Under the pieces are notes generated by a model. That model had not been told where the DNA came from. It searched no databases and worked only from the letters and a program-made list of their open reading frames with translations. From the NCBI RefSeq assembly GCF_011059105.1, contig NZ_JAALLS010000024.1, positions 1 through 64,000 of the forward strand: a stretch of 64,000 nucleotides of DNA, given 5' to 3'. Made by a program: the position numbers and the translations under genes. How positions within the stretch are numbered: the first letter of the stretch is position 1; each line of letters begins with the position of its first letter. The DNA is from Fodinibius halophilus (GTDB taxonomy: Bacteria; Bacteroidota; Rhodothermia; Balneolales; Balneolaceae). This document shows positions 1 through 64,000 of this stretch, in pieces.

Positions 1-66
1 TTAACTGGGTGTCCACCAAAATGTAGCAAGTTCAGCCAGATAGGAAAACTATTAAACCTATTGTAA

Positions 67-600
67 TTATTGATTAACAAACTCCTTTAACTCGTGATAG
101 GAGAGCGCCCCGGCATAGCGTTTTAATTCCTCTCCGTCTTTTACAAGAAGCAGAGTTGGCAGACCTTTTACATTATATTCGTCAGCTAACTTTTTATGCT
201 TCACGGTATCAACTTTTACAATAGCACAGTTGATCTCGTTAGAGGCGGCCAGTTTTTTTAAAGGGGTATTCATCATAATGCAGGGGCCACACCATTCGGC
301 CCAAAAGTCTATAAGTACCGGACCGGGACTTTTCATGGCTTGTTCTAGTTGTTGAGCATTCACCTCATTGACTCTGTTTGAATCTATTTGCTCGTTGGCC
401 TGACTAGCTTTGCCGGTGAATAAGCGTTTTAGGGATACCACCGGCCATCGTATAACGGCAAGCAGATTGCTGAACAGTAACGTAATTATTAAGAGCAGGT
501 AGCCGCCCATCCGTAAGGGTAGAAGATGGTACCGGGATTTACTTTCTTCAAGCCAATTTTCCAATCGGTTAAGGTGCGCTATAAGTTCGTTTGAATTCAT
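67..600 (-). CDS. Membrane-anchored thioredoxin-domain protein
   Basis: This 177-aa protein has a hydrophobic segment near residues 33-50 and a C-terminal thioredoxin fold. The redox motif WCGPC is at residues 103-107 and the cis-proline motif GLPT at 147-149, both intact, so it should exchange thiols and disulfides. The roughly 30 residues before the membrane segment look amphipathic and charged, so the thioredoxin domain is tethered to the membrane; which side it faces is not clear. It is about 65 residues longer than a plain thioredoxin because of this anchor. It sits at the edge of the accessory region and shares no operon with a recognisable partner. Thioredoxin family membership is secure; the substrate is unknown. 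Confidence 0.88.
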   Translation of the reverse strand: MNSNELIAHLNRLENWLEESKSRYHLLPLRMGGYLLLIITLLFSNLLAVIRWPVVSLKRLFTGKASQANEQIDSNRVNEVNAQQLEQAMKSPGPVLIDFWAEWCGPCIMMNTPLKKLAASNEINCAIVKVDTVKHKKLADEYNVKGLPTLLLVKDGEELKRYAGALSYHELKEFVNQ

Positions 601-789
601 GCAAGGGATTGTTAAAGCGGGTATTTATCAGGTGCTGAAAATAGCAGTTAGAATGATAATCGTATTAATGTTTGCAAGGGTAATCATATTTGAGATTTCG
701 GGCAAGAAAAAACAGGGCTTTCTGACAATCGGCCGTAGTTGGTTGGGGCTATGTAACCTTTTTTTGTCTGGCTCGGCAGCAATAGGGCA

Positions 790-1077
790 TCAATCTTGTT
801 CAATAAGTTCAACCCCGCATCCCGGGCAGTACTTGGGATGGTCAAGCCCAATATAGAGTTTGCCAAGATGTCCGTTGCACGAAGGACATCTCCAAAAGCT
901 AGTTACCCCCCAAATGGATAGTCCGATTGTGGCAAGCACCAGCGCCAACCCGGGCACCAATCCCACCATGTTCATTTCCAACAGATACACGATCCCAAAC
1001 ATCAGCAGAGCGCTGACAACAACCACCACATAAAGTTTTTTCCTGTTTGCTATAAATTCCTGTTGTATGCTATTCAT
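790..1077 (-). CDS. Small membrane protein with C-terminal zinc ribbon
   Basis: The 95-aa product has two predicted membrane helices, roughly residues 15-33 and 38-60, followed by a short cytoplasmic-looking tail. The tail carries two CPxC knuckles (Cys64/67 and Cys84/87), the spacing of a zinc ribbon. This two-helix plus zinc-ribbon layout is common in uncharacterised bacterial proteins and does not indicate a reaction. It is transcribed in the same direction as the thioredoxin-like gene downstream on the minus strand, 190 bp away, which may or may not mean co-transcription. The call of a real gene rests on the coherent helices and the paired cysteines. Confidence 0.7.
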   Translation of the reverse strand: MNSIQQEFIANRKKLYVVVVVSALLMFGIVYLLEMNMVGLVPGLALVLATIGLSIWGVTSFWRCPSCNGHLGKLYIGLDHPKYCPGCGVELIEQD

Positions 1078-1306
1078 GATCCTGTAGATTTAATAGTTGG
1101 ATATAATAACTTTGCAACTTTGATGTGTATTTTCACAAGTAGTCACTGAATAATAGATAATTATAGAAGAAAGAAGAAGCCAGATAAATTGATCGGAATG
1201 GGTGGTGATTACAGATCTCGCTCTAAGTAGACAGTTTGGTATGTTCTTATTGGTAGCATTCTATGCCTATTGGACTTCTGTTCCAATTTTAAACCGATAT
1301 TTTCTA

Positions 1307-1864
1307 TTACTGTTGTTGATCACTTATATTTTTGATCAGCCAGGTAAGTAGTGTATCTCTTTTGGAATCAATATATATTTTGGGGGAGGTTGCCCGGCGG
1401 GCTATTAGGTCGACATTTCTTTTTTGCACCGTATCTAAAAATGCTTTAGCTGCTTTCTTTGACTTAAATGCTGCCCGTTTTCGAAACTTATAATCGAGTC
1501 TGTATTTAAAAGCGATCTCTGAAAAAACAAAGTCTATAGACAAATTACGATCGACCTCAATTCTGTCCGATGCTAATACCATAGCATACCGCTGATCCAT
1601 TGCACGATAGGTTGTCCAGGTACTTATAATATAAGTGCCTTCCTGTATTCCGCCTATGCGATAGAAGCCGGTGGAATCGGTTGTTGCTTTTAAAGAGTCC
1701 GGATTATCAAAAGGCAGGTTATATTTGTCTTTCAGAAAGACAGTAGCATCTGTTATGGGCCTGGCCGTTTCAAGGGATACAATATATCCACTTATGCTAT
1801 GTTGAGCCGTCATCGATTGGGGAAAGACCAATAGACTGAATATGAGGAATAGTGATTTTTTCAT
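1307..1864 (-). CDS. Secreted protein with carboxypeptidase-regulatory-like domain
   Basis: The 185-aa protein starts with a clear signal peptide of about 20 residues ending near SMTA/QHS. The first half of the mature part (about 22-110) has the pattern of a CarboxypepD_reg/Cna-B-like beta-sandwich, with the phrase ISGYIV near the start, the DSTGFYRIGGI turn, and the EGTYIIS strand. The basic C-terminal part (about 115-185) is not recognised. Such domains in Bacteroidota usually sit on secreted or outer-membrane proteins and have a structural role. A 52-aa membrane ORF lies just upstream in the same direction, so the two may be translated together. Confidence 0.72.
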   Translation of the reverse strand: MKKSLFLIFSLLVFPQSMTAQHSISGYIVSLETARPITDATVFLKDKYNLPFDNPDSLKATTDSTGFYRIGGIQEGTYIISTWTTYRAMDQRYAMVLASDRIEVDRNLSIDFVFSEIAFKYRLDYKFRKRAAFKSKKAAKAFLDTVQKRNVDLIARRATSPKIYIDSKRDTLLTWLIKNISDQQQ

Positions 1865-1870
1865 CTGCTC

Positions 1871-2029
1871 TCAATAGTAGTTTACAAACCAGTCCTCTTT
1901 AAAAAGGAGTGTTGCTATTGTATTGTTGGCGGTATCGTAGTTTATTGTTTGATGCCTAAAAATTAAAACCAGTAGTAATCCTACCGTGACTAATAAAACC
2001 TGTCCCATTCTGGGAGAGCTGCATGCCAT
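1871..2029 (-). CDS. Possible 52-aa single-pass membrane protein
   Basis: A short frame begins MACSSPRMGQ, has one hydrophobic helix at about residues 10-24, and ends NYY. It stops only 6 bp before the start of the carboxypeptidase-regulatory-like gene, which suggests translational coupling. A purine-rich AAAAAGGAAA stretch abuts the start, although this is also the end of the cassette-type repeat. No family is recognised. The call rests on hydrophobic pattern and spacing only, and chance cannot be excluded. Confidence 0.35.
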   Translation of the reverse strand: MACSSPRMGQVLLVTVGLLLVLIFRHQTINYDTANNTIATLLFKEDWFVNYY

Positions 2030-2167
2030 TTTCCTTTTTGAAGAGGGGAGGTAAAGTTGCCAGGTTTTAAGTTGACTAATCGGACGTTTGCCAATTTGCT
2101 TTTTCTCGAGAATCTGGAAAGAAATACATATCCAGTAGTATCGAAGCGTGGGTATAAACCATTAAAA

Positions 2168-2296
2168 GGGACCTTTGCAAAACCAGGCAGTCATCCTGAA
2201 TGTAATGAAGGATCTCCCTTTCAACGGCAGCAGATGGATGCTGGAGATTCTTCGACAAGCTCAGAATGACGAAATCAAAGGTTTTGCAAAGCCCTC
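2168..2296 (+). mobile_element. 129-bp MITE-like element, copy 1
   Basis: The element has imperfect 17-bp terminal inverted repeats whose inner 12 bases, CTTTGCAAAACC, are perfect. It is flanked by a 5-bp direct repeat TAAAA (2163-2167 and 2297-2301). A second 129-bp copy lies in the opposite orientation at 37932-38060 and differs at only a handful of positions. It contains no gene; the frames that cross it are incidental. The interior holds the motifs TCATCCTGAATG and CTTCGACAAGCTCAGAATGA that look like dispersed intergenic repeats. Non-autonomous transposition by an unseen transposase is the simplest explanation. Confidence 0.8.
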
Positions 2297-2422
2297 TAAA
2301 AAGTAGTTGAATTTTGTTAACCTTTCGTCAGTAAAACTTTTATCACCATATAAATAGCTACAATTCCAACGCTAATTGTCCCAACTTTTATACCACAAAG
2401 GACAACTTGTTCCAGCCGGGAA

Positions 2423-2716
2423 CTACCAAAATTTCCAAAATTCCATTTTTACTTTTAGCCATTCTAAAAAGTTCTGTCCGGCAATCCATCCCAGTACGCC
2501 ACAAATTGCTAAATATCCCCAAAAGTAGAAGTTATCGAAATGGATTACGATTGAACCAGGTACAAAAGTCCCACTTTTAGCTGCACCATAAAAGGAAACC
2601 ATTTGAACAAGAACTGCGCCCAAAATTATTGCATAGACAGTATGTTTCACTCTTTGAATAAAAGTAGGAGGCGAAACAAGTTGACTCTCGTCGATTTCTA
2701 TATTTGAATCACTCAT
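2423..2716 (-). CDS. Small membrane protein of the cassette region, possibly frameshifted at its 3' end
   Basis: The 97-aa protein starting MSDSNIEIDE has two predicted membrane helices, about residues 26-46 and 58-80, with no family recognised. I chose this ATG because the upstream extension lies within a boundary repeat. After the stop codon the +1 frame continues with a coding-like stretch (RLEQVVLCGIKVGTISVGIV) to a stop at 2317, with no start codon of its own. This suggests a lost base near the TTTTGG run at about 2425-2430, so the native protein may be about 40 residues longer with a third helix. It follows two lipoprotein-type genes on the same strand and may belong to the same unit. 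Confidence 0.5.
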   Translation of the reverse strand: MSDSNIEIDESQLVSPPTFIQRVKHTVYAIILGAVLVQMVSFYGAAKSGTFVPGSIVIHFDNFYFWGYLAICGVLGWIAGQNFLEWLKVKMEFWKFW

Positions 2717-2730
2717 GGGGTGTACCGTTG

Positions 2731-2870
2731 CCTTTATAGATGATAAGCGGCAGGCGCCAAGATGTTGCAATTGTTTACAGTTGAAAGAGTAACTATAAAA
2801 TAGGAAGCGAGCAAGGAACAAGGGCCTGGAACCCAGATAGCAAGATTCGAGTTAAAGCGCTGGTTATATG
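2731..2870. repeat. Cassette-region boundary repeat, variant 2
   Basis: This stretch resembles 6096-6170. Both contain GCAGGCGC, then TGTTG.AATTGTTT, then TGAAAGAGTAA.TATAA with the same spacing. A weaker relative follows the core at 10312. It lies between a lipoprotein gene and a membrane protein gene, where a cassette junction would be expected, but I could not identify a convincing core site here. Confidence 0.45.
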
Positions 2871-2900
2871 GAAGGGCAAATTTTTTGTGATCAGCATAGT

Positions 2901-3062
2901 CTATTGTCCCAAGTTGGTCAGCAGAATAAACTTTTTTAGAGAATTCCTCTTTAACTGCCACCATTTGGGATTAGTTTCTACTTTTTGATAATACGCAGGT
3001 TCGCCACACCCAATTGCTAAAATTGCGATAAGGACAATAGATGTGTTGCGGAAGGGTGTCAT
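2901..3062 (-). CDS. Possible small lipoprotein, likely truncated by frameshift
   Basis: A frame beginning MTPFRNTSIV has a hydrophobic stretch and a lipobox-like LAIGC at residues 15-19, so it could encode a 53-aa lipoprotein. An alternative frame overlapping its second half (residues KEEFSKKVYSADQLGTIDYA, continuing to about 2850) looks more protein-like than the native tail. This suggests that one base was lost or gained around 2945-2960. The start is 36 bp downstream of another lipoprotein-type gene on the same strand, consistent with a shared transcript. No family is recognised. Confidence 0.4.
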   Translation of the reverse strand: MTPFRNTSIVLIAILAIGCGEPAYYQKVETNPKWWQLKRNSLKKFILLTNLGQ

Positions 3063-3098
3063 TTTTGGAAAAGGTTTTTGTGTCTATTTCTACTTCTT

Positions 3099-3878
3099 TT
3101 AATGACCATGTCCGTCATCTTCAGTCATTAAGTTTTCGTAGGATTCCGTCAATAATCGACTTAGCCTTTTGTCCTGGCTGTCAATTTTCGATTTGAGATT
3201 TTTGTATAATTTCTTGTTGTAGTCGTTCTTTGGATGTGGTCCATCAAAAATGAACCGAAAGACAGTTCTTATTTGGCTGGCATCATACTGTGATAATACT
3301 GAACAAACGTCTTCTGTATCATTAAGTATCTTATGATGAAAGCCAAAAGCATTACTAATATTGTCAGCTTTCCACTTGCCATCAATATTGATAGCAATGT
3401 ATTTCTTGTAATAAGCTGTGTCTGGTATCGACTTTAGGTCACTAAAATAACCGATCACATCACTAAATATCCCTTTGTCTAAGTAGTCCCGAGTTGTATT
3501 GTCTGTAGAATAAAGTGGAGCAGCACCTTTCTCGTTGTCAAAACCAAAAATTAACTGCATCCTATTAAAGGAATTGGGAAAAGCACAGAAAAACTTAAGT
3601 TTCCATTTCTGTCGGTTTGTTGAAGCTGGGTTTGTAGCTCTTTCCATGAATGCTTGTAAAGAATCTGACTGTTCTTTTGGCGATTTAAAATCAAGGGCGG
3701 GATATTCAAAGCTCTCTAACTGTTCTACTTCCTTGGTTTCATTGTGGGTTTTTAAAGACACAATTTTGGCTGATGGAATTTCTTTCTCGTCATGCTGATT
3801 TTTTGAATGGCCAGATTTTCTCGATTGGTCACAAGAAATTAAAACGATCAGTGTCGATATGATTAGTAGTCTGTTCAT
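3099..3878 (-). CDS. Hypothetical lipoprotein
   Basis: The 259-aa product has a lipoprotein signal ending in LISC at residues 13-16, followed by a charged, low-complexity linker rich in His, Lys and Glu. The remaining globular part (about 60-255) has no recognised family. It is hydrophilic with several aromatic-rich segments and a His-rich C-terminus. The start codon lies 25 nt from a GTTATAC core (3903-3909), which is the spacing expected of the first gene in an integron cassette. The small lipoprotein and membrane ORFs downstream on the same strand may be part of the same unit. The role is unknown. Confidence 0.7.
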   Translation of the reverse strand: MNRLLIISTLIVLISCDQSRKSGHSKNQHDEKEIPSAKIVSLKTHNETKEVEQLESFEYPALDFKSPKEQSDSLQAFMERATNPASTNRQKWKLKFFCAFPNSFNRMQLIFGFDNEKGAAPLYSTDNTTRDYLDKGIFSDVIGYFSDLKSIPDTAYYKKYIAINIDGKWKADNISNAFGFHHKILNDTEDVCSVLSQYDASQIRTVFRFIFDGPHPKNDYNKKLYKNLKSKIDSQDKRLSRLLTESYENLMTEDDGHGH

Positions 3879-3902
3879 TATTCTAAATATGGATCAACAT
3901 TG

Positions 3903-4046
3903 GTATAACGATCCTGTACGTAACCAGTGGGTGTATTTTTGTGAAAGTTGATTGCAGTTTACTATTTGGCACCCAGAAAAACAAAACAGGCAGGGAAGGG
4001 GAGTGCGTCCGCTTGAATGTACAGATTATAGGACGTTTTAAGTTTA
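3903..4046. repeat. Cassette-boundary repeat with GTTATAC core
   Basis: Read on the minus strand this ends with a core GTTATAC (3903-3909), directly before the lipoprotein gene. It includes the element TGCAGTTTACTATTTGGCA, which recurs at about 5130, 7150 and 9365. The block fits a cassette junction between the quinone-oxidoreductase-like gene and the lipoprotein unit. The folding potential of a canonical attC site is not obvious here, so the call depends on the family of repeats. Confidence 0.5.
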
Positions 4047-4063
4047 AAGGTATCAATAGCCTT

Positions 4064-5023
4064 TCAGTTATCAATACTTTTCCAAACCATTGCTACTTTT
4101 CCTTTCGTATGCATGTCTTCAATATAGCTGATGGCTTCAGGTATTTCTTTATAGGGATAGGTCTTCTCAATATTAACGTTAATTTTACCCTCCTTGATCA
4201 AAGTTGCTAATGTCTCTAAATCAGCGGTGTTCGCTTCAGCGGTAAACAGGGCCAACGGGTAGTTGCTGAAAGCATTTTTTAAAAGAACCGAAACCATGTT
4301 ACCCATCGTTGTGAAGCCTACCATAACCCCGCGCTGTCCCATACGTGCGTAGTCTTTATGGGTAAGATTTCCATGGGCATCAATAATGAGGTCGTATTCT
4401 TCATCATGTTGATGAATATTTTGTTTGTCATAGGCAATGACTTGGTCTGCACCCAGCGTTTTTACAAAATCAACACTTTTACTTGAACAGACACCCGTTA
4501 CTTTCGCTCCATAGGCCTTCGCAATTTGAACCGTAAAATGACCGACCCCTCCTGATGAACCGTTAATCAAAACTGATTCTCCTTTGTTGAGGTTTCCATG
4601 GGTGGTGAGCGCTTGTAAGGCGGTCACCCCGGCTATGGGCACGGATGCCATTTCAGGAAAATCTATTCCTTGCGGCATGAGACCACAAACATTTGCTGGC
4701 ACACAAATATATTCAGCAAAAGCCCCGCCTGTGGATGTCGTTCCAAATACACGGTCTCCAATGTTAAAATACTCTACATTATTCCCGACTTCTTCCACAA
4801 TGCCGGCAAAGTCCGCTCCCGGGATTTTTTCTTTTGGCTGGAACAGCCCGAAAGAGAATCGAGCAAAAAAAGGTTTTCCCCTAAGAATATGCCAATCGGC
4901 AGGATTCGCTGAATTGGCAATAACATTAACCAGAATATGATCGTCTTTCAAAGTAGGCTTTTCTACTTCTTCCAATTGAAGAATTTCTGGCCCACCATAT
5001 ATATATTTTGTAAAAGCTTTCAT
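4064..5023 (-). CDS. NAD(P)-dependent alcohol dehydrogenase / quinone oxidoreductase (MDR superfamily)
   Basis: The 319-aa protein is a medium-chain dehydrogenase/reductase without structural zinc. The N-terminal GroES-like part spans about residues 1-125 and includes PGADFAGIVEEVG and GDRVFG. The Rossmann part follows, with the cofactor motif NGSSGGVGHFTVQIAK at about 150. These enzymes usually reduce quinones or other carbonyl compounds with NAD(P)H in the cytoplasm. I chose MKAFTKYIYGG as the start because it matches the usual family start and the upstream 35 codons lie in the repeat. The gene is flanked on both sides by boundary repeats, so it appears to be a single-gene cassette. The exact substrate cannot be told from the sequence. 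Confidence 0.85.
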   Translation of the reverse strand: MKAFTKYIYGGPEILQLEEVEKPTLKDDHILVNVIANSANPADWHILRGKPFFARFSFGLFQPKEKIPGADFAGIVEEVGNNVEYFNIGDRVFGTTSTGGAFAEYICVPANVCGLMPQGIDFPEMASVPIAGVTALQALTTHGNLNKGESVLINGSSGGVGHFTVQIAKAYGAKVTGVCSSKSVDFVKTLGADQVIAYDKQNIHQHDEEYDLIIDAHGNLTHKDYARMGQRGVMVGFTTMGNMVSVLLKNAFSNYPLALFTAEANTADLETLATLIKEGKINVNIEKTYPYKEIPEAISYIEDMHTKGKVAMVWKSIDN

Positions 5024-5085
5024 TTTAACTTTTCCCTGGTTGAAGGATGAGAGTTTTTTTTGAGGAATGCAGTCTAAGCCCTGTA

Positions 5086-5425
5086 ACGACCTTGCCCTTA
5101 GCCGGCGCACGGTCTCTTGTGAATGCAATTGCAGTTTACTATTTGGCAGTAAGAAAACAAAACGGGCAGGTTCACCGACGCTAAAGGCCTACTACGCTCC
5201 CCGTCGCTGAAGCTATGGAGCGTAAGAGACCTAAGTAGAAGCTACGTAGGCTGTACTTTGGTGAACAGGGAATCCGAGCATAATCACCCAAACCGGTTGC
5301 CAGATTCTCCCCGCAGAGGGGAACAGGTTTGGACCAAGGATTTATTGGACAAATACGATCCCAAGGCAGGTGAGGACTAGTTTGCCCCGTTCTATGTTTT
5401 CCTTTGTGAAGGGGGTAGGTGTACA
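5086..5425. repeat. Long cassette-boundary repeat
   Basis: This about 340-bp block closely matches 11171-11417 over most of its length, sharing the GTCGCTGAAGCTATGG, GTAGGCTGTACTTTGGTGAA and AAACCGGTTGCCAGA segments. It also matches 9311-9552 in the CCAAGGATTTATTGGA region. On the minus strand it begins ACCTACCCCCTTCACAAAGG, equivalent to the starts at 11417 and 9552. Short frames inside it are not considered genes. Confidence 0.65.
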
Positions 5426-5496
5426 ATAAAGTTAGGAATTTAGTAGTTATGTGTATAGGTTAATAAAAAATACACATTGACTAAATCGGTACAATT

Positions 5497-5694
5497 ATGC
5501 GAACGAATGTAGTGATTGATGACGACTTGATGGATGAAGCCTTGAGGGTGAGTCAATTAAAAACGAAAAAAGATGCTGTGGAAGAAGGCTTGAAATTGTT
5601 AGTCCAGCGTAAAAAGCAAGAAAATATCAAAAACTTGCGCGGGAAATTGCACTGGAAAGGTGATTTAGAGGATATGAGGAATGACGAGAAGTGA
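5497..5694 (+). CDS. vapB: VapB-type antitoxin
   Basis: The 65-aa protein has the ribbon-helix-helix start MRTNVVIDDDLMDEAL and the KTKKDAVEEGLKLLV helix typical of the VapB family associated with PIN toxins. Its acidic C-terminus would wrap the toxin. It should bind operator DNA as a dimer and neutralise the PIN toxin encoded next, whose GTG start overlaps its TGA stop. This is the only plus-strand gene pair in the cassette-like region, so it carries its own promoter or was inserted in inverted orientation. Confidence 0.9.
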   Translation: MRTNVVIDDDLMDEALRVSQLKTKKDAVEEGLKLLVQRKKQENIKNLRGKLHWKGDLEDMRNDEK

Positions 5695-6086
5695 TTTTAG
5701 TAGATACCAGTGTATGGGTCGATTATTTCAATGGCGTAGAAAATAAGCAAACCGAAAATCTTGACCGGATCCTTTCTGAACAGTCAATCCTTGTGGGAGA
5801 TATTATTCTCACCGAAATTTTACAAGGTTTCGATAGTGACAAAGAGTTTAGATTAGCCAAACAAGCGCTTGATCCGCTAGATTGTGTTCATCTCGGAGGA
5901 AAACCGCTGGCTATAAAAGCAGCATCTAATTTTCGTTTTCTTCGGTCGAAAGGCGTAACTATTCGAAAAACTGTAGATATGCTCATCGGAAGTTGGTGCA
6001 TCGAACACGAAGTGGAGTTGCTACATAACGATAAAGACTTCAATCAGATAGCAACGCAGTTACCGCTGCGAATTTACCGAGACTGA
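5691..6086 (+). CDS. vapC: VapC-type PIN-domain ribonuclease toxin
   Basis: The 131-aa protein is a PIN domain. The first acidic residue is in MILVDTSVWVDYF (D5), with the conserved GDIILTEILQG glutamate at about 43 and acidic residues in TVDMLIGSWC and HNDKDFNQI completing the metal site. VapC toxins cleave tRNA or rRNA when released from VapB. The GTG start overlaps the stop of the antitoxin gene, the classic coupled layout. The stop codon TGA lies in the TGATAAC core of the following boundary repeat. All catalytic residues appear present, so it is probably active. Confidence 0.92.
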   Translation: MILVDTSVWVDYFNGVENKQTENLDRILSEQSILVGDIILTEILQGFDSDKEFRLAKQALDPLDCVHLGGKPLAIKAASNFRFLRSKGVTIRKTVDMLIGSWCIEHEVELLHNDKDFNQIATQLPLRIYRD

Positions 6087-6386
6087 TAACAACATTGTAC
6101 ATAAGTGCAGGCGCTTGAGTGTTGAAATTGTTTGCAAATGAAAGAGTAATTATAAGATGGAGGGGGGACAAGGCACCGCACCCGTGTGTACGCTGGATGC
6201 TGAAGCATCTCGCTAACCAAGAAGCTCCCTTAAGGAAGCTTAACGAATAGCAGGCGGTTTCAACCGCCCGGCATCAAGGCTGCCCAGAAGGCATGCAGTC
6301 CGAGCGTGATCCCCCAAACCGGTTGCCAGACCTGCCCCGTCCTACGGGGTCTGCTTGATAATTTCCGTTTTAAAGGGGGGGACAAA
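6084..6386. repeat. Cassette-boundary repeat with GTTATCA core
   Basis: The block begins with TGATAACAACATTGTACATAA, which on the minus strand ends in GTTATCA. It carries the variant-2 segment shared with 2731-2870 at about 6096-6170. It then carries the AAACCGGTTGCCAGACCTGC segment at about 6317 that is shared with the copies at 5.3, 9.4 and 11.3 kb. It separates two vapBC modules of opposite orientation. It has no gene. Confidence 0.55.
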
Positions 6387-6388
6387 AC

Positions 6389-6793
6389 TTACGATTCGAT
6401 TACTTTTTCTGGATGTTTGGTTAATGCTGGAAATTCCCGAAGAAGTTTTTTGTCCGTGGTAATCAATTCGAGATCCAGATCCTTGGCTAAGCTAACAAAT
6501 TCACAATCGTAGGATGAACAGGTCGATTGGCTGACATGCTGCAGAACTTGGACTGAATTCACCTGAAATTGTTGATCTTTCATTTGAAGTTCAGCCTTCT
6601 CCATAATCAGTAACGCTTCTGCTAAATCGATCAGCTCTTTTCGTAAATATAGCGTTACTACATTTCGAAATTCACTCCGCCAAAGAATAGGGGCGACCCA
6701 TTGTGGATCTTTTTGATAGAGCTGGTCACAAAGTTCTGTTGAATCTGATGGAAGCCAAAAGTGAGCAAGGATATTAGTATCAACAACGATCAT
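6389..6793 (-). CDS. vapC: PIN-domain ribonuclease toxin (second VapC)
   Basis: The 134-aa protein starts MIVVDTNILAHFW, giving the first catalytic aspartate of a PIN domain. Further acidic positions are seen in WRSEFRNVV and in SCSSYDCEFVSLAKDLDLELITTDKKL (split across about residues 90-117), where D and D of TTDKK complete the site. It is likely a tRNA or mRNA endonuclease held inactive by the protein encoded upstream. The start ATG overlaps the stop of that antitoxin by 4 bp. The sequence is not similar to the other VapC of this region beyond family motifs. Confidence 0.9.
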   Translation of the reverse strand: MIVVDTNILAHFWLPSDSTELCDQLYQKDPQWVAPILWRSEFRNVVTLYLRKELIDLAEALLIMEKAELQMKDQQFQVNSVQVLQHVSQSTCSSYDCEFVSLAKDLDLELITTDKKLLREFPALTKHPEKVIES

Positions 6794-7029
6794 GGACGAT
6801 CCTGATTAATGGCGGATTCAATTTCTTCGGAAGAAAGGCTCCCTTTTACTTTTTTACGTAATCGACGTGCTTCTTGCAAGATATCGTCAGTAGAAACCTG
6901 TTGAGGTTTGACGGTTTGTTCTAAACAGGCAATAATTTCACTGTTGATACTACGGTGATGAGCTTTGGCCTGCTTACGGACTCGATCGTAAATTTCTTCT
7001 GGAATGTTTTTTACGGTGATACTAGGCAT
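6790..7029 (-). CDS. Arc/FitA-type ribbon-helix-helix antitoxin
   Basis: The 79-aa protein begins MPSITVKNIPEEIYDRVR, a FitA/Arc-type ribbon-helix-helix DNA-binding start, followed by the HHRSINSEIIACLE helix. The C-terminal 35 residues are charged and probably inhibit the PIN toxin encoded 4 bp overlapping downstream. Such antitoxins repress their own operon. The pair is flanked by boundary repeats on both sides, so it appears to be a self-contained cassette. Confidence 0.9.
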   Translation of the reverse strand: MPSITVKNIPEEIYDRVRKQAKAHHRSINSEIIACLEQTVKPQQVSTDDILQEARRLRKKVKGSLSSEEIESAINQDRP

Positions 7030-7109
7030 AACAGATTAGTTTCGTTATGGTTTCTATATGAAACTAAAAAGGGAAGGGAATTATTGCAAGAAAAATGAAG
7101 GTACCTGTC

Positions 7110-7275
7110 GACTTGGGCATAAGGTGCGTACGGTCTCTTATGAATACAATTACAGTTTACTATTTGACAGCAAGAAAACAAAACGAGCATAGGCCTGCCC
7201 ACCGAAATCTTGGCGCAGGTGGGCCGAGGCACGCCGTGCCCCGGCTATCAAGGTCCGAGTTGAAGCGGCTGGTTT
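7110..7275. repeat. Cassette-boundary repeat
   Basis: This copy has GTGCGTACGGTCTCTTATGAA and ACAGTTTACTATTTGACA, matching the GCGCACGGTCTCTTGTGAA and CAGTTTACTATTTGGCA segments at about 5095-5150. It continues with a GC-rich inverted repeat built from GGCCTGCCCACC and GGTGGGCCGAGGC, then GGTCCGAGTTGAAGC, which also appears in variant form at about 2845. It lies between the serine hydrolase gene and a toxin-antitoxin pair. Confidence 0.5.
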
Positions 7276-7283
7276 ATACCAAT

Positions 7284-8810
7284 TCAATCAAGTGCTGGTA
7301 ATATATATTTCGGGATCATTTGATTCGGAGGAGTGCTTTTTCCATACAGTTCATATGAATTATAATTCCCTCCGGTAAAAACTGTGATCATATTGTAGTC
7401 AGGCCAAATATTTATTTTTTGACCTCCATTACCCGATGCCATGTAGGAATTGTATTGTTTGCCATCTATAACAACATATTTGTGTTCCCATAAGTAGCCA
7501 AATTCGGAAGTGTATTCTTCAAATGTTTTCCGTACCCAGTTTTCAGGAAGAACTTGCTTACCTTGCCATTTTCCACCATTCATATACATCGTTGCGAGCT
7601 TAACAAGGTCTCGCGGTTGAAGGTACATTTGACTAAACGTTTGTCGGCTTGTGGAATCAGGGTCAAACCGCCAGTCGTAGTTGGTGATATTCATAGGCTT
7701 AAAGAGATGTTTATCAGCAAACTCTTCCAGGGGTTTGTCCGTTGCAAGCTCAACAAGCCGTCCCAAGGTTAATGCTGCTCCCGTGCAATAAGATGATACT
7801 TCTCCGGGCTGATGAACTACTGGAAGATCGAGCGTGTATTTTACCCAGTCGGCACTTTCCATCATTTGCTGCTCATTTCCCTCACTTTCCGGATTGTTGT
7901 TTTCACAATCCAGGCCATGACGATAAGTTAAAAAGTCCTGAATGGTAATGCTTCTTTTTCGCTGGCTCATATGATCAAAGCTCTTGTATTTATCCTTAAA
8001 ATAAGGCAAGAGTTGATCCTGCTCGCTACCGATCGCAGCTGCTTCTATGGCCAAGCCTACAAGTGATCCGATGAATGCCTTTGTTGCTGAACGTAGTTGA
8101 TGTTGAGTGTTTATGTCATATCCATAAAAATATTCTTCAAGTACCAAGGTGTTGTCTTTATAAATCAATATACTGTGAACATCGGGATAGTTACCTTTAA
8201 TAGTTTGCTTAACCATTTCTTTGATACGTTCGGGGGTTTCAAAAGCATTATTGATATTCTCGACTTCTAAGCCATCGTTCGTTCTTTTGGGGATTTGATA
8301 GGTGTAGTCCTCAGGGTGATTAAACAACTCTTTACGAGGATACATCACCAATTTTTCAATATCGGTTGTAATCAGTTCAAACAACTGTCCATTAACCGTA
8401 TAGCCATTGATATTGCCCTGATCGTTTCTCTGAAAAATAACTGGCGTATCATCAATATTAGTGAAGCTATCATCTTTTACATGATACAACGGATATTTAG
8501 CCTTGTCTATAACCGCATATAGCGTAGTATCCATTGGCGATGCCATGATTTTTAATGTTGATCCAGAGACGTATTCATATTTGCCTTCGTATTCTAATAG
8601 CTGTTGATACGGTATAGATGGATCCATTGAATTGTGAGCTTGTACTAAGCTCATTCCACAATAGGGGCAGGTACCGTTCTCTTTAAAATGTTCATTAGTT
8701 TCATGGGCTTGGCAATTGCAAGGAGGGCAATAATATGTTGACGTCTCCTGACCTTTTGCTGAGAAATTAACGAAAAGGACTAATGATAGAACAAAAATTA
8801 TTTTTCCCAT
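7284..8810 (-). CDS. Exported serine hydrolase (beta-lactamase class C fold) with N-terminal heavy-metal-binding domain
   Basis: The 508-aa protein has a signal peptide (about 1-20) and then a short cysteine-rich domain with YYCPPCNC (Cys28/31/33) and CPYCGMSL (Cys48/51). This resembles the heavy-metal-binding domain found at the N-terminus of copper transporters. A middle region (about 60-170) is unassigned. From about 185 on it is a beta-lactamase/esterase-fold protein with the nucleophile motif SATK at 241-244. A YxT variant of the second motif occurs in SSYCTGAAL and a GNGG motif near 455 replaces the usual KTG. It probably hydrolyses a peptide or ester in the periplasm rather than a beta-lactam. 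Boundary repeats flank it, so it may be a cassette. Confidence 0.82.
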   Translation of the reverse strand: MGKIIFVLSLVLFVNFSAKGQETSTYYCPPCNCQAHETNEHFKENGTCPYCGMSLVQAHNSMDPSIPYQQLLEYEGKYEYVSGSTLKIMASPMDTTLYAVIDKAKYPLYHVKDDSFTNIDDTPVIFQRNDQGNINGYTVNGQLFELITTDIEKLVMYPRKELFNHPEDYTYQIPKRTNDGLEVENINNAFETPERIKEMVKQTIKGNYPDVHSILIYKDNTLVLEEYFYGYDINTQHQLRSATKAFIGSLVGLAIEAAAIGSEQDQLLPYFKDKYKSFDHMSQRKRSITIQDFLTYRHGLDCENNNPESEGNEQQMMESADWVKYTLDLPVVHQPGEVSSYCTGAALTLGRLVELATDKPLEEFADKHLFKPMNITNYDWRFDPDSTSRQTFSQMYLQPRDLVKLATMYMNGGKWQGKQVLPENWVRKTFEEYTSEFGYLWEHKYVVIDGKQYNSYMASGNGGQKINIWPDYNMITVFTGGNYNSYELYGKSTPPNQMIPKYILPALD

Positions 8811-8942
8811 GGAATTGTATTTGCAAGCATTAATAATATTGGTTTAGAAAGTAGAAAGGTCTCCTAGCTGATATACTCTTTTTAAAGTAAATAGTTACAA
8901 AGTTTTCTCGCTACTCGATCTGCGGTTTCCCCCCGTCGCATG

Positions 8943-9287
8943 TTAAACCAGGCAGTCGATCCAGTCGAGCGCCATGTGGATTAGCAGCCCAAGACCGATT
9001 AAGTGTAGTACACGAGCGGTGGGATGCCAATCCTGACCGTCAGCTTTCCGCCTCATAATGAGAGGAAGAATGAACAGAAAGGCGTAGATCACGATGGCGG
9101 GGATGGTGTGCAACGGATGAAAACCGATGGAGCACCGAATGGAATCGTAGATCGGGTCAGCCAGCAAGTGGTCTGCATCCACAAGCATTGTTGCAATCAT
9201 GATCACCGTCGCATTGCGCCAGCGGCTATGGAAGAACGTGAGTGCGACCAGCGGGGGCACTATAAAGTGCAGAGCGATATGAATCAT
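8943..9287 (-). CDS. DUF6122-like integral membrane protein
   Basis: The 114-aa protein has three or four hydrophobic segments and histidine/aspartate pairs inside the membrane region: MIHIALHFIVPP, MLVDADHLLADP, FHPLHTIP and HMALDWIDCL. This pattern resembles small membrane proteins of the DUF6122/YdjM-like type that conserve HxxxD-like residues. A metal-dependent hydrolase role has been suggested for relatives but cannot be shown here. The start codon is 25-30 nt from the ATTATAC core at 9311-9317, the distance typical for cassette genes. It is more GC-rich than neighbouring cassette genes. Confidence 0.7.
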   Translation of the reverse strand: MIHIALHFIVPPLVALTFFHSRWRNATVIMIATMLVDADHLLADPIYDSIRCSIGFHPLHTIPAIVIYAFLFILPLIMRRKADGQDWHPTARVLHLIGLGLLIHMALDWIDCLV

Positions 9288-9310
9288 GTCTGTAATGTAT
9301 TGTGGAGGCG

Positions 9311-9552
9311 GTATAATGACATTGCACTTAACCGGCGTATGGGTTGGTGTGAATGCGATTGCAGTTTACTATTTGGCACCTAGAAAAACAAACCGGTAGG
9401 TACCTGAATTTTGCCATCGAAACCGGTTTCCAGACCTGCCCCGAAGAGCGGGGTATAGGTTTGAACCAAGGATTTATTGGAGTAATACGATGCTAAGGTA
9501 GGTGAGTCCGCCAGCCGGCGGATTGACATTTTCCTTTTTGAAGGGGGTATAC
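9311..9552. repeat. 242-bp cassette-boundary repeat with matching ATTATAC / GTATAC ends
   Basis: On the minus strand this block begins GTATACCCCCTTCAAAAAGG and ends ATTATAC next to the DUF6122-like gene. The first core is complementary in type to the GTTATAC that opens the MNT/HEPN unit at 10312, as expected when a cassette's own attC follows its genes. About 95 bp in the centre are nearly identical to the copy at 11289-11373. It has no coding capacity. Confidence 0.6.
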
Positions 9553-9592
9553 AGCCAGACCGTAGTAGAAATAGTTAAAATTTGTTTAGGGA

Positions 9593-9926
9593 CTAATAAT
9601 CTTCGACCTTATCTAACAATTTTGGAACCCGATTTACGGCAAAATATCACATAGCAGCTTCGTCAATGATATCATAACCCATGAGCGATAATGTTCCTAA
9701 AGTCGATAATTTTTCGATATTCAGGAATTTTCTCGGCAAGCGTTGCTTCTTCAATTCGGGACAATCTGTGCAGTGCTTCGCCAATGATTTCGAACTCTCT
9801 TTCGATAGCACGCTGAAGCATGCGATCTTCCTGAAAATCTTTGAAGCTTTTGCCGCCAATAAAGTCTAAAATTTCCTGGCAGCAAAGGCTAATGTCAAGA
9901 AGCAGCTTTCTTGTTTTATGCGGCAT
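9593..9926 (-). pseudogene. HEPN-domain (DUF86) ribonuclease toxin, frameshifted and with a nonsense codon
   Basis: The frame starting MPHKTRKLLLDISLCCQEIL encodes a HEPN/DUF86 protein through FRNIIAHG, the RNxxxH catalytic motif of this family. Directly after it, at CATGGG, one extra G shifts the frame. The other frame then continues with YDIIDEAAM, a TGA where relatives have tryptophan, and YFAVNRVPKLLDKVEDY before the natural stop. Thus two lesions truncate the protein just after its catalytic motif. The partner antitoxin gene upstream is also frameshifted. Either the module is dead, or homopolymer errors explain the shifts; the TGA would remain even then. Confidence 0.8.
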
Positions 9927-10222
9927 ACAGAAGTTCTTTGGAGCGTTCAACTTCTTTCTGAAAAATTGAATTCCTAAACTTTTTCAGATGATACAAGTCA
10001 ACAGAACGCCCATAGATTTGCTCAAGTTCTTGCTTAAAATCAATGAATTGGTCAAACGCCCCCTTCAAATCCTTGACGATCAAATTTGACGATAAAATCA
10101 AGATCGCTGTCTTCAGAAAAATTATCAGTAGTGGCTGATCCAAAGAGATATAGCTCCTTCACATTATACTTTTTGTAAAGCTGTTGGAGCTGTTCAGTTT
10201 TAAGATCTATTTTTGTTGCCAT
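9916..10222 (-). pseudogene. MNT-family nucleotidyltransferase antitoxin, frameshifted in a G5 run
   Basis: The true start is ATG at 10220-10222 (MATKIDLKTEQLQQLYKKY). The protein shows the minimal nucleotidyltransferase motif GSATTDNFSEDSDLDFIV, that is GS followed by DxD. After FDRQGFEGG the frame breaks at a run of five G (plus strand C at 10059-10063). Removing one G restores GFEGAFDQFIDFKQELEQ and the rest to LLYAA. In intact modules MNT proteins modify or inhibit the HEPN toxin encoded next; the two genes overlap by about 10 bp here. The open reading frame beginning inside the second half is only a fragment of this gene. Confidence 0.8.
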
Positions 10223-10311
10223 AATTGTCGATTAATTACTTACTACAACAAACTTAACTAAAACTGATGCATTTTTCTATTGATCAAAAAAAATGAATTA
10301 AAGCATCGGTT

Positions 10312-10606
10312 GTATAACGACATTGCGCATAACCGACAGGTCCCGGAATGTCGAATTAATTTTAAAACGAAAGATTAACTAATAAATGGAAGGGGGTCAG
10401 TCTCAGATAAACGCCTGGACAAGATTCATCTCCTCTTACAAAAGCAATCTCGTACATCGGGGATGGGGAAATGGAAGTCAAAAGTAGTACGAAATTATCC
10501 AATAGCAGGTGTCCTAGCAACCGCTCAAATAAGACTAAAGGAGAAGTACGGAGTGAGTTGACCTTCTAATGCATAAACGCGTTGAAGTGCCTGGTTACGC
10601 CCACTG
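10312..10606. repeat. Cassette junction with GTTATAC core and non-coding filler
   Basis: The core GTATAAC at 10312-10318 (GTTATAC on the minus strand) is followed by GACATTGCGCATAACCG, which matches the arrangement at 9311 and 3903. Then comes a degenerate version of the variant-2 repeat. The next 200 bp carry no recognised gene. Near the toxin gene, at about 10578-10602, the minus strand reads GCGTAACCAGGCACTTCAAC, a candidate 5' arm of an attC that would be about 290 bp long. That pairing is weak. Confidence 0.4.
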
Positions 10607-10897
10607 CTACTTGGGATCTTCTGGTAATAAACGTGCTCCATGAATTACACTGAGTATTTCTATTGTATCTTCTTTTAGTAAATAGATAATGCGATAGGGA
10701 TGATGAAATACTTCTCGAATATCTTCTCGCTCATATTCTGGAACCTTGCGACCTTTTCGAGGGTGAGGTGGGAGATTTTCAGCTGCCTCAATTATTTGTC
10801 CTACTATGCGATAAGCATAAAGAGAAGAATCAGCAGCTATATACTCAAAAATTTGGTCAAGTTGTTTTTCGGCTTTCTCTGTCCAAATAATTCTCAT
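10607..10897 (-). CDS. RelE/ParE-family toxin
   Basis: The 96-aa protein matches the RelE/ParE fold pattern: MRIIWTEKAEKQLDQIFEYI at the start, a central PHPRKGRKVPEYEREDIREV, and YRIIYLLKEDTIEILSVIHGARLL at the end. Members poison gyrase (ParE) or cleave ribosome-bound mRNA (RelE); the sequence favours ParE-like proteins but does not settle this. The start overlaps the stop of the antitoxin gene by 4 bp. It is the terminal gene of a cassette-like unit. Confidence 0.9.
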   Translation of the reverse strand: MRIIWTEKAEKQLDQIFEYIAADSSLYAYRIVGQIIEAAENLPPHPRKGRKVPEYEREDIREVFHHPYRIIYLLKEDTIEILSVIHGARLLPEDPK

Positions 10898-11082
10898 TTA
10901 GCGGGCTGGTATTTCTTCTTGATGTCCTCGTGTGAAACAGTTCGGCCAGCCTTTGAATCTTCCAGTCCTTGCTCAATAGATTGACGTACATAAATTTTAT
11001 ACATCAAATCATCCCAATTGGCATCATCAGGAAGGTCGTCAAGCATATTTTCGATTTCTTTTTTTAATACTGCTTTTTCCAT
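10894..11082 (-). CDS. Antitoxin partner of the RelE/ParE toxin
   Basis: This 62-aa acidic protein (MEKAVLKKEIENMLDDLPDD) is mostly helical and lacks an obvious DNA-binding motif in the first 20 residues. It resembles the short putative addiction-module components found upstream of ParE-like toxins. It is encoded immediately before the toxin with a 4-bp overlap, the layout expected for toxin neutralisation. The call depends more on context than on sequence. Confidence 0.8.
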   Translation of the reverse strand: MEKAVLKKEIENMLDDLPDDANWDDLMYKIYVRQSIEQGLEDSKAGRTVSHEDIKKKYQPAK

Positions 11083-11170
11083 AACTGTAGGATTGAATTA
11101 AACTCTATCTGTAGTATCGTAACCATTACACAGAAAAACAACGATTAGCTGAATTGATAATTGCAAGCCT

Positions 11171-11417
11171 AGATAACGACCTTACGGCCCACTACGCGCC
11201 CCGTCGCTGAAGCTATGGTGCGTAAGAGACCGAAGTAGAAAGCTACGTAGGCTGTACTTTGGTGAACAGGTAATCTGTGCGTGATCACCGAAACCGGTTG
11301 CCAGACCTGCCCCGCAGAGCGGGGTATAGGTTTGAACCAAGGATTTATTGGAGTAATACGATGCTAAGGTAGGTGAGGACTAGCTGCTTGACATTTTCCT
11401 TTTTGAAGGGATTAGGT
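11171..11417. repeat. 247-bp cassette-boundary repeat with GTTATCT core
   Basis: On the minus strand the block begins ACCTAATCCCTTCAAAAAGG, directly after the DUF2971 gene, and ends in GTTATCT (11171-11177), 95 nt before the antitoxin gene. ACCTAAT is the near-complement of the GTTAGGT core that opens the DUF2971 unit, with one mismatch. It shares long segments with the copies at 5.1-5.4 kb and 9.3-9.5 kb. No gene is present. Confidence 0.6.
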
Positions 11418-11431
11418 AAACTTTATTTATT

Positions 11432-12274
11432 CTACCAAGTTCTATAAGGTATTTTGCTTTTATCTATCATTTGATGATTCGCAGTTGAATTAAAATGGCC
11501 TGATTTGAATAGTAAGCCCATTACAGAATGTTCAGCTAATTTCTTGTGTGGAGTTGGTCCAATATTAATTTTGTGAAAACTAAAATTATCATCTGAACTG
11601 GCTAATCTCATTTTATAGTATGGTATAATCATAGATTCTCCAGGTCTATAATCTACTTCTTCGTTATAATAGCTTACAGGTCTTGAAACAATTCTCCATT
11701 CTTTTTCTTCCCTGAAGGACGGATGTTTTAAAACTGGTGCTAATCTTATGAACTCAGATTTAAAATCATCCAAAAAATCCATCCAATCTGATATTTGATC
11801 ATTTTGATATTTCGTCAGAAAGTGGTTGATCAATTCATCAATCAGTAGGAATTGTTTTTCTTCTTCATATATACAAGGTACAATTTCTAAGTTATAACTG
11901 TTTAGCAACCATTCTAAATCTGAATGATTAAACCCAATATTGTAACCGCCAGAGTCTGGGCAATAGGCTCTCCATTGACTTAATAGATCTCCGTTTTCTG
12001 AGAATGATGCAGCAAATATGTTTATATGCTTTGAGCCATCAGCAGAATTTTTCAATCCATTAATAAATTTGTCGTCTATAGATCTGAATTCAGTACCCAA
12101 CCTCTTCTGTAGAAGGTAATAAGCATGCCTAAACTCTGTGGAATCATTTAGATATTGAATTTTAGATGCCCAAATTTCTTTGTTAAGAACAATTCCGATT
12201 AATCCTTTTTGAGATGTATAGTGATAAATTGGGGTTTTAGGGGTTTTATCAAAATGTTCAAAAATTTTTTCCAC
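11432..12274 (-). CDS. DUF2971 family protein
   Basis: The 280-aa protein begins MEKIFEHFDKTPKTPIYHYT and has features of the DUF2971 family: the start KTPIYHYTSQKGLIGI, then LNDSTEFRHAY, the central SFSENGDLLSQWRAYCPDSG and a later HPSFREEKEWRIVSRPV. The family is widespread in accessory regions and is sometimes found near defence genes; its biochemical role is not established to my knowledge. The ATG is about 27 nt from the GTTAGGT core of the upstream attC-like site, as for other integron cassettes. It occupies one cassette alone. Confidence 0.82.
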   Translation of the reverse strand: MEKIFEHFDKTPKTPIYHYTSQKGLIGIVLNKEIWASKIQYLNDSTEFRHAYYLLQKRLGTEFRSIDDKFINGLKNSADGSKHINIFAASFSENGDLLSQWRAYCPDSGGYNIGFNHSDLEWLLNSYNLEIVPCIYEEEKQFLLIDELINHFLTKYQNDQISDWMDFLDDFKSEFIRLAPVLKHPSFREEKEWRIVSRPVSYYNEEVDYRPGESMIIPYYKMRLASSDDNFSFHKINIGPTPHKKLAEHSVMGLLFKSGHFNSTANHQMIDKSKIPYRTW

Positions 12275-12294
12275 TTCGAATAGATTTTAAGTTT

Positions 12295-12420
12295 ACCTAA
12301 CGGCCCGGCAAATAAGCGGCGTGGTGATTAGTTATTCAATTTAAAACACAGAATTATAACAGCAATGGCAGAGAAAGTAACCTAAGTTTGTACCACGTCC
12401 GCTTAATTTGCTTGTTATGC
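12295..12420 (-). repeat. attC-like recombination site of an integron cassette
   Basis: Read on the minus strand the 126-bp site begins with GCATAAC (12414-12420) and ends with GTTAGGT (12295-12301), which fits the attC core GTTRRRY exactly. Between them two arms pair: AAGCAAATTAAGCGGACGTGGT near the first core, and ACCACGCCGCTTATTTGCC near the second. The first arm has an extra T and an extra A relative to the second. Such unpaired bases on one arm are the extrahelical bases that orient attC recombination. The opening core GCATAAC is the exact complement of GTTATGC at 16798-16804, which starts the preceding unit. This is the best-supported integron feature in the window. Confidence 0.75.
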
Positions 12421-12460
12421 ACAACACTGTGAAGATGTAAGTGAAACTATTTTAGATACA

Positions 12461-15400
12461 TTAATATATACCAAGTTCTCTTTCTTCATCCCTTTTGTTT
12501 TCCTGAACTATTGCTTTATCAAGCCAATCTATCCTGTCTTTTGACCATTTTCTCACTTCTGATATTTGGTGAGTTGTAAGCGATTCTAAAACATTCTTCT
12601 GAATTTTATAATAGCTGACAACGCTACCAGTCCAAGAAAATGAGCTGAAGTTTGATCCGATTTCAGCTAAAACTTTTTTGTTTGTTCCAAAGTTGTCTAT
12701 CAAATAGAGAGCCCAATCACTTAATGTAATTTTCTTGTTCTCTTCCTTATAAACAGGAATGATACTAGCTAAGAATATTGGCGCTGAATCAGGGTTCTTG
12801 TTGCACCATTCAATTAACTTCTCTTTTGGGATTTCCTCCTCAAGAATACTTTTCTCATTTTCCAATCCCTTACCTCTACCAAATCCAACAGCATCAATTC
12901 CAATAACTCTTCTAATGTTTAAATACTCTACACCCTCTACATTCAATAAGTAATCACTAAGTTTTGGCCAAATAACTTCATGATATCGATTTAATAAGAC
13001 TCTGAATACTTTAGTTAAATAATGGTCTAATGATAAATATGTATCCGTATCCGAACATATGTCAATTATAGTATTGTATACATAATCAGGAAATTCTTTA
13101 TTGATATTCTTATTAAGAAGCTTTGTTACCAATTCTGACCATGTATGACCATCGGCACCATCTATTCTGCTTTCTGATGGTTTGGGATTATAGGTTAGAA
13201 AGAAATTTAAAATAAAGTTCTGCAAGGATTGAAGTTTTTCTTCGTCATTAAATACTTGCATATATAGTATTTTCAATGCAAGCGATGATTCCTTCTCACC
13301 TAGGCTAGCAATTGAATTTAAGAACCACTTTAAGTCGCTCATACTTAACGACTCTAGTTTTCGCCCATAAGAAAATCTGTGCAAATCTTTTGTATCAATA
13401 TGATATTGCTCTATCGCATTTATCATCATTTTTAAATGTTCAGTCTTGACTTCATCTAGAGCACAAATAAAGAAAACAAGTAGATCTCTTGCATTTTTAT
13501 CATTAATGATTTTTTGAATAGAATAGGAAGCCTTTTTATTATTTTTAGCACTAATATATCCTGCTAAAAATAATGGATTAGGATTATCTACTTTTCCTAA
13601 TTTTTCTACACATACATCAATAAATTTTAGGTCAAAATTAACCAGTTCCCCAATCTTATTTCCAAACTGAAACCCATATCGTTGTTCTCCAGCTAAGAGG
13701 TCAGGTAAAAGCGATACGATCTCGATATTTTCCTCAATAATTTCTTTGCCAAGGTCTTTTACTCTTTCTAATGTCAAATCAACATAATTACCATCTTCTT
13801 CTTTTTCGTGATCGTGTACTGGTGTGCTTACGTAAAATTGGATTTTATCTTTAAAATCAGTTGGCTCAATAACCCTTATTAGACTATCAAGCTTACTCAA
13901 TTTATTTTCATTCAGTTCTTCCTGGTCATAGCGTTTAACATCTAATAGTGCCTGAAAAACATCTGTCCAAATATTATCCGATAAATTATTTAACTTTTTT
14001 ATTGTGTGGTACAACTTTTCTACAATCCTATCATTAACGTTAAATAACGATCTAGTATGAATTGCAACTTCACTTTTAACGATTTCAATAAAATCATTGT
14101 CTTCTTTTGATATTCTGACTAATAGATCTAAACAACTTTCCCAATATTCAAAGCTCTCTTCAATTTTTTCTTTGGTACCGGGATACCACTCTTGAGAGGT
14201 TCTATCAACAATTGGCCCAACTGACCTAACCTGCCCCGTAAAATTCCTTGTTTGTAAAGCTGCACCAAGGGAATTGATGACTAACTCAGTGTAACGTTTT
14301 GAGTTTTTTTCTAAAGCCTTTTCTAAAATACTTAATCTAGATAGTGGCGGAAGTTTTGTACCTGAGAGTGCAACTTTAAATATTTGTTTAAATACACCTT
14401 TAGCATTATTTGAATAAGGTTCATTTTCCGCAACAGCTAAATTCATGAGTAATTCAGCAGACTCAAAAAAAGATATCTCATAAAAAATCAAGTCACTTAA
14501 TGCCCAAACTAGATTTCTCCGTACATCGCCTTTGATTTCTTCATAATCAGCAATTTTTAAATTTGATAAAGCTCGATATAAAGATTTTGATGTTGCTTCA
14601 GGGTTCACATTTACTAATTCGCGAAAGAGCCGTGAACCCTGTACACTAGTCAGAACTTTCGCTTTTCCAAAAGGGGCATCATCCTCACATAATTCACTGA
14701 CTCTTTCTTTTGCTTTATCTACAAAATGAAGCTTTGAAAGTTGTCCACAAATTGATTCGCCCAAGCCATTTGTAGTAACTTCACTAATAATCTCTGTTAT
14801 TTTATCAGGTGGTGTTGATTCCCACCACTCTGCAGCCAAACTAATTGCCAAGGGCAAAGGACGGACTCGTATATAATCACCTCTTGTTTCTATAATTCCT
14901 CTTTTCCTAAACTTTTCACACTCTTCATAAAATAATTCATAAGTGATCCTATCACCGCATACATGATTTGCTACATATTTTGCTTGCTCAGATTTATCTT
15001 CAGTAAATCCAATATACTCGAAAATTGAACAGGCCCTCAAAACTTCATATTTGATTTGGTTTTCTGAGACCTCACGCCCATATATTAACCTTTCTTTAAT
15101 CATATCATCATTTAAAGTCCCAACCCGAATATCATCTGCAATTCTAGATTCAGCTATAAGAACTGCAATTTGAGGGAACCCTTGGGCAAATTTTGCAATT
15201 CTGTCAAGCTCAAAATCCCGAAGTGAGGTTTGAAATCTATTTTTGAGTATCTGCTTGACGATATCCTGTAGGTCAGATGGTTCGAGCTTAATAATATCAG
15301 CGTTTGAAATCTGATCAAACTCATAATCAATTGTTAATACTGATAACTTAGAATCCGGGGAATTGACAATTTGAGATATCTCTCTATGAATATGAGATGG

Positions 15401-16270
15401 GCATTCGTCTACTATGATGAAAGCGGCTTGTTTATTAATTAAGAGTTGATTAATAAAATCAATGATCTGTCCTTCTTTATCTTTTCTGCACTTTATATAG
15501 CAAGATATTGATCTAAATTGTTTGAGTTCATCTTCATCAGTTCCCAGATTTAAACACTCAATTGCAATGCGAGTTTTTCCTAAACCTGATAAACCTACTA
15601 ATCTTAGAATATTTTTTTGATTTCTAATAGTATCATGAATCTTGTTAATTATAAGGTTTGTCTTGGAATTCGATACAAATTCAGGTTGTCCATGAGTTAT
15701 GTCAGTAAATTGATTGAAAATTTTTAATCCAACAGGGCTAATAAGCTGATTGCATTTTAATACATATGATATCGCAGAAGGATAATTATTGACCCAATCT
15801 GAAATCTCAGAAGCATTCATTATTTCTATTTCTGGTGTTTTATCATAATTAGCAGAAACAGAATCCAAATCGTCAAAGAATGCTTCTTTTTGTTTACTTC
15901 TTTGGTGATCATGAGTACAAAAAAGTATGTAAGTACCACCATCTTTAAACAAAGTATCTACCTCTTCCACGACTTCATTTCCTTCTGTGTTAAGAATTTC
16001 TCCTCTGCATTTACTAGGAGGCATATTTGTAGCTTTACATTGAAATAGTACGTTGTTTGATGGTAAATAATCTGTGTGTTCACACTTACTTTTATCCCAT
16101 TTTATACTAACATCCTTTCCTCCATCTGAAGCTTTTATATTCAAAGAACCATTTGCACTTCCCAGCCTAATTCCAAACGAGATAGCCTCTGCACGAAGCA
16201 ATTTTTTACAAAGAATGGTTAATTGTTTTTCATCCAGTTTTTTGATGTGCTCATTATCAATTCTTAACAT
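12461..16270 (-). CDS. Nuclease-STAND NTPase, Avs-like antiphage sensor
   Basis: The 1269-aa protein has three parts. Residues about 1-170 look like a PD-(D/E)XK/Mrr-like nuclease: D49 and D53 in SDGGKDVSIKW and Q77-C-K79 in LFQCKA form the expected D...QxK site. Residues about 205-480 are a STAND-type P-loop NTPase with Walker A GLSGLGKT at 226-233 and Walker B AAFIIVDEC at 282-290. The remaining about 750 residues are predominantly helical repeats, as in the target-sensing part of Avs proteins. In that family, phage protein binding oligomerises the NTPase and unleashes the N-terminal nuclease. The gene shares a cassette-like unit with a gamma-glutamylcyclotransferase-like gene 34 bp upstream. 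The architecture is clear; assignment to a particular Avs class is not. Confidence 0.75.
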   Translation of the reverse strand: MLRIDNEHIKKLDEKQLTILCKKLLRAEAISFGIRLGSANGSLNIKASDGGKDVSIKWDKSKCEHTDYLPSNNVLFQCKATNMPPSKCRGEILNTEGNEVVEEVDTLFKDGGTYILFCTHDHQRSKQKEAFFDDLDSVSANYDKTPEIEIMNASEISDWVNNYPSAISYVLKCNQLISPVGLKIFNQFTDITHGQPEFVSNSKTNLIINKIHDTIRNQKNILRLVGLSGLGKTRIAIECLNLGTDEDELKQFRSISCYIKCRKDKEGQIIDFINQLLINKQAAFIIVDECPSHIHREISQIVNSPDSKLSVLTIDYEFDQISNADIIKLEPSDLQDIVKQILKNRFQTSLRDFELDRIAKFAQGFPQIAVLIAESRIADDIRVGTLNDDMIKERLIYGREVSENQIKYEVLRACSIFEYIGFTEDKSEQAKYVANHVCGDRITYELFYEECEKFRKRGIIETRGDYIRVRPLPLAISLAAEWWESTPPDKITEIISEVTTNGLGESICGQLSKLHFVDKAKERVSELCEDDAPFGKAKVLTSVQGSRLFRELVNVNPEATSKSLYRALSNLKIADYEEIKGDVRRNLVWALSDLIFYEISFFESAELLMNLAVAENEPYSNNAKGVFKQIFKVALSGTKLPPLSRLSILEKALEKNSKRYTELVINSLGAALQTRNFTGQVRSVGPIVDRTSQEWYPGTKEKIEESFEYWESCLDLLVRISKEDNDFIEIVKSEVAIHTRSLFNVNDRIVEKLYHTIKKLNNLSDNIWTDVFQALLDVKRYDQEELNENKLSKLDSLIRVIEPTDFKDKIQFYVSTPVHDHEKEEDGNYVDLTLERVKDLGKEIIEENIEIVSLLPDLLAGEQRYGFQFGNKIGELVNFDLKFIDVCVEKLGKVDNPNPLFLAGYISAKNNKKASYSIQKIINDKNARDLLVFFICALDEVKTEHLKMMINAIEQYHIDTKDLHRFSYGRKLESLSMSDLKWFLNSIASLGEKESSLALKILYMQVFNDEEKLQSLQNFILNFFLTYNPKPSESRIDGADGHTWSELVTKLLNKNINKEFPDYVYNTIIDICSDTDTYLSLDHYLTKVFRVLLNRYHEVIWPKLSDYLLNVEGVEYLNIRRVIGIDAVGFGRGKGLENEKSILEEEIPKEKLIEWCNKNPDSAPIFLASIIPVYKEENKKITLSDWALYLIDNFGTNKKVLAEIGSNFSSFSWTGSVVSYYKIQKNVLESLTTHQISEVRKWSKDRIDWLDKAIVQENKRDEERELGIY

Positions 16271-16304
16271 CTTGACGCCTTTTTATAAATTAATTAAGGT
16301 CTGC

Positions 16305-16778
16305 TTACACGCTATTTCTTCGTTCCTCATCTTGGTCTATAACAGAGCTTACTTTTTGAATTTTACCAATATAATCTTCTGGGAGAGAATGTTCTCTTGC
16401 ACCTTCTAGTACAAGAGTTTTGTACCAATGGTAGAGGGATAAAGAATTATCTGTATGAGATTTAGAGGCTATGTATGTAAAAGTATCAATTGGTTTTTCC
16501 CCGACATATACTGTAATCTCTTCCTCATTATATCCAAAACCGAGACCTTCTGCTCGGTCGAGACGATATTTCTCATTCTCATCAATTTCAAAAATAACGC
16601 CATGCACTACTGACCCTGCATTTGGAATTATACTGCATTTACCTGAACCATCTTTGCTTTTCTTATTAAATGTGAGTGAATAATCAGGAAGTAATGCATT
16701 ATTAAGTTTTGAAGCGGAAGGCACTCGTTTTTTTAACCGACTGGTTAGCAAGTTGGACCCATAGGCAAAGTATAACAT
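16305..16778 (-). CDS. Gamma-glutamylcyclotransferase-like protein
   Basis: The 157-aa protein begins MLYFAYGSNLLTSRL, with the YGSNL motif that shapes the substrate-binding loop in the GGCT-like fold. The catalytic acidic residue is expected in the region HGVIFEIDENEKYRLDRAEG (about 58-77), where the glutamate of DRAEG is the best candidate. Family members release 5-oxoproline from gamma-glutamyl amines or peptides. The ATG is 19-25 nt from the GTTATGC core at 16798-16804, so it is the first gene of its cassette, with the nuclease-STAND gene following 34 bp later. A functional link between the two is possible but not shown. Confidence 0.82.
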   Translation of the reverse strand: MLYFAYGSNLLTSRLKKRVPSASKLNNALLPDYSLTFNKKSKDGSGKCSIIPNAGSVVHGVIFEIDENEKYRLDRAEGLGFGYNEEEITVYVGEKPIDTFTYIASKSHTDNSLSLYHWYKTLVLEGAREHSLPEDYIGKIQKVSSVIDQDEERRNSV

Positions 16779-16797
16779 ATCTAAAATTGTTTATTGT

Positions 16798-16804
16798 GCA
16801 TAAC
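16798..16804 (-). other. Cassette core site GTTATGC at the array edge
   Basis: GTTATGC on the minus strand precedes the GGCT-like gene and matches, as an inverted copy, the GCATAAC that begins the attC-like site at 12414-12420. In an integrated cassette the 5' core and the cassette's own attC share this hexamer, so the pair marks one cassette of about 4.5 kb. No integrase gene lies beyond it; a CynX-like transporter of higher GC follows. Confidence 0.55.
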
Positions 16805-16892
16805 TATGATTATCGCAATCAGGTAATTGTATAACAATATTATTGTTCAGTGATATAAGTTGTATAAAAGGCTGCTAAGGGCAAAATAGAAT

Positions 16893-16930
16893 ATTATAGC
16901 GCATATTATGCTGCAGAAGTGTGCTATAAT
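16893..16930. terminator. Hairpin between the cassette region and the transporter gene
   Basis: ATTATAGCGCA (16893-16903) pairs with TGTGCTATAAT (16920-16930) with one mismatch, leaving a 16-nt loop. It lies just downstream of the minus-strand transporter gene's stop codon at 16959. There is no strong run of T after it, so a terminator role is only plausible. It may instead be a remnant of a recombination site at the edge of the array. Confidence 0.3.
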
Positions 16931-16958
16931 ATGTTGACATAACATTCTTGGCAGTAGC

Positions 16959-18155
16959 TTACTTCACCTCTTGCGGGCGGCCGGCGCCGAGGCCGAAGAT
17001 CAGCTTGGCAACCAGGATCACAAACAGGAAGAGCAGCGGCACAAACCAGGCGTGGGTGAGGTCGTGGAGGGCACCAAAAAGGGTCGGTCCCACAGCGGCC
17101 AGCAGGTAGCCGATAGACTGAGCCATCCCGGAAAGTTCGGTGGCGGTTTCGCTGTCGTGGGCACGCAGTACAATAAACAGCAGGGCCAGTCCAAAGCTGC
17201 CGCCCAGCGCCAGGCCGATGAGGGAGGCCCATAATCCAACTAAAAAGGCATTGGGCAGCATCAGTCCCACCAGGCTTACGGCTTCGCAGATCATCAGTAT
17301 CCAGACCAGTATGCGCTGGTCGCTGATCTTCTCAGCCCAGACGGGAATCAAGATGGTGCCTACCACGCCCATCCCTTGGGAGAGCGAGAGCATCCAGCCG
17401 GCAGTGCTGGCATCGAGGCCGCGGTCTTGCAGGATCTCGGGCAGCCACGCCAAAATCACATAAAAAGCCAGTGATTGCAGTCCCATAAACAGGGCTACCT
17501 GCCAGGCTATCTTAGAGCCGCCCAGGTCCTTCATCGCCTTTATAAAACTGCGGTCTTGGCTGGGCAGGGTCAGGTTTTTAAGCTGGGGCAGCCAGATCAC
17601 AAAAGCCAATATCGAAAGCGCTGCCCATCCCCCCAGCGACCATCGCCAGCCCAATCCCAAATCGTGGGCCAAGGGTACGCTAACGCCGGCAGCCAGGGTA
17701 GCGCCAAGGCCCAGCATGCTGGAATAAACGCTCGTCATAATGCCGGTGTGGTTGGGGAAGTCGCGCTTGACCAGGCTGGGCAGCAGCACGTTGCCAAAAG
17801 CGATGGCAATACCCAACAGCAGGGTTCCGCCGAAAAGGGCCAGGTTGCCGGGCACAACTCGCAGTAATATCCCGCCGGAAAGCAAGCCCATTGCTAGGGC
17901 CAGGGTACCCTCAATGCCCAACCTGCGCGTAAAAAGGGGCGTCAGCGTGGAGAGCACGCCAAAGGCGATCAGGGGCAGGGTGGTCAGTAATCCCAAAAGG
18001 GTATTGGAAAGGCCGGTGGCCTCACGAATGGTCCCGATCAAGGGGCCTACGCCAGCCAGGGCGGGACGCAGGTTTACGGCAATCAGAACAATGCCGGCAA
18101 TAAGCAGGATGTTTTTGGCAGTCGAATTTTGTTCAAAGGGTGATGAGGCGGCCAT
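16959..18155 (-). CDS. MFS transporter of the CynX/NimT type
   Basis: The 398-aa protein has about twelve hydrophobic helices and MFS signatures, including VNLRPALAGVGPLIGTIRE near residue 25, a family hallmark of CynX-like (cyanate/nitroimidazole-type) transporters, and TPLFTRRLGIEGTLALAMG in the loop between helices 2 and 3. It lies in the inner membrane and probably exports or imports a small anionic or heterocyclic compound, but the substrate is unknown. GC content rises clearly here compared with the cassette genes to its left, marking return to the core chromosome. It appears monocistronic. Confidence 0.85.
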   Translation of the reverse strand: MAASSPFEQNSTAKNILLIAGIVLIAVNLRPALAGVGPLIGTIREATGLSNTLLGLLTTLPLIAFGVLSTLTPLFTRRLGIEGTLALAMGLLSGGILLRVVPGNLALFGGTLLLGIAIAFGNVLLPSLVKRDFPNHTGIMTSVYSSMLGLGATLAAGVSVPLAHDLGLGWRWSLGGWAALSILAFVIWLPQLKNLTLPSQDRSFIKAMKDLGGSKIAWQVALFMGLQSLAFYVILAWLPEILQDRGLDASTAGWMLSLSQGMGVVGTILIPVWAEKISDQRILVWILMICEAVSLVGLMLPNAFLVGLWASLIGLALGGSFGLALLFIVLRAHDSETATELSGMAQSIGYLLAAVGPTLFGALHDLTHAWFVPLLFLFVILVAKLIFGLGAGRPQEVK

Positions 18156-18244
18156 CTAAAAATACGTAGCTGTTAAACGGTGATAAATTGCATGAAAAAG
18201 CGAGCCAAAGATACAAAAGAAAAGGCGGGAATCATGACGATAAG

Positions 18245-18277
18245 CGGGAGTGACCTCTTGGTGGTGGATCACTCCCG
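18245..18277. terminator. Terminator-like hairpin after the lipoprotein gene
   Basis: CGGGAGTGA (18245-18253) and TCACTCCCG (18269-18277) form a perfect 9-bp stem with a 15-nt loop, directly after the stop codon of the lipoprotein gene at 18295. The T-run on the minus strand is weak, so termination may be Rho-assisted or the hairpin may serve to stabilise the mRNA end. Confidence 0.45.
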
Positions 18278-18294
18278 GTCTGTTGAAAGTTGGG

Positions 18295-19602
18295 TTATTC
18301 AAAAACGAGGTATTGCAATATCCGTTCCTGGGGACGCAATTTATGGGAGTGTTCCTCTTCGATGGTGTGGTATGAGCTGAAAACTACTTTTCCACTTCCT
18401 ACTCCGAAGGTTGCTGTCAGTGGCTTTACACCTGAACCGTCGCTCCATTCTACCGGTCCTTTAACCCAAATGTTGGCATTTGAAGACTCGTGTTTGCCGT
18501 TGAGTACAACCCATATCGGCATAAAACCTTTGATCGTCAGCGGTTGTCCCTCTTCCAGGCAGGGGCCGTTGGCGCATTCAACATTTTGTAGCCACGTTTT
18601 CATGTTGGCATCCAGCAGCTCGGCGGGTACTTCAATATCGGCCGTACCTTTGGAAGCAACCCCCAGTATTTCTGCTTCATCGGCCGGGGTGTCGGGAGAA
18701 CCCAGAAAGTCGAGGTAGGAGGGGAAGACCTGTTCCACGTAGTTGTAGGCCAGGTCGGTGGCATACAACATACCGCCCTGTTCTACATAGTTACGGATGG
18801 TCGAAATTTGTGCTTTGCTTAGCTGGGGATTGCTCGATTGAGCAGATTGGGCGTGTTTGTGGCGGTGTGACTTATATTGTTGAATATATTCATCGGAGAC
18901 TCCACAGTTAAGAAAAACGATATCGTAGTTGTGGATGTCGGCCTGGCCGTTGCCGTCCCCATCTTCAAAGAGTTTACCCATCAGGGGATAGTCGCCGCCA
19001 AGGGAAGATGGGCTGTGGTACAGGTCAAACGTTTCGGTGCCCCGTTTTAGCTTGCCATAGTTGGCGTGATTTTCATCAGTATAGACTTCGCCGAAGCCTA
19101 CCTTGGCCAGTACATCCTGCATGCGGTCGAAGGTAGAGGCCACTACAGCGATATCAATATCGTCGGTGGATATGTTGATGGTGCCGGCCTCAGAGGTATC
19201 GCCTGAGCCCAGATCCACAGTTTGGGTGAAGTAAAATTGGCCTTTGAAAATTTTCAGCTCCACTTCACTTTTTGAGGGATCGATATCGGCTTCGAACTCA
19301 AAGCGGCCGTCGGCCTTGGTACAGGTGTAAGCGGTATGTTCGACTTCGGGCTTTGGGCAGTCTTTATCTGTGGGGGAGGTTTGAATGGTTGTTGAGGGTA
19401 CGGCTTTTTCTTTGCCGCTGGAGTCAGACATCGGTTTGCCGATATAAACGGTAGCTCCTTCGACGGGGGTACTGTTATCGGGGGCCTTAACCTGGCCAAT
19501 AATAGTTTTTAGATTGCGGTCTGTCGGCCCTGAGCTGTTGCTGCAGGCACTGATAAACAGTAGCGTTACTGATGCAAAAATAATGATGGTACTTCTTCTC
19601 AT
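18295..19602 (-). CDS. Lipoprotein with carboxypeptidase-regulatory-like domain and GATase-like domain
   Basis: The 435-aa protein has a lipoprotein signal ending in FISAC at residues 16-20. An N-terminal beta-sandwich (about 35-140) contains VEGATVYIGKP and ADGRFEFEAD, the pattern of carboxypeptidase-regulatory-like domains. The C-terminal part (about 150-430) resembles class I glutamine-amidotransferase-like or ThuA-like folds: NYDIVFLNCGVSDEYI, then VEQGGMLYATDLAYNYVEQ, and near the end FGVGSGKVVFSSYHTIEE. The glutaminase triad is not evident, so a catalytic role is uncertain. It is likely outer-membrane attached and exposed to the periplasm or surface. Confidence 0.72.
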   Translation of the reverse strand: MRRSTIIIFASVTLLFISACSNSSGPTDRNLKTIIGQVKAPDNSTPVEGATVYIGKPMSDSSGKEKAVPSTTIQTSPTDKDCPKPEVEHTAYTCTKADGRFEFEADIDPSKSEVELKIFKGQFYFTQTVDLGSGDTSEAGTINISTDDIDIAVVASTFDRMQDVLAKVGFGEVYTDENHANYGKLKRGTETFDLYHSPSSLGGDYPLMGKLFEDGDGNGQADIHNYDIVFLNCGVSDEYIQQYKSHRHKHAQSAQSSNPQLSKAQISTIRNYVEQGGMLYATDLAYNYVEQVFPSYLDFLGSPDTPADEAEILGVASKGTADIEVPAELLDANMKTWLQNVECANGPCLEEGQPLTIKGFMPIWVVLNGKHESSNANIWVKGPVEWSDGSGVKPLTATFGVGSGKVVFSSYHTIEEEHSHKLRPQERILQYLVFE

Positions 19603-19810
19603 AAATCTAATAATAGCTTGGTATTTAATGGGGTAATTATTTCTTTTGAGTAGCAGAAACTATGCAAAAAAGGAGAGCGCTACTATAGCGTTTCCTAATA
19701 ATAATCATAGGTTTTGCTAATGTTTATATATCCATAACCGAAGACTGGGTTCCATACTTTTATCAGGATTTTTGGGTACCCTTAATCAACATACAGGCAG
19801 ACGACTTACT

Positions 19811-20836
19811 ATGAGACAAATTGTTAATACGGCAAACGGCAGTTATGATGTTCTGGAAGTTCAGGAATCTCCCGATCTTGTGCCCAAGGCTGATGAGCTG
19901 ATAATAGAGGTAAAGGCTTCGGGGCTTAATTTTGCGGATATCCTGGCCCGTAAGGGACAGTACCCGGATGGACCGTCGAAGCCTTGCGTGATGGGCTATG
20001 AGGTATCGGGCACGGTGCGGGAGGTCGGCGACAGCATCCGCGAAGATTGGATTGGCAAAGAGGTAATCGCTACTTCTCGTTTTGGGGGACAGGCCGAGCA
20101 GGTGGCCGTGAAGCCCAACCAGGTGTTTGAGAAGCCGGAATCTCTTTCTTTTGTGGATGCGGCGGCGATCCCGGTAAACTACATTACGGCCTATCTGCTG
20201 ATCGAGGTGATGGGTTCGCTGCAGTCTTATGAATCTATTTTGATCCACAATGTGGGCGGCGGCGTGGGGATTGCAGCCCTGGATATTGCCCAGCATATCG
20301 GGGCCACCACCTACGGTACGGCAAGTCGTCGCAAACACGACTTTTTGCGAGAGCGCGGACTGGATTATGCAATTGATTATCGCAATAAGGATTGGTTCGA
20401 AGAGCTTATGGCACTTACCGACGACAGGGGCGTAGAGCTCATTACGGATCCGTTGGGCGGTAAGGAGTGGAAGCGCAGCTATAAGGCACTTCGGGCGACC
20501 GGTCGGCTGGGGATGTTTGGGATTTCCACGGCCAGTGACAGTAGTTCGGGCGGTATCAAGGCGATGTGGAATATGCTAAAGACGGTAGTGCAGATGCCGT
20601 TTTATCATCCGTTACCGTTGCTTAATAAAAACAGAGGTGTTTTTGGCGTTAACCTGGGGCACCTGTGGCATGAACCGGAAAAGGCGAATGTCTGGGTTAA
20701 TAAGCTGTTGGAAGGGGTAGAAGAGGGATGGCTGAGGCCCCATGTGGATACAACCTTTACTTTTGATGAGGTGGGCGATGCGCATCGCTATATCGAGGAG
20801 CGCAAGAATATCGGCAAGGTGATTTTAGTCCCTTAA
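19811..20836 (+). CDS. Zinc-independent MDR oxidoreductase (VAT-1/quinone oxidoreductase-like)
   Basis: The 341-aa protein starts MRQIVNTANGSYDVLEVQ, the typical opening of synaptic-vesicle-VAT-1-like quinone reductases. It has the GroES-like domain motif GLNFADILARKGQYPDGP at about 50-67 and a Rossmann motif NVGGGVGIAALDIAQ at about 155-169, where NAD(P)H binds. I chose this ATG rather than an upstream one because it gives the normal family length. It probably reduces quinones or enones in the cytoplasm. It stands alone and is followed by a 2-kb gene-free repeat region. Confidence 0.85.
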   Translation: MRQIVNTANGSYDVLEVQESPDLVPKADELIIEVKASGLNFADILARKGQYPDGPSKPCVMGYEVSGTVREVGDSIREDWIGKEVIATSRFGGQAEQVAVKPNQVFEKPESLSFVDAAAIPVNYITAYLLIEVMGSLQSYESILIHNVGGGVGIAALDIAQHIGATTYGTASRRKHDFLRERGLDYAIDYRNKDWFEELMALTDDRGVELITDPLGGKEWKRSYKALRATGRLGMFGISTASDSSSGGIKAMWNMLKTVVQMPFYHPLPLLNKNRGVFGVNLGHLWHEPEKANVWVNKLLEGVEEGWLRPHVDTTFTFDEVGDAHRYIEERKNIGKVILVP

Positions 20837-22834
20837 TTTAGCCGTTGAAGGGCAATTCCACTTTTTTGTTGCAATTCCAGTCATCTCTACTAAACACACC
20901 CCGACCTTCCGGGCAACCGCCGGAAGCCCACCCCAGAGGGGATTTCGTAGTGCCTGTTATTTGGTTAAGTAGCCTTTTCGCTGAGGCTATCAGCCCTAAT
21001 ACTATCCGGTGAAATACCAAATTTCAGCAGTTTTCTAAATTATATTCCGTAATAGCCCCCTCCACGGGAGAGGTGCTCGGCCGGCAGGCGGAGCGGGGTG
21101 GGTTGCAATGGCTATCGTAAAACCACAGAGATTATCTTTTCTTAGGCAGCTATTAACAACAGGAGAGTCTCCATAAACCAACCGGCTGACCCCGCTGTGT
21201 TCCACTCCGCTCGCAGTCTCCCTTTATGAGCTAGCGTAGTAGCTAAAGGATAACCTTCTACACACTAATAAATCGTTTCAGGGAGATTGCCACGTCGTAC
21301 CGCTAACCCACGGCACTCCTCGCAATGACGAGCGTTGTTGTTTGAGTATTATGAGTATTAATAAAAGCAGTGTCATCCCGAGCGCAACGGAGTGAAGCCG
21401 AGGGATCTCCCTGAACAAGTTCGCGTAGTATCTAAAAAGATACTTTTCGATCTCGTTCGGATGCCTTGTTCAACGAAGCCTACCTGCGTTAGAAACTCCG
21501 GCAGATTAGCACTTTAGCATAGTTGAGCTCTGCGTCGGGACGAATTTGCCAGGAAGGGCAGGTTCATTTTTCAGTGACGATCCCCCGGTAGGCGCACCAG
21601 CAAAGCTGGAAACACCAAAAAAGGTACTGGGAGCATAGTATTGCCCCCCCCCCTGATTTTGAAATCGCCCATCTCTAAATGGTTTTCCCAAACGGCATTA
21701 GAATTGTGAACGAAGGTCAAAGTATGCGGGTGTGTATTTTGTACCGGTGATCTTCGGTGAAACGGTTTCTCCTTGTGAGAGGACCATCAAAATACGCGCA
21801 TACTGCAGACCGGAGTTGATCCACAATTCTTAGTCTTGATTTTTTACGAGCCTTTTGGATCAAGCCAAAAGGTGGAAAAAGATGGTAGCATTGATCTTGT
21901 ATGCTCCCGTTTTTTGATCGACCAAAAAACAGGATAAAAGTTACCGGCTGTGAATTCTGAACCCGGCTCCGAACATTCTGCGGGAGCATTTGATGGTCCT
22001 TTGAAACATCTGCTCGTTTAGAGGATGATACCATTTATCTGTTTATGAAGCACCAATCTCCAAAATTGAAAACCTTATAAAAGCAGTCATCCCGAGCGCA
22101 ACGGAGTGAAGCCGAGGGATCTCCCTGAACAAGTTCGCGTAGTATCTAAAGGGGGCATATATCATAGAGCTATTTTCGAGAACGGAACACCTCCCGACCA
22201 ATTCGAAACCCACGAATTGCCCACCCTCCTCGAGGAGGGATTCCTTTTCCGAGTTGTGTTGAAGGGCAAGAAAAAGTCCCCCTTCGGGCATTATCTGAAT
22301 GAAAGGCGTTGGGTGTAATCAGAAGGGGGTAAGGGGGATGATACCATTTATCTGTTTATAAAGCACCAATCTCCCCAATTGAAAACCTTATAAAAGCAGT
22401 ACCATCCCGAACGTAACGGAGTGAAGTCAAAGGATTCCTTGAATAGGTTTGCGAAGTGCACCGAAGTCATACCTACGCCAAGGGCTTCCCCCTAGCGTAG
22501 GTGTGCGTAGCATCTAAAAAGATACTTTTCGATCTCGTTCCGATGCTTTGCGTCGGAACGAATATATCCCGATACTGGTACAAGTTTGTCCGGGAAAGTT
22601 GATAGTATAGAACAGCAAATAGCCCATGAGTCATTTCGAACCGCCGAAAAGGGGGAGAGAAACTCATCCGTTTGTTGGGTAGCAGGACCAGAGAATTAAG
22701 TACTTTATTGAAAAGTGATATCCCCCCTTGGTTTTAAAAGCAGATCTCATCAGAACAAAAACAATTGAAATAGAGTCGCTGTTTGTTATTCCTTATTATA
22801 AGGCAACAGACCAGAAAAGAAACAGATCAATCAG
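20837..22834. other. 2-kb gene-free region dense in intergenic repeats
   Basis: No convincing gene was found on either strand; the short frames here run through repeats. The motif TCATCCCGAGCGCAACGGAG with GAGGGATCTCCCTGAACAAG occurs at about 21372-21420 and 22086-22133, with a diverged copy at about 22402-22450. A block including GATGATACCATTTATCTG and AAGCACCAATCTCC appears at about 22022-22090 and again at 22337-22400. The segment TCTAAAAAGATACTTTTCGA occurs at 21431-21450 and 22511-22530. Two GGNGG-like purine stretches and remnants of CCTTCCGGG hairpins fill the rest. Confidence 0.65.
21721..21999. other. Nested inverted repeats, possible structured RNA or element remnant
   Basis: AGTATGCG...GTATTTTG (21721-21741) pairs with CAAAATACGCGCATACT (21788-21804). 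GGACCATCAAA (21781-21791) pairs with the GATGGTCC block at 21988-21999. ATGCTCCCG (21901-21909) pairs with CGGGAGCAT (21981-21989). Two perfect hairpins sit inside: CCTTTTGG/CCAAAAGG with a 6-nt loop at 21851-21872, and GTTTTTTG/CAAAAAAC with a 6-nt loop at 21909-21930. The arms exclude one simple fold but are too many for chance. The role is unknown. Confidence 0.5.
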
Positions 22835-23275
22835 ATGGAAATTGTATATGTAGATATGGATAACGTCCTTGTGGATTTCCCCTGGGGCGTAGAGCAGCTC
22901 TCCGAAGAGCTCAAAAAAGAGTACGAGGGCGATCTTGATGAAATTCCCAACTTCTTTAGCGATCTGCCTCCCATTGATGGAGCCATTGAGGGCTTCCGGG
23001 CCTTAAGCAACCATTACGATACCTATATTCTATCTACAGCACCCTGGGGCAATCCCACGGCCTGGATCGACAAAGTCAAGTGGGTACAGCGGCACCTGCC
23101 CGAGGTCGGCTACAAACGGCTGATTCTAAGTCACAACAAGCATCTCAACAAAGGAGATTACCTGATCGACGATCGTACCGCCAACGGAGCAGAAGACTTC
23201 GAAGGCGAACATATCCAGTATGGCAAAGCCCCTTTTCACGATTGGGATGCGGTACTCAATTACCTGCTAGGCTAG
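22835..23275 (+). CDS. 5'(3')-deoxyribonucleotidase-like HAD hydrolase
   Basis: The 146-aa protein starts MEIVYVDMDNVLVDFPWGV, with the HAD nucleophile pair D7xD9. Later motifs are LSTAPWGNP (motif II serine/threonine at about 65-70), a lysine at NKHLNKGDYL, and the acidic motif LIDDR at about 112-116. Its size and the DMDNVLVDF start fit the NT5C-type bacterial 5'-nucleotidase (deoxyribonucleotidase) family, which removes phosphate from deoxynucleoside monophosphates. It follows a long repeat region, and a tail-to-tail gene lies 6 bp downstream, so it is a single-gene unit. Confidence 0.85.
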   Translation: MEIVYVDMDNVLVDFPWGVEQLSEELKKEYEGDLDEIPNFFSDLPPIDGAIEGFRALSNHYDTYILSTAPWGNPTAWIDKVKWVQRHLPEVGYKRLILSHNKHLNKGDYLIDDRTANGAEDFEGEHIQYGKAPFHDWDAVLNYLLG

Positions 23276-23281
23276 CTGTAG

Positions 23282-23788
23282 CTATTTTTCTTCAGGGAGG
23301 TATTTCTTGGGAAGTGGATGGGCCTTATCTTCTTCGTGCCATATTAAAGAAACTACCTTCCACTGCCCATCCTTTTTCATCATCTGTATGCCATTGATGC
23401 CCCGGAGGATGGTATCACCATCGGGGGTTTGCAACTCCGCTTGGTAGGTACTGAACAGGTGCAAGATAGGACCGTACTGTTCCGTTTTGCGATGCAGTTC
23501 ATATTCTTTGAAAGCAATAATTTTGCCTTCCTCACGCTGTCGGAGCATCGCTTTTTTATAATCAGCCGGTGTCAGTGTTACCGAGCTGGTATCTCCCACG
23601 CTGATTAATCTGCTGTTTTGGGTAAAGAGCGTTTCGAAAGCATCGTAGTCCGGGTCATTATCGGGACTAAATGAGATCGTGTTGTAAAGGTCATCGATCA
23701 CTGCATCCGCAGAAGCATCCTGGGCTTTGAGTGGAGCGGTTATGAAAAATAGAATGAGTAGTATAAAGGTCGAAAAGGTCGTGTTCAT
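23282..23788 (-). CDS. Secreted NTF2-like (SnoaL/DUF4440-type) protein
   Basis: The 168-aa protein has a signal peptide of about 22 residues ending PLKA/QDA. The mature part has an NTF2-like cone pattern: a first helix ADAVIDDLYNTISF, a strand with FETLFTQNSRLISV, and the final strands GINGIQMMKKDGQWKVVSLI and WHEED. Such periplasmic NTF2-like proteins bind small ligands or have isomerase roles, but no catalytic residues can be named. It lies tail to tail with the nucleotidase gene, only 6 bp apart. Confidence 0.75.
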   Translation of the reverse strand: MNTTFSTFILLILFFITAPLKAQDASADAVIDDLYNTISFSPDNDPDYDAFETLFTQNSRLISVGDTSSVTLTPADYKKAMLRQREEGKIIAFKEYELHRKTEQYGPILHLFSTYQAELQTPDGDTILRGINGIQMMKKDGQWKVVSLIWHEEDKAHPLPKKYLPEEK

Positions 23789-24053
23789 AGGTTATCAATT
23801 TTCTGGGAGTGAATGACTCAAGTAGAAAGTAGCATTAATTCAATAATTATCAACGGGAAAAATATTCAAATAACTATTGCAGGGTTGCAAAGAGAGTAGC
23901 ATGAGTGCAAGATTTAAGGCGGTATCCATTTCTGTTATATGGTCTTCGTTGCTTTTTAGGGGCTGATAATACCTTTGGCACAGTTATTTCAATAGTAAAA
24001 GAGAATGCCGGATCAATCCGAAAAACGATATCAAAGTGAAAGGAGGATTCGTT

Positions 24054-24491
24054 ATGGAAAAAAATAATGATAGTGGTTTTCTAAGCCTTTATATCCTTAT
24101 GTTCTTGGTTTTTTTCCAAGCCGTGAGTGGACTATACGGAGGTGGAGCATTAGTTTGGGATCCGTCGGGAGCTACCCTTCAGATGCCGTTGAATCTACTG
24201 GAATCTTCCCCCTTCAGTGATTATAGCATTCCCGGAGCAATTCTTCTTACAGTGCTCGGCATCTATCCCACAATAGTATTATATGGTCTCATCAAAAGAT
24301 ATCCCTGGGGTAGTTATGGTGCCCTTTTGTTAAGCGGGGCTCTTATAATTTGGATAGGGGTAGAAATTTTGATGATCGGTTATCACCCTAATCCACCTCT
24401 GCAACTGATTTACGGTTCGGTGGGGATAGCAATGTTGCTGTTTAGCATTGAATCTATCATTCAATTACCTGTGAATCCATTAAAAAAATAA
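24054..24491 (+). CDS. Four-helix membrane protein
   Basis: The 145-aa protein has four predicted membrane helices (about 10-30, 57-78, 86-106, 114-133) and no recognised family. I chose ATG at 24054 because AAAGGAGGA at 24039-24047 is a strong ribosome binding site 7 nt upstream, while a more upstream GTG at 24036 would overlap this site. This is one of the few clear Shine-Dalgarno sequences in the window. The gene is 4 bp before a nitroreductase-family gene and very likely in one operon with it. Confidence 0.72.
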   Translation: MEKNNDSGFLSLYILMFLVFFQAVSGLYGGGALVWDPSGATLQMPLNLLESSPFSDYSIPGAILLTVLGIYPTIVLYGLIKRYPWGSYGALLLSGALIIWIGVEILMIGYHPNPPLQLIYGSVGIAMLLFSIESIIQLPVNPLKK

Positions 24492-24495
24492 GACT

Positions 24496-25473
24496 ATGAT
24501 TAATTCAATAACCCTTGAAAGATTGGTAGAATACGGCATACAAGCACCTTCCGGACATAATACCCAACCGTGGCTCTTTTCACTTAAAGAGGGCGAAATT
24601 CGTATTTATCCTGATTTCGATCGTGCAATGCCGGTTGTAGACAGTGACCACCACGAACTATTTATAAGCTTAGGGTGTGCCGCCGAAAATATAGCTATTG
24701 CTGCGACTTCTATGGGATTACGTCCCCGCATAACGGTAATGCGATCGAAAGAGGATAGGGATTATATATCCGTTGCGTTAAAACGAGATTCCACTATTGA
24801 GGTTGATGAGTTAGTGGATGCTATCAAAATACGTCAAACCAGGAGGAATAAATATGAAGATAAAGAAGTACCTCAAGAAGAGCTGCAAGCGTTAGAGAAC
24901 TCTTTTGATTTCAGGGGAGTAGAAGTCTTAACATTTGTCGGTAAACGAGAGATGAAAGAGATTAAGCCGTTTATTCTATCCGCCAGTAGTAAGCAGTTCG
25001 AGGATCGTAAATTTATCGAAGAGCTGTTGCAGTGGACACGCTTTTCTGATCAGAATGCAAAGCTAGAAGGAGACGGCTTACGTGCAAAATGTTTGGGGCT
25101 GCCCAGTATGCCTTCTTTTGTTGGGACAACACTAATGAAGCATCTTATTTCAGCGAAAAGTGAAGCCCGGCGGTGGTCACAGCTGATTGATGCCTCTGCC
25201 GGCTTAATGCTTTTTGCAGTTACTCATAACAATATCACTCACTGGGTTCGCCTGGGACGTGCTTTCCAGCGTTTTGCTCTTACGGCCACTAAGTTGGGAA
25301 TTAGTCATGCTCACGTTAATATGCCGTGTGAAGAACCAAAGATACGTGAGGCCCTGGCATACCGGCTTAATTTAGTGGGGTTAACTCCTTTGATGCTCAT
25401 TCGTTTCGGCTATTCTGATACGATGCCCTATTCTGAGCGAAGAGACGTAGAAGAAGTAATAGAAAAGGCGTAG
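24496..25473 (+). CDS. Acg-like nitroreductase-family protein
   Basis: The 325-aa protein belongs to the FMN-binding nitroreductase superfamily, Acg branch. The first motif LVEYGIQAPSGHNTQPW (about 10-26) is the FMN-phosphate loop typical of the family. IRQTRRNKYEDK gives the second conserved basic site at about 110-121, and the later RLGRAFQRFALTATKLGISHAH and MLIRFGY close the fold. Acg proteins have two degenerate nitroreductase domains in one chain and may sequester flavin rather than catalyse reduction. It is cotranscribed with the membrane protein 4 bp upstream. Confidence 0.85.
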   Translation: MINSITLERLVEYGIQAPSGHNTQPWLFSLKEGEIRIYPDFDRAMPVVDSDHHELFISLGCAAENIAIAATSMGLRPRITVMRSKEDRDYISVALKRDSTIEVDELVDAIKIRQTRRNKYEDKEVPQEELQALENSFDFRGVEVLTFVGKREMKEIKPFILSASSKQFEDRKFIEELLQWTRFSDQNAKLEGDGLRAKCLGLPSMPSFVGTTLMKHLISAKSEARRWSQLIDASAGLMLFAVTHNNITHWVRLGRAFQRFALTATKLGISHAHVNMPCEEPKIREALAYRLNLVGLTPLMLIRFGYSDTMPYSERRDVEEVIEKA

Positions 25474-26370
25474 CGGTAAAAACTGTTGTGTTGAGTCGGT
25501 ACGCCAGCCAACGGCTCTAGATGACTTTGGGGAGTTATGGTGAGGGATACTTATTTTTAAATCTAGGAGTCATTTCGAACGTAGTGCGAAATCCTTGTTT
25601 TGCTTTGTCTGGAGCGAGGGCCCGCTCGTGGCAACAATTATTGACCCACCCTTTTCCCTCCCTAAAAGTTCAGGGAGGGAAACGTTTTTCAAAAGTAAAA
25701 GCAATGTCATTACGCTGTGCCCCGTTCTACGGGGAGGAGGCTTGCCGAAGAAGTAATCTCCCTGAACAGGATCGCGTAGTATCTGAAGGGAAACCTTCAA
25801 ACTATTAGGAGCTATATCTTGGAGATCGCCGCGCTACGTTTCACTGCGCTCGCGATGACAGGCGTTGAGAATATTTAGTTTGTTTTTTCAGTGATGAAAA
25901 AGTAACCGCCTGAAAATTCTGAAATCGGTTGTTCCGACAGGTATAGGGAGAGGTTTTATAAAGAGTGACTGTGTGAATGGCAATTAGGTGAGGAAGGACT
26001 GTAAACCGTTACTTATCTCCCCTTGAGGGGAGCCCCGCGTAGCGGGAGGGGTGTTTTTTTGAGTGAAAAGCAACTAAGTAAGATCGGGAGTTCGGCGACT
26101 GAATTTTTTAACACGGCGTTCCTCCTTGGAGGAGGTGCAGGAGAATGATCAATTCCTATATTGTATAGAGAGACGCTCGCGCTATCTATTGATTGGGGGG
26201 GGATTGGTGATTTCGAGCAGCCAATTCTCCATAAGTCATTTCGAACCGCCGAAAGGTGGTGAGAAATATCATCTGTATATACTTGGCTCCCTTTTAACCT
26301 TGACGCCAAGGTTAGTTTCAAAGAATTATTGGTAACCAATGGCACGAGCGTCTCGCTCGTGCCATATTGT
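25474..26370. other. Gene-free stretch with intergenic repeats
   Basis: I see no gene in this 0.9-kb region. It contains GTCATTTCGAACGTAGTGCG (near 25570), AATCTCCCTGAACAGGATCG (near 25754), and CGCGCTACGTTTCACTGCGC (near 25830), all members of the same style of dispersed repeats seen at 21-22.5 kb. At 26011-26055 a hairpin-rich block (TCCCCTTGAGGGGA and CCCGCGTAGCGGG) is followed by a T-run and could terminate transcription. The short ORFs crossing it run through these repeats. Confidence 0.6.
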
Positions 26371-27168
26371 TCAACCTTGGGGCGACAGGCTACCGGACTT
26401 AAGGAAGTTGAGGGAGACCTTATTAAAAGTATCAGGCTGTTCTACATTCACCACATGTCCGCATTTCTTCACGACCTTTAAGACCGATTCCTTGTGGTCG
26501 TCAACCATCTTCTTAATAGGGGGCAGAAACAGGTAGTCTTCGCTGCCCATCACATAAAGTGTAGGTATTTCCAGCTCTTTTTCACGGAAATACTTTAGCA
26601 GTGGATTGACTTCATGGGTCATATTAAACCATTTCATAAACTCTTTTTTATAGAGTTTCTTTGCCTCCCGGATAAACAAATTACGGGATTCGGAGTGGCG
26701 TTTTCGAGGCAAGATGATCCAGGCAAAGAGTTTGTACAACCACATAAAAGGCACCACCTTTTTGAAAAGATGTCCCAGCGAGACAAGAAAGCGCGACCGG
26801 ATATTCAGTCGCATAATGGCCCCACACATCACCATCGATTGTACGCGGTCGGGCTCCATTTCACCGATTGTTCGTATGATAATAGTACCCAGAGAAACGC
26901 CTACGAAATGAGCCTTTTCGATACCGGCATCATCGATAACGTCGATAATATCCTGGCTGGCCATCTTAAAAGAATATTCGTCCTCATAATATTGCTGGAG
27001 CATGCCCTTCGATTTGCCATGGCCGCGCAGATCCACCATCAATACATTGAACGCCTCTTTATAAGCCTTGAGCTGCTTAAACCAGATAGAAGAGCTACCA
27101 CCGGCACCGTGTACAAACACAACCCATTCGGCGTCTTCACTTTTGTGATATGTTTTATAATAGAGCAT
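26371..27168 (-). CDS. Alpha/beta hydrolase
   Basis: The 265-aa protein has the alpha/beta-hydrolase fold with the oxyanion-hole start VVFVHGAGGSSSIWF at about 16-30 and nucleophile elbow GVSLG with Ser92. The acid residue is expected in the GSEDYLF loop (about 220) and the catalytic histidine in KCGHVVNVEQP (about 245). A cap region with basic residues (about 125-190) lies between. The family includes esterases, epoxide hydrolases and dienelactone hydrolases; the substrate cannot be told. It is in the same direction as the SDR/DUF2867 gene just upstream (62 bp away) and may be cotranscribed. Confidence 0.87.
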   Translation of the reverse strand: MLYYKTYHKSEDAEWVVFVHGAGGSSSIWFKQLKAYKEAFNVLMVDLRGHGKSKGMLQQYYEDEYSFKMASQDIIDVIDDAGIEKAHFVGVSLGTIIIRTIGEMEPDRVQSMVMCGAIMRLNIRSRFLVSLGHLFKKVVPFMWLYKLFAWIILPRKRHSESRNLFIREAKKLYKKEFMKWFNMTHEVNPLLKYFREKELEIPTLYVMGSEDYLFLPPIKKMVDDHKESVLKVVKKCGHVVNVEQPDTFNKVSLNFLKSGSLSPQG

Positions 27169-27229
27169 AAATTTTTATCGGCTATTAAACTACAAAAGGT
27201 AAAGGGGCTTTCAAATATGAAGTATGTTA

Positions 27230-28690
27230 TTATGAGGAAGTTGTTTCTGCGGCAATGTTGTCGATCATACTGGAAAAAATAAGTGCATGCAGGGGATATA
27301 GACCATACCAGTATAGCAGCCCCAGAAGTCCTTTGGGGGCAAAATACGCAGTTTGTACTAATTTTGTTTTCCCGTCTTCCTGGGCGAGGGATTGAAACTC
27401 CAGCCAGGCACGGCCCGGTACTTTCATCTCCGCACGCAGTCGCAGTAGCTGACCCGGCTTTATGGCTTCTACCCGCCAAAAGTCGAGGGCATCGCCCACA
27501 CGCAACTCCGTGGGATGACGTCGTCCCCGCCGGAATCCTACACCTCCCACTAATCGATCTAATATACCGCGCAATTTCCAGGCCCATTCATAAGCAAGCC
27601 ACCCTTTTTCGCCGCCCAGGCTGCTGAAGGTATCGAAGACCTGCTGTGGTGTCGCCTCAACTTTTCGCATGCGACGTTCAATGTTGAGTCCCTGTTTGGA
27701 CTTGAGCATAACAGGCTTCTCATTTCCTTTGCTGCTGATAAGCGCATCATTCCAGGTCGTTTCTACATCCTCAGTATTGATACGAACCATTGCCAGTTCT
27801 ACAGCTTTCTCATAGGTCAGGGGATTGATTTCCGGAAATAGTTTAGCTGCTTTGTCATCCTTGACAATAACATCATTTTTGAGACCTTCAATAAGAGGAC
27901 GTGCCAGGGATGCAGGGACAGGAGTCATCCAGTGCACCCAATGCGAGGAAAGTGAGGGGGTTAATACGGGAACGGGGATAAGAAGGCGTTTCAGACCATT
28001 AATTTTGGCATATATCTGCATCATATCCCCATAGGTAATAACACTGTTGCCGCCGATTTCAATGATCTCATCTTTGGTTTCCGGCTTTTCCAGTACTGAA
28101 ACTAAATACTGTAACACATCACGAATTGCAATGGGTTGAACTTTACTGTATACCCACGAAGGGCAGATCATGATTGGTACGCGTTCGGTAAGGTATCGTA
28201 TCATTTCGAAAGATTTGCTGCCCGAGCCCACCACAACGGCAGCGCGAAATTCCGTTACTGATACGTTAGAATCATGCAGGACTTGTCCTGTTTTCTGCCT
28301 TGAAGCGAGATGTTCTGATAATTGATCTTCAGGATCTCCCAGCCCCCCCAGATAGATAATACGTTCGACCTCCTCTTCTTCAGCTACATGGCTAAAGTTT
28401 CGGGCAGCTTGGATATCTCGACTGTGAAAGCCGGAACTGTTATTTCCGCTCATGCTGTGGATAAGGTAGTAGGCGACATCAATGTTTTCGAACGCTTGCC
28501 CCAGTGTTTGGGGTTGTAATACATCGGCCTGTACGACTTCAACCTCATTGATCCATGGGCGGCCTTGCAGGCGTGAGGTATCCCGGGAGAGTACCCGAAC
28601 CCGGTATCCTTTTTCAAGTAAACGGGGAACCAACCGTCCGCCGATATAACCGGTGACACCCGTAACTAAACAGTGTATATCTTTAGCCAT
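27230..28690 (-). CDS. SDR-family NAD(P)-binding protein with DUF2867 C-terminus
   Basis: The 486-aa protein starts with an atypical short-chain dehydrogenase domain: GVTGYIGGRLVPRLLEKGY near residue 10 is the glycine-rich nucleotide-binding loop, followed by NIDVAYYLIHSM and IYLGGLGDPEDQLSEH in the manner of NmrA/YesF-type proteins. From about residue 330 it changes to a DUF2867 domain with WNDAL, VEATPQQVFDTFSSLGG, GGVGFRRGRRHP and FAPKGLLGLLYWYGLYPLHAL. This two-part architecture is common in Bacteroidota. Reductase activity is possible, but substrate and catalytic residues are not clear. Confidence 0.85.
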   Translation of the reverse strand: MAKDIHCLVTGVTGYIGGRLVPRLLEKGYRVRVLSRDTSRLQGRPWINEVEVVQADVLQPQTLGQAFENIDVAYYLIHSMSGNNSSGFHSRDIQAARNFSHVAEEEEVERIIYLGGLGDPEDQLSEHLASRQKTGQVLHDSNVSVTEFRAAVVVGSGSKSFEMIRYLTERVPIMICPSWVYSKVQPIAIRDVLQYLVSVLEKPETKDEIIEIGGNSVITYGDMMQIYAKINGLKRLLIPVPVLTPSLSSHWVHWMTPVPASLARPLIEGLKNDVIVKDDKAAKLFPEINPLTYEKAVELAMVRINTEDVETTWNDALISSKGNEKPVMLKSKQGLNIERRMRKVEATPQQVFDTFSSLGGEKGWLAYEWAWKLRGILDRLVGGVGFRRGRRHPTELRVGDALDFWRVEAIKPGQLLRLRAEMKVPGRAWLEFQSLAQEDGKTKLVQTAYFAPKGLLGLLYWYGLYPLHALIFSSMIDNIAAETTSS

Positions 28691-28792
28691 AACTTTTTTC
28701 TGGTTATAGGTTAGAGGATAGTAACACGAGTTTTATGATAAAAGGTTCAAAAAATAGTACCACATGTGTTATAGTTTTCAGGCTAAAGTTTG

Positions 28793-28800
28793 TATCTTTG
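28793..28800 (+). promoter_or_regulatory. Candidate Bacteroidota-type -7 element for the histidine kinase gene
   Basis: TATCTTTG matches the TAnnTTTG -7 consensus used by the main sigma factor of Bacteroidota. It lies 80 nt before the chosen start codon of the kinase and downstream of an alternative start at 28764, which argues against that start. A good -33 TTTG is not seen; only a T-rich GTTTTC is present at the right distance. Confidence 0.45.
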
Positions 28801-28880
28801 CAAGAAATAAAAAGTGTTTAGGTTTTAAAAAAGGTATTTTAAGGAGATTATTTCTTTTGTTCTGCTTCATTTCTCAAAGT

Positions 28881-30365
28881 ATGAAACATTATTTGCAGAA
28901 TAATAGTGGCTTACTGTTTCTGACAGCTAAGGTATCATTATTATACCTGGTAATGATGTTGAGTTTTTCACAAAGTGCGTTGTCTCAGAATAAGAGTGAT
29001 TCTTTGTGGTCATATTCTACCCTGCGGATGGACGCTAACCAGGATGATACGCTTGACTATCTTGGCTCTACCGTAACGGTAGGCGGCATAGTTAATACGG
29101 CCTCGGGTCAAATCCATACCAATAATTTGAAAGCCTTTCTGCAAAACGAGCACACCGGGTTCCCCCTTTTTAGTAAAGATATAGGGGCTTCATTTGAAGT
29201 GGGAGATAGTCTTGTTGTAACCGGGGAGTTGCAAAATTATGACGGAATGAATGAGATATATGTGGAGTCTTACAGAGTTTTTTCCGAAGTAGATAAAACG
29301 TTTACACCTGTTTCATTCTCTGATGTTGCTGACAAGCCCGAAAAATATATCGGCATGCTGGTAGGGGGAACAGCAAAGATTATTGATAAAGGCAAAGTTG
29401 ATAATGGGAAATACCTAGAGGTGTCGACTGAAGGTTCGATCGATGAACCGTTGGTAATCTATTTGTCCAACTTCCATAAACAATTCAATGAGTTTGACTT
29501 TGAACTGTTAAGTATCGGAGATAAAGTTCAGGTGAAGGGAATACTTGGAAGGTATAGAAGTAAGACCGGGGCAATATATTATCCAATATATTTGCGAACT
29601 CCTGCCGGACTTGAATATGCCGGTGTTCCTCGCTACTACTTTTCTATAGGTATTGGAGCTTTGGTAGTAATTTTATTGGCAATTGGGGCGTGGATTGTGA
29701 GCTTACGTCAGCAGGTTGATCACAAAACGGAACGTATCCAGGAATCACTGGACGAAAAGGATGTACTTCTGCGTGAAATTCACCACAGGGTAAAAAATAA
29801 CTTATCCATAATATCCGGTCTCATCGGATTACAGCTGGACAGTACGGAAGATGAAAAAGCACAGGATGTATTAAAGGATAGCCAGTCGCGTATTCAGTCG
29901 ATGGCGCTTATCCACGATAAACTGTACCAAACGGAGTCGCTATCTGATATTCAGCTGGATAACTACCTGCACGAACTTGTGGAAGCGATCCATGGCACGT
30001 TTACTGAATACAGTAGCGACGTGGAATTAAAATTTGATCTAGAACCTGCTGATATTGATATCGACCACGTAATTCCTTGCGGATTGCTTGTGAATGAACT
30101 GGTTGTAAATGCGTTTAAACATGCATTTACAGCCGGTCAAAAAGGCGTCTTGACGGTATCCTTAAAAAAAATAAATGGTAAGGTTGAACTGATGGTAGCT
30201 GATAACGGCCCGGGCCTGCCCGACGATTTTAGTTTTGGTTCCGGCGAATCCCTAGGGTCTATGCTGATACAAACATTTGCAACACAGCTGGAAGCAGAGA
30301 CAGAGATTATCACTGATGGCGAGAGTGGTGCTGCTTTTAAATTTACTTTTGCACTAAATAAATAA
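28881..30365 (+). CDS. HisKA_2-type sensor histidine kinase with OB-like sensor domains
   Basis: The 494-aa protein has an N-terminal signal/anchor (about 10-35), then two OB-fold-like regions (about 60-135 and 150-225) where repeated phrases such as VGDSLVVTGEL and IGDKVQVKGILGRY resemble nucleic-acid-binding OB folds. One membrane helix (about 252-273) follows. The kinase part has REIHHRVKNNL with the phospho-acceptor histidine at about 301-302, typical of HisKA_2/HWE kinases. The ATPase motif NELVVNAFKHAF is the N-box and DNGPGLPDDF the G1 box. It probably senses an extracytoplasmic cue and phosphorylates a stand-alone response regulator. The partner is not adjacent. Confidence 0.85.
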   Translation: MKHYLQNNSGLLFLTAKVSLLYLVMMLSFSQSALSQNKSDSLWSYSTLRMDANQDDTLDYLGSTVTVGGIVNTASGQIHTNNLKAFLQNEHTGFPLFSKDIGASFEVGDSLVVTGELQNYDGMNEIYVESYRVFSEVDKTFTPVSFSDVADKPEKYIGMLVGGTAKIIDKGKVDNGKYLEVSTEGSIDEPLVIYLSNFHKQFNEFDFELLSIGDKVQVKGILGRYRSKTGAIYYPIYLRTPAGLEYAGVPRYYFSIGIGALVVILLAIGAWIVSLRQQVDHKTERIQESLDEKDVLLREIHHRVKNNLSIISGLIGLQLDSTEDEKAQDVLKDSQSRIQSMALIHDKLYQTESLSDIQLDNYLHELVEAIHGTFTEYSSDVELKFDLEPADIDIDHVIPCGLLVNELVVNAFKHAFTAGQKGVLTVSLKKINGKVELMVADNGPGLPDDFSFGSGESLGSMLIQTFATQLEAETEIITDGESGAAFKFTFALNK

Positions 30366-30395
30366 GGTATTCTCGCCTGAGTGCCGTCCTGTTGA

Positions 30396-30962
30396 TTATT
30401 GATTCATCAGATCAAGCAAATAATCTGTTTGTTGCTGTTCTACTTGTATAATGGTATCATTTTTTGCCTCTGCCTTTACCTCTTTGAGAACTTTTTTGCT
30501 ATCCTCTTTCTGTTGCATTTCACTCCAAATACGATGAAAACGAGCAGCCTGTATAGCACCTTCCAGGGGGTCGGGATTAATGCATTCACGAGCAGCAAGG
30601 TATGCCGGGGCACTTTCTTTGCCTTGTCGCAGACCCACAGAATCCGTTGCCACCGCAGCACCTTCGGTTTCTTTATATAACTCCTCCAGCTCTTCGGTTG
30701 TGGCTTTTTGACTGATAGCTTCTTCTGCCAGATCTAGGATCTTCTTCTGCATTGGTTTGAGCTTATCGTTGATCTGCCGGGTACACCATACAGCAAATTT
30801 CCGCAATAGTATTTGCCGCCCTTCATGGTGCAGGTATTTGAGCATCGAGGTAATTTGATCATCCTTTTTATCTACCTGTTCGCCGGTTTCACTATCAATC
30901 ATAATAATTTTCTGATGATCAGAATCGTAAATGTAAATAAGATCTTGTTGCTTAGACTTCAT
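30396..30962 (-). CDS. Hypothetical 188-aa protein
   Basis: The protein is hydrophilic and mostly helical without signal peptide or membrane helix. It has a first segment with DLIYIYDSDHQKIIMIDSET (about 7-26), a central amphipathic part (about 60-105), and an acidic, Lys/Glu-rich coiled-coil-like C-terminus. No family is recognised. Coding is supported by codon pattern and amino-acid composition. It faces the kinase gene tail to tail, with 30 bp between them. Confidence 0.6.
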   Translation of the reverse strand: MKSKQQDLIYIYDSDHQKIIMIDSETGEQVDKKDDQITSMLKYLHHEGRQILLRKFAVWCTRQINDKLKPMQKKILDLAEEAISQKATTEELEELYKETEGAAVATDSVGLRQGKESAPAYLAARECINPDPLEGAIQAARFHRIWSEMQQKEDSKKVLKEVKAEAKNDTIIQVEQQQTDYLLDLMNQ

Positions 30963-31065
30963 AATAGTCGGTCAGTTTAGTCGATGGATATGTGCTTGCT
31001 ATAACAAATTGCATTTCCCAATTATTCCAATCATACTTGGTATGAATTTTATATAAAAATGACAG

Positions 31066-32364
31066 ATGAACAAGTTTAAAAAAACACCCGACTCTTTTGC
31101 CGGGCTCTTTTCGTGGGCACTTTATGATTGGGCCAACAGTGCCTTTTTTGTGGTCATACAAACGTTTGTGTTTGCAACTTATTTTATGGGCTCGGTAGCC
31201 AAAAACGATACGCTTGGGAGCTCTCAATGGGGGTATACCATCGGGGCTGCCGGGCTGTTAGTAGCGCTGGCAGCACCGTTTATTGGCGCTGTTGCCGATC
31301 AATTGGGGCGCAGAAAGCCCTGGATAGGCTGGTTTTCGCTGCTCTGCATATTTGCCACAGCAGGCCTGTGGTGGGTAGAACCATCACAAGAGTTCGCGAT
31401 GTTTGGTCTCGCATTGGTATTTCTGGGTACGGTGGGTTCTGAATTTGCAATCATTTTTTATAATGCTATGCTCCCCGATTTGGCTACGAAAGAACGCATG
31501 GGCCGATGGTCGGGCTGGGCCTGGGGGTTGGGGTATGCCGGCGGACTTGCCGCTTTGGTAGTGGCTCTGTTCGTATTTGTGGATGTTGAAAACCCTCCTT
31601 TCGGCTTAGAAAAAGCATCAGCAGAACACGTGCGGGCTACCTTTATATTGGTGGCTGTTTGGTACTTTATCTTTTCTATTCCAATGTTTCTGTTTACGAA
31701 AGATCGCCCCAAAAGTGGAATCTCCTTTTTAGGTGCGGCAAAGTCGGGCTGGAAACAGCTGGTAAATACCATTAAAAATGTAAGACAATATCGGCATATC
31801 GTTCGTTTTTTGATTGCACGCATGATTTTTATTGATGCACTGGCTACGGTATTTGCGTTTGGAGGAATATACGCCGCCGGCACCTTTGATATGGATGAGA
31901 CCGATGTGCTTATGTTTGGTATCGGTTTAAATGTAACCGCCGGTATTGGTGCCGCTCTGTTTGCATGGCTTGATGATAAGCTGGGAAGTAAGAAGACCAT
32001 GATGTTCGCCCTGGTAGGATTGATTATTACCACAACAGGGGTATTATTAGTGACCACACTTAACTGGTTTTGGGGATTAGGATTGGCTTTAGGGATTTTT
32101 GTAGGTCCTGTTCAGGCAGCAAGTCGTACGTATATGGCTCGTGTTTCTCCTCCCGATCTGCAAAACGAGATGTTTGGGCTTATGGCACTTTCGGGTAAAG
32201 TAACGGCATTTTTGGGCCCGCCTCTGGTAGGGTGGTTAACCTACATGTTTAGCAGCCAGCGTATTGGCATGAGCTTTATCGTTCTGCTATTTATAGTGGG
32301 GCTTGCCATTCTGTACACCGTGCCCGATGCCAAGGATGTGAAGATTGGTAACAAAGAAAATTAA
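31066..32364 (+). CDS. UMF1-type MFS transporter (Atg22-like)
   Basis: The 432-aa protein has about twelve membrane helices. The beginning SWALYDWANSAFFVVIQTFVFA is split by the UMF1-family signature YDWANSAF, also found in vacuolar Atg22 proteins. Other conserved points are AVADQLGRRKPWIG after helix 2 and NAMLPDLATKERMGRWSGWA in the middle. The UMF1 family is linked to amino acid or metabolite efflux, but the substrate of bacterial members is unknown. It has its own intergenic region upstream and a hairpin after it. Confidence 0.88.
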   Translation: MNKFKKTPDSFAGLFSWALYDWANSAFFVVIQTFVFATYFMGSVAKNDTLGSSQWGYTIGAAGLLVALAAPFIGAVADQLGRRKPWIGWFSLLCIFATAGLWWVEPSQEFAMFGLALVFLGTVGSEFAIIFYNAMLPDLATKERMGRWSGWAWGLGYAGGLAALVVALFVFVDVENPPFGLEKASAEHVRATFILVAVWYFIFSIPMFLFTKDRPKSGISFLGAAKSGWKQLVNTIKNVRQYRHIVRFLIARMIFIDALATVFAFGGIYAAGTFDMDETDVLMFGIGLNVTAGIGAALFAWLDDKLGSKKTMMFALVGLIITTTGVLLVTTLNWFWGLGLALGIFVGPVQAASRTYMARVSPPDLQNEMFGLMALSGKVTAFLGPPLVGWLTYMFSSQRIGMSFIVLLFIVGLAILYTVPDAKDVKIGNKEN

Positions 32365-32371
32365 AATAATT

Positions 32372-32407
32372 ACGGCCTTTTAACGTAGAATATGCTACAT
32401 TAGGCCT
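32372..32407 (+). terminator. Hairpin after the UMF1-type transporter gene
   Basis: GGCCTTTTAACGTAG pairs imperfectly with CTACATTAGGCC around an AATATG loop. It lies just past the transporter stop codon at 32364 and before the Hc1-like gene. The following TATTATTTG is T-rich but not a clean T-run, so a terminator role is likely rather than certain. Confidence 0.4.
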
Positions 32408-32465
32408 ATTATTTGAATGAAAGCATTCAAGGGAAAGAAAGTCCTTTCCTCTTAACAACAACATA

Positions 32466-32654
32466 ATGGATAAAAAAATGAGCCGATTTGATGAATTAAA
32501 AAATATCGTAGAAGGTGTCGAAGAAGATATGACAAAGTTCTACGAAAAAGGAAACAAAGCAGCCGGTACCAGAACTCGTAAGGGGCTCCAAAACCTGCGA
32601 AAGCTTTCCCAGGAAGTACGTCTTGAAATCCAGGATATCAAAAATAACGGATAA
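32466..32654 (+). CDS. Histone H1-like (Hc1 family) DNA-associated protein
   Basis: The 62-aa protein MDKKMSRFDELKNIVEGVE is lysine- and arginine-rich with a long helix followed by KAAGTRTRKGLQNLRKLSQEV. This is the short Hc1-type histone-like sequence common in Bacteroidota, which resembles the end of chlamydial Hc1. It probably helps condense or coat DNA. A good intrinsic terminator follows it, so it is transcribed alone, likely at high level. Confidence 0.82.
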   Translation: MDKKMSRFDELKNIVEGVEEDMTKFYEKGNKAAGTRTRKGLQNLRKLSQEVRLEIQDIKNNG

Positions 32655-32674
32655 TTTTTATCCGATTTTTATTG

Positions 32675-32701
32675 AAAAGCCACTTTATTGTGGCTTTTTT
32701 T
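32675..32701 (+). terminator. Intrinsic terminator of the Hc1-like gene
   Basis: AAAAGCCAC (32675-32683) pairs with GTGGCTTTT (32690-32698) over a 6-nt loop and continues into a run of seven T. This is a textbook Rho-independent terminator 20 bp after the stop codon. Confidence 0.85.
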
Positions 32702-32746
32702 GTATCTGCTTTCTAGTAGTTAATATTATTTTAGATCTTATAATAT

Positions 32747-33238
32747 ATGCGTACTTCGCCCGAGCATAAATTATCAAAATCGGCTATTAAGGCATGGCGC
32801 CTCTCTACGGCAATTGCTTGTTTGTTTTTTATATTAGTGCCACTCTTCTTTTGGATTTATAATACCTTCAGTCCCAACGAAATGGGCTTTTCTACATGGG
32901 TAATCGTGAGCATCTCTGTAGTACTGCTTATTGTGTCGGGATTAATTATATTTTTTCTACCGGAGATTCGTTGGCAACACTGGTACTACCAGGTTGATGA
33001 ACATGAGGTAGATCTTCAAAGCGGAATCTTTATTATCACCCGCACCTTAATACCGGTAAAGCGCGTACAGCATGTCGATACCCGACAGGGACCTATTTTG
33101 CGTTCCTATGGTCTGGCTGATGTCACGATTTCAACGGCCGCTACAACACACCGTATTCCGGCTCTGGACGAAGAAACTGCCGATATAGTACGCGATAGAA
33201 TTTCAAAATTTGCCCGACTTGCCAAAGAAGATGTTTGA
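32747..33238 (+). CDS. bPH2-domain membrane protein (YdbS-like)
   Basis: The 163-aa protein has two membrane helices (about 20-40 and 50-72) followed by a bacterial pleckstrin-homology-like bPH2 domain, with DEHEVDLQSGIFIITRTLIP, RVQHVDTRQGPILRSYGLAD and TISTAATTHRIPALD. This is the YdbS half of the YdbS/YdbT pair seen in many bacteria. Relatives protect against antimicrobial or osmotic stress and work at the inner membrane. Its stop overlaps the start of the YdbT-like gene, so they are translationally coupled. Confidence 0.85.
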   Translation: MRTSPEHKLSKSAIKAWRLSTAIACLFFILVPLFFWIYNTFSPNEMGFSTWVIVSISVVLLIVSGLIIFFLPEIRWQHWYYQVDEHEVDLQSGIFIITRTLIPVKRVQHVDTRQGPILRSYGLADVTISTAATTHRIPALDEETADIVRDRISKFARLAKEDV

Positions 33239-34709
33239 CGCACAACGCCAACATCCGGTTGCTGCTCTTGCCAATGCCTTCGATATTATTAAGGCTAACT
33301 TCATTACTATTTTGATTCTTATCTTTGTAGGGAGTGGAGGCAAACAAGGAGATTATACTCTCTACTGGATATTTGGCACTTTTATAGCTTTGCTAATCTG
33401 GGGGGGCATCTCATGGCTTCGTTTTCGTTTCAGTGTCAACGAGGGAGAGTTGAAGATTGAACAGGGCGTATTTGTTCACAAAAAACTGTACTTAACTTCC
33501 GATCGTATACAGGTTATTGATATTACAGCCGGAGTGATTCAACGGGTATTTGGCCTGGTAGCGGTAGAGGTAAAAACAGCCGGAAGTAGTTCAAAAGAAG
33601 CAAAAATTAACGCTATCAGTCGAAAAGAGGCAGAGAAACTAAAAAAACTGCTACGCCAAGGGAGCGAGCAGCAGACTGCCACAGTCTCAGGTGAAGAAAA
33701 AGCGAATAAAACTTATACCCTTGATAATCGTGATCTTGTTATTGCAGCTACAACGTCTGGACGAATGGGAGTTGCTCTTTCAGTAGTGGGTGCAGTTTTT
33801 TCACAGCTGGATCAGGTTGTATCTGACGAACAGATTCTTCGTTTTATTGAAACCCACCTGCCTAACTTCACTTCTTTCTCTATTGTGGCTATTTCTGTTG
33901 TGGGGATGGTTTTGGCAGCCTGGGTACTCTCATTTGTTAGTACCATTATTACCTATTATGATTTTGAGGTAGAGGTACGAGAAGATGATTTGCACATATC
34001 CAAGGGGCTTTTCGAACGTAAGCAATTGACTATTCCTTTCAATCGTATTCAGGCAGTACAGGTTAAGGAGGGCATTCTGCGTCAACCGTTTGGGTATGCA
34101 GCTCTCGTGATTGAAAGTGCAGGCTATGGTGAAGATCAGGGGAATTCAAGCACACTTTTTCCTCTTATTTCCAAACAGCGCCTGCGTACCTTTATAGATG
34201 AGGTGATACCGGAGTATCATGTACCCGTGGATAAAAGGGTACAAATCAGCAAAAAAGGATTGCGAAGATATCTGTTGCGGATGGTATGGCTTTCATTGAT
34301 TATCATTGCCGTAGTTTGGAGTATGGTTCCTTATGGCGTTTACTCGTGGCTTATTTTACCGCTTATGTTACTACTGGGATATCAGCAATATCGTGATGCT
34401 GAAGTGAAATCAGGAGAAGATACCATCATTTTGAGCTGGCGGTTGTTGAAAAAAACGACAGCCATTATTAAAAAATACCGGGTACAGGCTGTAGAGATAA
34501 AACAGAATCCTTTTCAGACACGGCTTGATCTGTCGGACCTGATTGTTCATGTAGCCAGCGGTAACCAGGGACGTTCATTTAAGGTACGGGAACTATTAGA
34601 GAAACAAGCAGCTACCTATAAACATTGGTTGTCTAATGGTAATAATGAACTTCAGCAGCCATTGGAAACTGACAGTTATGAGGAAGATTCCCCGTCAGCT
34701 ATTGAGTAA
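33231..34709 (+). CDS. Large bPH2-domain membrane protein (YdbT-like)
   Basis: The 492-aa protein starts MFDAQRQHPVAALANAFDII, overlapping the stop of the YdbS-like gene. It has four or more membrane helices in pairs and three bPH2 domains. The first has GELKIEQGVFVHKKLYLTSD, the second DDLHISKGLFERKQLTIPFN with RIQAVQVKEGILRQPFGYAA, and the third RLLKKTTAIIKKYRVQAVEI. I chose the ATG at 33231 over a TTG at 33210 because the family begins in this way. Three PH modules per chain is the typical YdbT plan. The pair probably acts at the inner membrane. Confidence 0.87.
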   Translation: MFDAQRQHPVAALANAFDIIKANFITILILIFVGSGGKQGDYTLYWIFGTFIALLIWGGISWLRFRFSVNEGELKIEQGVFVHKKLYLTSDRIQVIDITAGVIQRVFGLVAVEVKTAGSSSKEAKINAISRKEAEKLKKLLRQGSEQQTATVSGEEKANKTYTLDNRDLVIAATTSGRMGVALSVVGAVFSQLDQVVSDEQILRFIETHLPNFTSFSIVAISVVGMVLAAWVLSFVSTIITYYDFEVEVREDDLHISKGLFERKQLTIPFNRIQAVQVKEGILRQPFGYAALVIESAGYGEDQGNSSTLFPLISKQRLRTFIDEVIPEYHVPVDKRVQISKKGLRRYLLRMVWLSLIIIAVVWSMVPYGVYSWLILPLMLLLGYQQYRDAEVKSGEDTIILSWRLLKKTTAIIKKYRVQAVEIKQNPFQTRLDLSDLIVHVASGNQGRSFKVRELLEKQAATYKHWLSNGNNELQQPLETDSYEEDSPSAIE

Positions 34710-34712
34710 CTG

Positions 34713-35189
34713 TTACTGGGCAAAGACGATGCTGTGATAGATCGCCAGGGTAACTATACCGAAGATAACATGTAGCCCAAGAATAAAGTAAGGCATAAGC
34801 GCTCCCCATCGCCGACCGAGTATGCCCGGATCTGAAATTGTTTTATCCTCACCGATATGGGGATGGTTTTCGGCAAGAATGCCCATCATCGAACCCACGA
34901 AGATACCGTGGCCAAAGCCCCATAAAATACCGATGGGCCAGTTGGGGGTAACAACCATCGCAGTTATTAAGAAGACATACAAAACACCCCATCCTGCCCC
35001 AATAAGAAGGTGGGCTATTACACCCACAGTATATGTTCGACTTTTATTTTGGATTCCAACAAAACGAGAACCAATGAGATAGGGGATATCCAGATCGTAA
35101 CCAAAAAGTTTGAGCAGATAGATTAGCAAGGTGAGTATGACGGCCCCTATGAAACCAGAAAATGCTGCCATTAATAAATTCGCTTCCAT
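34713..35189 (-). CDS. Four-helix membrane protein of unknown function
   Basis: The 158-aa protein has four predicted helices, about 5-28, 53-75, 80-105 and 132-155, with loops containing GSRFVGIQNKSRTYTVG and LWGFGHGIFVGSMMGI. It resembles small membrane proteins annotated with DUF6789 or DUF1440-like names but I cannot assign it. It is tail to tail with the YdbT-like gene, with 3 bp between the stop codons. Confidence 0.65.
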   Translation of the reverse strand: MEANLLMAAFSGFIGAVILTLLIYLLKLFGYDLDIPYLIGSRFVGIQNKSRTYTVGVIAHLLIGAGWGVLYVFLITAMVVTPNWPIGILWGFGHGIFVGSMMGILAENHPHIGEDKTISDPGILGRRWGALMPYFILGLHVIFGIVTLAIYHSIVFAQ

Positions 35190-35328
35190 AATTCCTCCTT
35201 TTATTTCCGATTATAATCGGTATTGCGGCTGAATATGTAACGGAGCAGCAAAAGACGAAAAAGGTAAAGCGACTCGTCTTTTACATATATGTTAAATAGT
35301 AATGGCAGGGCAGTAATGCAACAGTTTT

Positions 35329-36348
35329 TTAAGCCGTAGCCGGGCTTCCAAACTTTTTAAGTGTTTGGTAATGCGACTTAATGGCAATTCCCAACGATTC
35401 GTGGTAGTTATAGGGGACATCATACTTTTCTGCAACTTCACGAACAATATGGCTGATTTCGGGATAGTGAATGCTACACACTTTTGGAAAGAGATGGTGT
35501 TCAATTTGATAATTAAGTCCCCCGATATACCAGCATAACAGGTGATTGTCATGCGCAAAATTAGAAGTCGTTTCCAGCTGATGGACCATCCATGCATTTT
35601 CGATATTTCCATCTTCATTTTCCGTAGGGTGTTCGGTCTCTTCCACAACATGGGCCAGCTGAAAAATAACTCCCAGGATAATACCAGAAGTAAATTGGAA
35701 AATCAGAAAGCCTATAGCCAGTTGCCACCACGTAATGGGAAGCAAAAGGTAGGGTAGCACAAGCATGTACCCGTAATACATGATTTTTGTTACAAAAAGG
35801 ATAATCCATTCTTTAATAGGGTGAGTCTTGTTTTCATACGGCCCCAGGCTAGATTGCAGGAAGTATTTGTAGTCTTTCACAAAAGCCCAAAAAAGGCTGG
35901 CAAATCCATAGGCAAAAAAAGCGAGTATATGTTGGGCCCGGTGTACCGGTTTGTATTCGGCATTGGGAGACAACCGAATAAAGGCAGCTACTTCCAGATC
36001 TTCATCATGTTCATAAATATTGGTATAAGTATGATGGATGATATTGTGGGTTATTTTCCAGATATAGCTGTTGGCCCCCAACATATCAAAGGTATATCCC
36101 AGTATTTGGTTCACATACTTGTTCGGTGAGTAGGCCCCGTGCAAGGCATCATGGGATATTGAAAAGCCGATACCTGCCATGCCTATGCCTAGCAGCACAC
36201 ACAGAAGAGCCATGCCCCATAACCCAAATTGTCCACTTATGATAAGCCCATATGTTCCAAAGTAGAAGGTAAGCAAAATGATGGTTTTGGCAACCATTTG
36301 AGCATTTGCATGCTTTGAGATATTGTTTTCTTCAAAATAGGCATTCAC
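35329..36348 (-). CDS. Acyl-lipid/acyl-CoA fatty acid desaturase
   Basis: The protein has three histidine boxes of membrane desaturases: HDALHGAYS (about 66), HNIIHHTYTN (about 102) and QIEHHLFPKV (about 282), with four to five membrane helices. It should introduce a double bond into membrane fatty acids using iron and oxygen. The GTG start at 36348 is only the open frame. An upstream frame beginning ATG at 36416-36418 (MSATRISFKGTRQAKF) runs to the AAAATTTT run at 36370-36377, and one base must be dropped there to join it to ARELKQKVNAYFEENN. The family normally has this N-terminus, so the gene is either frameshifted or the sequence has a homopolymer error. Confidence 0.85.
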   Translation of the reverse strand: MNAYFEENNISKHANAQMVAKTIILLTFYFGTYGLIISGQFGLWGMALLCVLLGIGMAGIGFSISHDALHGAYSPNKYVNQILGYTFDMLGANSYIWKITHNIIHHTYTNIYEHDEDLEVAAFIRLSPNAEYKPVHRAQHILAFFAYGFASLFWAFVKDYKYFLQSSLGPYENKTHPIKEWIILFVTKIMYYGYMLVLPYLLLPITWWQLAIGFLIFQFTSGIILGVIFQLAHVVEETEHPTENEDGNIENAWMVHQLETTSNFAHDNHLLCWYIGGLNYQIEHHLFPKVCSIHYPEISHIVREVAEKYDVPYNYHESLGIAIKSHYQTLKKFGSPATA

Positions 36349-36490
36349 CTTTTGCTTCAGTTCACGCGCAAAATTTTGCTTGTCTTGTGCCCTTAAAAGA
36401 TATGCGAGTTGCTGACATTTTATGTTTATACCCTAAGCCGTGGTCCTAATTAGTAAGGGGTAATAAAACAAATTGCGAGCGGGAAAAAAA

Positions 36491-36883
36491 TTATTCCGAA
36501 CCGTTAGATGTAAAAGCCTTGTGAATAGACTTTTTGAGATGGCTCATCTGGATGGGCTTAATAAGATAGTCTACAAAATTTGTTTTTTTGGCCCGGGATA
36601 GATTGTATTGATCTGAATTACCGGTAATATAGATGACATGCACATCAGACTCTTTCCTGATCTCCTGCATCGCAGAAATACCATCGATATCATCCTTAAG
36701 CTGGATATCCATCAAAATAAGATCAGGTTCGAGATCAAAGGCATTGTCGATGGCATCTCGCCCGGTTATCACTTTGTTTAGAACATTGTGCCCGAGCTTT
36801 AAGATCATTCGTTCTAATACCATAGAGATGATCATGTCATCCTCTACGATAAGTACATTTTTTTCTGGAATAGATTCACTCAT
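36491..36883 (-). CDS. Stand-alone response regulator receiver protein
   Basis: The 130-aa protein is a CheY-like receiver domain with acidic pocket D15/D16 in LIVEDD, phosphorylation site D59 in LILMDIQL, T87 in YITG, and K109 in LIKP. There is no output domain, so it may act as a phosphorelay intermediate or by protein binding. Stand-alone receivers of this type often pair with HisKA_2 kinases, one of which lies 6 kb upstream, but the link is not proven. It lies in isolation between the desaturase and ZIP genes. Confidence 0.88.
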   Translation of the reverse strand: MSESIPEKNVLIVEDDMIISMVLERMILKLGHNVLNKVITGRDAIDNAFDLEPDLILMDIQLKDDIDGISAMQEIRKESDVHVIYITGNSDQYNLSRAKKTNFVDYLIKPIQMSHLKKSIHKAFTSNGSE

Positions 36884-36973
36884 TCGTTTTCCTTAAGACT
36901 ATCTCAAAAGTATTGTGGTATAATTCTACCATAAAGAAAATTAAGGATACGAATATAGGAAGTTTTAAACTAA

Positions 36974-37813
36974 TTATCCTAATGCAACATCTAAAATCAT
37001 CATAACACTAAAACCAACCATAGTACCAATGGTAGCGATATCAGCATTGCCCCGATGCTGTGACTCGGGAATGAGCTCTTCTACCACAACATAGATCATG
37101 GCACCGGCAGCAAAGGCCAGAGCATAAGGTAGCAAAGGTTGAATTAATAAGACCGCCGCAGCTCCTATAACAGCTGATATAGGTTCGACAATACCCGAAA
37201 GTTGGCCATACCAAAAACTCTTACCTACCGAAAGTCCTTCTCGGCGAAGGGGCATAGATACGGCAGTACCTTCCGGAAAATTTTGAATACCAATACCTAT
37301 AGCTAAGGTAACAGCACTGGCTACCGTAGCCCCACCTGCTGCTTCAATACCGGAAGCAGCGGCTCCAAAAAGCACGCCAATTGCTAATCCTTCGGGTATA
37401 TTGTGCAAGGTGATAGCCAAAACTAGTAATGTCGCCCGGCGCCAGGTAGTGGGTACGCCTTCGGCTTCTTCTACGGGTAATCCAATATGTAAGTGAGGTA
37501 GGTAGGCATCACAAATTCGAAGAAAGATACCACCGGTTAAAAATCCAATAACAGCAGGCAGCCATTCAATCATCCCTTGAGCACCGGCCATATCAATAGA
37601 AGGCACAAGCAGGGACCAAAAGCTGGCGGCGATCATAACGCCGGCGGCAAAGCCCATCATCGCATCAAGAAGTTTGTAATTTACTCGCTTCGTAAAAAAT
37701 ACGAGGGCCGCTCCCAAAGCGGTGAGAGTATAGGTGAAGGTACCGCCAATCAGGCTTTGAGTTATGGGGCCCAGGCCGTAAAAAAGATCTTTAAGTTCTG
37801 AGAGTTCGAACAT
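36974..37813 (-). CDS. ZIP family metal transporter
   Basis: The 279-aa protein has eight predicted membrane helices. The signature helix 4 has [19 protein letters not shown], with the metal-binding His and Glu, and helix 5 has [17 protein letters not shown] histidine-containing cytoplasmic loop (about 118-125) precedes helix 4. It imports divalent metals such as zinc into the cytoplasm; exact metal is unknown. Length and motifs match the bacterial ZupT/GufA-like type. It is not in an operon. Confidence 0.9.
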
Positions 37814-37931
37814 TGCTACTTTTAACTAACTAGACAGTGAAAATTTGATCAGCAATAATAGGAAAAGGTAAGCTAAATCAAAAGTAAAGTTTAGGCGGGG
37901 CTAAGTATGTATTGCTTTCAATCCGTATTAA

Positions 37932-38060
37932 GAGGGCTTTGCAAAACCTTTGATTTTGTCATTCTGAGCTTGTCGAAGAATCTCCAGTATCCATCTGCTG
38001 CCGTCGAGAGGGAGATCCTTCATTACATTCAGGATGACTGCCTGGTTTTGTAAAGGTCCC
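37932..38060 (-). mobile_element. 129-bp MITE-like element, copy 2
   Basis: The element is the inverted near-copy of 2168-2296 and has the same 129-bp length and CTTTGCAAAACC inner terminal repeats. Its flanks are a different 5-bp direct repeat, ATTAA (37927-37931 and 38061-38065). Two copies with different flanking duplications show that each is an independent insertion. It lies between the ZIP gene and the beta-propeller gene and contains no gene. Confidence 0.82.
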
Positions 38061-38070
38061 ATTAAGATTG

Positions 38071-39132
38071 TTACTTTGATGTTGTTTTCCAGTAGATAAT
38101 ACCGCCCGCTTGTTTACCTACTTCTATGACATCAGCGCGCTCCTGAGTGTTAAGGTTAATAACATCAACCGATCCGGCTTGTCCGCCAATGCCTTCTACA
38201 GAAATAAATGCATATTTGCTGTCGGGAGTAATACTAACACCGTGAGTGACTTTTCGGCTGTTAGCCACTTTAGCCACCTCTTCACCTGATTCCAGATCCC
38301 ATATGCCGGTGGCTGCTTCTCCTTTATAGCTGGCGACCAGGTGTTTTCCATTATTACTGACTTCCAGGTTATAGGGCGCCTTTCCTGCTTCGAAACGACG
38401 GAGAATTTTCCAGTTGTCGGTGTCAACTTCAATAATTTCATCAGAGCCGTTGCCCGCTACATAAACCAGGTTCTTTTGGGGATGCGGATCAGCCCAGGTA
38501 GGCTTAACACGGGGTAGATTGTCATCTTTTTGAGATAACGACAAACGACGGCTAAGCTTCATATTTGTGGTATTAATCTCCATAAGTTCATCGGTCATCA
38601 TCGATACATGATACTGGAATTTGCCGTTGCCAGTAATGCGAGAGCCGTGAGGCATTATACCCGTTTTTATATTTTTTATTACACTCATTGCTTCCGGATC
38701 AACAACGGAAACAGTACTGGGCTCCATATCGCCATGCAGGTTAAAGTTTACCACGTAGAGCAGGCCTGTTGCTTTTGAGGTTTCCAGGCTGGCGGGGAAC
38801 ATACCCAGTTCTGTTCGATCTATAAATTTGTTGGACCCCGTTTCAAATTTATAGAGCCAACCGTAGGGAGTTCCATGCGCAATGGAGAGATACCAATATT
38901 CTCCTTTAAGACCCACATTTATGCCGTGGGGCCCTTCTGTTTCGGTCGGGTACTGTCCTACAGGAATAATATCGCTAACAGATCCTTCTTCCGTTTCAGC
39001 ATTAAAAGCGATTTGGTAAACTTGGTCATCAGATTCTGCAGCTACATAGGCATGATAGGTTTGAGCACAGAGAGGATTTACCAAAATGGTAATAATTCCT
39101 ACAAAAATAGAACTGTATTTGATCAGCTTCAT
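38071..39132 (-). CDS. Secreted beta-propeller protein (YncE-like)
   Basis: The 353-aa protein has a signal peptide ending near NPLCA/QTY and seven-bladed beta-propeller repeats of the YncE/lactonase type (for example TKATGLLYVVNF-like phrases, KNLVYVAGNGSDEIIEVDTD, and GKHLVASYKGEAATGIWD). I use the start at 39132 since it gives a normal signal peptide. It probably binds a ligand or partner in the periplasm or at the cell surface. It lies 77 bp after an LVIVD-repeat protein in the same direction, likely in one operon. No catalytic residues are evident. Confidence 0.8.
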   Translation of the reverse strand: MKLIKYSSIFVGIITILVNPLCAQTYHAYVAAESDDQVYQIAFNAETEEGSVSDIIPVGQYPTETEGPHGINVGLKGEYWYLSIAHGTPYGWLYKFETGSNKFIDRTELGMFPASLETSKATGLLYVVNFNLHGDMEPSTVSVVDPEAMSVIKNIKTGIMPHGSRITGNGKFQYHVSMMTDELMEINTTNMKLSRRLSLSQKDDNLPRVKPTWADPHPQKNLVYVAGNGSDEIIEVDTDNWKILRRFEAGKAPYNLEVSNNGKHLVASYKGEAATGIWDLESGEEVAKVANSRKVTHGVSITPDSKYAFISVEGIGGQAGSVDVINLNTQERADVIEVGKQAGGIIYWKTTSK

Positions 39133-39209
39133 AATGGTTACATTATTCTGAGAGAAAGTAATGATGGGTACAATAAGGCTGATTATTGTGCCCATTAAAT
39201 CGCTAAAGC

Positions 39210-41225
39210 TTAATTTGTTCCTTGTGTATTACTGTCCTGTAATTTATAAGCCCAGATACCGGAGTTCCAGTCTGATACAAAGATATATCCTTTATAGGGT
39301 TGAGGCCCCCAGGTCATTGCAGCATTGGAGATGCGGCCTTCGGGATGGGTAGGAATATGTTTGGCAATTTCTCTTCCTTGTTCGTAGAGGTTGCCCATTA
39401 ATTCACCGGAGATATCGACAATACGGAGTCCGGCATTATAGTAAGCGATATAGAGCGTGTCGTCTTTAACCCAAAAGTTATGGGTGCCTGCTTCGGGAAT
39501 TTGGTAGCGCGCTACTTCTTTGGGGGCATCCCATCCGTCTTCAAATTTTACAAAATGTATCCAGCCGGCCGGTTGGGTAGGGCCGTCTTCAATATTAAGT
39601 CCATTGGGGAAGGCTTCATCGCCGGCGATAACATAGAAGTCATCCGTAGATTGACTTTTAAAAGGGAACGCAGCGTGATTCCATCCACTGGGATAGCTGT
39701 AACTGCCCAGTTTAACGGGATTATCCAAGGAACCCACCCCGGTGCTGTGTCGTTCAGGTGATTGTGCCGCTGGGGTACTTCCCACATCTACAGCAACAAT
39801 ACCATCATCCCAATTCGAAGAATAAGCGATACCGTTTTCAACCCACACATCATGAATGGAATGGCCGGGCGTATCAAGTTCAAAACGGCTTACTGTTGTT
39901 GGATTTTTGGGATCACTGATATCGATAATATCATATCGGCGTCCGTTATTTACGGCAAAAACATGATCCTTATAAATAAACGCATTGTGCACGCCACCGG
40001 TAAGTCCTTTTGTGTATTCCGAAATAATACTCACATTGTGCGGGTCGCTAACATCGAGTATGACAATTCCATTTTTGCGATCAGATGCCCCTTCGCGTGT
40101 AATCACACCAATACGACCGTCTTTAGATATTTTTACGTCATTGACCGTTCGGGCATCAACGGTAACGGTATCTATGATGGACATATTTGCCGGATCGCTG
40201 ACATCCCAAAAATAGGCCTCTCCATTGCCTCCCCACGTACCGGTAATAGCATAATCGCCTCCATCAACTCCTTCCCAAACCCAAAGGTCAGAGGTGTGAA
40301 CGTCACTAATAATACCTTTGCCAACTACTTGTAGCTCTTGTTGAACATTGCGAGCATTAACACGGATGGTACTTTCTGATACGGCAGAACCGGATTTCGC
40401 GGTGATGGTATATAATCCCGGCTGATTGGCAACAAAGCGGCCGTCAGGTTGAATTTGACCGGCTGCCGCTTCGCCGAGATTGTCATCGGTTTGCGAGATA
40501 AAAGAATATTGCACAGGAGCATCGTTAACTGCTTTTCCGTTCTTATTTTTAGGGATCGCTTTAAAATGCACGACATCACCAGTTCGGACCGGAGACTTTT
40601 CATGATCCAGAGTAATGGAAGTTACAGGGTTTTCAATAACGGTAACTTCCCAGCTTGCACTCACCTCTTTTGCAGTGGCCGTAATGGTCGTTGTTCCCGG
40701 TTTCTTAGATTGTAAACGTTCAAATTGGTCTACATAAGCAACATTGCTATTAGAAGAGGAGAATTCGACCTCTACATTTTCTCTGTTAAATCCTTTAGCA
40801 TCTGTGATCTTGTATGCTACAGAGAGAGCGGTTTTGGTGTATACCTTTTTCGGCATCTTAACAAACTTGATGTCCGTAACCGGGGGATAGGCAACATCAA
40901 CCGTTAATTTTTTGGTGAGCCTGTCATCATTTGGAGCCATGGCATAGGCAATGATTTCAAAAGTTCCCGGTTTTAATGCTTTCAGTTTTCCATCAGAAGA
41001 GACAGAAACACTTTTAGAGTTGCGTGAGTAGAATGCAACAGAATCCTGAACGGTGTTTCCATCGGGATCCAGAATGCTGCCATTTATTGTTGTAGTGTCA
41101 TCGACCTCGAGGCTCAGCGTTGAAGGTTGTAGAACAATTTGATACGAACTGTCTTGAGCCCACGTCGGTACCGTAATAAGGGCTATAAAGCAGAGAGTGA
41201 TGGCAAGAGAAATCGCTTTTTTCAT
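39210..41225 (-). CDS. Secreted protein with Big-type Ig-like domains and LVIVD repeats
   Basis: The 671-aa protein has a signal peptide ending at TWAQ. Three immunoglobulin-like Big_2 domains follow (about 30-120, 115-205, 205-295), with repeated phrases such as LKALKPGTFEIIAYA, LQSKKPGTTTITATA and VANQPGLYTITAKSG. The second half (about 300-660) is a beta-propeller of LVIVD repeats, including WDVSDPANMSIIDTV, LDVSDPHNVSIISEY and IDISDPKNPTTVSRF. It is likely exposed at the cell surface. The YncE-like gene downstream probably forms a pair with it. Function is unknown; adhesion or ligand binding is plausible. Confidence 0.82.
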   Translation of the reverse strand: MKKAISLAITLCFIALITVPTWAQDSSYQIVLQPSTLSLEVDDTTTINGSILDPDGNTVQDSVAFYSRNSKSVSVSSDGKLKALKPGTFEIIAYAMAPNDDRLTKKLTVDVAYPPVTDIKFVKMPKKVYTKTALSVAYKITDAKGFNRENVEVEFSSSNSNVAYVDQFERLQSKKPGTTTITATAKEVSASWEVTVIENPVTSITLDHEKSPVRTGDVVHFKAIPKNKNGKAVNDAPVQYSFISQTDDNLGEAAAGQIQPDGRFVANQPGLYTITAKSGSAVSESTIRVNARNVQQELQVVGKGIISDVHTSDLWVWEGVDGGDYAITGTWGGNGEAYFWDVSDPANMSIIDTVTVDARTVNDVKISKDGRIGVITREGASDRKNGIVILDVSDPHNVSIISEYTKGLTGGVHNAFIYKDHVFAVNNGRRYDIIDISDPKNPTTVSRFELDTPGHSIHDVWVENGIAYSSNWDDGIVAVDVGSTPAAQSPERHSTGVGSLDNPVKLGSYSYPSGWNHAAFPFKSQSTDDFYVIAGDEAFPNGLNIEDGPTQPAGWIHFVKFEDGWDAPKEVARYQIPEAGTHNFWVKDDTLYIAYYNAGLRIVDISGELMGNLYEQGREIAKHIPTHPEGRISNAAMTWGPQPYKGYIFVSDWNSGIWAYKLQDSNTQGTN

Positions 41226-41542
41226 AGGAACAGGTTTTAATGTGTAATTTGTGGTCAAGTAAGTGAAATTTGGGACGAAAATGAAGCTGAAAATTTCGCT
41301 GAGCCTGATTCATCCCCATCCCTTACGTTCTTTTACATTTATAAAGAGATATAATCCAATATGCTGTAATACTCCATCTTTCGTAAAGATATTGGCTGTT
41401 TATTGTAGCGGTTTTTGCTTACCTTCTTTCATTTGATTTTCCTGTGAAATAAAGCAGTACAAATCTCTTTTTTAGAGAATGGTTTCAGCTGCTTCACTGT
41501 TACCCAAACCAATACGATTTTAAAACTAAATCATTGCTTTCA
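41226..41542. other. gcvP: Divergent intergenic region between the LVIVD protein gene and gcvP
   Basis: This 317-bp AT-rich stretch must contain the promoters for both divergent genes. I see no convincing TAnnTTTG with a -33 partner. No tandem-aptamer glycine riboswitch pattern could be recognised by eye, although this is the place where such an element would be expected in some bacteria. Confidence 0.5.
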
Positions 41543-44458
41543 ATGAGCATCAACTTTGATAAGGAACGCTTTTTACATCGCCATATAGGACCCGACGAAG
41601 AGCAACGCGCAGAAATGCTTTCTGCTATCGATGCCTCGTCACTAGAACAATTGATGGATGAAACTATTCCCGAGGGAATACGACTTAGTGAGGAGTTTGG
41701 ACTTGAGGAGCCGATGAGTGAGTATCGGTTCCTGGAAGAGTTCAATAAGCTGGCTTCGAAAAATGAGATTCATGAGTCGTTTATTGGAATGGGCTACCAT
41801 GATACGTTAACGCCCAATGTAATTCTACGGAATGTTCTTGAAAATCCGGGTTGGTACACGGCCTATACACCATACCAAGCCGAAATTGCACAGGGGCGTT
41901 TGGAAGCATTAATTAATTTCCAAACACTGGTCTCCGATTTAACAGGACGTGAACTTGCCAATGCTTCGCTGCTGGATGAAGGTACAGCTGCCGCTGAAGG
42001 GATGTCGATGCTCTATTCTACCCGGCGAGGAGCAAAACGAAAGAAGGCAGAGAAGTTTTTTGTGTCTGAAAAGTGTCATCCTCAAACAATAGAAGTTGTA
42101 GAGGGACGTGCAGAGCCACTGGATATTGAAGTGGTTGTCGGAGATCATAATGAGCTCGATGTTACTGATGAAGAACTTTTTGGAATCCTGTTACAATATC
42201 CGGCTACGGATGGTTCAGTAGAAGATTATACTAACCTTATTGAAGCAGCACACGAAAACGGGGTAAAAGCGGTTGTAGCTGCTGACTTGTTGAGCCTTAC
42301 CTTACTTACTCCTCCCGGCGAGATGGGAGCTGATGTGGTTGTGGGATCTACCCAACGTTTTGGAGTGCCTATGGGCTATGGCGGTCCACATGCTGCTTAT
42401 TTTGCCACTCGCGAAAAGTATAAGCGCAAGATTCCGGGTCGTATTATTGGGGTTTCTCAGGATACGGAGGAGAATCCTGTATATCGAATGGCGTTGCAAA
42501 CGCGGGAGCAGCATATCCGTCGGGAAAAGGCGACCTCCAATATTTGTACAGCCCAAGTGCTGTTAGCTGTTATTGCTGGCTTTTATGCTGTATATCACGG
42601 TCCGGAAGGGTTACGGCGTATTGCAGAGCGAATTCACGGGTTGACAAAAATTACTGATAAAGGACTGGCGAAGCTTGGTTTTGATGTTGAGACCGAACAC
42701 TACTTTGATACCTTAAAGATAGCACTGGATAGCCAGCAGCAAAAAGAGGAGCTTCGAAAGGCTGCTTTGAACCGGGAGTTTAATTTCCGGTATTTTGATG
42801 AGGCCGCAGTAGGAATTTCTTTTGATGAAGTTAAGGACCTGGATCACGTAGAACAGGTACTGGATATTTTTGCCACTCTAAAAGAGAGCGAAAATGATGT
42901 AGACGTTTCGGCTCTGTCAAAGTCAGTTGAAGTCGATTTCCCGGATGTGTTGAATCGTACGTCCAGTTACCTGGAACACCCGGTCTTCAACTTGTATCAC
43001 TCCGAGCATGAGATGCTTCGATATCTCAAAAAGTTAGAGAATAAGGATCTATCGCTGGTTCATTCCATGATTTCACTCGGCTCGTGTACGATGAAGCTCA
43101 ATGCCACGGCTGAAATGATACCGCTGACCTGGCCCGAGTTTGGTAAAATTCATCCTTTTGCCCCGGAAGAGCAGGCCCAAGGATATCACGAACTTTTTGA
43201 AAAGTTTGAAGATCAGCTTAAAACAATTACTGGGTTTCCGGCCGTATCGCTGCAGCCCAACTCCGGCGCGCAGGGAGAGTTCTCAGGATTGATGACGATT
43301 CGGGCTTATCACAAGCACCACGGCGAAGAGCATCGTAATGTTACTATCGTACCGGATTCTGCCCATGGTACAAATCCTGCCAGTGCGGTTATGGCCGGGA
43401 TGGAAGTCGTAGTTACCAAATGTGATGAACATGGTAATATTGATCTCGATGATCTGCGAGAAAAAGTGGAGGCCAATAAAGAGAATCTTGCGGCCTTAAT
43501 GGTAACTTACCCATCCACGCATGGGGTGTTTGAAGAAGATATTAAAGAGATCTGCCAGGTTATCCACGATAATGGCGGGCTCGTTTATATGGATGGAGCC
43601 AACATGAACGCCCAGGTAGGGTTAACAAGTCCCGCAGAAATTGGGGCCGATGTTTGTCACCTGAATCTCCATAAAACATTTTGTATTCCACATGGCGGTG
43701 GCGGTCCGGGAATGGGACCAATAGCTGCTACTGAAGAACTGGGACCGTTTTTGCCCGGCAATGCTGTTATCGAAACAGGGGGAGAGCATGGTATTCCCGC
43801 TATTTCAGCAGCACCATGGGGTAGTGCCAGTATCCTTACCATCTCCTATGCCTATATCAAAATGATGGGGGGCGAGGGACTAACACAGGCAACGGAGTAT
43901 GCCATACTAAATGCAAACTACCTGAAAGAGCAGCTTAAAGATCATTACTCGATCTTGTATACCGGTAAGAACGGTCGTACTGCTCATGAATTTATTGTGG
44001 ATCTGCGTCCCTTTAAACAATCAGCCAATATTGGTTCTATTGATGTAGCGAAGCGGTTAATGGATTACGGATTTCATGCTCCTACCATGTCGTTCCCGGT
44101 GCCGGGTACGCTGATGGTTGAACCTACAGAAAGCGAATCCAAAGAAGAGCTCGACCGTTTCTGTGAGGCGATGATTGCTATTCGGGAAGAAATTCAGGAG
44201 ATCGAAGAAGAAAAAGCGGATCCCGAGGATAATGTACTTAAAAATGCTCCCCACACTATGCGGGTTGCGATGGTAGAAGATTGGGATCACGGCTACAGTC
44301 GTGATAAGGCAATATTCCCCCTCGACTTCCTCCGGTTCGATAAATTCTGGCCGGCAGTGAGCCGTGTGGATGATGCTTATGGTGATCGAAACCTGATGTG
44401 CAGCTGTGTGCCGATGGATGCCTATGCTGATGGACAAGAGCCGGAGGCTGTGGAATAA
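41543..44458 (+). CDS. gcvP: Glycine dehydrogenase (aminomethyl-transferring), P-protein of glycine cleavage
   Basis: The 971-aa protein is a full-length single-chain P-protein. The start [12 protein letters not shown] is the family hallmark, and [11 protein letters not shown] is less conserved. The pyridoxal-phosphate lysine lies in [20 protein letters not shown], and the glycine loop is [12 protein letters not shown]. It decarboxylates glycine and transfers the aminomethyl group to lipoyl GcvH. I use ATG at 41543 rather than an upstream TTG. An intrinsic terminator-like hairpin follows at 44500. Other glycine cleavage genes are not nearby. Confidence 0.97.
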
Positions 44459-44466
44459 ACTGAGTT

Positions 44467-44568
44467 CACGGATGAATCCGTGGGCTAAGCACCTTTTTTA
44501 AAGCCCACTTAAAGTGGGCTTTGGTTTTTCTTCTTAGCCTGGTGCTTCATCTTCAGGCGGAGAGGGGA
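44467..44568 (+). repeat. REP-like repeat, downstream copy
   Basis: The repeat consists of CACGGATGAATCCGTGGG, a perfect palindrome AAAGCCCACTTAAAGTGGGC at 44500-44520 and a T-rich spacer. A third hairpin, GCCTGGTGCTTCATCTTCAGGC-type, sits at 44537-44558. A closely similar 98-bp copy in the same orientation lies 650 bp downstream at 45116-45213. The last hairpin encodes the C-terminus of the transposase in the minus strand. Confidence 0.75.
44500..44530 (+). terminator. gcvP: Terminator-like palindrome after gcvP
   Basis: AAAGCCCACTT pairs with AAGTGGGCTTT, followed by GGTTTTTC on the plus strand. It lies 42 bp after the gcvP stop and can end that transcript. The same structure recurs in the second REP-like copy, so it is part of the repeat rather than specific to gcvP. 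Confidence 0.6.
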
Positions 44569-45013
44569 ACAGCTTTCTATTATCATAATCAATCTCATGC
44601 TTATCTAAAAAAGCTGCGAATTCATCTTTATACGTTATTTCTGAATGGTGTTCTTTCTGCCTTTTGATATAATTGATGGTGGTCGGAAGCAGCGATTTGT
44701 TAATGCTAAAAGCACCATATCCTTTCTGCCACCGGAACTTTTCTTTATCAAAATGATACTTGTTGAGCCATCTTGAGGAACTACCTTTGATAATTTGAGC
44801 TGCTTTACTGACCGGAAATTTAGGTGGCATAATTAATAAAATATGCAGGTGAGTTTGAGTACCACCAATGGCTAATATTTTTAGTTCCTGATCTTCAGCA
44901 TGATCTCGGATATAAGATTGGAGTTGATGCTCGAAATCTTGTTTCAGGCTTGGTGCTCGATATTTTGTACTGAAAACAAGATGAATATAAATTTGTGAAT
45001 AAGTATTGCTCAT
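44534..45013 (-). CDS. REP-associated tyrosine transposase (IS200/Y1 type)
   Basis: The 159-aa protein is a small single-strand transposase. It has the HUH motif THLHILL (H55 and H57) and the catalytic tyrosine in INYIKRQKEHH (Y115), with FRWQKGYGAFSI as the typical middle motif. The C-terminal residues are encoded within the downstream REP-like repeat, and a similar repeat lies about 100 bp before the gene start. The arrangement of a Y1 transposase between two REP-like hairpin units is that of RAYT systems. It probably mobilises or spreads the hairpin repeats. Confidence 0.9.
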   Translation of the reverse strand: MSNTYSQIYIHLVFSTKYRAPSLKQDFEHQLQSYIRDHAEDQELKILAIGGTQTHLHILLIMPPKFPVSKAAQIIKGSSSRWLNKYHFDKEKFRWQKGYGAFSINKSLLPTTINYIKRQKEHHSEITYKDEFAAFLDKHEIDYDNRKLFPSPPEDEAPG

Positions 45014-45115
45014 ATCATACTCTTGATTTGTTGACCTTTAAGAGTATGATCGATTTGAAAAGAAATCCTTACAAAAATTTTCTTCATGGAAGAGTCTGCT
45101 GCTATTTTATCTAGG

Positions 45116-45213
45116 GATGAATCCGTAGGTTAAGCATCTTTTTAAAGCCTACTTAAAGTGGGCTTTGGTTTTTCTTTTTAGCCTGATGATTCATCGTCAG
45201 GCGGAAAGGTGAA
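45116..45213 (+). repeat. REP-like repeat, upstream copy
   Basis: This copy has GGATGAATCCGTAGGTTAAG, the palindrome AAAGCCTACTTAAAGTGGGC at 45144-45163 with one disrupted pair, and the terminal hairpin GCCTGATGA/TCGTCAGGC at 45181-45202. It is nearly identical in layout to the copy at 44467-44568, so the two copies flank the transposase gene in direct orientation. Confidence 0.75.
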
Positions 45214-45235
45214 TGGCTATATAATTTCGTTGAAA

Positions 45236-45691
45236 TTATTTTCGGCTTATAAAACTCTTAATCTTCATATCGCTCATTAACGTACGATGTACCGGACACT
45301 TTTTTGAGATATCCAGCATACGGTCCAGTTGTTTTTGGGTGAAATCCCCTTCAATAATGAGTTCCTTTTCAATGACATCGATCTTACTTTTCGGGTCGTC
45401 GCAGTTTTCGCAATCCTCATCGTGTCGCTTATTATGGCGCAGCTCCATATACATATCATCCACCTCCCAGCCTTTTCTGTTGGCATACATCTTCACCGTC
45501 ATAACGGTGCAGGTGCCCAGCGACATTAACAGGTAGTCATATGGATCGGGGCCCTTATCTTTCCCCCCTTCTACTGATGTAGGTTCATCGGCCAAAAGTT
45601 CGTGGCTGCCGGCGGTAAGGGTAGTGGTAAACTCTTCATCCGCAGGTAAATGAGCATGTACAATCTTTTTCTTATTGGAATCTGCTGACAT
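45236..45691 (-). CDS. OsmC family peroxiredoxin-like protein
   Basis: The 151-aa protein has two conserved cysteines, in SLGTCTVMTVKMYA (about 59) and KKCPVHRTL (about 133), as in the OsmC/Ohr fold, where they reduce hydroperoxides. The glycine-rich DKGPDPYDYLLMSL is the typical loop before the first cysteine. A cluster of extra cysteines DEDCENCDDP (about 91-100) is less usual and might bind metal. It likely detoxifies organic hydroperoxides in the cytoplasm. The gene stands alone. Confidence 0.87.
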   Translation of the reverse strand: MSADSNKKKIVHAHLPADEEFTTTLTAGSHELLADEPTSVEGGKDKGPDPYDYLLMSLGTCTVMTVKMYANRKGWEVDDMYMELRHNKRHDEDCENCDDPKSKIDVIEKELIIEGDFTQKQLDRMLDISKKCPVHRTLMSDMKIKSFISRK

Positions 45692-45881
45692 AGTACTAAT
45701 GGTTTAAGGATGAATATTGACGGTATTTATTCATACATAATGTACAAAAGATGATGCCATGTTTTGATCTCTTATCTCTGGCAGATCAAACTAGGGTAAC
45801 ATAAATGTTATTAAGAATTAAAAGTTAGGCCACGGTCTGTTAATATATGATCCCTTTCTTAAAGAAAAACCGCGATCATCT

Positions 45882-46700
45882 ATGACAAATAAACGACCAG
45901 TAGATATTGTTGTGCTTTCTGATTTGCATCTGGGTACGGTAGGGTGCCATGCCGTAGAACTAGCCCAGTACTTGAACTCCATTGAACCCCGTATTCTGGT
46001 GCTCAACGGAGATATTTTTGATATCTGGAATTTCAAAAAATACTACTGGCCGGAGTCGCATATGCAGGTGGTAAAGTGTTTTCTCAGCATGATGGCCAAT
46101 GGTACAGATATCTATTATCTGACCGGCAATCATGACGAAGTTATCCGAAAAATATCGAGCCTTCAACTGGGGCCACTGTTCGTCAAAGATAAGCTCGTAT
46201 TGAATCTCAATGGCGAGCAGTGTTGGATTTTCCATGGCGATATTTTTGATATCACTATGAAGCAGACCCGGTGGGTTGCCAAAATAGGGGGCAAAGGATA
46301 TGATATGCTCATTCTGTTAAATCGGGCCGTAAATTGGCTGCTCAAAAAGATGGGCAAAGACAAAATTTCTCTTTCCAAACGTATTAAAGACAGCGTTAAA
46401 AAAGCGGTTCAGTTTATTGATGATTTTGAAATTTCGGCCATGGATTTGGCTATCCAAAATGGATACGACTATGTGATATGCGGGCATATCCACCAGCCTA
46501 AAATTAAAGGGTATGAAAACGAGGAGGGATCAGTCATCTATATGAATTCCGGTGATTGGATAGAAAACCTGACGGCCCTCGAGTATAATGGCAAAGAGTG
46601 GGAGATGTATAAATACGCTGAAGATGATTTTATCGACAAAGAACAGTCGGTCACCATACCGGTGCGCCAACGTTATAAAGAAGTAGCAGTAATAGGATGA
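45882..46700 (+). CDS. UDP-2,3-diacylglucosamine diphosphatase-like metallophosphoesterase
   Basis: The 272-aa protein has calcineurin-like motifs in order: SDLHLG (about 12), GDIFDIW (about 43), GNHDE (about 85), and GHIHQP (about 202). The size and pattern fit the LpxH-like family of lipid A biosynthesis, which hydrolyses UDP-diacylglucosamine to lipid X at the inner membrane, although related enzymes act on other substrates. It overlaps by 4 bp with a glycosyltransferase-like gene, a pairing commonly found in Bacteroidota. Lipid A function is an inference. Confidence 0.85.
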   Translation: MTNKRPVDIVVLSDLHLGTVGCHAVELAQYLNSIEPRILVLNGDIFDIWNFKKYYWPESHMQVVKCFLSMMANGTDIYYLTGNHDEVIRKISSLQLGPLFVKDKLVLNLNGEQCWIFHGDIFDITMKQTRWVAKIGGKGYDMLILLNRAVNWLLKKMGKDKISLSKRIKDSVKKAVQFIDDFEISAMDLAIQNGYDYVICGHIHQPKIKGYENEEGSVIYMNSGDWIENLTALEYNGKEWEMYKYAEDDFIDKEQSVTIPVRQRYKEVAVIG

Positions 46701-47722
46701 ACATACTTTATGGAATACAGGGTACGGGCCAAGGGCATATCAGCAGGGCCCGCGAGATCCTCCCCGAACTGCAAAAACATGCATCGGTGGATGTAATGGT
46801 CAGCGGGCACACCAACAAGCTGTCAATTGATGGAGATATTAAATATCAGAAGTATGGAGTAAGTCTTTCATATGATAATAACGGGGGGATTGCAGTGTTG
46901 GATACCCTCCGTGATTTTCGACCCATTCGTTTTATTAATGATGTACAGTCAATATCAGTTACCGATTATGATCTGGTTATAAGTGATTATGAACCGGTAT
47001 CAGCCTGGTCGGCCAAGCTGGAAGGTGTGCCGGCAGTGGGGTTGAGTCATCAAGCCGCCTTTTTATCTTCCCAAACGCCGCGCCCGTTACAAAAGTCGTT
47101 AATAGCAGAGACCCTATTAAAGCATTTCGCTCCCACTGTTAATACGTTAGGATTTCATTTTAGACGCTATGATGATTTTATAGAGCCACCCCTCATCCGA
47201 TCGGCCATTCGGGAATTACAGGTCAACAAATCTACTCATATTACCGTTTACTTGCCTGCATATCACCATCAGGTGTTACAAGAAGTTTTTACGCCGTTTA
47301 GGCATGTCGATTGGCATATCTTTTCGCCGCATTGCAATCAGTATTATCAGGATAAAAACGTTTCGATCCATCCTATCAGTCATCAGCAGTTTCTGGATAG
47401 TTTCGCCTCTTGTGAGGGAATTATCTGTAATGCGGGTTTTGAAACATGCTCTGAGGCGATGTACCTGGGAAAAAAACTGCTGGCTGTGCCCATCCGAAAT
47501 CAATATGAGCAGGAATGTAACGTTGCGGCGCTAAAACAGTTGGGGGCTACTACTTTGCCTGGCTTAACCCAACAGCAAGATAAATTGGAAAAGTGGCTGG
47601 AACAGAACGAACCGGTTACTCTAAATGAAATTGCAGATCCAGCGACTATTGTTGAAGATATACTTTCACAGACAAGGGAAAGCGCAGTGTTCAGCGAGAA
47701 GACAGCAGAAGCTCAGCTCTAG
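46697..47722 (+). CDS. Glycosyltransferase-family protein (GT28 C-like)
   Basis: The 341-aa protein begins MNILYGIQGTGQGHISRARE, the glycine-rich start typical of the MurG/GT28-like fold. The C-terminal sugar-nucleotide part has FASCEGIICNAGFETCSEAMYLGKKLLAVP at about 234-263, a hallmark of this family. The ATG overlaps the preceding metallophosphoesterase gene by 4 bp, so the two are coexpressed. The acceptor is unknown; a cell-envelope glycolipid is likely. It converges with the DinB gene, sharing 4 bp at the stops. Confidence 0.83.
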   Translation: MNILYGIQGTGQGHISRAREILPELQKHASVDVMVSGHTNKLSIDGDIKYQKYGVSLSYDNNGGIAVLDTLRDFRPIRFINDVQSISVTDYDLVISDYEPVSAWSAKLEGVPAVGLSHQAAFLSSQTPRPLQKSLIAETLLKHFAPTVNTLGFHFRRYDDFIEPPLIRSAIRELQVNKSTHITVYLPAYHHQVLQEVFTPFRHVDWHIFSPHCNQYYQDKNVSIHPISHQQFLDSFASCEGIICNAGFETCSEAMYLGKKLLAVPIRNQYEQECNVAALKQLGATTLPGLTQQQDKLEKWLEQNEPVTLNEIADPATIVEDILSQTRESAVFSEKTAEAQL

Positions 47723-48273
47723 GTGTCTTGCAGTGATGAGTCAAACCCATATCTATCTTTTAATATATTGTGGTGATGCTGTTCATGGCCTGCAATAATG
47801 TAAACCAGTGCCCGCACTGAAACCGTTACACCATTGGCCGTACCTTTTCGTAATGTCTGTTCCTTATCAAAACTATTAAACAGGCTAATATTAGCATTTC
47901 GAAGCGCATCATATTCTGTAGACAAACTTTGTATACTGCGGTTATCAAAATCGGCATTTTCCACATAGTCATCTTGGTCGTAGCCGGGCAGTGATTGCTC
48001 TTCCCCACGGCTTATGCTGAGAGCCCGGTACGCCATAATACGTTCGGTATCAATAAGATGTCCGATAACTTCTTTAACGCTCCATTTACCTTCTTCGTAA
48101 CGATAGTCTGCCTCTTCAGGGGCAAGCTGTTGCATAAAGGCATACGTTTTTTGTCCTTGATTGATGAGGGCCTGTAAAACATTGGGCTCAGTAACCAGTT
48201 CAATATATCCTTTATAAAATTCCCCATATTCATTGGGAGAGGGGGTGTTTTCTTCCCACGTAAAAAGCGGCAT
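47719..48273 (-). CDS. DinB family protein
   Basis: The 184-aa protein has a four-helix DinB/YfiT-like bundle with metal-binding histidines in GHLIDTERIMAYRALSI and GHEQHHHNILKD. Family members bind a divalent metal and act as thiol-S-transferases or hydrolases in some bacteria; the reaction here is unknown. Residues KWSVKEVIGHLID mark the typical first helix-turn. The stop codon overlaps that of the glycosyltransferase gene on the other strand. Confidence 0.87.
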   Translation of the reverse strand: MPLFTWEENTPSPNEYGEFYKGYIELVTEPNVLQALINQGQKTYAFMQQLAPEEADYRYEEGKWSVKEVIGHLIDTERIMAYRALSISRGEEQSLPGYDQDDYVENADFDNRSIQSLSTEYDALRNANISLFNSFDKEQTLRKGTANGVTVSVRALVYIIAGHEQHHHNILKDRYGFDSSLQDT

Positions 48274-48347
48274 AACAAAAGATGAGTTAGCATTCTTATT
48301 ATTGCCAATATTAGCAGTTTAAAAACTCAGATGAAAATATATAGAAA

Positions 48348-48375
48348 ATAAAAAAGGCCGGATTGCTCCGGCCTT
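48348..48375 (-). terminator. Intrinsic terminator of the M16 operon
   Basis: On the minus strand AAGGCCGGA pairs with TCCGGCCTT over a 4-nt loop and is followed by TTTTTATTTTC. It lies 22 bp after the stop codon of the M16 gene, a typical Rho-independent terminator. Confidence 0.85.
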
Positions 48376-48396
48376 GGATTCGAAAAAGTAGAACTA

Positions 48397-50502
48397 CTAT
48401 TTATTTACTTCGTGGTTTTCATAGGTCGTTTCTGACATCTTTTTACCACTTTGCATAGTTACCTCCAAGTAAGGGTAGGCGACTCCGTCCTTAACCTTCC
48501 AATTAGAATGCTTGAGTTCGACATTTACTTGCTTGCCCAGCTGGGGATTAAATTGCTTGTATCGAACAATATCCGGGTAACTTGTTGATGGGTTGAGTAA
48601 CAGTTTTATATTTTTCCCATCCACAGAAACATTGACCTTATTGTATGTGGTACCGTCAATTTCTTCTGTTCCCAGGAATTTAGGATCCATTTTGTTCACA
48701 TTTTGAGCAATGGCCAGGAAACTACTATTAAGCGATTGTTTAAGTGCCTTTGCTGTTTGTGCAGGCAGTGGACGTTCCCGTTCACCGATCTTCATTGTAC
48801 CTGATCCATCTTTATAGACAACTTTGATTTTACCCATAGGGGCCTGAATGATCCGTGTAATAGCATCGGGGTAATCGATGGTAACTTCAGCAGGTAATTT
48901 CTGTCCTCGCATAGTTACTTCCCCTTTTAGGGATAAGGTATTGAGCTCAGTATCCCCTTTGATGACTGCATCAGCCATAGCATTAAGTAGTTGCTGGCCT
49001 TTTTGGGTATCACCTTCTACCACTTTCTGTTCGCTGCCCGGTTCTGGAATAGAGATGTCGATTTTATTCACATCACCATACTTTTGCAGCTGATCGCCAA
49101 TTTCTTCTTTGTTACCTACGACCAGGATCTCCAACTTGTCAGGCTTGAGATACTCTTGGGCTACTTTTTGTACATCTTCAATAGTGGTGTTTTTAACTCC
49201 TTCGATGTACTGCTCAAAAGCATCTTTAGGCAGTCCCCTGTAGTTGTAGGACATCTGCTTACGCAGTACTTCTTCATAACTGTCATATTCAAATACCGAA
49301 GAGTTTAGAATTTGATCTTTGGTATCTTGCAGCTCTTGCCTCGTAATAGGCTCATTTTGCAGACGCTCAATCTCCTTAATAATGGCATCAATAGCTTCAG
49401 CGGTAGTTGCGCTTTTGGTTTGCACCCCTGCATAAAATGCACCGGGATAAAAACTATTCATACCATATTGACCAAATACTGCATACGCAAGTCCCATCTC
49501 GGTACGTACTTTTTGCATCAGGCGTCCCGAGAATCCACCACTTAATACGCGATTCATTACCTGGATTTGCGGGTAGTCAGGATTGTCACGCACTCCACCA
49601 ATATGACCCAATAAAACAAAACTTTGGTTAACATCGGATTTATTGATGAAATTGATAGAACTTTTATACTTATAGTCAACTTCGGGGAAGTCAAGCTCAT
49701 TCTCATCGCCGGCCGGTATCTCCGCAAAAGCTTTGCGAAGTTTATTTTTCATTTCAGAAGCATTAAAGTCTCCTACAACGCCTAACATCATATTATCAGC
49801 CACAAAGTTATTCTCATGAAAGTTTACCAGAACTTCTCGCTTAATATTATTGATGGTAGCATATTCAGTATTTCGGCCATAGACTGAATCTTTACCGTAA
49901 ATAAGGCGCATAAATTCCCTAACAGCAATTTGCTGGGTATTGTCGTTTCGACGTGATATTCCAGATTTCTGTTGTGTCTTCGCCAGTTCAATTTTGTCTT
50001 TGGGAAAGGCCGGGTTCGTCAATACATCAATAAAGACCGGAAGCAGGGTATCAAAATCTTTTTTGAGTACACCCATGCTTGCCCGTGCCGAGGAGAGACC
50101 AATACTGGTTTCGATACTGGCCGCTTTGTTTTCGAGCAGGGTATTCAGAGAGTCAGCTGCGATATTTTCAGTACCTCCGGAACGGATTACCGAACCGGTT
50201 ACTGAGGCCAGGCCCGCTTTTTTATTGGGTATTTGCACTCCCCCGGTACGAATACGAGCATTAACGTTGATAAGGGGAAGCTCTGTATCTTCTACCAAAA
50301 AGAACTTAATACCATTTTCAGTCGTAAAGGTTTCTACCTCAGGTTTTTCAAACTCATCTAACTCTGGAAATTCAAGTTTTTCGTGAGCACTGAGCTCTTG
50401 GGAATCAGTGGAATCTCCTGATGTTTTTTTAGCTGTTTGTTCGGTACCGGTGCAGGACGCAATAAATGCAACCAGCAAAAATAATATACTTAGTTTCTTC
50501 AT
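48397..50502 (-). CDS. M16-family peptidase subunit lacking the zinc motif, lipoprotein
   Basis: The 701-aa protein has a lipoprotein signal ending at IASC (about 16). It has the M16 fold (KLEFPELDEFEKPEVETF, then the LPLINVNARIRTGGVQIP region) but the HxxEH motif is replaced, with RTGGVQIPNKKAGLASVTGS in place of the catalytic site. So it is a non-catalytic M16B subunit like those that pair with an active partner. A C-terminal extension (about 530-695) resembles an outer-membrane-lipoprotein-sorting-like region with repeated beta-strands. The active partner is encoded 43 bp upstream in the same operon. I use ATG at 50502 since it gives a normal lipoprotein signal. Confidence 0.85.
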   Translation of the reverse strand: MKKLSILFLLVAFIASCTGTEQTAKKTSGDSTDSQELSAHEKLEFPELDEFEKPEVETFTTENGIKFFLVEDTELPLINVNARIRTGGVQIPNKKAGLASVTGSVIRSGGTENIAADSLNTLLENKAASIETSIGLSSARASMGVLKKDFDTLLPVFIDVLTNPAFPKDKIELAKTQQKSGISRRNDNTQQIAVREFMRLIYGKDSVYGRNTEYATINNIKREVLVNFHENNFVADNMMLGVVGDFNASEMKNKLRKAFAEIPAGDENELDFPEVDYKYKSSINFINKSDVNQSFVLLGHIGGVRDNPDYPQIQVMNRVLSGGFSGRLMQKVRTEMGLAYAVFGQYGMNSFYPGAFYAGVQTKSATTAEAIDAIIKEIERLQNEPITRQELQDTKDQILNSSVFEYDSYEEVLRKQMSYNYRGLPKDAFEQYIEGVKNTTIEDVQKVAQEYLKPDKLEILVVGNKEEIGDQLQKYGDVNKIDISIPEPGSEQKVVEGDTQKGQQLLNAMADAVIKGDTELNTLSLKGEVTMRGQKLPAEVTIDYPDAITRIIQAPMGKIKVVYKDGSGTMKIGERERPLPAQTAKALKQSLNSSFLAIAQNVNKMDPKFLGTEEIDGTTYNKVNVSVDGKNIKLLLNPSTSYPDIVRYKQFNPQLGKQVNVELKHSNWKVKDGVAYPYLEVTMQSGKKMSETTYENHEVNK

Positions 50503-50545
50503 AATCTTAGGGTACTTAGTGTTCAATATTTGTTGGATTGATGAA

Positions 50546-52078
50546 CTATTTGTTGGCATCGGCCACTTCTTTTTTCTTTTCAGACTTAGTGACAATAGCC
50601 CCAACAGTGCGGTTGTCCTTTGTCAAGTATTCGTTAGCAACACGTACGACGTCATCAACAGTGACATCCTGAAGTTTTTCTAAGTCAGTAAATACTTTTC
50701 GCCAATCGCCGCGCATAGATTCTGCGGAGGCAAGGGTACTGGCGAGCCCCATATTTGAGTCCATACCTCTGATTAAACTAGCACGTGCTTTGGTACGAAC
50801 ACGATCTAACTCTTCCTGGCTAATATTCCCTTCTTTTATTTTTTCAATTTGTTCCAGTATTGCACTTTCAAGTGTATCTGCACTAAATCCCCTGTTAGGT
50901 ACTCCCAAAAGGGCAAAAAGGCTTTCATACTTTTGTCCGGGCACTCCGTTCAATAATTGGAAACCCAGTGCGATCTCCTTTTCCTCAACAAGTGGTTTAT
51001 ATAGCTTAGATGTGCGACCACTAGCTAATATTGATCCTAAAAGTTCCAGGGCTTTTGCGTCGGGGTGATCTTGGGCAACAGTGTGGTAGCCCATCAGTAA
51101 AAAGGGTTGGGATTTCCCTTTGATAGTGAACCGACGTTCCCCACGTTGCTCCGGTTCCTGGGTATAAACAGGCGGAGGAGTGGGCCCTTCCTTTAGGTCT
51201 CCAAAATACTTGTTGGCCAGCTTTTTAGCTTCTTCAACAGTAACATCACCGGCAATGGCAAAAGTGATGTTGTTGGGTACATAATAGGTGTTGTAGAACT
51301 CTCGTGCGTCTTCCATGGTGGTTGCTGTGATATCAGAATCCCAGCCGAGAGTCGGCCGTCCGTATGGATGGGCGGTATAGGCAACGGCAGAAAATTCTTC
51401 AAAAAGGCGACCGACAGGGCGCGATTCTGTACGCATGCGTCGTTCTTCACGTACTACCTCTTTTTCTTTGTAGAACTCTCTGAAGACGGGATTTTTGAAT
51501 CGATCCGATTCCAGACTAAACCACAACTCCATGCGATTTTCCGGAAGGCTATAAAAGTAATTAGTCCGATCTTGATTGGTAGTAGCGTTCATACCGGTAC
51601 CTCCGTTACGATCCACTATCTGAGAAAACTCGTTATTAACGACATATTCACCGGCTTTTTCTTGCAGCTTTTTAAACTTGTCCCAAAGCTTGTTCATCTT
51701 GGCTGTATCAGGCTCGGGCTCATATTTTTCGTCCAGCCACTGTTGATAGGTGTTATCAAGTTTTTTTAGTGCTTTTTTTTCGGCTTCCCAGTTGTTAGTA
51801 CCAACGGTATGGGTGCCTTTAAAAGCCATATGTTCAAAAATATGGGCCATTCCGGTATGGCCGACTGGTTCGTTGGCACCGCCTACATTAACGTAGGTAG
51901 CAAAACTTACGACCGGTGCTACCGGGCGTTCAATAACGATGAATGTTAGGCCGTTATCGAGGGTAAATTCGGTGACTTTATCTTCGAATTCGCTCAATGA
52001 TTGTGCATTTGCTGGCTGCATAGAAAAGCCGGCCAGTAGCACCAAAAGTGTGAGCGCTGTTAAGGTATGTCGTAGCAT
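50546..52078 (-). CDS. M16-family zinc metallopeptidase, catalytic subunit
   Basis: The 510-aa protein has a signal peptide (about 1-25), then an M16 N-terminal domain with the inverted zinc motif HIFEH at residues 79-83 and the downstream glutamate in KEVVREERRM. A C-terminal M16 domain follows at about 230-450 with GYHTVAQDHPDAKALELLGS. It degrades peptides in the periplasm as a clamshell. The non-catalytic partner is encoded downstream; together they form a PqqL-like two-chain enzyme. The start is supported by the signal peptide. Confidence 0.92.
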   Translation of the reverse strand: MLRHTLTALTLLVLLAGFSMQPANAQSLSEFEDKVTEFTLDNGLTFIVIERPVAPVVSFATYVNVGGANEPVGHTGMAHIFEHMAFKGTHTVGTNNWEAEKKALKKLDNTYQQWLDEKYEPEPDTAKMNKLWDKFKKLQEKAGEYVVNNEFSQIVDRNGGTGMNATTNQDRTNYFYSLPENRMELWFSLESDRFKNPVFREFYKEKEVVREERRMRTESRPVGRLFEEFSAVAYTAHPYGRPTLGWDSDITATTMEDAREFYNTYYVPNNITFAIAGDVTVEEAKKLANKYFGDLKEGPTPPPVYTQEPEQRGERRFTIKGKSQPFLLMGYHTVAQDHPDAKALELLGSILASGRTSKLYKPLVEEKEIALGFQLLNGVPGQKYESLFALLGVPNRGFSADTLESAILEQIEKIKEGNISQEELDRVRTKARASLIRGMDSNMGLASTLASAESMRGDWRKVFTDLEKLQDVTVDDVVRVANEYLTKDNRTVGAIVTKSEKKKEVADANK

Positions 52079-52343
52079 TATTTCTCCTTTGATTTTTTGA
52101 TGATTTATAATAGAACCTAAAATTATAGGTTTCGCGTACTTTATCTAAAAAATAGGGTGGGATTAAAAAATAATAATATTCGTAACACTGATTTTTGGTA
52201 GAAGGTTTGGGGCCCGGAAGTTAAACTGTTGGTGTATGTTCAGTCTTTTTTATAATGCTTAGTTTGAAGGTTTTTTATAGAGCTAATCTAGAATTTTTAA
52301 CTTTTACCTATTTGCCCGTATTATTTAACCCCCTTTACTATCA

Positions 52344-52838
52344 CTATAGAATAATGAAACTAATTGTAAATAGGTTATGAAAAGCATGTATCAAAAATGT
52401 TGTTAAAAAAGCTTCTCGTAACGATTTTTTGTATTTACAGTAGAAACTCCAACTCAAGACAATGCCAACGGGGAATACCATCGTTGCATAAAACGGACTA
52501 TAGGAAAGATGAAGAGAGGCAAATAGTAATGCTGTGATAAAGATTATAATTAGATAATTAGTAGTAACCTTTTTAAGTATTTTGATCGGTATCCACTGAG
52601 TAAAAGTTTCGATAAGGGGAGCTAAGATGCCTAAAACTATTATTAGAATAGCAATATTATCATTTTGATAAGAAACACTTTGTTTTGACAAAGAAGGTAC
52701 ATCAATTATTGTGGCAAGTAATCCCCAAACAACCCCCAAAAACAGTTTCAAGATTATACTCATCGCTACTAATTCAACTATGAATCTATGTTTTGAGTAG
52801 TTTAAACTCCGAATGTAATATTTTTGTATGGCATTCAT
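52344..52838 (-). CDS. CPBP-type membrane protein with degenerate first motif
   Basis: The protein of about 164 aa has four to five membrane helices and resembles CPBP (Abi) intramembrane proteases. The usual EExxxR is ETFTQW in APLIETFTQWIPI, the second motif is LFASLHLSYS with the histidine, and the final HAFHN is intact. The changed first motif may weaken or abolish activity, but ET...Q variants are known in the family. CPBP proteins are often bacteriocin immunity or leader-processing factors. It lies at the downstream end of the peptide locus on the same strand. Confidence 0.7.
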   Translation of the reverse strand: MNAIQKYYIRSLNYSKHRFIVELVAMSIILKLFLGVVWGLLATIIDVPSLSKQSVSYQNDNIAILIIVLGILAPLIETFTQWIPIKILKKVTTNYLIIIFITALLFASLHLSYSPFYATMVFPVGIVLSWSFYCKYKKSLREAFLTTFLIHAFHNLFTISFIIL

Positions 52839-52847
52839 ACAAAACAA

Positions 52848-53338
52848 TATTGTGGGCTCCTCTGAAAGTTGACTATGTGAAGGTAAAAAAGAATACTCTC
52901 AATTTATATAACCGTGTTTTAGCGAATCACAAACCATTTTCATGTTTAATAGGCAAGAGTAATATTCACTTAGAGCTATTGATATTAATAAGGCTAGGTG
53001 AAGTAGGTGAGAAAGCTACTTAATGGAAATACGATTATAGCCACAGTCGATTTCTCAAATTGCAGGGATAGAAAACACTTCTTGAACTACTAACTTAGTT
53101 CAAATCCTCCACTTCTGAGTGGTCCGAAAAATGGGGAATATTACACAGGGAGTTATTGAGTGTATGATGTGATATGATCTGGTAATAATTCTAATGGAGT
53201 GGCTTGAGGATCTTAAAAGAATTCCCTTATTAATATTTTCAGCTTCCAGAGGGCAACAGGCTAATACAATTTTAAGAATTGTGAACTGCTAAATAAGCTT
53301 TAACCAGATTTTAAAGATGCTACCTGATGGTGCTAATT
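52848..53338. other. Intergenic region of the peptide locus without a recognised gene
   Basis: I find no coding frame with family features in this about 490-bp AT-rich stretch. One segment, TTAGTTCAAATCCTCC at about 53095, resembles the T-arm of a tRNA but has no matching stem. Otherwise nothing stands out. Confidence 0.45.
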
Positions 53339-53566
53339 TCAGGCGGTTTTTTTAAACCCTCTTATGATTATAAGAATTGGAATAACAGTACCGAAGAAAA
53401 GGGGGAGGGTATCTGTTAATGTAGCTTCCGGATTATCGATATGTATGATACTCAATAATCCAACCATAACTCCCAGCAACAGAACGCCGAATAGTATAGT
53501 TGTTCTGGATTCTTTTTTGAACAAAAGTTGGCCTATTTGAATAAAAAAATTGTTATCAGTGGACAT
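53339..53566 (-). CDS. Small two-helix membrane protein of the peptide locus
   Basis: The 75-aa protein starting MSTDNNFFIQIGQLLFKKE has two hydrophobic segments at about 24-42 and 53-70, ending IRGFKKTA. No family is recognised. Its size and topology, and its position in a GG-leader peptide locus, fit a bacteriocin immunity-type protein, but this is an inference from context. I chose the ATG at 53566 because the upstream extension overlaps a different frame. Confidence 0.5.
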   Translation of the reverse strand: MSTDNNFFIQIGQLLFKKESRTTILFGVLLLGVMVGLLSIIHIDNPEATLTDTLPLFFGTVIPILIIIRGFKKTA

Positions 53567-53591
53567 AGCGTTGGGTTTCTGTGTTAGTTTT

Positions 53592-53741
53592 TTAGCCAGC
53601 GCTGGCTGATGCTCCTCCTGCTTTATCGGCTGTAGCAGCAGAGGTATCATCGTTGTTAAATAAATAATTGGTGATCAAAAGGGTTGATATTGGGTTACTG
53701 CCATCAATCTCTTTACACTCTTTAATAGGAATTAGCTGAAC
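53592..53741 (-). pseudogene. Coding-like fragment without a start codon
   Basis: A 49-codon frame encodes VQLIPIKECKEIDGSNPIST, then LLITNYLFNNDDTSAATADK, and ends AGGASASAG before TAA at 53592-53594. It is preceded by an in-frame stop and has no ATG, GTG or TTG at a sensible place. Its Ala/Gly-rich tail resembles the peptide genes nearby, so it may be the remnant of a lost peptide or transporter gene. No family can be named. Confidence 0.25.
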
Positions 53742-53789
53742 GTTCTATTCTTTTAGATGCAACATAGAATGTTCAATACTAGTTGTTAA

Positions 53790-53822
53790 AGAAAAAAATG
53801 GGTCTGTTAAATAACAGACCCA
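53790..53822 (-). terminator. Intrinsic terminator of the downstream peptide group
   Basis: On the minus strand TGGGTCTGTTA pairs perfectly with TAACAGACCCA over a 2-nt loop and is followed by seven T. It comes 8 bp after the stop codon of the 76-aa GG peptide, so it ends the transcript of the peptide genes at 53.8-54.4 kb. Confidence 0.88.
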
Positions 53823-53829
53823 ATATGAA

Positions 53830-54060
53830 TTATTCATCACTGGTGAGTGCTTTTACACCATAATAAACGCCAACACCAATTGCGACACCTACGACAAAAG
53901 CTCCGGCTACCATAGCTCCGCCTGCTGCTACTGCTGCAGCACCAGAAAGTGTTACTGGTTCACCACCATTGGTATTAGTGATTTCTTGGTTGTTTAATTC
54001 GGTAAGTCCGAATTCATCAAGATTATTAAAGGTAGAGTGTTGTTTTACTGCTGTTTCCAT
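53830..54060 (-). CDS. Double-glycine-leader peptide with Ala/Gly-rich hydrophobic core
   Basis: The 76-aa precursor has a leader ending NNQEITNTNGG at residue 33, the pattern cut by C39 peptidases. The 43-aa core starts EPVTLSGAAAVAAGGAMVAG and contains several small-xxx-small patterns, with a strongly hydrophobic middle and a charged end KALTSDE. The core resembles membrane-active chains of two-peptide class II bacteriocins, although no close family can be named. The C39 transporter that would cut and export it is encoded 3.5 kb upstream. A perfect intrinsic terminator follows. Confidence 0.72.
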   Translation of the reverse strand: METAVKQHSTFNNLDEFGLTELNNQEITNTNGGEPVTLSGAAAVAAGGAMVAGAFVVGVAIGVGVYYGVKALTSDE

Positions 54061-54089
54061 AGTTAAAGAAATTATTAGTTATGAATAGT

Positions 54090-54203
54090 TTATTTGTCGC
54101 TATCAGTTTTGATAGCAGTAATAACACCTAAGACCATACCTGCCACTAATGCTAGATAACAGGAAAGTACTATGGTATGAGCCGTGAACTCTGAGAATTC
54201 CAT
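54090..54203 (-). CDS. 37-aa membrane peptide, possible immunity factor
   Basis: The short frame MEFSEFTAHTIVLSCYLALV continues to IKTDSDK and is mostly hydrophobic with one long helix (about 9-31). It has no double-glycine leader. It lies between two GG-leader peptide genes and is probably cotranscribed with them (34 bp after one gene stop, 30 bp before the next start). The upstream extension into the previous gene is an overlapping frame. A small immunity-type or pore-forming peptide is possible. Confidence 0.45.
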   Translation of the reverse strand: MEFSEFTAHTIVLSCYLALVAGMVLGVITAIKTDSDK

Positions 54204-54237
54204 AAACAAAGGTGTTAAAATGAATGAAATTATATGC

Positions 54238-54429
54238 TTATTTATCAGAGGCGGCTGCAGCGGCGACTCCTGCGGCAACTCCTGCTGCTGTTGCAGCACC
54301 TATTGCTCCGGCTACTGTAGCGGCTGAATAAGTAACTCCTAGAATAGTTAAAGCGATGAATCCTCCATCAACTTCTGTTAATGTGTCATCATCTAGTTCT
54401 ACGAGTTCCATGTGATCTAAATTATCCAT
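54238..54429 (-). CDS. Double-glycine-leader peptide with polyalanine-rich core
   Basis: The 63-aa precursor starts MDNLDHMELVELDDDTLTEV and the leader ends in DGG at residue 23. The 40-aa core FIALTILGVTYSAATVAGAI continues with an Ala/Gly-rich helix and ends ASDK. GxxxG/AxxxA spacing suggests helix-helix packing in a membrane, as in two-peptide bacteriocins. Its leader resembles that of the peptide at 56832-57008 (MDNLNEMGLSPVS), suggesting duplication of the unit. It is likely the partner of the 76-aa peptide encoded downstream. Confidence 0.72.
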   Translation of the reverse strand: MDNLDHMELVELDDDTLTEVDGGFIALTILGVTYSAATVAGAIGAATAAGVAAGVAAAAASDK

Positions 54430-54462
54430 GATTTCTTGATTAAGTTATTGCTCTATTTTGAT

Positions 54463-54540
54463 CTAAGCATTAGATCCACAATCAAGAAAAAGGGAGCGAC
54501 TGAATAAATAAATACACTGATATAATTTTTTTGTTAGAAC
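54463..54540 (-). pseudogene. 3' remnant of a second HTH regulator gene
   Basis: The minus strand encodes KKLYQCIYLFSRSLFLDCGS before its stop, which matches RKIGRCIYLFSKGYKL at the C-terminus of the HTH regulator at 57066-57389. At DNA level 17 bases, CTGAATAAATAAATACA on the plus strand, are identical at 54500-54516 and 57085-57101. The fragment precedes a GG-leader peptide by 33 bp, as the intact regulator does by 57 bp. The sequence breaks off where the IS30 remnant begins, so an insertion probably destroyed this copy. Confidence 0.5.
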
Positions 54541-54544
54541 TGTA

Positions 54545-54931
54545 AGCTTCCCCATTTTTCGGGGCACACTGCCAACGGCCTTCCAGAAAGTTACCAGCCG
54601 GCAGGCCGAAGGGATAGTTGACCGGATTTCCCAGCGACTGGGCAAGATTCATCAGCTTTCATCAAAAACTCTGACCTTTGATAACGATAAGGGCTTTTCC
54701 TGGCTATTTCGGAGATCATTGTGCCACCGTCATCAGCATATTATCGAAGACCTCCAGGCCGATACTTACTTTACCCGCCCGTACACTTCTCAGGACAAAG
54801 GAACCATATAAAACCCTATTTGGGTGATCAGGCGTTTCTTGCCACAGGGAACAGATCTAGGAAAAGTATCCCGCCAGCGCATCAAAACCGTTGAGCAGTA
54901 TTTGAACTTTCGACCGATTCGTAACATTTGA
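54545..54931 (+). pseudogene. IS30-family transposase remnant
   Basis: A decayed frame encodes VTSRQAEGIVDRISQRLGKI, then SSKTLTFDNDKGFSW, ADTYFTRPYTSQDKGTI, and after an in-frame TAA, RRFLPQGTDLGKVSRQRI and VEQYLNFRPIRN. These match the C-terminal DDE region of IS30 transposases, where TFDN...KGF, ADTYF..PY, and FPKGTD are characteristic. The usual ENTNGL segment is damaged and the N-terminal half is absent. It splits the regulator remnant from upstream DNA and shows past insertion into the peptide locus. Confidence 0.85.
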
Positions 54932-55053
54932 TTACCTTACCCTATCCAATAAACCCTAAAACACAACTGTGTTGCATTAATCACTTGAATACGGCGTTTA
55001 ATTAGTCATTGAACTTTGGAATAAATTGTTCATATAAGTGATAGCCTGATCTT

Positions 55054-55914
55054 TCATTTTTCTATAGATTTATTTCTTTTCATAAACATGTGAATAGCTA
55101 AGATTATTAGTATAAGAAAAGGGATTTTAATTAGGTTAGAATAGTCTCCCCATCCGCTTATTATTTGTGATTGCATGTTAAGATGATCATCAAGAAAATT
55201 TTTCCCTATGAACATAAATAAGTCATAAGACCAGTGAATGCTGATGCTGTAAAGGAGAGAACCTGAGTGATAATATATTAGGGCTAACAAATAACCAATC
55301 AAGAATGCAGTAATATAGAATAAAGGACTCTTATTAAAATGTAGTAGAGAAAAAATAATAGAGGAAATAATAAGAGCAAATTGTAGATGTGATGTATTTT
55401 TAAATAGGTAGCGAAATACTAGCCCTCGATATACCATTTCTTCAGCTAAAGCCAAAAAGCAATAGGTCAAGATTCCCGCAAAAAATGTAAATTCTAAACT
55501 TTGAACAAGATGAGTAAAAGGAAAGTATCCCTCGGTAGCCTGATAATCGATAAAATCCAAGGTTATAGATATAGATAATATAATCGTCAAAGCCAAGAAT
55601 GTAAGCAAGGAACTGATAACAAATCACTTCAATTTGGCTTTCCAATTTAAGGGAGAGGAAGAAAATAATGATTTTAAATCCTTTTGATACTGATGAATAT
55701 ATAATGTAACGGCAAGAAAAGACACCAGAAAACCTATCCCTACTATCACACGCCCCAAGAGAGTAGTGGGTGCAATCGATTCATCAAAATGTTGCGGTAG
55801 TAAAATATCAAATGGAATAATCCATACTACGGCTATTATATACATGAAAAAGAAGGCCATAAAAGCAGCTTTCATGATTAAATAAACAGTTTCCAATACC
55901 TTCATAGACTTCAC
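55054..55914 (-). pseudogene. CPBP intramembrane protease gene interrupted by an in-frame TGA
   Basis: Two apparent genes, 55624-55914 and 55054-55608, are in the same frame and join through a single TGA at 55624-55626: WKAKLK, stop, FVISSLLTFLAL. The combined 287 codons encode a polytopic CPBP (Abi) protein with intact motifs AEEMVYRGLVFRYL (EExxxR), FSLLHFNKS (FxxxH), and SIHWSYDLF. The TGA probably replaced a TGG tryptophan. The catalytic half has an ATG of its own, so a truncated active fragment might still be made. CPBP proteins are common immunity or processing factors in peptide loci. Confidence 0.78.
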
Positions 55915-56230
55915 ACTAATCTTTTGTTTTTAGAAGAGGTTATTTTGCTATTCCGAACTATTCAATAACCTTTTGTATTTATTGAATTTTTGTGAAAGGT
56001 ATGTTGAAACATTAGTAATGTTTCAACATTTAGCCCGACTTAAAAAAATTGGTAATGAGCCTGAACTCATTACTACTTGAGAAGAATTTAAATTGGACCA
56101 TTATTTCCAATTTATCCAAACTATTTGACGTCATCACCTATATCTTTGACTGTTTCGGCAATATTAACGACCACTGTTCATCTCTTCATTTTGGCTCTTT
56201 TCTGTGGTATCCCGATATTCTTCTATTTTT
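55915..56230. other. Intergenic region with palindromes and coding-like scraps
   Basis: A 27-bp perfect palindrome lies at 56002-56028 and a second hairpin, GGTAATGAG/CTCATTACT with one mismatch, at 56051-56074. On the minus strand short stretches read AEKIEEYRDTTEKSQNEEMN and VVVNIAETVKDIGDDVK in different frames, which look like pieces of a decayed small gene. I assign no gene. Confidence 0.5.
56002..56028. promoter_or_regulatory. 27-bp perfect palindrome in the peptide locus
   Basis: TGTTGAAACATTA and TAATGTTTCAACA are exact inverted repeats with one central base. The palindrome lies about 90 bp upstream of the interrupted CPBP gene on its strand. It could be the operator of a dimeric regulator such as the LuxR-type or HTH protein of this locus, a bidirectional terminator, or a mobile-element end. 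Confidence 0.5.
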
Positions 56231-56443
56231 TCAGCCTTTATAGTAATTAATATTTGGAATAACAAACCACCAAATAACCTCATATATTAACAGCAGGAAT
56301 AATGCTAACAGGATAACAAAGATAACATATGACAGCTTACTTGTTTTATCATCCATTTGTTCAATGACATGGAGAACAAAAAATATGATAACAGAGCTAA
56401 ATGTGATTATAAAAAGATATTGATGGCTAAGGTGTATCTCCAT
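56231..56443 (-). CDS. Two-helix membrane protein of the peptide locus
   Basis: The 70-aa protein MEIHLSHQYLFIITFSSVII has two strong hydrophobic segments (about 8-27 and 38-60) separated by a charged loop EQMDDKTSK. It lacks a recognised family. The position between GG-leader peptides and the CPBP gene, in the same direction, suggests an immunity or accessory function. That rests on context. Confidence 0.5.
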   Translation of the reverse strand: MEIHLSHQYLFIITFSSVIIFFVLHVIEQMDDKTSKLSYVIFVILLALFLLLIYEVIWWFVIPNINYYKG

Positions 56444-56595
56444 AGAAAAAATATTAAAGAAAAGCTTTGAAAACCCAGCTCAAATTATAAGCGCAAGGAA
56501 TACACTTTTAAAAGTTTGAGTCCGAATAGGAAAACTTTGTGGGTTCACAAAGCCTTTCAAAATTAATGTAACTTACCTAATTTAAAATAAGTTAA

Positions 56596-56805
56596 TTATT
56601 CAGTACAAGGAGGCGGGAGGCAATCAGCTTTGCCATCCGCATATCCCGCATTACTGGCTGCTGACATAGCTGTGGCATAAGCTCCGGCAGCTAAACTTGC
56701 GACTCCTATAGCTACACCAGCTGCAGCGAGTAAGGGTCCTCCACCATTTATGTTCTTTATTTCGGATTGATTTAACTTCTCTAGGTTTAGATTTGGATAA
56801 TCCAT
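56596..56805 (-). CDS. Double-glycine-leader peptide with two cysteines
   Basis: The 69-aa precursor has leader MDYPNLNLEKLNQSEIKNIN ending in GG at residues 21-22. The core begins GPLLAAAGVAIGVASLAAGA and ends with GYADGKADCLPPPCTE. The first half of the core is an Ala/Gly-rich helix; the tail has two cysteines that could form a disulfide. The motif GYADGKADC is similar to GYDEAQNNC in the next peptide upstream, so the two probably share origin. It should be processed and exported by the C39 transporter encoded 600 bp upstream. Confidence 0.75.
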   Translation of the reverse strand: MDYPNLNLEKLNQSEIKNINGGGPLLAAAGVAIGVASLAAGAYATAMSAASNAGYADGKADCLPPPCTE

Positions 56806-56831
56806 GACATTAAAAGTTTTTGGGTTAAAGT

Positions 56832-57008
56832 TTAACTTTCACAATCACAATTATTTTGCGCTTCATCATATCCTCTTTGATATGCTCCTACTAAAGGTTT
56901 TAGCAGGGCTTTTGTAAGCTCGGCATTTACTAATATAAGACCGCCATTTGTATATTTTAATTGATTTTTACTGACTGGGGATAATCCCATCTCATTTAAA
57001 TTATCCAT
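56832..57008 (-). CDS. Double-glycine-leader peptide with C-terminal CDC
   Basis: The 58-aa precursor starts MDNLNEMGLSPVSKNQLKYT and the leader ends NGG at residue 23. The 35-aa core starts LILVNAELTKALLKPLVGAY and ends GYDEAQNNCDCES, with two cysteines. I use ATG at 57008; an upstream TTG would add four residues without need. It is 27 bp before the next peptide gene, so the two are likely made together and may act as a pair. The regulator gene upstream ends 57 bp before. Confidence 0.72.
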   Translation of the reverse strand: MDNLNEMGLSPVSKNQLKYTNGGLILVNAELTKALLKPLVGAYQRGYDEAQNNCDCES

Positions 57009-57065
57009 AGTATTCACCAATTTTAATTAATGTAGAGTTAATAAGCCATCTCTTGATGGCTCGAC

Positions 57066-57389
57066 TTAAAGTTTATAGCCCTTACTGAATAAATAAATAC
57101 AGCGACCTATTTTTCTTAAAAAACCTCCTCCAACCTTTCTTTGTTGGTCCTCTGAAATGTTTTCAAATCCTACAATAATTTTTCCTTTCTCTTCATATAT
57201 ATAGCTTTCTCGATAGTGATCGTAGGTGATGGGGCAGTCAAACTCTTCTTTCAACTCTCGTAAAAACTTATACAGCCAGCGCTCCGATATATCTAACTTG
57301 TTTGCAAGTTCTTCCGGTGGGCCAGTGCTTTTACGGCGTATCATTGCATCGAGACGTCGAATACGGGTCAAGTAAGTGCGGAGTGACAT
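57066..57389 (-). CDS. Small HTH-domain regulator of the peptide locus
   Basis: The 107-aa protein starts MSLRTYLTRIRRLDAMIRRK and has the helix-turn-helix PPEELANKLDISERWLYKFL at about 23-42, as in HTH_11/DeoR-like N-terminal domains. The middle contains a wing-like FDCPITYDHYRESYIYEEKG. It has no effector domain, so it probably binds DNA directly. It starts 12 bp after the transporter gene stop and lies upstream of two peptide genes, suggesting that it regulates these. A partial second copy remains at 54463-54540. Confidence 0.75.
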   Translation of the reverse strand: MSLRTYLTRIRRLDAMIRRKSTGPPEELANKLDISERWLYKFLRELKEEFDCPITYDHYRESYIYEEKGKIIVGFENISEDQQRKVGGGFLRKIGRCIYLFSKGYKL

Positions 57390-57400
57390 ATAAATGATAT

Positions 57401-59605
57401 TTAGTTGACGGTTTGATCTAATTCAGATAAAGATTTTCCATTCAAAATGGGAAACTGTTTCTGCCAGAGTTTATAATAGGTATCTTCCTGTTCCATAAGC
57501 TCTTGATGGGTGCCTTGTTCCACAATTTTCCCTTCATCCAGCACACAGATCTTATCTGCTTGAAAGACAGTACTTAAGCGGTGTGCAATAAGGATGATGG
57601 TTTTACCCTGCTCAGTTAAAAGTTCTGTCGTTTGTTGGACATGTTGCTCCGAGGAGGAGTCCAGGGAGGAAGTAGCTTCATCCATGATTAAAACTTCGGG
57701 TTCTTGATAAAGGGCTCTCGCTATGGCAATGCGCTGCTTTTGCCCGCCTGAAAGGCTGGCTCCATTCTCCCCGAGATAGGTCTCAAAGCCGTTGGGGAGA
57801 TTTTCAATAAACTCCATGATTTTCAGTTGCTTACAGATCTTAATGATCTTTTCCATGTCAGGGTCAAACTTACCTACCGCTATATTGTCAATGACATTAC
57901 CGGCAAAAAGATCAATATCTTGAGGAACCACAGAGATATTATCTCGAAGACTATTATTTGTTATATAATTCAGATTAATATCTCCTATCATCACTTTCCC
58001 ATTATCCAATGGATAAAGTTTTTGAAGAATATTGATGATCGTTGTTTTGCCCGACCCGCTTTCTCCCACAAAAGCGGTAATTTCGCCTTTGGGGATAGTA
58101 AGGGATAAATCTTCAAAAACGGTGACACGAGAACCATAACGAAAATGGACATTTTGGAATGTGATATCACCTACAGATTCCGGCTTTAATTCCATTTGTT
58201 GACCTTCCTTTTCTTTTTCCAGGTCCATAATCTCAAAAAGACGGTCAGCGGCAATTAAGGCATCTTGGATGGTCTTATTCATCCCGATAAGTTTCTCCGC
58301 AGGTCCGGTAAAGTAGCCGATTACGGCATAAAAGGACATGAGCTCACCGGTGGTAATGGTGTTATCCATTACATAATAAGCTCCCAGCCAAAGCAGAATA
58401 ATAGTAAATGTTCTGGAGGTAAAAGTAGAGGCATTACCCGCAAAAACGGAGTTTAAACCGGATTGATAAATAGATTTCAGTAACTTGACAAATCGTCCCT
58501 CTGTCTTAATATTTGCATAATCTTCAAGTCCAAATTGTTTGATAGTAGAAACGGAATTCAGAGATTCTACCAGCTGAGACTCCAAGTCAGCTGCATTTTC
58601 CATCACCTTTCGCTGTGTTTTCTTATTAATTTTGTTGGTTATGAAATAAACCAACACATAGACGGGGATGATTGCCAACATAACCAATCCGAGCTTCCAG
58701 AAATAGGTGAACATAAGCCCGAATGAAAAGAGCACAACAAAAATATTGACCGCTAGATTGATAGAAACATCATTGATAAAGGTCCTTATTTTAACCGCAT
58801 CATTAATTCGTGAAATGATTTCACCAACACGCATTGAGTCAAAAAATCGTTGCGGTAATTTCAACAGATGTTTGTAGTATCCAAGGATGAGTCTTGCATC
58901 AATAAGTTGACCGGTTTTGAGGGTGAACACGGTTTTGGTAGCGCCTATGAATATCTGTAACAACAACAAAACCACCATCCCAACGCCCAGAAGGTTGAGT
59001 AAGTTTTCATTCCCATCCGGGATAACATGATCAAGGATAAGTTGTACAAAGATGGCCGTTGATAAACCAATGATGGTGAATAAGGCCGCACCAAAGAGGG
59101 CTTGCCCTAATACCTTTTTATGGGGCTTCAATAAAAACCAAAGCCGGCTAATGATTGAAACTTTTTCATCACCTGCCTGGAAATCATCGTCGGGCATTAG
59201 TAAAACTAAAACGCCGGTCCACTGTTCTTTAAACTCTTCATGGGGTATCTCATGAAGTTTGCCATCCTGGGGGTCCATAACTACTATATGGTCTTCGTTA
59301 GCTTCATAAATGACCACATAATGGTGAAGAACTTCTTTTACAACAACGTGAGCAATGGTTGGAGTGGGAATTTTAAAAAGGCTGTCGAACTCTCCTTTCA
59401 CACCCTTAGCTGAGAATCCAAGTTCTTCTGCAGCTTCTATCATCCCTAATACATTGGTTCCTTTTTTGTCGGTAGAAGCATATTGACGAATTCGAGCAAT
59501 AGGTAACTTTAGATCATAATGAGCTGCAACTGAGGCTAAGCAGGCTGCCCCGCAATCCGTTATATCGTGTTGTTTAATACCAACTTTACGTTCTTTAAAC
59601 CACAT
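57401..59605 (-). CDS. ABC transporter with C39 peptidase domain (peptide processing and export)
   Basis: The 734-aa protein has three parts. The C39 cysteine protease (about 1-140) has catalytic Cys18 in KQHDITDCGAACL, His in VLHHYVVIYEA (about 91-94), and Asp in VMDPQDGK. The transmembrane ABC domain (about 160-450) has six helices. The nucleotide-binding domain has Walker A GESGSGKT, signature LSGGQKQRI, and Walker B VLIMDEATSSLD. It cuts double-glycine leaders and exports the mature peptides across the inner membrane. Together with the HlyD-like adaptor upstream it forms the export machine; an outer-membrane TolC-like channel is not in the locus. Confidence 0.95.
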   Translation of the reverse strand: MWFKERKVGIKQHDITDCGAACLASVAAHYDLKLPIARIRQYASTDKKGTNVLGMIEAAEELGFSAKGVKGEFDSLFKIPTPTIAHVVVKEVLHHYVVIYEANEDHIVVMDPQDGKLHEIPHEEFKEQWTGVLVLLMPDDDFQAGDEKVSIISRLWFLLKPHKKVLGQALFGAALFTIIGLSTAIFVQLILDHVIPDGNENLLNLLGVGMVVLLLLQIFIGATKTVFTLKTGQLIDARLILGYYKHLLKLPQRFFDSMRVGEIISRINDAVKIRTFINDVSINLAVNIFVVLFSFGLMFTYFWKLGLVMLAIIPVYVLVYFITNKINKKTQRKVMENAADLESQLVESLNSVSTIKQFGLEDYANIKTEGRFVKLLKSIYQSGLNSVFAGNASTFTSRTFTIILLWLGAYYVMDNTITTGELMSFYAVIGYFTGPAEKLIGMNKTIQDALIAADRLFEIMDLEKEKEGQQMELKPESVGDITFQNVHFRYGSRVTVFEDLSLTIPKGEITAFVGESGSGKTTIINILQKLYPLDNGKVMIGDINLNYITNNSLRDNISVVPQDIDLFAGNVIDNIAVGKFDPDMEKIIKICKQLKIMEFIENLPNGFETYLGENGASLSGGQKQRIAIARALYQEPEVLIMDEATSSLDSSSEQHVQQTTELLTEQGKTIILIAHRLSTVFQADKICVLDEGKIVEQGTHQELMEQEDTYYKLWQKQFPILNGKSLSELDQTVN

Positions 59606-59679
59606 GTATAATAGATATGTTTATTTGTGTTATTCGTATAGATAATTCTCGAATGGAGAAGTGTAACAGAAGAGGCGAA

Positions 59680-60876
59680 TTATTTGATAGCGACTTCCTT
59701 AGACTCAGATTGTTGCTCATCCCATTTAGGGTTTAACCAATCATCCACATTGTCGTATAATAGTTGAAAGAGACTTCGTTCGGTAATCGTAAATCGGGCT
59801 TGCATAGTCATCCCTTTTTTTAGTTTACCCCGGTATCCGTTTTCTAACTCCATGTATGATTGGTCCAGCCTACTTTTTACGATAAATATCGGCTGTTTAT
59901 TAACTACTGTAACATCATTGGAGATTTCTGTAACCGTGCCCTTTAGCATGCCCCATTGATTATAATCAAAGGCAGATACCTGGAAGCGAGCTTCCATCCC
60001 TTCTTTAATAAGTCCTATATCTTTTGGCGACACATAACATTCTGCAATAAGGTCAGTGTCTGGAGAAATCTCTGCCAACGGTTGATTGGGAGTGATAAAA
60101 CTACCCTCATAGATCCCTTGCATATTTTGGATAGTTCCAGAAATCGGTGCCCTGATAATATGTTGTTCTTGTTCTCTTTTAAACTGTTCTCTTTTTGTCT
60201 TGAGTTGATCTAATTCTTCTTGATACGCTATTCGATCAGCCTGCCATTTGTTTAGTTGCTGATCAAAGAGCAGTTGTAATTTGTTTTCAGCAGTTTCTAA
60301 TGCATATGCTGTTTCTTCATGTTTTGCTTTACTTAGCATGTCGCGCTTAAACAGCTTTTGATTCCGGCTATGTCTTTTTTGAATTTTATTTACATTTTGT
60401 AGATGTCCCCTAACTTCTTGTTTGAGCTGTAAAAGAGAATGGTTGTATTTAGGGGTCTCGAGGTCAATATGGTGTTGAATGGAGGTGGAATCAATCTGCC
60501 CTAATTTTGATAAATCTCTGAGATAACGACTTACTTTTTTTTGTCGCTTTGAATTGAAATGTATTTTTTCTTTTAACAATGGTGCCGCAATTATTGCAAC
60601 TTGATCTCCTTTTTTTATCGATTCATTTTCTTTGATATATAACCCATCTATTTTCCCGGAGACCAAGGATGTTAATTTATTATGTTTTGTAGTAGGTTGG
60701 ATCACACCACTACTTTTAACACTTACATCCACATAAATAAATGGTAAAGTAATAATAGATCCGACAACAAATAAGATAGTAGTTACATAGATTAACTTTG
60801 TTTTTACCGAATGTTTCTGGAAGTTCGATTCGGCAGAATTTTCTATTATTTCTTCAGGGAATAGTTCTTTGGGCAT
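59680..60876 (-). CDS. HlyD-family membrane fusion protein
   Basis: The 398-aa protein has one N-terminal membrane helix (about 28-50). A lipoyl-like beta segment follows (about 60-105, LVSGKIDGLYIKENESIKKG), then a long coiled-coil hairpin (about 110-235) and a second half lipoyl-like region with IRAPISGTIQNMQGIYEGSF. The C-terminal beta-barrel has GLIKEGMEARFQVSAFDY. It links the inner-membrane C39 transporter to an outer-membrane channel during export. The gene is 74 bp upstream of the transporter gene, in the same operon. Confidence 0.92.
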   Translation of the reverse strand: MPKELFPEEIIENSAESNFQKHSVKTKLIYVTTILFVVGSIITLPFIYVDVSVKSSGVIQPTTKHNKLTSLVSGKIDGLYIKENESIKKGDQVAIIAAPLLKEKIHFNSKRQKKVSRYLRDLSKLGQIDSTSIQHHIDLETPKYNHSLLQLKQEVRGHLQNVNKIQKRHSRNQKLFKRDMLSKAKHEETAYALETAENKLQLLFDQQLNKWQADRIAYQEELDQLKTKREQFKREQEQHIIRAPISGTIQNMQGIYEGSFITPNQPLAEISPDTDLIAECYVSPKDIGLIKEGMEARFQVSAFDYNQWGMLKGTVTEISNDVTVVNKQPIFIVKSRLDQSYMELENGYRGKLKKGMTMQARFTITERSLFQLLYDNVDDWLNPKWDEQQSESKEVAIK

Positions 60877-60954
60877 TTTTTTAAAAAAATCAATTGAAGT
60901 TATATATATGAGGAGGCTAGTATTGCTATAGCCTCCCCATGAAAAAATGGTAGA

Positions 60955-61131
60955 TCAGTAATCACCGTTTATAATATCTTTGAGTGGGTCGGGATATGGT
61001 ATACAGCCCCCATCATCAGGGTCATTGGGATCATCCCATACTCCTGTACCATTACCACCTTCAAAGTTTCTACTTTCTTCAGGTGTCAATTCATCTAAAT
61101 GTAGATTTTTTAACTTCTTACTGTCAAGCAT
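60955..61131 (-). CDS. 58-aa double-glycine-leader peptide at the head of the export operon
   Basis: This short gene encodes MLDSKKLKNLHLDELTPEES, then RNFEGG as the leader end at residue 26. The 32-aa core is NGTGVWDDPNDPDDGGCIPY and PDPLKDIINGDY. The leader fits the C39 pattern (ELxxEExxxxxGG). The core is acidic and proline-rich, unlike the hydrophobic cores elsewhere in the locus, and has one cysteine. It is the first gene before the adaptor and transporter, about 80 bp upstream. A signal peptide for regulation is as likely as a toxin. It is too small for common gene finders. Confidence 0.72.
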   Translation of the reverse strand: MLDSKKLKNLHLDELTPEESRNFEGGNGTGVWDDPNDPDDGGCIPYPDPLKDIINGDY

Positions 61132-61170
61132 AATTGCCTCTTGTTGTGTTATAGTTGTTTATAATGAACG

Positions 61171-61184
61171 GTTTCTCACGAAAC
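61171..61184. promoter_or_regulatory. Dyad upstream of the 58-aa peptide gene
   Basis: GTTTC and GAAAC form a 5-bp inverted repeat around TCAC, 40 bp before the start codon of the peptide gene and 45 bp after the LuxR-type gene. It could be the operator of that regulator. It is short, so it may be chance. Confidence 0.3.
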
Positions 61185-61228
61185 ACTTACAATCAATTTG
61201 TATAGAGAAGCAAAGTAAATAGCTACCT

Positions 61229-61987
61229 TTAGTTATTTTTGATGATCTTAGAGACGAGGTTCTTATTACTATCTAGTGCAATGAGAGAGTGAAGTTCTTT
61301 TCTTTTTTCTAAACAAAACTTGGTGAGACTAAATGTTCCTGTTAGCTGAGTTTTTTTTATGATATTTTTCCGATGATTATTAATGGTGTGGTGACTCCGA
61401 GACCAGTCGCTGGCTATTTGCTTTGTTTCTTTCCCTTTTGATATTTCAAACATCGTCTGTAGTTCTGTTTTGGTTAAGGGCTTTTTTAACTCTTTTTTTA
61501 AGAGCTTTTCTTGTTTTTTTTCATCTGTTGCCGCGAGAAAGTCCAGGATATAATTACTAAAAAAAAGTTCTTTGTTTTCTCTTCTCTTTATTGCTTGAAA
61601 CAAATACTTAATATCATCTTGTTTGTAGACAAAATTGATTGAAGAGCAGTTAAACTTAAATAGCCAAAATAGATGTTTTAGTTCACCTATAAGTGTTATA
61701 GCATGATCCCGGGTACAAAATATTTCTAAATCGTGTTTCTCTAAGAGAAGCAAAGCCCTTGCATCAATTAGTAGATTTTGTTTTGGATTGGCACGAGAGA
61801 TTATTTGGCTGAACGTACTCTTATTGTGATGGTTTATTTTATAATTCGTTTTGTTAAATAGTTGAGATAATGCTATTGCTTCTATATTGCTAGGGTGTAA
61901 AAGATGTATAGTCATTCCTTTTTGGGATACCTTGATTGCCAACAACTTACTTACTAAGAGAACTGTATTATCAAGAGTGATATCCAA
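61229..61987 (-). CDS. LuxR-type HTH transcriptional regulator
   Basis: The 252-aa protein has a C-terminal LuxR/FixJ-type helix-turn-helix (about 167-232) with LTKTELQTMFEISKGKETKQ then IASDWSRSHHTINNHRKNII, matching the family pattern for the recognition helix TVKxHxxxI. The N-terminal half (about 10-150) resembles a receiver or ligand-binding domain but lacks the usual phospho-acceptor aspartate pattern, so how it senses is unclear. It is the first gene of the peptide locus on its strand and lies 97 bp before the peptide gene. It probably activates the operon. Confidence 0.82.
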   Translation of the reverse strand: MDITLDNTVLLVSKLLAIKVSQKGMTIHLLHPSNIEAIALSQLFNKTNYKINHHNKSTFSQIISRANPKQNLLIDARALLLLEKHDLEIFCTRDHAITLIGELKHLFWLFKFNCSSINFVYKQDDIKYLFQAIKRRENKELFFSNYILDFLAATDEKKQEKLLKKELKKPLTKTELQTMFEISKGKETKQIASDWSRSHHTINNHRKNIIKKTQLTGTFSLTKFCLEKRKELHSLIALDSNKNLVSKIIKNN

Positions 61988-62439
61988 GTAGATCGTTACA
62001 GATATTACATTAAAAAGTCTTAATTAATATGCAATATGTTAGGGGATATGGCATGCATTCTCCGGTATAAAGATTACTGGAAATGCTTTTAAAGAAAGAG
62101 GGAGTAATTTTTTCCGTAAAGTTATATGATCTAAACCTACTTTGAGAGAGGGTGCGGGATGTAAGCAGATAGGTTCGAATATATTACTCTATAAAGCTAC
62201 CACTTTTTAAACTACCATTTTTTAAAAAGGTATAAGAATATCTCCTGATTAAATAAAATATGCTCTTGTAAGGTTTAGTGATATTACTCTTTTTCTAAAA
62301 CTCTTTTCTCTATTAGAAGGTATTTATTAAAGAGTTTTGAGTTATATTCGCTTTGCAAAACGAAAGAACTTTATAAGTAAAAAGGATGGTCGGTTGGTAG
62401 AATTGTTTAAATTCAGCAATACTGATGAATAAAGGCGGG
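61988..62439. other. AT-rich intergenic region upstream of the peptide locus
   Basis: I see no gene in these 450 bases. The region should carry the promoter of the LuxR-type gene near its left end. The segment CCACTTTTTAAACTACCATTT at about 62200-62220 is split by short A/T runs and has a partly repeated ACCATTTTTTAAA motif. Otherwise nothing is recognised. Confidence 0.45.
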
Positions 62440-62646
62440 TTAACCTTCCCCTTCTCCCAGGTAATCCTGAGTTATTTTTCGGGTCTGTTCAGCGCCCATA
62501 TATTTTTCAAGATCATATAAGGTGATCCGCTTTTCACCGTCATGAAAAGAATATGTTAAATGACCACTTTCAATTTCACGTTCTACCTCACTGGTCTTCA
62601 TATCTAACATTTCACCAACTTCTTCCAGAGAGAACATCGACCGCAT
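62440..62646 (-). CDS. Small helix-turn-helix (excisionase/MerR-like) protein
   Basis: The 68-aa protein starts MRSMFSLEEVGEMLDMKTSE and has the two-helix pattern EVGEMLDMKTSEVEREIESG, followed by a wing TYSFHDGEKRITLYDLEKYM. This matches helix-turn-helix domains of the excisionase/MerR type that bind DNA through a winged helix. It ends in an acidic tail. It stands alone between the peptide locus and DNA repair gene, and its targets are unknown. Confidence 0.7.
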   Translation of the reverse strand: MRSMFSLEEVGEMLDMKTSEVEREIESGHLTYSFHDGEKRITLYDLEKYMGAEQTRKITQDYLGEGEG

Positions 62647-62771
62647 AATACTACCTATAATTTATTTAGCTTGGTTGATCAATTGGCTCTAAAAATAGAA
62701 AAAATCAACTTTTTTACTAGTCAAATATCAACTATTAATGAAACAGTAATGAATATAAGGGTATAAACGCT

Positions 62772-63347
62772 TTAAGTCAGGTTTAAAACTTCCTGGTGCC
62801 GAAAACAGGAAGTAATATGGTCATTAACCATACCGGTAGCTTGCATATGAGCGTATATTATAGTGCTGCCAATAAATTTAAAGCCTCGCTGCTTAAGATC
62901 TTTACTTAATTTGTTCGAAATTGGAGTATTAGTCGGCACCTCTTCTAACGATTTCCATTCGTTTTGTATAGGGTCCCCACCAACAAAATCCCATATATAA
63001 TTACAAAAGCTTCCGAACTCTTCCTGTATCGCAATAAAACGCTGCGCATTGTTTATCGCCGACCTGATTTTATTTTCATTTCTGATGATTTCAGGATTTT
63101 GAAGTAGTTCTTGCACTTTTTCTTCATCGAAACGCGCTACTTTCTGTACATCAAAATTAGCAAAAGCCTCTCGGTACCCGGCCCGTTTTTTAAGAATAGT
63201 ACTCCAGCTTAATCCCGCTTGAGCACTTTCCAGCATGAGAAATTCAAATTGCGTCTTATCATCATGGACAGGCACTCCCCATTCTTCGTCGTGATATCTA
63301 ACATATTGGTCAAAAGTTCCTTCGCACCAGTCGCATCGAGTAGGCAT
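62772..63347 (-). CDS. tag: DNA-3-methyladenine glycosylase I
   Basis: The 191-aa protein matches Tag: RCDWCEGTFDQYVRYHDEEW at the start supplies zinc-binding cysteine and histidine, VPVHDDKTQFEFLMLESAQA continues, and GLSWSTILKKRAGYREAF carries the DNA-binding helix. The C-terminus GFKFIGSTIIYAHMQATGMV and NDHITSCFRH gives the second zinc ligands. It removes 3-methyladenine from alkylated DNA in the first step of base excision repair. Length and motifs are complete. Confidence 0.95.
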   Translation of the reverse strand: MPTRCDWCEGTFDQYVRYHDEEWGVPVHDDKTQFEFLMLESAQAGLSWSTILKKRAGYREAFANFDVQKVARFDEEKVQELLQNPEIIRNENKIRSAINNAQRFIAIQEEFGSFCNYIWDFVGGDPIQNEWKSLEEVPTNTPISNKLSKDLKQRGFKFIGSTIIYAHMQATGMVNDHITSCFRHQEVLNLT

Positions 63348-63410
63348 TTTTGGGTTTGTTAATTTAAAACGGCATTATTGCAATTACTTTTAGCCTAAAA
63401 TAGGAAATCG

Positions 63411-64000
63411 ATGCACTGGGAAAAACTTATTGAAACATTTGGAGAGAAAACTGAAATTAGTAAAAAGCTATCCGGTCAGGTTGAACTGCTAACTCATTTC
63501 TTGGAAGAGATCGTGGGTGATAAAGAGGAGAAAGAGTTCTTGGAAATGTTGACCACCTTCCCGGAGTTGGCAGCAGAGGCTTTTGATGAGGGGGATTCAA
63601 AAGTATTTAACAAGCTGGAGACTAAAATTGAAGCTCTTTCTATAGATCAAATATCTGCGTTTCTGCGGTATTATACCGTTTTCTTTCATCTAATGAATTC
63701 ACAGGAGCAAAGAGAGATTACACGAATCAATCGTGAACGGGCCATTCATACCAATCCTGAATCGCCACGAAATGAAAGTATCGCAGAAGCGGTTCACTAT
63801 CTAAAAGAGCAAGGGCACAGTGTTGATGAAGCTGTTGCAGTGATTGGTAAACTCGATATCCAGCCGACCATAACTGCCCACCCCACCGAAGCACGCAGGC
63901 ATAGCGTGTTGATTAAGCAGCAGCGGATAACGGAGATGATTGATCAGCTACGTCTAAAAGATCTGACACCTTATGAGCGCAAGGCGATGAAGATGGATAT
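63411..64000 (+). CDS. ppc: Phosphoenolpyruvate carboxylase, 5' part (runs off the window)
   Basis: The frame opens with ATG at 63411, with AGGAAA 4 nt before it. It encodes MHWEKLIETFGEKTEISKKL and continues in one frame to the window end (196 full codons). The motif QPTITAHPTEARRHSVLIKQ, with the catalytic histidine and the TAHPTEA signature, identifies PEP carboxylase, which makes oxaloacetate from phosphoenolpyruvate and bicarbonate. Only about a fifth of the usual 850-950 residues is present here. It is divergent from the glycosylase gene, so the 63-bp gap holds both promoters. Confidence 0.93.
   Translation, partial: MHWEKLIETFGEKTEISKKLSGQVELLTHFLEEIVGDKEEKEFLEMLTTFPELAAEAFDEGDSKVFNKLETKIEALSIDQISAFLRYYTVFFHLMNSQEQREITRINRERAIHTNPESPRNESIAEAVHYLKEQGHSVDEAVAVIGKLDIQPTITAHPTEARRHSVLIKQQRITEMIDQLRLKDLTPYERKAMKMD

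Follow-up and report, generated by a model that had tools for sequence, protein, structure and literature searches.

A cassette-borne homologue of PD-lambda-4 A with a predicted nuclease, STAND NTPase and helical sensor in Fodinibius halophilus

Introduction

PD-lambda-4 of Escherichia coli was identified by selecting experimentally for defence against phages (Vassallo et al. 2022; PMC9519451), and the entry for this system gives a P-loop NTPase (PMC10952713). Integrons also store phage-defence genes (Darracq et al. 2025; Kieffer et al. 2025, as cited in PMC12409362 and PMC13064858). In the account of Darracq et al. (2025) given in PMC12409362, integron defence genes are size-reduced and large systems are absent.

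Here we analysed a stretch of 64,000 nucleotides of Fodinibius halophilus (contig NZ_JAALLS010000024.1, positions 1 to 64,000; hereafter, the window). An initial annotation of this DNA had proposed that a 1269-aa protein resembling Avs antiphage proteins (hereafter, the sensor) is carried as cargo of an integron cassette.

Results

The frame of the sensor gene (12461-16270) is real and intact, with an ATG start and no internal stop codons, and lies on the minus strand, which the initial annotation had not given. The PADLOC profile PDLC03991 (PD-Lambda-4_A) matched residues 2-1265 of 1269 (E 2.5e-83), and this full-length match rules out chance. A reference-like A protein of E. coli (1283 aa, 2532 bits) was 24% identical to the sensor over 843 residues. 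In E. coli strain M19, the genes for A and B are neighbours on an integrase-bearing island at ssrA. PD-Lambda-4_B was matched neither by the neighbouring proteins P0002 and P0003 in PADLOC nor, across the window, in a tblastn search with E. coli B, which a very divergent B could escape.

Three parts were distinguished in the sensor, all encoded on the minus strand. Alignment, model and VIA-align delimited a PD-(D/E)XK nuclease domain (residues 1-178; 15737-16270). Invariant columns, the profile and Foldseek/VIA matches defined a STAND NTPase module that includes a helical domain and a winged helix (residues 187-470; 14861-15712). The remainder, a long alpha-helical solenoid judging by the modelled secondary structure, which extends to residue 1200, is the putative sensor region (residues 472-1269; 12464-14857). 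The Walker A motif is GLSGLGKTR (K232) and the Walker B motif is IIVDEC (D288). In an alignment of 18 members, in which the relatives were 21-31% identical, E28, D49, G51, D53, Q77, K79, G226, G229, G231, K232, D288 and C290 were invariant, and the catalytic residues were also invariant in a 24-member alignment. The D...QxK nuclease and P-loop proposed earlier are thus borne out at Q77, K79 and K232.

An AF2 model spanning residues 1-1200 of 1269 (pLDDT 83) exhibited the order nuclease, NBD, HD, WHD and alpha-solenoid. Structure prediction had been set beforehand as a test of the nuclease-STAND-repeat architecture, and this architecture was seen in the model; the long helical region of the initial annotation corresponds to the C-terminal two thirds, predicted to be all-helical as far as residue 1200. 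The best PDB match of the model in Foldseek was Avs4 (8dgf, E 2e-7), and the top matches also included SAMD9, STAND-TPR, Apaf-1, NLRP9, CED-4 and NRC3. When the full model was compared using VIA-align, AAA+/ORC and clamp-loader proteins filled the best 50 matches and Avs4 was absent from those 50, which does not weigh against the Avs4 match of Foldseek. The STAND module matched Apaf-1, CED-4, NRC3 and ZAR1 (Foldseek/VIA). Further, when the family profile was searched against solved sequences, plant NLR NB-ARC domains were best (NRC1, E 0.0018), followed by weaker matches to NRC3, NRC4 and ADR1. The nuclease modelled in isolation (residues 1-205, pLDDT 84) had no significant match in Foldseek; VIA-align gave PD-(D/E)XK enzymes and Avs4, the best being MspJI (Z 8.7), EcoT38I (7.9), Avs4 (6.2, residues 2-178) and Cap4 (5.5).

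Neither phmmer nor a profile search of PDB sequences matched the solved Avs chains at the sequence level, and no Avs-named model was among the PADLOC matches of the 18 homologues, in a library that may lack some Avs clades. By sequence, the sensor is a homologue of PD-Lambda-4_A and does not appear to belong to any of the named Avs families. The description Avs-like stands for the architecture and the Avs4 fold match.

Relatives of the sensor were patchily distributed, occurring in 2 of 92 genomes of the host family and 12 of 394 in the phylum, and none was found in phage records. A search by alignment of five closer relatives detected 33 relative loci in genome contigs; a single sensor sequence found none, and the 18-member alignment was too diverse as a query. 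Most relatives outside integrons were about 1250-1300 aa, compared with 1269 aa here. Some were located on plasmids and some on islands. The DNA of the relative in Enterobacter cancerogenus matched E. coli, and that of the relative in Enterobacter roggenkampii did not. Their neighbours included genes for a type III methyltransferase, a restriction helicase, a phosphorothioation-associated methyltransferase, Abi/PD-T4-5 and toxin-antitoxin systems. No integron integrase was matched in the relatives' loci examined, suggesting that the integron setting is peculiar to the Fodinibius copy and not typical of the family. Of the defence or integron features that had been set as a test for the contexts of relatives, defence and mobile DNA (restriction-modification, phosphorothioation, Abi and toxin-antitoxin neighbours, plasmids) were found and the integron integrase was not.

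Five genome relatives (Nitrosomonas, Gallionella, Burkholderiales, Methylophilaceae and Massilia) kept the STAND module and the solenoid and lacked the nuclease. In all three of these five that were scanned, and in a relative on an Enterobacter plasmid, the nuclease was replaced by an alpha/beta-hydrolase that scored above the Pfam cut-off. The family thus exchanges its effectors in the manner of Avs/NLR receptors.

The sensor gene lies in a cassette of 4503 bp (12301-16803, minus strand), the first in the array, which was delimited by its ends, its attC, comparison with relatives and G+C content (0.333 vs. 0.425 for 17-64 kb). Its attC (12295-12420, minus strand), identified by inverted arms and attC models, has R'' GCATAAC at 12420-12414 and R' GTTAGGT at 12301-12295. 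It is the best inverted-arm site of the window, and its L'' arm carries two additional bases. An attC model built from sites of the same genome scored 101.2 bits when this site was included and 66.6 bits (E 5e-16) when it was left out; the latter value, under a model built from other sites, rules out chance.

At the opposite end, the opening core GTTATGCACAAT (16793-16804, minus strand) was recognized by its complementarity to the cassette's own R'' and by the end of homology with the nearest relative (G014), which stops at 16800, at the cassette junction. The cassette start GTTATGCACAA at 16804 can pair with the R'' arm of the same cassette, 11 of 12 bases being complementary. Allowing up to one mismatch, the expected 12-mer was found in the 64 kb only at 16804 and in the R'' arm itself, and this rarity rules out chance for the cassette boundary. 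Complementarity between start and R'' was also present in 8 of 10 other cassettes checked in the genome (runs of 5 to 13 bases), and another genome (G017) carried different cassettes at the same site. Three lines of evidence, namely the attC model, the own-end complementarity and the comparison with relatives, mark this unit as a true integron cassette. The initial annotation was accordingly correct in describing a unit of some 4.5 kb with an opening core, an attC-like site and two genes.

The second gene of the cassette encodes a 157-aa GGACT/AIG2-like protein (16305-16778, minus strand; PF13772, E 3.9e-11; PF06094, E 7.1e-11), 34 bp upstream of the sensor gene, a gap too short for an attC. 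As a conserved partner it was ruled out by tblastn, which found none beside the sensor relatives tested. In the host family, GGACT relatives occurred at places other than beside the sensor, and a search around six loci detected no attC. Most likely, the GGACT gene is a passenger or accessory peculiar to the Fodinibius copy. The DUF2971 gene (11432-12274; Pfam E 1.5e-14) was also considered as the second gene and was ruled out by the attC between it and the sensor gene. It belongs to the following cassette, whose start, gene and R'' span 11411-12300 (minus strand); of 14 bases, 12 are complementary between this start, GTTAGGTAAACTTA, and its own R'' AAAGTTTACCTAAT (11424-11411). Long repeats (5176-5420, 9415-9545 and 11177-11410) had initially been read as attC. 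In the attC model, recombination sites fall at other positions, and the repeats have the appearance of separate elements.

No integrase was found beside the array in the contig, which starts at window position 1 and covers the locus as far as a thioredoxin gene. The integron integrase of the genome (TIGR02249, 432 bits, cut-off 265) is encoded at the edge of another contig (C37:156-1094). The array flank is attI-like, sharing 13 of 17 bases with the intI-side junction of a congener (G009) whose integron has intI and 34 attC. This conserved flank contains promoter-like hexamers (4 vs. 1.0 expected, a weak signal) that end 5 bp before the core of the first cassette. Only one attC in the window is strong, and most other attC-like sites are weak according to the attC models, which may reflect partial decay of the array. 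The median cassette spacing in a congener's array was 881 bp, so the sensor cassette, at approximately five times this value, is indeed larger than usual, as had been noted.

Discussion

We consider it probable that this unit represents a genuine integron cassette and that its main gene encodes an NLR-like anti-phage receptor functioning by abortive DNA cleavage. Direct support comes from the intact gene, the PD-lambda-4 A homology, the conserved residues, the architecture, the effector swapping and the cassette ends with attC. Points that weigh against this reading are the undetected B partner, the sequence searches that matched no solved Avs protein, the isolated nuclease with no significant Foldseek match, and an array that has mostly weak attC-like sites and no integrase beside it. 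Most likely, the C-terminal solenoid would bind a phage protein, which would free the STAND module for ATP binding and oligomerization. The clustering of the N-terminal PD-(D/E)XK domains would then activate DNA cleavage, and phage production would be halted, with the cell itself probably being lost. Abortive phage defence of this kind, with expression and nuclease activity included, is the likely function of the sensor.

It is possible, if somewhat doubtful, that the sensor gene is an intact but silent passenger, unexpressed in an integrase-less, partly decayed array and giving no protection at present. The distance of the array from intI and the single strong attC are consistent with this reading, as is the account in PMC12409362 that chromosomal integron cassettes far from the promoter are mostly presumed to be little expressed. 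However, the cassette is the first in the array, directly after the conserved flank with its weak promoter-like signal, and both the frame and the catalytic residues have been retained. A reading in which the sensor works as one module with the GGACT-like gene, whose protein would modify or restrain the sensor or a phage signal, would explain their common cassette and strand and the short gap between them; we regard it as unlikely, given that the tested relatives of the sensor have no GGACT homologue beside them and the GGACT loci tested have neither the sensor nor an attC nearby.

NTPase modules with solenoids also occur in non-immune STAND proteins, and many bacterial NB-ARC proteins have roles other than defence. 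A role of the sensor in cell death or transcription regulation is nevertheless quite improbable in view of its whole-length homology to a protein selected for phage defence, the conserved nuclease, the effector swapping, the patchy distribution and the restriction, Abi and toxin-antitoxin neighbours of its relatives. Accidental attC resemblance, the gene being ordinary chromosomal or island cargo, is suggested by the relatives on plasmids and islands without a nearby integron integrase. This explanation is very improbable and already largely refuted by the score of the leave-out attC model, the own-end complementarity common to other cassettes of the genome, the end of the G014 homology at the core and the different cassettes at the same site in G017.

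Returning to the cassette-borne receptor, we suggest tentatively that a full-size, unshortened NLR-like nuclease receptor moves as an integron cassette and is kept at an expressed first position, in a conserved chromosomal site apart from the integrase. Were this true, the limit on the size of integron-borne defence would break down in the family of Fodinibius, and integrons could shuffle whole STAND receptors. With a complete receptor of 1269 aa in 4.5 kb of DNA between precise ends, this cassette is a concrete exception to the published size reduction. Further, PD-lambda-4 A, described in the papers cited here simply as a P-loop protein (PMC10952713), belongs to a widespread NLR-like family in which the effector (nuclease or alpha/beta-hydrolase) is exchanged and the NTPase and sensor are kept. 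Through this relationship, a defence system that had stood as an orphan is connected with the mechanism of Avs/NLR proteins.

Like the known integron defence cassettes, the present one is bounded by attC, belongs to a lineage of chromosomal integrons and holds an anti-phage gene, here putative; those genes are reported to be streamlined, whereas the Fodinibius sensor is full length. With PD-lambda-4 of E. coli it shares the nuclease motif, the P-loop, the helical C-terminus, a similar length (1283 vs. 1269 aa) and carriage on mobile DNA, by an integrase at ssrA in E. coli and by an integron cassette here. In contrast, the B gene of E. coli (248 aa) has no detectable counterpart in the window, the Fodinibius copy is accompanied by a GGACT gene in its cassette, and the hosts are distant.

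The sensor resembles Avs4 and Avs3 in combining an N-terminal PD-(D/E)XK nuclease, a central STAND NTPase and a C-terminal repeat sensor, and its nuclease aligns with residues 1-177 of Avs4 (Z 6.2). It is shorter than both, with 1269 residues compared with 1541 and 2028 in the solved chains (8dgf and 8dgc, respectively). As in Avs proteins, the N-terminal effector is exchangeable among its relatives on a common NTPase-sensor core. The NBD-HD-WHD fold of NRC, ZAR1, Apaf-1 and CED-4 is also present in the sensor; however, its effector is a nuclease and its sensor region a helical solenoid, in contrast to the coiled-coil, TIR or CARD effectors and the LRR or WD40 sensors of eukaryotic NLRs.

Results

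Delimitation of the cassette carrying the sensor gene

The open reading frame at 12461-16270 on the minus strand encodes a 1269-aa protein (P0001), which the initial annotation had described accurately. The host genome comprises 4.19 Mb in 91 contigs, and the window is positions 1-64000 of contig C17. A gene for a 157-aa GGACT/AIG2-like protein (16305-16778, same strand) lies 34 bp upstream of the sensor gene, and a gene for a DUF2971 protein (11432-12274) lies downstream, in the next cassette. The DUF2971 protein matched the PADLOC model PDC-S31 (E 1e-6) and is a second candidate defence gene product.

Across all 64 kb, 12295-12420 ranked top among the inverted-arm sites that carry R'' and R' boxes. 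An attC covariance model built from 12 aligned sites, namely that of the window and comparable ones from other contigs of the host genome, detected 36 sites in the host genome. With a second model, which omitted the window's site and its nearest relative, 12295-12420 still scored 66.6 bits (E 5e-16). A free integron cassette necessarily opens with a sequence complementary to its own R'' box. The cassette start GTTATGCACAAT (16804 downwards) and the complemented extended R'' (GTTATGCACAAC) were alike in 11 of 12 bases; the two ends corresponded in the same way, in runs of 5 to 13 bases, in eight of ten other cassettes of the host genome and did not in two, both on contig C11. The attC and the matching ends thus delimit a cassette from 16803 to 12301 (4503 bp) with both genes inside, confirming the large two-gene unit of about 4.5 kb proposed initially.

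The G+C content of the cassette was 0.333 versus 0.425 over 17-64 kb, and third-position G+C was 0.24-0.25 in the sensor, GGACT-like and DUF2971 genes versus 0.37-0.71 in 11 comparison genes. The low G+C of the three genes fits a foreign origin, as judged from composition.

The array and its chromosomal site

In the congener genome G009, an array of 34 sites (spacing median 881 bp, maximum 2892 bp) terminates at an integrase that shares 62% identity with the host genome's own; the 4503-bp cassette exceeds every spacing in it. In the host genome, a complete integron integrase lies at a contig edge, followed by a GIY-YIG-like gene and a partial second intI-like gene (C37:144-1100 and 1479-1841, locus L013).

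The window's array spans 600-16960 and is flanked by a core MFS gene on one side and a thioredoxin gene on the other (compared loci, L160 and L161). The MFS transporter gene (16959-18155), directly upstream of the array, was found in every one of the 12 genomes of the genus. In G014, the nearest congener (protein identity 92%), homology to the window's DNA stopped at 16800, within the core, and resumed 860 bp on, at the thioredoxin gene (window 67-600), so that the interval holds 860 bp in G014 versus about 16 kb of array in the window. These 860 bp contain one small ORF, whose ends also follow the cassette start/R'' rule. Four attC sites were found at the corresponding place in G017, and none was detected there in the other five congeners examined. 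From these comparisons, the array looks like cassettes gained at a single chromosomal site. Sites of this attC type are widespread, being detected in 60 of 92 family genomes, and in several genomes they occur on many contigs or in several distant places; cassettes in the family seem to disperse beyond a single array.

The sequence TTGCGATAATCATA before the core GTT (16802-16818) resembles TTGGTATAATTACA before the first intI-side cassette of G009 (locus L147, near 16430-16446), with 13 of 17 bases alike, GTT included. This flank is possibly an attI-like site without an integrase. Promoter-like hexamers are present at the head of the array, a position that favours expression of the cassette, although they are weak evidence for it.

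Other array boundaries carry weak attC sites on the minus strand (3903-4031, 5081-5197, 6084-6198 and 10312-10424), which are probably decayed. Near cassette boundaries there is also a partly palindromic repeat family of about 100-250 bp, 74-96% alike (window 5176-5420, 9415-9545 and 11177-11410; contig C2, about 45-56 kb), which is not attC itself. Toxin-antitoxin-type genes of the array (5691-6086, 6389-6793, 9672-9950 and 10607-10897) encode two PIN-domain proteins, a HepT-like protein and ParE. Outside the array, an intergenic stretch at 21361-22550 contains scattered repeats, each about 46-65 bp long (GTCATCCCGAGCGCAACGGAGTGAAGCCGAGGGAT).

Predicted structure and conserved residues

A model of residues 1-1200 (mean pLDDT 83.4, pTM 0.52) showed all three parts of the nuclease-STAND-helical layout that had been proposed: an alpha/beta N-terminal domain (residues 1-178), an NTPase core (about 202-330) followed by a helical domain and a winged helix including a hairpin (424-470), and a nearly all-helical remainder. 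In a Foldseek search of the PDB, Avs4 ranked first (E 2e-7), and further best matches included SAMD9, a STAND-TPR protein, Apaf-1, NLRP9, CED-4 and NRC3. The best solved sequence for the family profile was a plant NB-ARC domain (E 0.0018).

The isolated nuclease model (pLDDT 84.4) had no significant Foldseek match. With VIA-align, the leading rows included MspJI (Z 8.7), AF1548, EcoT38I, the BspD6I nickase and AspBHI, and PD-(D/E)XK enzymes made up the majority of these rows; Avs4 (Z 6.2, residues 2-178 on 1-177), Cap4 (5.5) and Avs3 (4.5) also aligned. These Z values are middling, so the nuclease assignment draws jointly on the fold and on motif conservation. Across 18 aligned sequences from genomes of the host's own phylum and of Cyanobacteria, Alpha- and Gammaproteobacteria, E28, D49, G51, D53, Q77 and K79 were invariant, which is the E/D/QxK form of the PD-(D/E)XK pattern. 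The P-loop residues G226, G229, G231, K232 and R234 and the Walker B (VDxC) residues D288 and C290 were likewise invariant, and a 24-member alignment concurred. The motifs initially marked as Q77/K79 and K232 are thus borne out.

In five genome relatives, the alignment with P0001 began only at residue 179-198, and where P0001 has its nuclease they had a serine-hydrolase motif of the GHS(L/M)GG type, which reads AHSLGG in two of them. An alpha/beta-hydrolase family exceeded the curated Pfam cut-off in all three scanned (L122, L126 and L129) and in an Enterobacter plasmid relative (L104). Loci with this type of N-terminus and a GHSLGG-like motif are L122, L126-L129 and L104. The NTPase-sensor core therefore pairs with different effectors. 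In Haloarcula, the homologue (L094, 5983-9760) is split into two overlapping genes, one ATP-binding (about 346 aa) and a second of about 914 aa, which suggests that the modules are separable.

Family identity of P0001

No Pfam or NCBIfam model exceeded its cut-off in P0001. PADLOC identified it over its whole length as PD-Lambda-4_A (E 2.5e-83), one of the two proteins of the E. coli PD-lambda-4 phage-defence system. All 18 homologues matched this model and none matched an Avs-named PADLOC model; the initial term Avs-like thus holds for the architecture but not for the sequence family. E. coli strain M19 carries a reference-like A gene (1283 aa) and then a PD-Lambda-4_B gene (248 aa) in an integrase-bearing island adjoining ssrA; its A protein was 24% identical to P0001 across 843 residues plus one C-terminal piece. 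Of 5426 complete E. coli genomes searched, 173 contained DNA related to that of an Enterobacter relative.

Discussion

We propose, from the architecture of P0001 and by analogy with published work on Avs proteins (PMC12931631), that the solenoid would most likely bind a phage protein, that the NTPase would then assemble P0001 into an oligomer, and that the clustered nuclease domains would cleave DNA and halt phage production.

A review of Darracq et al. (PMC12409362) describes integron defence genes as streamlined, with CRISPR-Cas, BREX and similar systems absent. P0001 is not shortened compared with its non-integron homologues, which are mostly 1250-1300 aa.

PD-lambda-4 originated in the phage-resistance selection reported by Vassallo et al. 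(PMC9519451), and another paper catalogues it as a P-loop NTPase system (PMC10952713); the nuclease and STAND layout of the PD-Lambda-4_A family was recognised in the present analysis. A PD-Lambda-4_B partner was not detected beside P0001 or elsewhere in the 64-kb window, which is a real gap in the comparison with PD-lambda-4. P0001 is best named a PD-Lambda-4_A homologue with Avs/NLR-like architecture, and it stands out because the whole sensor is borne in an integron cassette.
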